Shown here piece after piece: positions 1-33,962 of a stretch of 33,962 nt of DNA. Each line of letters opens with the position of its first letter. Position 1 is the stretch's first letter. The notes under the pieces are model-generated. The model saw only the letters and a program-made list of their open reading frames with translations. It did no database searches and was not told the origin of the DNA. The translations under genes and the position numbers were made by a program. Location: the NCBI GenBank assembly GCA_002189035.1, contig NEEC01000102.1, positions 1-33,962 on the forward strand, read 5' to 3'. Source of the stretch: Utricularia gibba (taxonomy: Eukaryota > Streptophyta > Magnoliopsida > Lamiales > Lentibulariaceae).

Positions 1-367
1 GACCCGAATTCCGGCCCGATCGGTGACCCACAAAAGCGCCTTCTCAAGTGTAAGCATGCTGTTGAAAAAATTTGGGTGGTCATGAGATCCTAACTTCAAT
101 AAAGGTATCACGATTTTCGTCGAATGGGACCTTATTGTGCTGTGAAGTCAGACGAACCTTGGGTCCGAACGAAGTTCCCAACAACAGCACCCGCCAAAAA
201 ACGACAACTTTTCCTTGAAAAAGCATGTAGGCAGCCGCCGAAAACCCAACGTTAATAAATGCATCACTTTTTTGGCCGGGCCAAATGACTATGGGCCAGA
301 GCGCGACTCGACCATTTGCTCGATACTAGTGCCAGCTTAGAGCACCTCGTCAAATAAAAATCAGGTT
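1..367. repeat. Partial unit at left edge (A2 tail, B1, B2)
   Basis: The window opens inside an A2 subunit (1-60), followed by B1 (61-213) and B2 (214-367). This copy is noisier than those that follow. It lacks two bases in the A2 tail (CGATCGGTG instead of CGATCTCGGTG), lacks the AGC after the A-run that opens B1, and has substitutions such as AGCTTAGAGC for AGCCTAGAGC in B2. The noise may reflect low consensus quality at a contig or read end, or a genuinely older copy. Confidence 0.9.
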
Positions 368-3300
368 GTTGAGAAAACCATTTGGGGCGCTCATGACATC
401 CTAACTTCATTAAATGCATCACGATTTTCATCGAGTAGGACCCGATTGGGCTCAGGAGCCAGACCAAACCTTGGGCCCTTACAAAGCTGCCAACGACAGC
501 ACCGCCTTAAAACGGCAAGCTGTTGCTTGAAAAACCATGTGGGCAGCCGCCGACAACCCAACGTTAATAAATGCATCACTTCTTTTGTCGGGCTACAGCT
601 GACTTTGGGCCCGAGCTCGACCCGAATTCCGGCCCGATCTCGGTGACCCACAAAAGCGCCTTCTCAAGTGTATAGCATGCTGTTGAAAAAAGCATTTGGG
701 GTGGTCATGAGATCCTAACTTCAATAAAGGTATCACGATTTTCGTCGAATGGGACCTTATTGTGCTGTGAAGTCAGACCGAACCTTGGGTCCGGACGAAG
801 TTCCCAACAACAGCACCCGCCAAAAAAACGACAACTTTTCCTTGAAAAAGCATGTAGGCAGCCGCCGAAAACCCAACGTTAATAAATGCATCACTTTTTT
901 GGCCGGGCTACAAATGACTATGGGCCAGAGCGCGACTCGACCATTTGCTCGATACTAGTGCCAGCCTAGAGCACCTCGTCAAATATAAATCAGGTTGTTG
1001 AGAAAACCATTTGGGGCGCTCATGACATCCTAACTTCATTAAATGCATCACGATTTTCATCGAGTAGGACCCGATTGGGCTCAGGAGCCAGACCAAACCT
1101 TGGGCCCTTACAAAGCTGCCAACGACAGCACCCGCCTTAAAACGGCAAGCTGTTGCTTGAAAAACCATGTGGGCAGCCGCCGACAACCAACGTTAATAAA
1201 TGCATCACTTCTTTTGTCGGGCTACAGCTGACTTTGGGCCCGAGCTCGACCCGAATTCCGGCCCGATCTCGGTGACCCACAAAAGCGCCTTCTCAAGTGT
1301 ATAGCATGCTGTTGAAAAAAGCATTTGGGGTGGTCATGAGATCCTAACTTCAATAAAGGTATCACGATTTTCGTCGAATGGGACCTTATTGTGCTGTGAA
1401 GTCAGACCGAACCTTGGGTCCGGACGAAGTTCCCAAACAAGCACCCGCCAAAAAACGACAACTTTTCCTTGAAAAAGCATGTAGGCAGCCGCCGAAAACC
1501 CAACGTTAATAAATGCATCACTTTTTTTGGCCGGGCTACAAATGACTATGGGCCAGAGCGCGACTCGACCATTTGCTCGATACTAGTGCCAGCCTAGAGC
1601 ACCTCGTCAAATATAAATCAGGTTGTTGAGAAAACCATTTGGGGCGCTCATGACATCCTAACTTCATTAAATGCATCACGATTTTCATCGAGTAGGACCC
1701 GATTGGGCTCAGGAGCCAGACCAAACCTTGGGCCCTTACAAAGCTGCCAACGACAGCACCCGCCTTAAAACGGCAAGCTGTTGCTTGAAAAACCATGTGG
1801 GCAGCCGCCGACAACCCAACGTTAATAAATGCATCACTTCTTTTGTCGGGCTACAGCTGACTTTGGGCCCGAGCTCGACCCGAATTCCGGCCCGATCTCG
1901 GTGACCCACAAAAGCGCCTTCTCAAGTGTATAGCATGCTGTTGAAAAAAGCATTTGGGGTGGTCATGAGATCCTAACTTCAATAAAGGTATCACGATTTT
2001 CGTCGAATGGGACCTTATTGTGCTGTGAAGTCAGACCGAACCTTGGGTCCGGACGAAGTTCCCAACAACAGCACCCGCCAAAAAACGACAACTTTTCCTT
2101 GAAAAAGCATGTAGGCAGCCGCCGAAAACCCAACGTTAATAAATGCATCACTTTTTTGGCCGGGCTAAAATGACTATGGGCCAGAGCGCGACTCGACCAT
2201 TTGCTCGATACTAGTGCCAGCCTAGAGCACCTCGTCAATATAAATCAGGTTGTTGAGAAAACCATTTGGGGCGCTCATGACATCCTAACTTCATTAAATG
2301 CATCACGATTTTCATCGAGTAGGACCCGATTGGGCTCAGGAGCCAGACCAAACCTTGGGCCCTTACAAAGCTGCCAACGACAGCACCCGCCTTAAAACGG
2401 CAAGCTGTTGCTTGAAAAACCATGTGGGCAGCCGCCGACAACCCAACGTTAATAAATGCATCACTTCTTTTGTCGGGCTACAGCTGACTTTGGGCCCGAG
2501 CTCGACCCGAATTCCGGCCCGATCTCGGTGACCCACAAAAGCGCCTTCTCAAGTGTATAGCATGCTGTTGAAAAAAGCATTTGGGGTGGTCATGAGATCC
2601 TAACTTCAATAAAGGTATCACGATTTTCGTCGAATGGGACCTTATTGTGCTGTGAAGTCAGACCGAACCTTGGGTCCGGACGAAGTTCCCAACAACAGCA
2701 CCCGCCAAAAAACGACAACTTTTCCTTGAAAAAGCATGTAGGCAGCCGCCGAAAACCCAACGTTAATAAATGCATCACTTTTTTGGCCGGGCTACAAATG
2801 ACTATGGGCCAGAGCGCGACTCGACCATTTGCTCGATACTAGTGCCAGCCTAGAGCACCTCGTCAAATATAAATCAGGTTGTTGAGAAAACCATTTGGGG
2901 CGCTCATGACATCCTAACTTCATTAAATGCATCACGATTTTCATCGAGTAGGACCCGATTGGGCTCAGGAGCCAGACCAAACCTTGGGCCCTTACAAAGC
3001 TGCCAACGACAGCACCCGCCTTAAAACGGCAAGCTGTTGCTTGAAAAACCATGTGGGCAGCCGCCGACAACCCAACGTTAATAAATGCATCACTTCTTTT
3101 GTCGGGCTACAGCTGACTTTGGGCCCGAGCTCGACCCGAATTCCGGCCCGATCTCGGTGACCCACAAAAGCGCCTTCTCAAGTGTATAGCATGCTGTTGA
3201 AAAAAGCATTTGGGGTATGAGATCCTAACTTCAATAAAGGTATCACGATTTTCGTCGAATGGGACCTTATTGTGCTGTGAAGTCAGACCGAACCTTGGGT

Positions 3301-6018
3301 CCGGACGAAGTTCCCAACAACAGCACCCGCCAAAAAACGACAACTTTTCCTTGAAAAAGCATGTAGGCAGCCGCCGAAAACCCAACGTTAATAAATGCAT
3401 CACTTTTTTGGCCGGGCTACAAATGACTATGGGCCAGAGCGCGACTCGACCATTTGCTCGATACTAGTGCCAGCCTAGAGCACCTCGTCAAATATAAATC
3501 AGGTTGTTGAGAAAACCATTTGGGGCGCTCATGACATCCTAACTTCATTAAATGCATCACGATTTTCATCGAGTAGGACCCGATTGGGCTCAGGAGCCAG
3601 ACCAAACCTTGGGCCCTTACAAAGCTGCCAACGACAGCACCCGCCTTAAAACGGCAAGCTGTTGCTTGAAAAACCATGTGGGCAGCCGCCGACAACCCAA
3701 CGTTAATAAATGCATCACTTCTTTTGTCGGGCTACAGCTGACTTTGGGCCCGAGCTCGACCCGAATTCCGGCCCGATCTCGGTGACCCACAAAAGCGCCT
3801 TCTCAAGTGTATAGCATGCTGTTGAAAAAAGCATTTGGGGTGGTCATGAGATCCTAACTTCAATAAAGGTATCACGATTTTCGTCGAATGGGACCTTATT
3901 GTGCTGTGAAGTCAGACCGAACCTTGGGTCCGGACGAAGTTCCCAACAACAGCACCCGCCAAAAAACGACAACTTTTCCTTGAAAAAGCATGTAGGCAGC
4001 CGCCGAAAACCCAACGTTAATAAATGCATCACTTTTTTGGCCGGGCTACAAATGACTATGGGCCAGAGCGCGACTCGACCATTTGCTCGATACTAGTGCC
4101 AGCCTAGAGCACCTCGTCAAATATAAATCAGGTTGTTGAGAAAACCATTTGGGGCGCTCATGACATCCTAACTTCATTAAATGCATCACGATTTTCATCG
4201 AGTAGGACCCGATTGGGCTCAGGAGCCAGACCAAACCTTGGGCCCTTACAAAGCTGCCAACGACAGCACCCGCCTTAAAACGGCAAGCTGTTGCTTGAAA
4301 AACCATGTGGGCAGCCGCCGACAACCCAACGTTAATAAATGCATCACTTCTTTTGTCGGGCTACAGCTGACTTTGGGCCCGAGCTCGACCCGAATTCCGG
4401 CCCGATCTCGGTGACCCACAAAAGCGCCTTCTCAAGTGTAGCATGCTGTTGAAAAAAGCATTTGGGGTGGTCATGAGATCCTAACTTCAATAAAGGTATC
4501 ACGATTTTCGTCGAATGGGACCTTATTGTGCTGTGAAGTCAGACCGAACCTTGGGTCCGGACGAAGTTCCCAACAACAGCACCCGCCAAAAAACGACAAC
4601 TTTTCCTTGAAAAAGCATGTAGGCAGCCGCCGAAAACCCAACGTTAATAAATGCATCACTTTTTTGGCCGGGCTACAAATGACTATGGGCCAGAGCGCGA
4701 CTCGACCATTTGCTCGATACTAGTGCCAGCCTAGAGCACCTCGTCAAATATAAATCAGGTTGTTGAGAAAACCATTTGGGGCGCTCATGACATCCTAACT
4801 TCATTAAATGCATCACGATTTTCATCGAGTAGGACCCGATTGGGCTCAGGAGCCAGACCAAACCTTGGGCCCTTACAAAGCTGCCAACGACAGCACCCGC
4901 CTTAAAACGGCAAGCTGTTGCTTGAAAAACCATGTGGGCAGCCGCCGACAACCCAACGTTAATAAATGCATCACTTCTTTTGTCGGGCTACAGCTGACTT
5001 TGGGCCCGAGCTCGACCCGAATTCCGGCCCGATCTCGGTGACCCACAAAAGCGCCTTCTCAAGTGTATAGCATGCTGTTGAAAAAAGCATTTGGGGTGGT
5101 CATGAGATCCTAACTTCAATAAAGGTATCACGATTTTCGTCGAATGGGACCTTATTGTGCTGTGAAGTCAGACCGAACCTTGGGTCCGGACGAAGTTCCC
5201 AACAACAGCACCCGCCAAAAAACGACAACTTTTCCTTGAAAAAGCATGTAGGCAGCCGCCGAAAACCCAACGTTAATAAATGCATCACTTTTTTGGCCGG
5301 GCTACAAATGACTATGGGCCAGAGCGCGACTCGACCATTTGCTCGATACTAGTGCCAGCCTAGAGCACCTCGTCAAATATAAATCAGGTTGTTGAGAAAA
5401 CCATTTGGGGCGCTCATGACATCCTAACTTCATTAAATGCATCACGATTTTCATCGAGTAGGACCCGATTGGGCTCAGGAGCCAGACCAAACCTTGGGCC
5501 CTTACAAAGCTGCCAACGACAGCACCCGCCTTAAAACGGCAAGCTGTTGCTTGAAAAACCATGTGGGCAGCCGCCGACAACCCAACGTTAATAAATGCAT
5601 CACTTCTTTTGTCGGGCTACAGCTGACTTTGGGCCCGAGCTCGACCCGAATTCCGGCCCGATCTCGGTGACCCACAAAAGCGCCTTCTCAAGTGTATAGC
5701 ATGCTGTTGAAAAAAGCATTTGGGGTGGTCATGAGATCCTAACTTCAATAAAGGTATCACGATTTTCGTCGAATGGGACCTTATTGTGCTGTGAAGTCAG
5801 ACCGAACCTTGGGTCCGGACGAAGTTCCCAACAACAGCACCCGCCAAAAAACGACAACTTTTCCTTGAAAAAGCATGTAGGCAGCCGCCGAAAACCCAAC
5901 GTTAATAAATGCATCACTTTTTTGGCCGGGCTACAAATGACTATGGGCCAGAGCGCGACTCGACCATTTGCTCGATACTAGTGCCAGCCTAGAGCACCTC
6001 GTCAATATAAATCAGGTT
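368..6018. repeat. Left block, subfamily L, nine units with small indels
   Basis: Units start at 368, 997, 1625, 2252, 2881, 3506, 4135, 4762 and 5391, with lengths 629, 628, 627, 629, 625, 629, 627, 629 and 628. They share the L-type diagnostic bases: CATCCTAAC and GGGCTCAGG in A1, TTTTGTCGGG and CCCGAGCTCGACC in A2, and GGTCATGAGATCC in B1. Differences are almost only short indels. Examples are a 4-bp loss of GGTC near 3216, a 2-bp loss in the A2 tail near 4440, an extra T in the run near 1521, and one missing A in the B2 tail near 2236 and again near 6004. Confidence 0.95.
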
Positions 6019-6647
6019 GTTGAGAAAACCATTTGGGGCGCTCATGACATCCTAACTTCATTAAATGCATCACGATTTTCATCGAGTAGGACCCGATTGG
6101 GCTCAGGAGCCAGACCAAACCTTGGGCCCTTACAAAGCTGCCAACGACAGCACCCGCCTTAAAACGGCAAGCTGTTGCTTGAAAAACCATGTGGGCAGCC
6201 GCCGACAACCCAACGTTAATAAATGCATCACTTCTTTTGTCGGGCTACAGCTGACTTTGGGCCCGAGCTCGACCCGAATTCCGGCCCGATCTCGGTGACC
6301 CACAAAAGCGCCTTCTCAAGTGTATAGCATGCTGTTGAAAAAAGCATTTGGGGTGGTCATGAGATCCTAACTTCAATAAAGGTATCACGATTTTCGTCGA
6401 ATGGGACCTTATTGTGCTGTGAAGTCAGACCGAACCTTGGGTCCGGACGAAGTTCCCAACAACAGCACCCGCCAAAAAACGACAACTTTTCCTTGAAAAA
6501 GCATGTAGGCAGCCGCCGAAAACCCAACGTTAATAAATGCATCACTTTTTTGGCCGGGCTACAAATGACTATGGGCCAGAGCGCGACTCGACCATTTGCT
6601 CGATACTAGTGCCAGCCTAGAGCACCTCGTCAAATATAAATCAGGTT

Positions 6648-6806
6648 GTTGAGAAAACCATTTGGGGCGCTCATGACATCCTAACTTCATTAAATGCATC
6701 ACGATTTTCATCGAGTAGGACCCGATTGGGCTCAGGAGCCAGACCAAACCTTGGGCCCTTACAAAGCTGCCAACGACAGCACCCGCCTTAAAACGGCAAG
6801 CTGTTG
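6648..6806. repeat. Reference subunit A1 (159 bp)
   Basis: First subunit of the reference unit. It opens with GTTGAGAAAACCATTTGG and contains the block ATTAAATGCATCACGATTTT, then a C/A-rich second half with AGCCAGACCAAACCTTGGG. It aligns best with B1: both have TAACTTCA-TAAA--ATCACGATTTTC at the same offset. It aligns more weakly with A2 and B2, sharing the opening TTGA-AAA-CAT and the ATGCATCAC block. In the right half of the window it carries CATCATAAC and GGGCTAAGG instead of CATCCTAAC and GGGCTCAGG. Confidence 0.9.
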
Positions 6807-6904
6807 CTTGAAAAACCATGTGGGCAGCCGCCGACAACCCAACGTTAATAAATGCATCACTTCTTTTGTCGGGCTACAGCTGACTTTGGGCCCGAGCTCG
6901 ACCC

Positions 6905-6910
6905 GAATTC
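6905..6910. other. EcoRI site GAATTC, one per unit
   Basis: GAATTC lies in the second half of A2 and recurs once per 629-bp unit through nearly the whole window. It predicts an EcoRI ladder of about 629 bp from genomic DNA. SpeI (ACTAGT, in B2) and PvuII (CAGCTG, in A2) also occur about once per unit. SacI (GAGCTC, in A2) marks the L block and is lost where the sequence becomes GAGCCG or AAGCCCG. Confidence 0.9.
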
Positions 6911-6954
6911 CGGCCCGATCTCGGTGACCCACAAAAGCGCCTTCTCAAGTGTAT

Positions 6955-6962
6955 AGCATGCT
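6955..6962. other. 8-bp palindrome AGCATGCT at A2/B1 junction
   Basis: A perfect palindrome sits at the end of A2, directly before the start of B1, and recurs in nearly every unit. The three or four bases before it vary (GTATAGC, GTAAGC, GTAGC, GTGGC), so the A/B junction is an indel hotspot. No function is known to me. It is reported as a recurrent structural landmark. Confidence 0.7.
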
Positions 6963-7120
6963 GTTGAAAAAAGCATTTGGGGTGGTCATGAGATCCTAAC
7001 TTCAATAAAGGTATCACGATTTTCGTCGAATGGGACCTTATTGTGCTGTGAAGTCAGACCGAACCTTGGGTCCGGACGAAGTTCCCAACAACAGCACCCG
7101 CCAAAAAACGACAACTTTTC
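6963..7120. repeat. Reference subunit B1 (158 bp)
   Basis: Third subunit. It opens with GTTGAAAAAAGCATTTGG and is the only one of the four where the ATGCATCAC block reads GGTATCAC. It contains the dyad TTCG-T-CGAA and ends in an A-run and T-run (CCAAAAAACGACAACTTTTC). It is the sister of A1. In subfamily R it reads GGTCTTGAGATCCTCAC instead of GGTCATGAGATCCTAAC. Confidence 0.9.
7022..7030. other. Short dyad TTCG-T-CGAA in B1
   Basis: A 4-bp inverted repeat around one central T occurs in B1 of nearly every unit. The homologous place in A1 reads TTCATCGAG and has lost the symmetry. It is short enough to be chance, but it is kept in both subfamilies. A protein-binding role is only a possibility. 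Confidence 0.5.
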
Positions 7121-7276
7121 CTTGAAAAAGCATGTAGGCAGCCGCCGAAAACCCAACGTTAATAAATGCATCACTTTTTTGGCCGGGCTACAAATGACTA
7201 TGGGCCAGAGCGCGACTCGACCATTTGCTCGATACTAGTGCCAGCCTAGAGCACCTCGTCAAATATAAATCAGGTT
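7121..7276. repeat. Reference subunit B2 (156 bp)
   Basis: Fourth subunit. It opens with CTTGAAAAAGCATGTAGG, then GCAGCCGCCGAAAACCC and TTAATAAATGCATCACTTT, and ends with GATACTAGTGCCAGCC and a T/A-rich tail (CAAATATAAATCAG). It is the sister of A2. It is the best-conserved subunit across the window: even in the scrambled zone its head is usually intact, and it does not carry the L/R diagnostic differences seen in A1, A2 and B1. Confidence 0.9.
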
Positions 7277-10200
7277 GTTGAGAAAACCATTTGGGGCGCT
7301 CATGACATCCTAACTTCATTAAATGCATCACGATTTTCATCGAGTAGGACCCGATTGGGCTCAGGAGCCAGACCAAACCTTGGGCCCTTACAAAGCTGCC
7401 AACGACAGCACCCGCCTTAAAACGGCAAGCTGTTGCTTGAAAAACCATGTGGGCAGCCGCCGACAACCCAACGTTAATAAATGCATCACTTCTTTTGTCG
7501 GGCTACAGCTGACTTTGGGCCCGAGCTCGACCCGAATTCCGGCCCGATCTCGGTGACCCACAAAAGCGCCTTCTCAAGTGTATAGCATGCTGTTGAAAAA
7601 AGCATTTGGGGTGGTCATGAGATCCTAACTTCAATAAAGGTATCACGATTTTCGTCGAATGGGACCTTATTGTGCTGTGAAGTCAGACCGAACCTTGGGT
7701 CCGGACGAAGTTCCCAACAACAGCACCCGCCAAAAAACGACAACTTTTCCTTGAAAAAGCATGTAGGCAGCCGCCGAAAACCCAACGTTAATAAATGCAT
7801 CACTTTTTTGGCCGGGCTACAAATGACTATGGGCCAGAGCGCGACTCGACCATTTGCTCGATACTAGTGCCAGCCTAGAGCACCTCGTCAAATATAAATC
7901 AGGTTGTTGAGAAAACCATTTGGGGCGCTCATGACATCCTAACTTCATTAAATGCATCACGATTTTCATCGAGTAGGACCCGATTGGGCTCAGGAGCCAG
8001 ACCAAACCTTGGGCCCTTACAAAGCTGCCAACGACAGCACCCGCCTTAAAACGGCAAGCTGTTGCTTGAAAAACCATGTGGGCAGCCGCCGACAACCCAA
8101 CGTTAATAAATGCATCACTTCTTTTGTCGGGCTACAGCTGACTTTGGGCCCGAGCTCGACCCGAATTCCGGCCCGATCTCGGTGACCCACAAAAGCGCCT
8201 TCTCAAGTGTATAGCATGCTGTTGAAAAAAGCATTTGGGGTGGTCATGAGATCCTAACTTCAATAAAGGTATCACGATTTTCGTCGAATGGGACCTTATT
8301 GTGCTGTGAAGTCAGACCGAACCTTGGGTCCGGACGAAGTTCCCAACAACAGCACCCGCCAAAAAACGACAACTTTTCCTTGAAAAAGCATGTAGGCAGC
8401 CGCCGAAAACCCAACGTTAATAAATGCATCACTTTTTTGGCCGGGCTACAAATGACTATGGGCCAGAGCGCGACTCGACCATTTGCTCGATACTAGTGCC
8501 AGCCTAGAGCACCTCGTCAAATATAAATCAGGTTGTTGAGAAAACCATTTGGGGCGCTCATGACATCCTAACTTCATTAAATGCATCACGATTTTCATCG
8601 AGTAGGACCCGATTGGGCTCAGGAGCCAGACCAAACCTTGGGCCCTTACAAAGCTGCCAACGACAGCACCCGCCTTAAAACGGCAAGCTGTTGCTTGAAA
8701 AACCATGTGGGCAGCCGCCGACAACCCAACGTTAATAAATGCATCACTTCTTTTGTCGGGCTACAGCTGACTTTGGGCCCGAGCTCGACCCGAATTCCGG
8801 CCCGATCTCGGTGACCCACAAAAGCGCCTTCTCAAGTGTATAGCATGCTGTTGAAAAAAGCATTTGGGGTGGTCATGAGATCCTAACTTCAATAAAGGTA
8901 TCACGATTTTCGTCGAATGGGACCTTATTGTGCTGTGAAGTCAGACCGAACCTTGGGTCCGGACGAAGTTCCCAACAACAGCACCCGCCAAAAAACGACA
9001 ACTTTTCCTTGAAAAAGCATGTAGGCAGCCGCCGAAAACCCAACGTTAATAAATGCATCACTTTTTTGGCCGGGCTACAAATGACTATGGGCCAGAGCGC
9101 GACTCGACCATTTGCTCGATACTAGTGCCAGCCTAGAGCACCTCGTCAAATATAAATCAGGTTGTTGAGAAAACCATTTGGGGCGCTCATGACATCCTAA
9201 CTTCATTAAATGCATCACGATTTTCATCGAGTAGGACCCGATTGGGCTCAGGAGCCAGACCAAACCTTGGGCCCTTACAAAGCTGCCAACGACAGCACCC
9301 GCCTTAAAACGGCAAGCTGTTGCTTGAAAAACCATGTGGGCAGCCGCCGACAACCCAACGTTAATAAATGCATCACTTCTTTTGTCGGGCTACAGCTGAC
9401 TTTGGGCCCGAGCTCGACCCGAATTCCGGCCCGATCTCGGTGACCCACAAAAGCGCCTTCTCAAGTGTATAGCATGCTGTTGAAAAAAGCATTTGGGGTG
9501 GTCATGAGATCCTAACTTCAATAAAGGTATCACGATTTTCGTCGAATGGGACCTTATTGTGCTGTGAAGTCAGACCGAACCTTGGGTCCGGACGAAGTTC
9601 CCAACAACAGCACCCGCCAAAAAACGACAACTTTTCCTTGAAAAAGCATGTAGGCAGCCGCCGAAAACCCAACGTTAATAAATGCATCACTTTTTTGGCC
9701 GGGCTACAAATGACTATGGGCCAGAGCGCGACTCGACCATTTGCTCGATACTAGTGCCAGCCTAGAGCACCTCGTCAAATATAAATCAGGTTGTTGAGAA
9801 AACCATTTGGGGCGCTCATGACATCCTAACTTCATTAAATGCATCACGATTTTCATCGAGTAGGACCCGATTGGGCTCAGGAGCCAGACCAAACCTTGGG
9901 CCCTTACAAAGCTGCCAACGACAGCACCCGCCTTAAAACGGCAAGCTGTTGCTTGAAAAACCATGTGGGCAGCCGCCGACAACCCAACGTTAATAAATGC
10001 ATCACTTCTTTTGTCGGGCTACAGCTGACTTTGGGCCCGAGCTCGACCCGAATTCCGGCCCGATCTCGGTGACCCACAAAAGCGCCTTCTCAAGTGTATA
10101 GCATGCTGTTGAAAAAAGCATTTGGGGTGGTCATGAGATCCTAACTTCAATAAAGGTATCACGATTTTCGTCGAATGGGACCTTATTGTGCTGTGAAGTC

Positions 10201-11050
10201 AGACCGAACCTTGGGTCCGGACGAAGTTCCCAACAACAGCACCCGCCAAAAAACGACAACTTTTCCTTGAAAAAGCATGTAGGCAGCCGCCGAAAACCCA
10301 ACGTTAATAAATGCATCACTTTTTTGGCCGGGCTACAAATGACTATGGGCCAGAGCGCGACTCGACCATTTGCTCGATACTAGTGCCAGCCTAGAGCACC
10401 TCGTCAAATATAAATCAGGTTGTTGAGAAAACCATTTGGGGCGCTCATGACATCCTAACTTCATTAAATGCATCACGATTTTCATCGAGTAGGACCCGAT
10501 TGGGCTCAGGAGCCAGACCAAACCTTGGGCCCTTACAAAGCTGCCAACGACAGCACCCGCCTTAAAACGGCAAGCTGTTGCTTGAAAAACCATGTGGGCA
10601 GCCGCCGACAACCCAACGTTAATAAATGCATCACTTCTTTTGTCGGGCTACAGCTGACTTTGGGCCCGAGCTCGACCCGAATTCCGGCCCGATCTCGGTG
10701 ACCCACAAAAGCGCCTTCTCAAGTGTATAGCATGCTGTTGAAAAAAGCATTTGGGGTGGTCATGAGATCCTAACTTCAATAAAGGTATCACGATTTTCGT
10801 CGAATGGGACCTTATTGTGCTGTGAAGTCAGACCGAACCTTGGGTCCGGACGAAGTTCCCAACAACAGCACCCGCCAAAAAACGACAACTTTTCCTTGAA
10901 AAAGCATGTAGGCAGCCGCCGAAAACCCAACGTTAATAAATGCATCACTTTTTTGGCCGGGCTACAAATGACTATGGGCCAGAGCGCGACTCGACCATTT
11001 GCTCGATACTAGTGCCAGCCTAGAGCACCTCGTCAAATATAAATCAGGTT

Positions 11051-14000
11051 GTTGAGAAAACCATTTGGGGCGCTCATGACATCCTAACTTCATTAAATGC
11101 ATCACGATTTTCATCGAGTAGGACCCGATTGGGCTCAGGAGCCAGACCAAACCTTGGGCCCTTACAAAGCTGCCAACGACAGCACCCGCCTTAAAACGGC
11201 AAGCTGTTGCTTGAAAAACCATGTGGGCAGCCGCCGACAACCCAACGTTAATAAATGCATCACTTCTTTTGTCGGGCTACAGCTGACTTTGGGCCCGAGC
11301 TCGACCCGAATTCCGGCCCGATCTCGGTGACCCACAAAAGCGCCTTCTCAAGTGTATAGCATGCTGTTGAAAAAAGCATTTGGGGTGGTCATGAGATCCT
11401 AACTTCAATAAAGGTATCACGATTTTCGTCGAATGGGACCTTATTGTGCTGTGAAGTCAGACCGAACCTTGGGTCCGGACGAAGTTCCCAACAACAGCAC
11501 CGCCAAAAAACGACAACTTTTCCTTGAAAAAGCATGTAGGCAGCCGCCGAAAACCCAACGTTAATAAATGCATCACTTTTTTGGCCGGGCTACAAATGAC
11601 TATGGGCCAGAGCGCGACTCGACCATTTGCTCGATACTAGTGCCAGCCTAGAGCACCTCGTCAAATATAAATCAGGTTGTTGAGAAAACCATTTGGGGCG
11701 CTCATGACATCCTAACTTCATTAAATGCATCACGATTTTCATCGAGTAGGACCCGATTGGGCTCAGGAGCCAGACCAAACCTTGGGCCCTTACAAAGCTG
11801 CCAACGACAGCACCCGCCTTAAAACGGCAAGCTGTTGCTTGAAAAACCATGTGGGCAGCCGCCGACAACCCAACGTTAATAAATGCATCACTTCTTTTGT
11901 CGGGCTACAGCTGACTTTGCCCGAGCTCGACCCGAATTCCGGCCCGATCTCGGTGACCCACAAAAGCGCCTTCTCAAGTGTATAGCATGCTGTTGAAAAA
12001 AGCATTTGGGGTGGTCATGAGATCCTAACTTCAATAAAGGTATCACGATTTTCGTCGAATGGGACCTTATTGTGCTGTGAAGTCAGACCGAACCTTGGGT
12101 CCGGACGAAGTTCCCAACAACAGCACCCGCCAAAAAACGACAACTTTTCCTTGAAAAAGCATGTAGGCAGCCGCCGAAAACCCAACGTTAATAAATGCAT
12201 CACTTTTTTGGCCGGGCTACAAATGACTATGGGCCAGAGCGCGACTCGACCATTTGCTCGATACTAGTGCCAGCCTAGAGCACCTCGTCAAATATAAATC
12301 AGGTTGTTGAGAAAACCATTTGGGGCGCTCATGACATCCTAACTTCATTAAATGCATCACGATTTTCATCGAGTAGGACCCGATTGGGCTCAGGAGCCAG
12401 ACCAAACCTTGGGCCCTTACAAAGCTGCCAACGACAGCACCCGCCTTAAAACGGCAAGCTGTTGCTTGAAAAACCATGTGGGCAGCCGCCGACAACCCAA
12501 CGTTAATAAATGCATCACTTCTTTTGTCGGGCTACAGCTGACTTTGGGCCCGAGCCGACCCGAATTCCGGCCCGATCTCGGTGACCCACAAAAGCGCCTT
12601 CTCAAGTGTAAGCATGCTGTTGAAAAAAGCATTTGGGGTGGTCATGAGATCCTAACTTCAATAAAGGTATCACGATTTTCGTCGAATGGGACCTTATTGT
12701 GCTGTGAAGTCAGACCGAACCTTGGGTCCGGACGAAGTTCCCAACAACAGCACCCGCCAAAAAACGACAACTTTTCCTTGAAAAAGCATGTAGGCAGCCG
12801 CCGAAAACCCAACGTTAATAAATGCATCACTTTTTTGGCCGGGCTACAAATGACTATGGGCCAGAGCGCGACTCGACCATTTGCTCGATACTAGTGCCAG
12901 CCTAGAGCACCTCGTCAAATATAAATCAGGTTGTTGAGAAAACCATTTGGGGCGCTCATGACATCCTAACTTCATTAAATGCATCACGATTTTCATCGAG
13001 TAGGACCCGATTGGGCTCAGGAGCCAGACCAAACCTTGGGCCCTTACAAAGCTGCCAACGACAGCACCCGCCTTAAAACGGCAAGCTGTTGCTTGAAAAA
13101 CCATGTGGGCAGCCGCCGACAACCCAACGTTAATAAATGCATCACTTCTTTTGTCGGGCTACAGCTGACTTTGGGCCCGAGCTCGACCCGAATTCCGGCC
13201 CGATCTCGGTGACCCACAAAAGCGCCTTCTCAAGTGTATAGCATGCTGTTGAAAAAAGCATTTGGGGTGGTCATGAGATCCTAACTTCAATAAAGGTATC
13301 ACGATTTTCGTCGAATGGGACCTTATTGTGCTGTGAAGTCAGACCGAACCTTGGGTCCGGACGAAGTTCCCAACAACAGCACCCGCCAAAAAACGACAAC
13401 TTTTCCTTGAAAAAGCATGTAGGCAGCCGCCGAAAACCCAACGTTAATAAATGCATCACTTTTTTGGCCGGGCTACAAATGACTATGGGCCAGAGCGCGA
13501 CTCGACCATTTGCTCGATACTAGTGCCAGCCTAGAGCACCTCGTCAAATATAAATCAGGTTGTTGAGAAAACCATTTGGGGCGCTCATGACATCCTAACT
13601 TCATTAAATGCATCACGATTTTCATCGAGTAGGACCCGATTGGGCTCAGGAGCCAGACCAAACCTTGGGCCCTTACAAAGCTGCCAACGACAGCACCCGC
13701 CTTAAAACGGCAAGCTGTTGCTTGAAAAACCATGTGGGCAGCCGCCGACAACCCAACGTTAATAAATGCATCACTTCTTTTGTCGGGCTACAGCTGACTT
13801 TGGCCCGAGCTCGACCCGAATTCCGGCCCGATCTCGGTGACCCACAAAAGCGCCTTCTCAAGTGGCATGCTGTTGAAAAAAGCATTTGGGGTGGTCATGA
13901 GATCCTAACTTCAATAAAGGTATCACGATTTTCGTCGAATGGGACCTTATTGTGCTGTGAAGTCAGACCGAACCTTGGGTCCGGACGAAGTTCCCAACAA

Positions 14001-16070
14001 CAGCACCCGCCAAAAAACGACAACTTTTCCTTGAAAAAGCATGTAGGCAGCCGCCGAAAACCCAACGTTAATAAATGCATCACTTTTTTGGCCGGGCTAC
14101 AAATGACTATGGGCCAGAGCGCGACTCGACCATTTGCTCGATACTAGTGCCAGCCTAGAGCACCTCGTCAAATATAAATCAGGTTGTTGAGAAAACCATT
14201 TGGGGCGCTCATGACATCCTAACTTCATTAAATGCATCACGATTTTCATCGAGTAGGACCCGATTGGGCTCAGGAGCCAGACCAAACCTTGGGCCCTTAC
14301 AAAGCTGCCAACGACAGCACCCGCCTTAAAACGGCAAGCTGTTGCTTGAAAAACCATGTGGGCAGCCGCCGACAACCCAACGTTAATAAATGCATCACTT
14401 CTTTTGTCGGGCTACAGCTGACTTTGGGCCCGAGCTCGACCCGAATTCCGGCCCGATCTCGGTGACCCACAAAAGCGCCTTCTCAAGTGTATAGCATGCT
14501 GTTGAAAAAAGCATTTGGGGTGGTCATGAGATCCTAACTTCAATAAAGGTATCACGATTTTCGTCGAATGGGACCTTATTGTGCTGTGAAGTCAGACCGA
14601 ACCTTGGGTCCGGACGAAGTTCCCAACAACAGCACCCGCCAAAAAACGACAACTTTTCCTTGAAAAAGCATGTAGGCAGCCGCCGAAAACCCAACGTTAA
14701 TAAATGCATCACTTTTTTGGCCGGGCTACAAATGACTATGGGCCAGAGCGCGACTCGACCATTTGCTCGATACTAGTGCCAGCCTAGAGCACCTCGTCAA
14801 ATATAAATCAGGTTGTTGAGAAAACCATTTGGGGCGCTCATGACATCCTAACTTCATTAAATGCATCACGATTTTCATCGAGTAGGACCCGATTGGGCTA
14901 GGAGCCAGACCAAACCTTGGGCCCTTACAAAGCTGCCAACGACAGCACCCGCCTTAAAACGGCAAGCTGTTGCTTGAAAAACCATGTGGGCAGCCGCCGA
15001 CAACCCAACGTTAATAAATGCATCACTTCTTTTGTCGGGCTACAGCTGACTTTGGGCCCGAGCCGACCCGAATTCCGGCCCGATCTCGGTGACCCACAAA
15101 AGCGCCTTCTCAAGTGTATAGCATGCTGTTGAAAAAAGCATTTGGGGTGGTCATGAGATCCTAACTTCAATAAAGGTATCACGATTTTCGTCGAATGGGA
15201 CCTTATTGTGCTGTGAAGTCAGACCGAACCTTGGGTCCGGACGAAGTTCCCAACAACAGCACCCGCCAAAAAACGACAACTTTTCCTTGAAAAAGCATGT
15301 AGGCAGCCGCCGAAAACCCAACGTTAATAAATGCATCACTTTTTTGGCCGGGCTACAAATGACTATGGGCCAGAGCGCGACTCGACCATTTGCTCGATAC
15401 TAGTGCCAGCCTAGAGCACCTCGTCAAATATAAATCAGGTTGTTGAGAAAACCATTTGGGGCGCTCATGACATCCTAACTTCATTAAATGCATCACGATT
15501 TTCATCGAGTAGGACCCGATTGGGCTCAGGAGCCAGACCAAACCTTGGGCCCTTACAAAGCTGCCAACGACAGCACCCGCCTTAAAACGGCAAGCTGTTG
15601 CTTGAAAAACCATGTGGGCAGCCGCCGACAACCCAACGTTAATAAATGCATCACTTCTTTTGTCGGGCTACAGCTGACTTTGGCCCCGAGCTCGACCCGA
15701 ATTCCGGCCCGATCTCGGTGACCCACAAAAGCGCCTTCTCAAGTGTATAGCATGCTGTTGAAAAAAGCATTTGGGGTGGTCATGAGATCCTAACTTCAAT
15801 AAAGGTATCACGATTTTCGTCGAATGGGACCTTATTGTGCTGTGAAGTCAGACCGAACCTTGGGTCCGGACGAAGTTCCCAACAACAGCACCCGCCAAAA
15901 AACGACAACTTTTCCTTGAAAAAGCATGTAGGCAGCCGCCGAAAACCCAACGTTAATAAATGCATCACTTTTTTGGCCGGGCTACAAATGACTATGGGCC
16001 AGAGCGCGACTCGACCATTTGCTCGATACTAGTGCCAGCCTAGAGCACCTCGTCAAATATAAATCAGGTT
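11051..16070. repeat. Left block continued, eight units with recurrent small indels
   Basis: Units start at 11051, 11679, 12306, 12933, 13562, 14186, 14815 and 15442, with lengths 628, 627, 627, 629, 624, 629, 627 and 629. All are subfamily L. The 12306 unit carries two 1-bp losses (GAGCCGACC and GTGTAAGC). The 13562 unit loses one G in the A2 tail and four bases at the A/B junction. The 14815 unit has GGGCTAGG and GAGCCGACC. The 15442 unit has one substitution, GGCCCCGAG for GGGCCCGAG. Some deletions restore a common frame between A and B, which is why spurious 179-180-codon open frames cross 12352-12894 and 13608-14147. Confidence 0.93.
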
Positions 16071-16685
16071 GTTGAGAAAACCATTTGGGGCGCTCATGAC
16101 ATCCTAACTTCATTAAATGCATCACGATTTTCATCGAGTAGGACCCGATTGGGCTCAGGAGCCAGACCAAACCTTGGGCCCTTACAAAGCTGCCAACGAC
16201 AGCACCCGCCTTAAAACGGCAAGCTGTTGCTTGAAAAACCATGTGGGCAGCCGCCGACAACCCAACGTTAATAAATGCATCACTTCTTTTGCGGGCTACA
16301 GCTGAAGCTCGACCCGAATTCCGGCCCGATCTCGGTGACCCACAAAAGCGCCTTCTCAAGTGTATAGCATGCTGTTGAAAAAAGCATTTGGGGTGGTCTG
16401 AGATCCTAACTTCAATAAAGGTATCACGATTTTCGTCGAATGGGACCTTATTGTGCTGTGAAGTCAGACCGAACCTTGGGTCCGGACGAAGTTCCCAACA
16501 ACAGCACCCGCCAAAAAACGACAACTTTTCCTTGAAAAAGCATGTAGGCAGCCGCCGAAAACCCAACGTTAATAAATGCATCACTTTTTTGGCCGGGCTA
16601 AAATGACTATGGGCCAGAGCGCGACTCGACCATTTGCTCGATACTAGTGCCAGCCTAGAGCACCTCGTCAAATATAAATCAGGTT
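16071..16685. repeat. Shortened unit, 615 bp
   Basis: This unit is 14 bp short. One T is missing before CGGGCTAC (near 16291), 11 bp are missing between CAGCTGA and AGCTCGACC (near 16306), one A in B1 (near 16399) and one C in B2 (near 16601). Because 615 is a multiple of 3, a minus-strand frame runs through it without a stop and creates the longest open frame in the window, 297 codons at 15982-16875. That frame is a by-product of the deletion, not a gene. Confidence 0.93.
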
Positions 16686-19195
16686 GTTGAGAAAACCATT
16701 TGGGGCGCTCATGACATCCTAACTTCATTAAATGCATCACGATTTTCATCGAGTAGGACCCGATTGGGCTCAGGAGCCAGACCAAACCTTGGGCCCTTAC
16801 AAAGCTGCCAACGACAGCACCCGCCTTAAAACGGCAAGCTGTTGCTTGAAAAACCATGTGGGCAGCCGCCGACAACCCAACGTTAATAAATGCATCACTT
16901 CTTTTGTCGGGCTACAGCTGACTTTGGGCCCGAGCTCGACCCGAATTCCGGCCCGATCTCGGTGACCCACAAAAGCGCCTTCTCAAGTGTATAGCATGCT
17001 GTTGAAAAAAGCATTTGGGGTGGTCATGAGATCCTAACTTCAATAAAGGTATCACGATTTTCGTCGAATGGGACCTTATTGTGCTGTGAAGTCAGACCGA
17101 ACCTTGGGTCCGGACGAAGTTCCCAACAACAGCACCCGCCAAAAAACGACAACTTTTCCTTGAAAAAGCATGTAGGCAGCCGCCGAAAACCCAACGTTAA
17201 TAAATGCATCACTTTTTTGGCCGGGCTACAAATGACTATGGGCCAGAGCGCGACTCGACCATTTGCTCGATACTAGTGCCAGCCTAGAGCACCTCGTCAA
17301 ATATAAATCAGGTTGTTGAGAAAACCATTTGGGGCGCTCATGACATCCTAACTTCATTAAATGCATCACGATTTTCATCGAGTAGGACCCGATTGGGCTC
17401 AGGAGCCAGACCAAACCTTGGGCCCTTACAAAGCTGCCAACGACAGCACCCGCCTTAAAACGGCAAGCTGTTGCTTGAAAAACCATGTGGGCAGCCGCCG
17501 ACAACCCAACGTTAATAAATGCATCACTTCTTTTGTCGGGCTACAGCTGACTTTGGGCCCGAGCCGACCCGAATTCCGGCCCGATCTCGGTGACCCACAA
17601 AAGCGCCTTCTCAAGTGTAAGCATGCTGTTGAAAAAAGCATTTGGGGTGGTCATGAGATCCTAACTTCAATAAAGGTATCACGATTTTCGTCGAATGGGA
17701 CCTTATTGTGCTGTGAAGTCAGACCGAACCTTGGGTCCGGACGAAGTTCCCAACAACAGCACCCGCCAAAAAACGACAACTTTTCCTTGAAAAAGCATGT
17801 AGGCAGCCGCCGAAAACCCAACGTTAATAAATGCATCACTTTTTTGGCCGGGCTACAAATGACTATGGGCCAGAGCGCGACTCGACCATTTGCTCGATAC
17901 TAGTGCCAGCCTAGAGCACCTCGTCAAATATAAATCAGGTTGTTGAGAAAACCATTTGGGGCGCTCATGACATCCTAACTTCATTAAATGCATCACGATT
18001 TTCATCGAGTAGGACCCGATTGGGCTCAGGAGCCAGACCAAACCTTGGGCCCTTACAAAGCTGCCAACGACAGCACCCGCCTTAAAACGGCAAGCTGTTG
18101 CTTGAAAAACCATGTGGGCAGCCGCCGACAACCCAACGTTAATAAATGCATCACTTCTTTTGTCGGGCTACAGCTGACTTTGGGCCCGAGCTCGACCCGA
18201 ATTCCGGCCCGATCTCGGTGACCCACAAAAGCGCCTTCTCAAGTGTAAGCATGCTGTTGAAAAAAGCATTTGGGGTGGTCATGAGATCCTAACTTCAATA
18301 AAGGTATCACGATTTTCGTCGAATGGGACCTTATTGTGCTGTGAAGTCAGACCGAACCTTGGGTCCGGACGAAGTTCCCAACAACAGCACCGCCAAAAAA
18401 CGACAACTTTTCCTTGAAAAAGCATGTAGGCAGCCGCCGAAAACCCAACGTTAATAAATGCATCACTTTTTTGGCCGGGCTACAAATGACTATGGGCCAG
18501 AGCGCGACTCGACCATTTGCTCGATACTAGTGCCAGCCTAGAGCACCTCGTCAAATATAAATCAGGTTGTTGAGAAAACCATTTGGGGCGCTCATGACAT
18601 CCTAACTTCATTAAATGCATCACGATTTTCATCGAGTAGGACCCGATTGGGCTCAGGAGCCAGACCAAACCTTGGGCCCTTACAAAGCTGCCAACGACAG
18701 CACCCGCCTTAAAACGGCAAGCTGTTGCTTGAAAAACCATGTGGGCAGCCGCCGACAACCCAACGTTAATAAATGCATCACTTCTTTTGTCGGGCTACAG
18801 CTGACTTTGGGCCCGAGCCGACCCGAATTCCGGCCCGATCTCGGTGACCCACAAAAGCGCCTTCTCAAGTGTAAGCATGCTGTTGAAAAAAGCATTTGGG
18901 GTGGTCATGAGATCCTAACTTCAATAAAGGTATCACGATTTTCGTCGAATGGGACCTTATTGTGCTGTGAAGTCAGACCGAACCTTGGGTCCGGACGAAG
19001 TTCCCAACAACAGCACCCGCCAAAAAACGACAACTTTTCCTTGAAAAAGCATGTAGGCAGCCGCCGAAAACCCAACGTTAATAAATGCATCACTTTTTTG
19101 GCCGGGCTACAAATGACTATGGGCCAGAGCGCGACTCGACCATTTGCTCGATACTAGTGCCAGCCTAGAGCACCTCGTCAAATATAAATCAGGTT
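16686..19195. repeat. Left block, last four regular L units
   Basis: Units start at 16686, 17315, 17942 and 18569, with lengths 629, 627, 627 and 627. The 17315 and 18569 units carry the same pair of 1-bp losses (GAGCCGACC plus GTGTAAGC) seen in the 12306 unit. The 17942 unit has GTGTAAGC plus a lost C in the CACCCGCC run, the latter also seen in the 11051 unit. Subunit order is intact. Confidence 0.93.
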
Positions 19196-19805
19196 GTTGA
19201 GAAAACCATTTGGGGCGCTCATGACATCCTAACTTCATTAAATGCATCACGATTTTCATCGAGTAGGACCCGATTGGGCTCAGGAGCCAGACCAAACCTT
19301 GGGCCCTTACAAAGCTGCCAACGACAGCACCCGCCTTAAAACGGCAAGCTGTTGCTTGAAAAACCATGTGGGCAGCCGCCGACAACCCAACGTTAATAAA
19401 TGCATCACTTCTTTTGTCGGGCTACAGCTGACTTTGGGCCCGAGCCCGACCCGAATTCCGGCCCGATCTCGGTGACCCACAAAAGCGCCTTCTCAAGTGT
19501 ATAGCATGCTGTTGAAAAAAGCATTTGGGTGGTCATGAGATCCTAACTTCAATAAAGGTATCACGATTTTCGTCGAATGGGACCTTATTGTGCTGTGAAG
19601 TCAGACCGAACCTTGGGTCCGGACGAAGTTCCCAACAACAGCACCCGCCAAAAAACGACAACTTTTCCTTGAAAAAGCATGTAGGCAGCCGCCGAAAACC
19701 CAACGTTAATAAATGCATCACTTTTTTGGCTGACTATGGGCTGCGACTCGACCATTTGCTCGATACTAGTGCCAGCCTAGAGCACCTCGTCAAATAAATC
19801 AGGTT
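19196..19805. repeat. Shortened unit, 610 bp, B2 deletion
   Basis: A1 and A2 are L-type, but the A2 tail reads GAGCCCGACC, a first hint of the R form. B1 has TTTGGGTGG (one G lost). In B2 about 11 bp are missing between TTTTTTGGC and TGACTATGGG (near 19730), a few more before TGCGACTCG (near 19741), and two in the tail (CAAATAAATC). This is the first strongly shortened unit, and it starts the indel-rich stretch. Confidence 0.93.
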
Positions 19806-20346
19806 GTTGAGAAAACCATTTGGGGCGCTCATGACATCCTAACTTCATTAAATGCATCACGATTTTCATCGAGTAGGACCCGATTGGGCTCAGGAGCCAG
19901 ACCAAACCTTGGGCCCTTACAAAGCTGCCAACGACAGCACCCGCCTTAAAACGGCAAGCTGTTGCTTGAAAAACCATGTGGGCAGCCGCCGACAACCCAA
20001 CGTTAATAAATGCATCACTTCTTTTCGGGCTACAGCTGACTTTGGGCCCGAGCTCGACCCGAATTCCGGCCCGATCTCGGTGACCCACAAAAGCATGCTG
20101 CTGTGAAAAAAGCATTTTGGGACCGGTCACCTTGGGTCCAGACGAAGTCACTTCCCAACAACAGCACCCGCCAAAAAACGACAACTTTTCCTTGAAAAAG
20201 CATGTAGGCAGCCGCCGAAAACCCAACGTTAATAAATGCATCACTTTTTTGGCCGGGCTACAAATGACTATGGGCCAGAGCGCGACTCGACCATTTGCTC
20301 GATACTAGTGCCAGCCTAGAGCACCTCGTCAAATATAAATCAGGTT
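19806..20346. repeat. Shortened unit, 541 bp, most of B1 lost
   Basis: A1 is intact and A2 loses two bases near 20025. At 20092 a 19-bp stretch is missing between two AGC triplets, consistent with a microhomology deletion. B1 is reduced to its opening plus a rearranged piece: after GAAAAAAGCATTTTGGG the sequence jumps through ACCGGTCACC to CTTGGGTCCAGACGAAGT, so about 70 bp of B1 are lost. B2 (from about 20189) is normal. Confidence 0.92.
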
Positions 20347-20948
20347 GTTGAGAAAACCATTTGGGGCGCTCATGACATTAACTTCATTAAATGCATCACG
20401 ATTTTCATCGAGTAGGACCCGATTGGCTCAGGAGCCAGACCAAACCTTGGGCCCTTACAAAGCTGCCAACGACAGCACCCGCCTTAAAACGGCAAGCTGT
20501 TGCTTGAAAAACCATGTGGGCAGCCGCCGACAACGTTAATAAATCACTTCTTTTGCGGGCTACAGCTGACAAGCCGACCCGAATTCCGGCCCGATCTCGG
20601 TGACCCACAAAAGCGCCTTCTCAAGTGTAGCATGCTGTTGAAAAAAGCATTTGGGTGGTCATGAGATCCTAACTTCAATAAAGGTATCACGATTTTCGTC
20701 GAATGGGACCTTATTGTGCTGTGAAGTCAGACCGAACCTTGGGTCCGGACGAAGTTCCCAACAACAGCACCCGCCAAAAAACGACAACTTTTCCTTGAAA
20801 AAGCATGTAGCAGCCGCCGAAAACCCAACGTTAATAAATGCATCACTTTTTTGGCCGGGCTACAAATGACTATGGGCCAGAGCGCGACTCGACCATTTGC
20901 TCGATACTAGTGCCAGCCTAGAGCACCTCGTCAAATATAAATCAGGTT
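20347..20948. repeat. Shortened unit, 602 bp, many small deletions
   Basis: Deletions are scattered along the unit: CATTAACTTC in A1 (near 20378), GATTGGCTCAGG (20422), ACAACGTTAATAAATCACTTC in A2 with two losses (20531-20550), TTTTGCGGG, GACAAGCCGACC at 20568-20580, TTTGGGTGG, and GTAGCAGCC at 20807. Subunit order is kept. Scattered short deletions in one copy fit either an old, relaxed copy or poor consensus. Confidence 0.9.
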
Positions 20949-21575
20949 GTTGAGAAAACCATTTGGGGCGCTCATGACATCCTAACTTCATTAAATGCAT
21001 CACGATTTTCATCGAGTAGGACCCGATTGGGCTAGGAGCCAGACCAAACCTTGGGCCCTTACAAAGCTGCCAACGACAGCACCCGCCTTAAAACGGCAAG
21101 CTGTTGCTTGAAAAACCATGTGGGCAGCCGCCGACAACCCAACGTTAATAAATGCATCACTTCTTTTGACGGGCTACAGCTGACTTTGGGCCCGAGCCGA
21201 CCCGAATTCCGGCCCGATCTCGGTGACCCACAAAAGCGCCTTCTCAAGTGTATAGCATGCTGTTGAAAAAAGCATTTGGGGTGGTCATGAGATCCTAACT
21301 TCAATAAAGGTATCACGATTTTCGTCGAATGGGACCTTATTGTGCTGTGAAGTCAGACCGAACCTTGGGTCCGGACGAAGTTCCCAACAACAGCACCCGC
21401 CAAAAAACGACAACTTTTCCTTGAAAAAGCATGTAGGCAGCCGCCGAAAACCCAACGTTAATAAATGCATCACTTTTTTGGCCGGGCTACAAATGACTAT
21501 GGGCCAGAGCGCGACTCGACCATTTGCTCGATACTAGTGCCAGCCTAGAGCACCTCGTCAAATATAAATCAGGTT
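20949..21575. repeat. 627-bp unit, first TTTTGACGGG copy
   Basis: Subunits are intact. A1 has GGGCTAGG and A2 has GAGCCGACC, the same pair as in the distant 14815 unit. A2 also has TTTTGACGGG in place of TTTTGTCGGG (near 21169). That T-to-A change is then found in nearly all units to the right, so this is the leftmost copy with a clear R-type substitution. B1 is still L-type. Confidence 0.92.
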
Positions 21576-22148
21576 GTTGAGAAAACCATTTGGGGCGCTC
21601 ATGACATCCTAACTTCATTAAATGCATCACGATTTTCATCGAGTTTGGGCTCAGGAGCCAGACCAAACCTTGGGCCCTTACAAAGCTGCCAACGACAGCA
21701 CCGCCTTAAAACGGCAAGCTGTTGCTTGGTGGGCAGCCGCCGACAACCCAACGTTAATAAATGCATCACTTCTTTTGTACAGCTGACAGCCCGACCGAAT
21801 TCAACCCACAAAAGCGCCTTCTCAAGTGTAAATGCTGTTGAAAAAAGCATTTGGGGTGGTCATGAGATCCTAACTTCAATAAAGGTATCACGATTTTCGT
21901 CGAATGGGACCTTATTGTGCTGTGAAGTCAGACCGAACCTTGGGTCCGGACGAAGTTCCCAACAACAGCACCCGCAAAAAACGACAACTTTTCCTTGAAA
22001 AAGCATGTAGGCAGCCGCCGAAAACCCAACGTTAATAAATGCATCACTTTTTTGGCCGGGCTAAAATGACTATGGGCCAGAGCGCGACTCGACCATTTGC
22101 TCGATACTAGTGCCAGCCTAGAGCACCTCGTCAAATATAAATCAGGTT
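21576..22148. repeat. Shortened unit, 573 bp, multiple deletions in A
   Basis: The A half has lost several pieces: AGGACCCGA after CATCGAG (21644), AAAAACCAT at the A2 opening (21728, reading GCTTGGTGGGC), much of the A2 tail (GTACAGCTGACAGCCCGACC and then GAATTCAACCCAC near 21778-21808), and the junction (GTGTAAATGCTG). B1 and B2 are nearly complete. The A2 form is TTTTGT, L-like, so L and R features alternate here. Confidence 0.9.
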
Positions 22149-24652
22149 GTTGAGAAAACCATTTGGGGCGCTCATGACATCCTAACTTCATTAAATGCAT
22201 CACGATTTTCATCGAGTAGGACCCGATTGGGCTAGGAGCCAGACCAAACCTTGGGCCCTTACAAAGCTGCCAACGACAGCACCCGCCTTAAAACGGCAAG
22301 CTGTTGCTTGAAAAACCATGTGGGCAGCCGCCGACAACCCAACGTTAATAAATGCATCACTTCTTTTGACGGGCTACAGCTGACTTTGTCCCCAAGCCCG
22401 ACCCGAATTCCGGCCCGATCTCGGTGACCCACAAAAGCCCTTCTCAAGTGTATAGCATGCTGTTGAAAAAAGCATTTGGGGTGGTCTTGAGATCCTCACT
22501 TCAATAAAGGTATCACGATTTTCGTCGAATGGGACCTTATTGTGCTGTGAAGTCAGACCGAACCTTGGGTCCGGACGAAGTTCCCAACAACAGCACCCGC
22601 CAAAAAACGACAACTTTTCCTTGAAAAAGCATGTAGGCAGCCGCCGAAAACCCAACGTTAATAAATGCATCACTTTTTTGGCCGGGCTACAAATGACTAT
22701 GGGCCAGAGCGCGACTCGACCATTTGCTCGATACTAGTGCCAGCCTAGAGCACCTCGTCAAATATAAATCAGGTTGTTGAGAAAACCATTTGGGGCGCTC
22801 ATGACATCATAACTTCATTAAATGCATCACGATTTTCATCGAGTAGGACCCGATTGGGCTAAGGAGCCAGACCAAACCTTGGGCCCTTACAAAGCTGCCA
22901 ACGACAGCACCCGCCTTAAAACGGCAAGCTGTTGCTTGAAAAACCATGTGGGCAGCCGCCGACAACCCAACGTTAATAAATGCATCACTTCTTTTGACGG
23001 GCTACAGCTGACTTTGTCCCCAAGCCCGACCCGAATTCCGGCCCGATCTCGGTGACCCACAAAAGCGCCTTCTCAAGTGTATAGCATGCTGTTGAAAAAA
23101 GCATTTGGGGTGGTCATGAGATCCTCACTTCAATAAAGGTATCACGATTTTCGTCGAATGGGACCTTATTGTGCTGTGAAGTCAGACCGAACCTTGGGTC
23201 CGGACGAAGTTCCCAACAACAGCACCCGCCAAAAAACGACAACTTTTCCTTGAAAAAGCATGTAGGCAGCCGCCGAAAACCCAACGTTAATAAATGCATC
23301 ACTTTTTTGGCCGGGCTACAAATGACTATGGGCCAGAGCGCGACTCGACCATTTGCTCGATACTAGTGCCAGCCTAGAGCACCTCGTCAAATATAAATCA
23401 GGTTGTTGAGAAAACCATTTGGGGCGCTCATGACATCCTAACTTCATTAAATGCATCACGATTTTCATCGAGTAGGACCCGATTGGGCTAAGGAGCCAGA
23501 CCAAACCTTGGGCCCTTACAAAGCTGCCAACGACAGCACCCGCCTTAAAACGGCAAGCTGTTGCTTGAAAAACCATGTGGGCAGCCGCCGACAACCCAAC
23601 GTTAATAAATGCATCACTTCTTTTGACGGGCTACAGCTGACTTTGGCCCGAAGCCGACCCGAATTCCGGCCCGATCTCGGTGACCCACAAAAGCGCCTTC
23701 TCAAGTGTAAGCATGCTGTTGAAAAAAGCATTTGGGGTGGTCATGAGATCCTAACTTCAATAAAGGTATCACGATTTTCGTCGAATGGGACCTTATTGTG
23801 CTGTGAAGTCAGACCGAACCTTGGGTCCGGACGAAGTTCCCAACAACAGCACCCGCCAAAAAACGACAACTTTTCCTTGAAAAAGCATGTAGGCAGCCGC
23901 CGAAAACCCAACGTTAATAAATGCATCACTTTTTTGGCCGGGCTACAAATGACTATGGGCCAGAGCGCGACTCGACCATTTGCTCGATACTAGTGCCAGC
24001 CTAGAGCACCTCGTCAAATATAAATCAGGTTGTTGAGAAAACCATTTGGGGCGCTCATGACATCCTAACTTCATTAAATGCATCACGATTTTCATCGAGT
24101 AGGACCCGATTGGGCTCAGGAGCCAGACCAAACCTTGGGCCCTTACAAAGCTGCCAACGACAGCACCCGCCTTAAAACGGCAAGCTGTTGCTTGAAAAAC
24201 CATGTGGGCAGCCGCCGACAACCCAACGTTAATAAATGCATCACTTCTTTTGCGGGCTACAGCTGACTTTGAGCCCGACCCGAATTCCGGCCCGATCTCG
24301 GTGACCCACAAAAGCGCCTTCTCAAGTGTATAGCATGCTGTTGAAAAAAGCATTTGGGTGGTCATGAGATCCTAACTTCAATAAAGGTATCACGATTTTC
24401 GTCGAATGGGACCTTATTGTGCTGTGAAGTCAGACCGAACCTTGGGTCCGGACGAAGTTCCCAACAACAGCACCCGCCAAAAAACGACAACTTTTCCTTG
24501 AAAAAGCATGTAGGCAGCCGCCGAAAACCCAACGTTAATAAATGCATCACTTTTTTGGCCGGGCTACAAATGACTATGGGCCAGAGCGCGACTCGACCAT
24601 TTGCTCGATACTAGTGCCAGCCTAGAGCACCTCGTCAAATATAAATCAGGTT
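22149..24652. repeat. Mosaic zone, four units mixing L and R variants
   Basis: Units start at 22149 (627), 22776 (629), 23405 (627) and 24032 (621). The 22149 unit has R-type TTTTGACGGG, TTTGTCCCCAAGCCC and GGTCTTGAGATCCTCAC, but L-type CATCCTAAC. The 22776 unit has R-type CATCATAAC and GGGCTAAGG, and a B1 that mixes GGTCATGAG (L) with ATCCTCAC (R). The 23405 unit has L-type CATCCTAAC, R-type GGGCTAAGG and L-type B1. The 24032 unit is largely L-type in A1 and B1, with an 8-bp net loss. Such patchwork fits gene conversion or unequal exchange between subfamilies. Confidence 0.9.
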
Positions 24653-24955
24653 GTTGAGAAAACCATTTGGGGCGCTCATGACATCATAACTTCATTAAAT
24701 GCATCACGATTTTCATCGAGTAGGACCCGATTGGGCTTTGAGAAGTTATTTGGGCAGCCTTACATCAACCTGCCAACGACAACACTTTTCCTTGAAAACA
24801 TCACGATGCCGAATGAACCCCAACGTTTCTAAATGCATTAATAAATGCATCACTTTTTTGGCCGGGCTACAAATGACTATGGGCCAGAGCGCGACTCGAC
24901 CATTTGCTCGATACTAGTGCCAGCCTAGAGCACCTCGTCAAATATAAATCAGGTT
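24653..24955. repeat. Truncated 303-bp unit with a diverged segment
   Basis: A1 is normal only to 24737. From 24738 to about 24840 the sequence is strongly diverged. It restarts with TTGAGAAGTTATTTGGGC, like a subunit opening, contains CCAACGACAACACTTTTCC and CTTGAAAACATCACGATG, and ends CGTTTCTAAATGCATT. It then joins B2 at AATAAATGCATCACTTTTTT. A2 and a recognisable B1 are missing. The segment may be a relic of an older monomer type or a product of several overlapping deletions. Confidence 0.85.
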
Positions 24956-25869
24956 GTTGAGAAAACCATTTGGGGCGCTCATGAGCCCGACATTATTCAT
25001 TACGATTTCATCAGAGCGACCCTCTTTCTAGCATGCCAAAAAAGCATCCCGAGATTGTTGGGACCCTTCAAAGCTTCCCAACAACAGCACCCGCCAAAAA
25101 ACGACAACTTTTCCTTGAAAAAGCATGTAGGCAGCCGCCGAAAACCCAACGTTAATAAATGCATCACTTTTTTGGCACAAATGACTGTTGCTCGATGTGT
25201 AACCATGTGGGATTTTCATCGCCCGATTGGGCCCAGACCAAACCTACACTGTTAATAAATGCATCATCTTCTTTTGACGGGCTACAGCTGACTTTGTCCC
25301 CAAGCCCGACCCGAATTCCGGCCCGATCTCGGTGACCCACAAAAGCGCCTTCTCAAGTGTATGCAGCCCCGGGAAATGACCCAAGTCAGACCGAACCTTG
25401 GGTCCGGACGAAGTTCCCAACAACAGCACCCGCCAAAAAACGACAACTTTTCCTTGAAAAAGCATGTAGGCAGCCGCCGAAAACCCAACGTTAATAAATG
25501 CATCACTTTTTTGGCCGGGCTACAAATGACTATGGGCCAGAGCGCGACTCGACCATTTGCGAGATAGAGCACCTAGGGCCATATGAGCAGATCGAGTCAA
25601 TTGGGCCCTTACAAAGCTGCCAACGACAGCACCCATGTTGCTTGAGAAAACCTTTGGGGCGCTGACATGATCATAACATGCTCATTAAGATGCACGAACG
25701 ATTTTCATTCCCAACATAAAAAGCATGTAGGCAGCCGCCGAAAACCCAACGTTAATAAATGCATCACTTTTTTGGCCGGGCTACAAATGACTATGGGCCA
25801 GAGCGCGACTCGACCATTTGCTCGATACTAGTGCCAGCCTAGAGCACCTCGTCAAATATAAATCAGGTT
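24956..25869. repeat. Scrambled 914-bp segment, fragments of all subunits
   Basis: An A1 opening (24956-24984) is followed by diverged DNA (24985-25072). Then come a B1 tail, a B2 head (25114-25180), a compressed A1/A2 mixture (25181-25254), an R-type A2 remainder to 25360, and a short unique stretch with CCCCGGG (25361-25384). These are followed by half a B1, a B2 (25453-25560), unique sequence (25561-25599), an A1 tail (25600-25634), a second diverged A1 opening (25635-25710) and a normal B2 from about 25715. The A1 tail precedes an A1 opening here, so at least one exchange was out of register. No foreign element is evident. Confidence 0.85.
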
Positions 25870-26782
25870 GTTGAGAAAACCATTTGGGGCGCTCATGACA
25901 TCATAACTTCATTAAATGCATCACGATTTTCATCGAGTAGGACCCGATTGGGCTATTGCCCTTACAAAGCTTTAAAACGGCAAGCTGTTGCTTGAAAAAC
26001 CATGTGGGCAGCCGCCGACAACCCAACGTTAATAAATGCATCACTTCTTTTGACGGGCTACAGCTGACTTTGTCCCCAAGCCGACCCGAATTCCGGCCCG
26101 ATCTCGGTGACCCACAAAAGCGCCTTCTCAAGTGTAAGCATGCTGTTGAAAAAAGCATTTGGGGTGGTGAGATCCTAACTTCAATAAAGGTATCACGATT
26201 TTCGTCGAATGGGACCTTATTGTGCTGTGAAGTCAGACCGAACCTACGAAGTTCCCAACAACAGTTTTCCTTGAAAAAGCATGTAGGCAGCCGCCGAAAA
26301 CCCAACGTTAATAAATGCATCACTTTTTTGGCCGGGCTACAAATGACTATGGGCCAGAGCGCGACTCGACCATATTCATGTGGCTGTCCTACAGCTGACA
26401 GCCCGACCGAATTCCGGCCCGATCTCGGTGACCCACAAAAGCGCCTTCTCAAGTGTATAGCATGCTGTTGAAAAAAGCATTTGGGGTGGTCTTGAGATCC
26501 TCACTTTTCAATAAAGGTATCACGATTTTCGTCGAATGGGACCTTATTGTGCTGTGAAGTCAGACCGAACCTTGGGTCCGGACGAAGTTCCCAACAACAG
26601 CACCCGCCAAAAAACGACAACTTTTCCTTGAAAAAGCATGTAGGCAGCCGCCGAAAACCCAACGTTAATAAATGCATCACTTTTTTGGCCGGGCTACAAA
26701 TGACTATGGGCCAGAGCGCGACTCGACCATTTGCTCGATACTAGTGCCAGCCTAGAGCACCTCGTCAAATATAAATCAGGTT
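25870..26782. repeat. 913-bp segment with one extra B half
   Basis: The order is A1 (25870, with two internal losses near 25954 and 25970), A2 (25991), B1 (26144, shortened), B2 (26270), then directly an A2 tail from 26389, B1 (26467) and B2 (26627). The B2-to-A2 jump passes through about 14 bp of unassignable sequence (26375-26388). The segment thus equals one unit plus a copy lacking A1 and the A2 head. The second B1 is R-type (GGTCTTGAGATCCTCAC). Confidence 0.88.
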
Positions 26783-28664
26783 GTTGAGAAAACCATTTGG
26801 GGCGCTCATGACATCATAACTTCATTAAATGCATCACGATTTTCATCGAGTAGGACCCGATTGGGCTAAGGAGCCAGACCAAACCTTGGGCCCTTACAAA
26901 GCTGCCAACGACAGCACCCACCTTAAAACGGCAAGCTGTTGCTTGAAAAACCATGTGGGCAGCCGCCGACAACCCAACGTTAATAAATGCATCACTTCTT
27001 TTGACGGGCTACAGCTGACTTTGTCCCCCAAGCCCGACCCGAATTCCGGCCCGATCTCGGTGACCCACAAAAGCGCCTTCTCAAGTGTATAGCATGCTGT
27101 TGAAAAAAGCATTTGGGGTGGTCTTGAGATCCTCACTTCAATAAAGGTATCACGATTTTCGTCGAATGGGACCTTATTGTGCTGTGAAGTCAGACCGAAC
27201 CTTGGGTCCGGACGAAGTTCCCAACAACAGCACCCGCCAAAAAACGACAACTTTTCCTTGAAAAGCATGTAGGCAGCCGCCGAAAACCCAACGTTAATAA
27301 ATGCATCACTTTTTTGGCCGGGCTACAAATGACTATGGGCCAGAGCGCGACTCGACCATTTGCTCGATACTAGTGCCAGCCTAGAGCACCTCGTCAAATA
27401 TAAATCAGGTTGTTGAGAAAACCATTTGGGGCGCTCATGACATCATAACTCATTAAATGCATCACGATTTTCATCGAGTAGGACCCGATTGGGCTAAGGA
27501 GCCAGACCAAACCTTGGGCCCTTACAAAGCTGCCAACGACAGCACCCACCTTAAAACGGCAAGCTGTTGCTTGAAAAACCATGTGGGCAGCCGCCGACAA
27601 CCCAACGTTAATAAATGCATCACTTCTTTTGACGGGCTACAGCTGACTTTGTCCCCCAAGCCCGACCGAATTCCGGCCCGATCTCGGTGACCCACAAAAG
27701 CGCCTTCTCAAGTTAAGCATGCTGTTGAAAAAAGCATTTGGGGTGGTCTTGAGATCCTCACTTCAATAAAGGTATCACGATTTTCGTCGAATGGGACCTT
27801 ATTGTGCTGTGAAGTCAGACCGAACCTTGGGTCCGGACGAAGTTCCCAACAACAGCACCCGCCAAAAAACGACAACTTTTCCTTGAAAAAGCATGTAGGC
27901 AGCCGCCGAAAACCCAACGTTAATAAATGCATCACTTTTTTGGCCGGGCTACAAATGACTATGGGCCAGAGCGCGACTCGACCATTTGCTCGATACTAGT
28001 GCCAGCCTAGAGCACCTCGTCAAATATAAATCAGGTTGTTGAGAAAACCATTTGGGGCGCTCATGACATCATAACTTCATTAAATGCATCACGATTTTCA
28101 TCGAGTAGGACCCGATTGGGCTAAGGAGCCAGACCAAACCTTGGGCCCTTACAAAGCTGCCAACGACAGCACCCACCTTAAAACGGCAAGCTGTTGCTTG
28201 AAAAACCATGTGGGCAGCCGCCGACAACCCAACGTTAATAAATGCATCACTTCTTTTGACGGGCTACAGCTGACTTTGTCCCCCAAGCCCGACCCGAATT
28301 CCGGCCCGATCTGGGTGACCCACAAAAGCGCCTTCTCAAGTTAAGCATGCTGTTGAAAAAAGCATTTGGGGTGGTCTTGAGATCCTCACTTCAATAAAGG
28401 TATCACGATTTTCGTCGAATGGGACCTTATTGTGCTGTGAAGTCAGACCGAACCTTGGGTCCGGACGAAGTTCCCAACAACAGCACCCGCCAAAAAACGA
28501 CAACTTTTCCTTGAAAAGCATGTAGGCAGCCGCCGAAAACCCAACGTTAATAAATGCATCACTTTTTTGGCCGGGCTACAAATGACTATGGGCCAGAGCG
28601 CGACTCGACCATTTGCTCGATACTAGTGCCAGCCTAGAGCACCTCGTCAAATATAAATCAGGTT
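26783..28664. repeat. Right block, subfamily R, first three regular units
   Basis: Units start at 26783, 27412 and 28038, with lengths 629, 626 and 627. All show the full R set: CATCATAAC, GGGCTAAGG, CACCCACC in A1, TTTTGACGGG and TTTGTCCCCCAAGCCC in A2, and GGTCTTGAGATCCTCAC in B1. CACCCACC appears here for the first time (26916), so it separates the right block from the mosaic zone. Length changes sit in the A2 tail (AAGTTAAGC) and in A-runs (CTTGAAAAGC). Confidence 0.94.
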
Positions 28665-29360
28665 GTTGAGAAAACCATTTGGGGCGCTCATGACATCATA
28701 ACTTCATTAAATGCATCACGATTTTCATCGAGTAGGACCCGATTGGGCTAAGGAGCCAGACCAAACCTTGGGCCCTTACAAAGCTGCCAACGACAGCACC
28801 CACCTTAAAACGGCAAGCTGTTGCTTGAAAAACCATGTGGGGCCGCCGACAACCCAACGTTAATAAATGCATCACTTCTTTTGACGGGCTACAGCTGACT
28901 TTGTCCCCCAAGCCCGACCCGAATTCCGGCCCGATCTCGGTGACCCACAAAAGCGCCTTCTCAAGTGTATAGCATGCTGTTGAAAAAAGCATTTGGGGTG
29001 AGTCTTGGTAGATTCCTCATGCTGTCAATAAAGGTATCACGATTTTCGTCGAATGGGACCTTATTGTGCTGTGAAGTCAGACCGAACCTTGGGTCCGGAC
29101 GAAGTTCCCAACAACAGCACCCGCCAAAAAACGACAACTTTTCCTTGAAAAAGCATGTAGGCAGCCGCCGAAAACCCAACCATCACTTTTTTGGCCGGGC
29201 TACAAATGACTTGGGCCAAGCGCGACTCGACCATTTGCTCGATACTAGCATCACTTTTTTGGAGAAAACTACAATAACTGACTATGGGCCAGAGCGCGAC
29301 TCGACCATTTGCTCGATACTAGTGCCAGCCTAGAGCACCTCGTCAAATATAAATCAGGTT
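28665..29360. repeat. Long 696-bp unit with altered B1 and duplicated B2 segment
   Basis: A1 and A2 are R-type (A2 from 28824, with CATGTGGGGCC in place of CATGTGGGCAGCC). B1 (28979) is altered after its opening, reading GGGGTGAGTCTTGGTAG and TCATGCTGTCAATAAAGG. B2 (29144) is 217 bp instead of 156 because an internal segment is duplicated. Confidence 0.9.
29181..29322. repeat. Imperfect tandem duplication inside one B2
   Basis: Copy 1 (29181-29248, 68 bp) and copy 2 (29249-29322, 74 bp) both run from CATCACTTTTTTGG to CTCGATACTAG. Copy 1 lacks a few bases (GACTTGGGCCAAGCGCGAC). Copy 2 has a rewritten stretch, GAGAAAACTACAATAACTG, part of which matches the A1 opening GAGAAAAC. The head of this B2 also lost GTTAATAAATG. 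This looks like a template-switch or slipped-repair event, which is an inference. Confidence 0.85.
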
Positions 29361-32300
29361 GTTGAGAAAACCATTTGGGGCGCTCATGACATCATAACTT
29401 CATTAAATGCATCACGATTTTCATCGAGTAGGACCCGATTGGGCTAAGGAGCCAGACCAAACCTTGGGCCCTTACAAAGCTGCCAACGACAGCACCCACC
29501 TTAAAACGGCAAGCTGTTGCTTGAAAAACCATGTGGGCAGCCGCCGACAACCCAACGTTAATAAATGCATCACTTCTTTTGACGGGCTACAGCTGACTTT
29601 GTCCCCAAGCCCGACCCGAATTCCGGCCCGATCTGGTGACCCACAAAAGCGCCTTCTCAAGTGTATAGCATGCTGTTGAAAAAAGCATTTGGGGTGGTCT
29701 TGAGATCCTCACTTCAATAAAGGTATCACGATTTTCGTCGAATGGGACCTTATTGTGCTGTGAAGTCAGACCGAACCTTGGGTCCGGACGAAGTTCCCAA
29801 CAACAGCACCCGCCAAAAAACGACAACTTTTCCTTGAAAAAGCATGTAGGCAGCCGCCGAAAACCCAACGTTAATAAATGCATCACTTTTTTGGCCGGGC
29901 TACAAATGACTATGGGCCAGAGCGCGACTCGACCATTTGCTCGATACTAGTGCCAGCCTAGAGCACCTCGTCAAATATAAATCAGGTTGTTGAGAAAACC
30001 ATTTGGGGCGCTCATGACATCATAACTCATTAAATGCATCACGATTTTCATCGAGTAGGACCCGATTGGGCTAAGGAGCCAGACCAAACCTTGGGCCCTT
30101 ACAAAGCTGCCAACGACAGCACCCACCTTAAAACGGCAAGCTGTTGCTTGAAAAACCATGTGGGCAGCCGCCGACAACCCAACGTTAATAAATGCATCAC
30201 TTCTTTTGACGGGCTACAGCTGACTTTGTCCCCCAAGCCCGACCGAATTCCGGCCCGATCTGGGTGACCCACAAAAGCGCCTTCTCAAGTGTATAGCATG
30301 CTGTTGAAAAAAGCATTTGGGGTCTTGAGATCCTCACTTCAATAAAGGTATCACGATTTTCGTCGAATGGGACCTTATTGTGCTGTGAAGTCAGACCGAA
30401 CCTTGGGTCCGGACGAAGTTCCCAACAACAGCACCCGCCAAAAAACGACAACTTTTCCTTGAAAAAGCATGTAGGCAGCCGCCGAAAACCCAACGTTAAT
30501 AAATGCATCACTTTTTTGGCCGGGCTACAAATGACTATGGGCCAGAGCGCGACTCGACCATTTGCTCGATACTAGTGCCAGCCTAGAGCACCTCGTCAAA
30601 TATAAATCAGGTTGTTGAGAAAACCATTTGGGGCGCTCATGACATCATAACTTCATTAAATGCATCACGATTTTCATCGAGTAGGACCCGATTGGGCTAA
30701 GGAGCCAGACCAAACCTTGGGCCCTTACAAAGCTGCCAACGACAGCACCCACCTTAAAACGGCAAGCTGTTGCTTGAAAAACCATGTGGGCAGCCGCCGA
30801 CAACCCAACGTTAATAAATGCATCACTTCTTTTGACGGGCTACAGCTGACTTTGTCCCCCAAGCCCGACCGAATTCCGGCCCGATCTGGTGACCCACAAA
30901 AGCGCCTTCTCAAGTGTATAGCATGCTGTTGAAAAAAGCATTTGGGGTGGTCTTGAGATCCTCACTTCAATAAAGGTATCACGATTTTCGTCGAATGGGA
31001 CCTTATTGTGCTGTGAAGTCAGACCGAACCTTGGGTCCGGACGAAGTTCCCAACAACAGCACCCGCCAAAAAACGACAACTTTTCCTTGAAAAAGCATGT
31101 AGGCAGCCGCCGAAAACCCAACGTTAATAAATGCATCACTTTTTTGGCCGGGCTACAAATGACTATGGGCCAGAGCGCGACTCGACCATTTGCTCGATAC
31201 TAGTGCCAGCCTAGAGCACCTCGTCAAATATAAATCAGGTTGTTGAGAAAACCATTTGGGGCGCTCATGACATCATAACTCATTAAATGCATCACGATTT
31301 TCATCGAGTAGGACCCGATTGGGCTAAGGAGCCAGACCAAACCTTGGGCCCTTACAAAGCTGCCAACGACAGCACCCACCTTAAAACGGCAAGCTGTTGC
31401 TTGAAAAACCATGTGGGCAGCCGCCGACAACCCAACGTTAATAAATGCATCACTTCTTTTGACGGGCTACAGCTGACTTTGTCCCCAAGCCCGACCCGAA
31501 TTCCGGCCCGATCTCGGTGACCCACAAAAGCGCCTTCTCAAGTGTATAGCATGCTGTTGAAAAAAGCATTTGGGTGGTCTTGAGATCCTCACTTCAATAA
31601 AGGTATCACGATTTTCGTCGAATGGGACCTTATTGTGCTGTGAAGTCAGACCGAACCTTGGGTCCGGACGAAGTTCAACAACAGCACCCGCCAAAAAACG
31701 ACAACTTTTCCTTGAAAAAGCATGTAGGCAGCCGCCGAAAACCCAACGTTAATAAATGCATCACTTTTTTGGCCGGGCTACAAATGACTATGGGCCAGAG
31801 CGCGACTCGACCATTTGCTCGATACTAGTGCCAGCCTAGAGCACCTCGTCAAATATAAATCAGGTTGTTGAGAAAACCATTTGGGGCGCTCATGACATCA
31901 TAACTCATTAAATGCATCACGATTTTCATCGAGTAGGACCCGATTGGGCTAAGGAGCCAGACCAAACCTTGGGCCCTTACAAAGCTGCCAACGACAGCAC
32001 CCACCTTAAAACGGCAAGCTGTTGCTTGAAAAACCATGTGGGCAGCCGCCGACAACCCAACGTTAATAAATGCATCACTTCTTTTGACGGGCTACAGCTG
32101 ACTTTGTCCCCCAAGCCCGACCCGAATTCCGGCCCGATTGGGTGACCCACAAAAGCGCCTTCTCAAGTGTATAGCATGCTGTTGAAAAAAGCATTTGGGG
32201 TGGTCTTGAGATCCTCACTTCAATAAAGGTATCACGATTTTCGTCGAATGGGACCTTATTGTGCTGTGAAGTCAGACCGAACCTTGGGTCCGGACGAAGT

Positions 32301-33744
32301 TCCCAACAACAGCACCCGCCAAAAAACGACAACTTTTCCTTGAAAAAGCATGTAGGCAGCCGCCGAAAACCCAACGTTAATAAATGCATCACTTTTTTGG
32401 CCGGGCTACAAATGACTATGGGCCAGAGCGCGACTCGACCATTTGCTCGATACTAGTGCCAGCCTAGAGCACCTCGTCAAATATAAATCAGGTTGTTGAG
32501 AAAACCATTTGGGGCGCTCATGACATCATAACTCATTAAATGCATCACGATTTTCATCGAGTAGGACCCGATTGGGCTAAGGAGCCAGACCAAACCTTGG
32601 GCCCTTACAAAGCTGCCAACGACAGCACCCACCTTAAAACGGCAAGCTGTTGCTTGAAAAACCATGTGGGCAGCCGCCGACAACCCAACGTTAATAAATG
32701 CATCACTTCTTTTGACGGGCTACAGCTGACTTTGTCCCCCAAGCCCGACCGAATTCCGGCCCGATCTCGGTGACCCACAAAAGCGCCTTCTCAAGTGTAT
32801 AGCATGCTGTTGAAAAAAGCATTTGGGGTGGTCTTGAGATCCTCACTTCAATAAAGGTATCACGATTTTCGTCGAATGGGACCTTATTGTGCTGTGAAGT
32901 CAGACCGAACCTTGGGTCCGGACGAAGTTTCAACAACAGCACCCGCCAAAAAACGACAACTTTTCCTTGAAAAAGCATGTAGGCAGCCGCCGAAAACCCA
33001 ACGTTAATAAATGCATCACTTTTTTGGCCGGGCTACAAATGACTATGGGCCAGAGCGCGACTCGACCATTTGCTCGATACTAGTGCCAGCCTAGAGCACC
33101 TCGTCAAATATAAATCAGGTTGTTGAGAAAACCATTTGGGGCGCTCATGACATCATAACTTCATTAAATGCATCACGATTTTCATCGAGTAGGACCCGAT
33201 TGGGCTAAGGAGCCAGACCAAACCTTGGGCCCTTACAAAGCTGCCAACGACAGCACCCACCTTAAAACGGCAAGCTGTTGCTTGAAAAACCATGTGGGCA
33301 GCCGCCGACAACCCAACGTTAATAAATGCATCACTTCTTTTGACGGGCTACAGCTGACTTTGTCCCCCAAGCCCGACCCGAATTCCGGCCCGTTGGGTGA
33401 CCCACAAAAGCGCCTTCTCAGTTTAAAGCATGCTGTTGAAAAAAGCATTTGGGTGGTCTTGAGATCCTCACTTCAATAAAGGTATCACGATTTCGTCGAA
33501 TGGGACCTTATTGTGCTGTGAAGTCAGACCGAACCTTGGGTCCGGACGAAGTTCCCAACAACAGCACCCGCCAAAAAACGACAACTTTTCCTTGAAAAAG
33601 CATGTAGGCAGCCGCCGAAAACCCAACGTTAATAAATGCATCACTTTTTTGGCCGGGCTACAAATGACTATGGGCCAGAGCGCGACTCGACCATTTGCTC
33701 GATACTAGTGCCAGCCTAGAGCCTCCTCAAATATAAATCAGGTT
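29361..33744. repeat. Right block, subfamily R, seven units with length noise
   Basis: Units start at 29361, 29989, 30614, 31242, 31867, 32495 and 33122, with lengths 628, 625, 628, 625, 628, 627 and 623. All carry the R set. Variation is concentrated in three spots: AACTTCATT against AACTCATT in A1, C-run length in GTCCCC(C)AAGCCCGAC(C)CG, and the A2 tail, where GATCTCGGTG becomes GATCTGGGTG, GATCTGGTG, GATTGGGTG or CGTTGGGTG. B1 and B2 are nearly constant. Confidence 0.94.
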
Positions 33745-33962
33745 GTTGAGAAAACCATTTGGGGCGCTCATGACATCCTAACTTCATTAAATGCATCACG
33801 ATTTTCATCGAGTAGGACCCGATTGGGCTAAGGAGCCAGACCAACCTTGGGCCCTTACAAAGCTGCCACGACAGCACCCGCCTTAAAACGGCAAGCTGTT
33901 GCTTGAAAAACCATGTAGGCAGCCGCCGAAAACCCAACGTTAATAAATGCATCACTTTTTTG
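33745..33962. repeat. Last partial unit ending in an A2/B2 chimera
   Basis: A1 mixes variants: CATCCTAAC and CACCCGCC are L-type and GGGCTAAGG is R-type. Single bases are lost at CCAACCTTGG and GCCACGACAG. The next subunit starts at 33902 as A2 (CTTGAAAAACCATG) but continues as B2 (TAGGCAGCCGCCGAAAACCC, then TCACTTTTTTG to the window end). The switch lies within the shared CATGT at about 33912-33916. The window ends inside the array. Confidence 0.88.

What the first reader, a model, noticed from the sequence alone, without database searches (positions are those of the whole stretch)
6648..7276. Three-level nested satellite: ~157 bp, 315 bp, 629 bp
The four subunits of each unit share the opening TTGA-AAA-CAT and a TAAA--ATCAC block at the same offset. 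A1 pairs with B1 and A2 pairs with B2. Lengths are 159, 156, 158 and 156. This records two successive doublings before the tetramer was amplified, and a monomer near nucleosome-repeat length. I do not recognise this family; plant centromeric monomers of about 155-156 bp are known in grasses (CentO, CentC), but similarity of length is not homology.
Basis: partly seen in the sequence, partly recalled or inferred. Interest (0 to 1): 0.7.

Follow-up and report, generated by a model that had tools for sequence, protein, structure and literature searches.

The report
Layered satellite repeat in bladderwort chromosomes
The window is one long stretch of a repeated DNA unit built in three nested levels, part of a large repeat family (roughly 6% of this bladderwort genome assembly) that probably sits at the centromeres of some chromosomes but was not found in those assembled whole, which may be why it was reported missing.

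Summary
The whole 33,962-base contig is a tandem array; 629 bp at 6648-7276 is one unit of four ~157-bp subunits (159, 156, 158, 156). A1 pairs with B1 (80%) and A2 with B2 (83%); type 1 and type 2 are distant but significant homologues. The order A1-A2-B1-B2 is unbroken up to base 24,808.

The genome is very probably Utricularia gibba (COX1 with contiguous cysteines, a matching contig size). A type-2 core of the same 314-bp dimer occurs about 19,000 times (about 6 Mb of 100 Mb), with other higher-order units on other contigs (4, 6, 8, 10 subunits, or none). The first doubling is therefore ancient; A and B may be two dimer lineages brought together rather than a fresh doubling (not settled).

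One contig runs from a telomere through about 3.5 Mb into satellite that was met in samples over its last ~210 kb. Four exact core patterns list no place in C1-C4, two of which are telomere-to-telomere. A paper states that satellites are absent from U. gibba centromeric regions; I suggest survivorship, since satellite-rich centromeres do not assemble. Most likely a (peri)centromeric satellite of a subset of chromosomes. No CENH3 or FISH data were available.

The parts
1..33962 (+). Whole contig is one satellite array, type1-type2 dimer of about 314 bp; no Rfam match at gathering threshold
6648..7276 (+). Reference 629-bp higher-order unit, A1-A2-B1-B2
6648..6806 (+). Subunit A1 (type 1), 159 bp
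6807..6962 (+). Subunit A2 (type 2), 156 bp
6963..7120 (+). Subunit B1 (type 1), 158 bp
7121..7276 (+). Subunit B2 (type 2), 156 bp
61..19667 (+). Block 1: 125 subunits in strict order, 120 of 125 at 98% or more to the reference subunits; departures are mostly short gaps
19668..21836 (+). Stretch with several shortened subunits (88-149 bp), order still kept
20191..24652 (+). Block 1b: same tetramer; in the five A2 copies compared, four base changes (3 to 5 of 5 copies each), all four of which recur in block 2
24653..26466 (+). Junction: shuffled mosaic of A1, A2, B1 and B2 pieces; family subunits cover 90% of 24400-26800; no foreign insert recognised
26467..33962 (+). Block 2: variant tetramer; consensus differs at 3 positions in A1, 6 in A2 (five bases and one inserted base), 2 in B1 and none in B2; units about 98% alike
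6844..6858 (+). One copy of the conserved type-2 core GTTAATAAATGCATC (in A2)

Best explanation
This is a higher-order-repeat array of a large satellite DNA family of Utricularia gibba. An ancestral ~157-bp monomer became a fixed 314-bp dimer (type 1 + type 2) before the sampled sub-families split. Later, dimer variants (A, B, A' and others) were combined and amplified locally by unequal exchange and conversion, so arrays have their own units: a tetramer here, a hexamer, octamer or decamer elsewhere, or plain dimers. I infer that the family forms the centromeric or pericentromeric heterochromatin of a subset of chromosomes, while the chromosomes that assembled whole have little or none of it. 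Shown: sequence, nesting, copy number, several array types, attachment to a telomere-bearing contig, no listed exact core match in C1-C4. Inferred: centromere function, mechanism of amplification, species name.
For: Tetramer lag 99.6% against 78% for the dimer lag. 19,267 matches to a type-2 25-mer with up to 3 mismatches, 0 for the reversed pattern; one hit per 314-354 bp gives about 6.0-6.8 Mb, and 42,900 bases of non-satellite loci gave 0 hits. 15 of 40 systematically chosen contigs begin with it (6 of the 40 all N). Self-comparison: C47 8 subunits, C99 6, C133 10, C460 right end 10, C7 4; C34, C37 and C213 without a clear unit. C213 (3,704,653 bp) starts with a plant-type telomere, carries a PTR2 fragment at 3.40 Mb, has no satellite in samples at 3.30-3.48 Mb, a frayed edge at 3.495-3.503 Mb (one 1-kb sample at 3.500 Mb only 25% satellite), and 95-97% satellite in five samples from 3.55 Mb to its end. 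C402 ends in a diverged form; C460 and C510 have the family at both ends. Sister genus Genlisea has a 161-bp satellite reported to co-localise with a centromere antibody (PMC4542322, passages).
Against: No CENH3 ChIP or FISH. Of 26 ends of 13 contigs over 1 Mb, only 2 are satellite (C402's only 44% of the last 1 kb), 11 are telomere or telomere-like and 13 are neither within the 300-1000 bases read; three of those 13 starts (C375, C409, C505) were only printed in part and counted for telomere repeats. Chromosomes without the family must have another centromere. C460 and C510 carry arrays on both sides of roughly 0.3-0.8 Mb of other DNA in opposite orientation, which a single compact array per chromosome does not predict.
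Confidence: 0.62

Rival explanations
1. The family forms non-centromeric heterochromatin blocks (knobs or interstitial blocks), several per chromosome, and the centromeres are defined by other sequence on all chromosomes.
For: No core match listed in the four contigs C1-C4, two of them telomere-to-telomere; arrays on both sides of C460 and C510; published view that centromeric regions of U. gibba lack satellites (PMC8333044, passages).
Against: C213 runs from telomere through one arm into satellite sampled over about 210 kb at its inner end; abundance and ~157-bp monomer are usual for centromeric satellites (established knowledge).
Confidence: 0.28
2. The arrays belong to a B chromosome or to another organism in the sample.
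For: Five of the 34 readable contigs of one sample have 63-73% GC and look bacterial, so foreign DNA is probably present; satellite contigs are mostly small.
Against: The family is attached to a contig with a plant-type telomere and a PTR2 fragment, and to C402, C460 and C510. C213, C409 and C505, and more weakly C1 and C244 (under the family cut-off), each have a short COX1-like match over about the same model positions, which suggests one genome.
Confidence: 0.05
3. The perfect 629-bp repetition is partly an assembly product: consensus collapse of similar units made the copies look identical.
For: Long-read assembly (inferred); runs of copies identical over thousands of bases, with short gaps as the main departures.
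Against: Block 1, block 1b and block 2 carry different variants, the junction is resolved, and the A/B units recur on C92, C99, C133, C456 and C460. Copy number and length of the array remain uncertain.
Confidence: 0.05

Closest known systems
Centromeric satellites with higher-order repeats, such as primate alpha satellite and its 343-bp New World monkey dimer (PMC4053949, section 11 read)
   Same: Monomer near 160-170 bp, dimer that replaced the monomer as the basic unit, larger multimers nearly identical to each other while subunits differ.
   Different: Unrelated host; no kinetochore evidence; the tetramer and other multimers differ between arrays; no CENP-B box was looked for.
Genlisea nigrocaulis centromeric 161-bp repeat Gn7c161 (PMC4542322, passages)
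   Same: Same plant family (Lentibulariaceae), similar monomer length, most abundant satellite of a tiny genome.
Grass CentO / CentC
   Different: Host is a lamiid eudicot; sequence not compared.
Karyotypes mixing satellite-based and satellite-free centromeres (Equus: PMC9024551 and PMC6627300, search listing only; potato recalled)
   Same: Some chromosomes rich in a satellite, others apparently without.
   Different: There established experimentally; here inferred from sequence alone.

Membership tests
Satellite DNA with higher-order repeats | Long head-to-tail arrays, one orientation per array | tested here: met
Satellite DNA with higher-order repeats | Multimers much more alike than their subunits | tested here: met
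   99.6% at 4 subunits against 78% at 2 subunits
Satellite DNA with higher-order repeats | Subunits of one position cluster together in a tree | tested here: met
Satellite DNA with higher-order repeats | High copy number in the genome | tested here: met
   19,267 hits, reversed control 0
Centromeric satellite | Binds CENH3 nucleosomes | not testable with these tools
   no ChIP data at hand
Centromeric satellite | Present on every chromosome | tested here: not met
   four exact core patterns list nothing in C1-C4; 'works as centromere on a subset' stays open
Centromeric satellite | Lies at the inner end of chromosome arms | tested here: inconclusive
   C213 yes, C402 end diverged form; 13 other ends of large contigs show neither telomere nor satellite
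Genlisea Gn7c161 family | Sequence similarity | tested here: inconclusive
   only two primers available, no better than chance
Grass CentO/CentC | Sequence similarity | not tested
   no sequence fetched; length alone is not evidence

The most novel reading that the evidence does not exclude
Utricularia gibba has two kinds of centromere in one small karyotype: satellite-rich ones built of this family with array-specific higher-order units, and satellite-free ones on the chromosomes that assembled whole. The reported absence of centromeric satellites in this species would then be an effect of which chromosomes could be assembled. The split might follow the two parental subgenomes of this polyploid, and the A/B tetramer might be a join of two dimer lineages.
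Probability: 0.35. Interest if true: 0.72.

Novelty: new member of a known kind. Interest (0 to 1): 0.5.

Why it matters
U. gibba is a model for extreme genome shrinkage, and a published account says its putative centromeric regions have no satellites (PMC8333044, passages). Here roughly 6% of what is very probably its assembly is one satellite family with several different higher-order arrays, attached to at least one telomere-bearing contig. If CENH3 binds it on some chromosomes only, the species becomes a small, tractable plant for comparing satellite-based and satellite-free centromeres in one nucleus, and the nested units give a readable record of how higher-order repeats grow.

Tried and rejected
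A whole-unit DNA search of the genome was not scored because the answer would have been too large. I then used short patterns, which print about 100 places at most. Places of equal mismatch came out in contig order in all lists I saw, so I used exact patterns to see whether C1-C33 hold any (one search does hit C7), and rare-variant patterns to sample other contigs. The 3-mismatch list shows exact places only and says nothing about C1-C4. One search gave 135 hits (3 for the reversed pattern), 100 printed; besides satellite it printed hits on C1, C2, C4, C213 (193 kb), C375, C402, C409, C412, C451 and C460 whose letters do not look like the satellite. I judged these by eye as chance and did not count them. 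One search gave 0 hits for variants at one core base. One search, a pattern specific to this window's A2, gave 183 hits, the first 100 on C92, C99, C106, C113, C133, C174, C435 and C437.

Not upheld: 'two simple doublings' as proven, and equally the joining of two lineages as proven (AU p 0.153; the group was written down after I had seen the quick tree). Not upheld: relation to the Genlisea repeat. Not upheld: a foreign insert at the junction. No known RNA family. Literature searches for this satellite in Utricularia listed no title or abstract start describing it; I read only listings and the named passages. The genome paper (Lan et al. 2017, recalled) is not held, so I cannot exclude that it describes the repeat.

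Dropped rows: subunits shorter than about 135-138 bases were left out of the trees, at most 6 per type and locus or 4-6 dimers per locus were used. Subunits of the junction were meant to be left out of the conservation profile. In one search only window subunits over 90% identity entered the consensus. Three of 19 loci gave no dimer for (C160, C440, C402 end). C137 and C437, already known as satellite, were skipped in the every-12th-contig sample. Subunits were found by blastn with window subunits or sampled ones, which favours conserved stretches.

Full report
What was checked. The window is a complete contig, C437 of a 100,091,633-base assembly in 516 contigs. All of it is one tandem array. 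Like pairs (A1-B1, A2-B2) are 80% and 83% identical, unlike pairs 67-69%. All four unlike pairs are significant against 1000 dinucleotide shuffles (z 7.2 to 9.6) and by blastn (E 4e-10 to 3e-6). So the three levels, 157, 314 and 629, are real.

Fine structure of the window. Tiling gave 220 subunit segments; the order is unbroken up to 24,808, and 8 of 219 steps break it in all. Block 1 (61-19,667) has 125 subunits in strict order, 120 of them at 98% or more. Around 19,668-21,836 several subunits are shortened. The junction 24,653-26,466 is a shuffled mosaic of family pieces. Block 2 (26,467-33,962) is the same tetramer with 11 consensus differences: 3 in A1, 6 in A2, 2 in B1, none in B2. In block 1b (20,191-24,652) the five A2 copies compared carry four base changes, in 3 to 5 copies each, and all four recur in block 2, so variants spread along the array in steps.

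Whose genome. C516 holds a chloroplast-like rbcL and C515 a COX1. That COX1 has two contiguous cysteines, a change described for Utricularia and some Genlisea (PMC3141634, passages). C451 is 6,822,880 bases long, matching 'Unitig_8 (6.8 Mb)' of U. gibba (PMC8333044, passages). I conclude U. gibba with high confidence, by inference.

How much and where. A type-2 25-mer has 2,500 exact hits and 19,267 with up to three mismatches, with none for the reversed pattern. In fetched satellite loci (108,440 bases) there is one such hit per 354 bases, in the window one per 320, and none in 42,900 bases of non-satellite loci, so the family makes up roughly 6 to 6.8 Mb. A type-1 19-mer has 9,394 exact hits. 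In a systematic sample of 40 contigs, of which the first 400 bases were read, 15 begin with satellite, 19 do not and 6 are all N. In an earlier sample of 13 contigs (C20 to C480), 5 begin with satellite, 6 do not and 2 are all N. Of C5 to C10, C7, C8 and C10 do, C5 and C6 do not, C9 is N.

Other arrays. Self-comparison shows different units: 4 subunits in the window (99.6%), 8 in C47 (95.5%), 6 in C99 (91.0%), 10 in C133 (97.0%) and at the right end of C460 (94.8%), and 4 in C7 (94.3%), which is a different sub-family. C34, C37 and C213 show no clear unit (86-93% at most even lags; one 626-base exception of 96% in C34), C92 is irregular, and the C456 stretch mixes 4-subunit units with shifts. 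The arrays tiled keep the type1-type2 alternation over most of their length. In a tree of 206 subunits sampled from 36 loci and the window, types 1 and 2 part at support 1.0 with one stray. The dimer is therefore the ancient unit.

The second level. In a tree of 58 dimers B lies with the C213, C34, C37, C460-left, C240 and C510-end forms (97/91) and A with other forms, but holding A and B (30 rows) together costs only 8.3 log units, p-AU 0.153. Joining of two lineages is favoured, not shown.

Chromosomal place. C213 has a telomere at its start, a PTR2 fragment at 3.40 Mb, no satellite in samples at 3.30, 3.40, 3.45, 3.47 and 3.48 Mb, a frayed array edge around 3.495-3.503 Mb, and 95-97% satellite in five samples from 3.55 Mb to its end. 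C402 ends in a 2.3-kb composite repeat that contains old dimers. C460 and C510 have satellite at both ends in opposite orientation, with none in the samples between. C3 and C4 have telomeres at both ends, C1 and C2 at the start. Four exact patterns with 2,500, 6,685, 10,961 and 9,394 genome hits list none in C1-C4 (23.9 Mb together), which would come first in the listings. Diverged or single copies there could still be missed; a lone copy did turn up by luck in C255. The U. gibba paper speaks of four putatively entire chromosomes (PMC8333044, passages); that C1-C4 are these is my inference. Of 26 ends of 13 contigs over 1 Mb, 11 are telomeric or telomere-like, 2 satellite and 13 neither (three of the 13 were only printed in part and counted for telomere repeats). 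The starts of two further contigs over 1 Mb (C317, C413) show no satellite.

A conserved core. Across sub-families the type-2 stretch GTTAATAAATGCATC is conserved at 0.965 against a mean of 0.85; 10 of 5000 permutations reach this. The best type-1 window does not stand out (4108 of 5000). A single-base variant class of this core had 0 hits genome-wide. A protein-binding box is one reading; common descent with recent amplification is another.

How it likely works. Satellite arrays grow and are homogenised by unequal exchange and conversion (established knowledge); what is seen here fits: array-specific units, stepwise variants, a frayed edge. The place and abundance suggest (peri)centromeric DNA on a subset of chromosomes. 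A 2021 paper speaks of the absence of satellite repeats in putative centromeric regions of U. gibba, citing the genome paper (PMC8333044, passages). My reading is that the chromosomes that could be assembled whole are those without it. Function is not shown.

Novelty. Nested satellites are well known, and higher-order units were reported in 76 of 171 species with Sanger data (PMC4053949, section 11). The word Utricularia does not occur in the main text of that survey. I found no description of this family in the listings of six library searches, but the genome paper was not held. I therefore rate it a new member of a known kind, of medium interest because of the contrast with the published statement.

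Noticed in passing
L145 (C402:2622000-2629907): C402 ends in a composite tandem repeat of about 2.33 kb (98% at that lag) in which about three old satellite dimers are embedded in roughly 1.5 kb of other sequence.
   Followed up: partly
L043:2453-2857 (C255 near 1,208,450-1,208,860): A lone copy of about 2.5 subunits, 87-89% like A1 and A2, in a 36% GC stretch of a large contig with no array around it in 5 kb.
   Followed up: partly
C460 and C510, both ends: Contigs of 881 and 382 kb carry satellite on both ends in opposite orientation; C460 has a C213-type array on the left and an A/B decamer on the right.
   Followed up: partly
C29, C89, C341, C461, C497, first 400 bases: Small contigs with 63-73% GC, probably bacterial DNA in the assembly.
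   Followed up: no
C1, C2, C409, C505, C515 and several small contigs: Contig lengths are exact multiples of 2,500, and the ends of C1, C2, C409 and C505 lack telomeres; ends may have been trimmed.
   Followed up: no
L003:2207-3658 (C515): The COX1 frame runs on into a LAGLIDADG-like reading frame, as in the mobile group I intron of angiosperm cox1 (recalled, not tested).
   Followed up: no
L144 (C7:1-8000): A diverged sub-family has formed its own tetramer, with two type-2 variants alternating about every 313 bp.
   Followed up: partly
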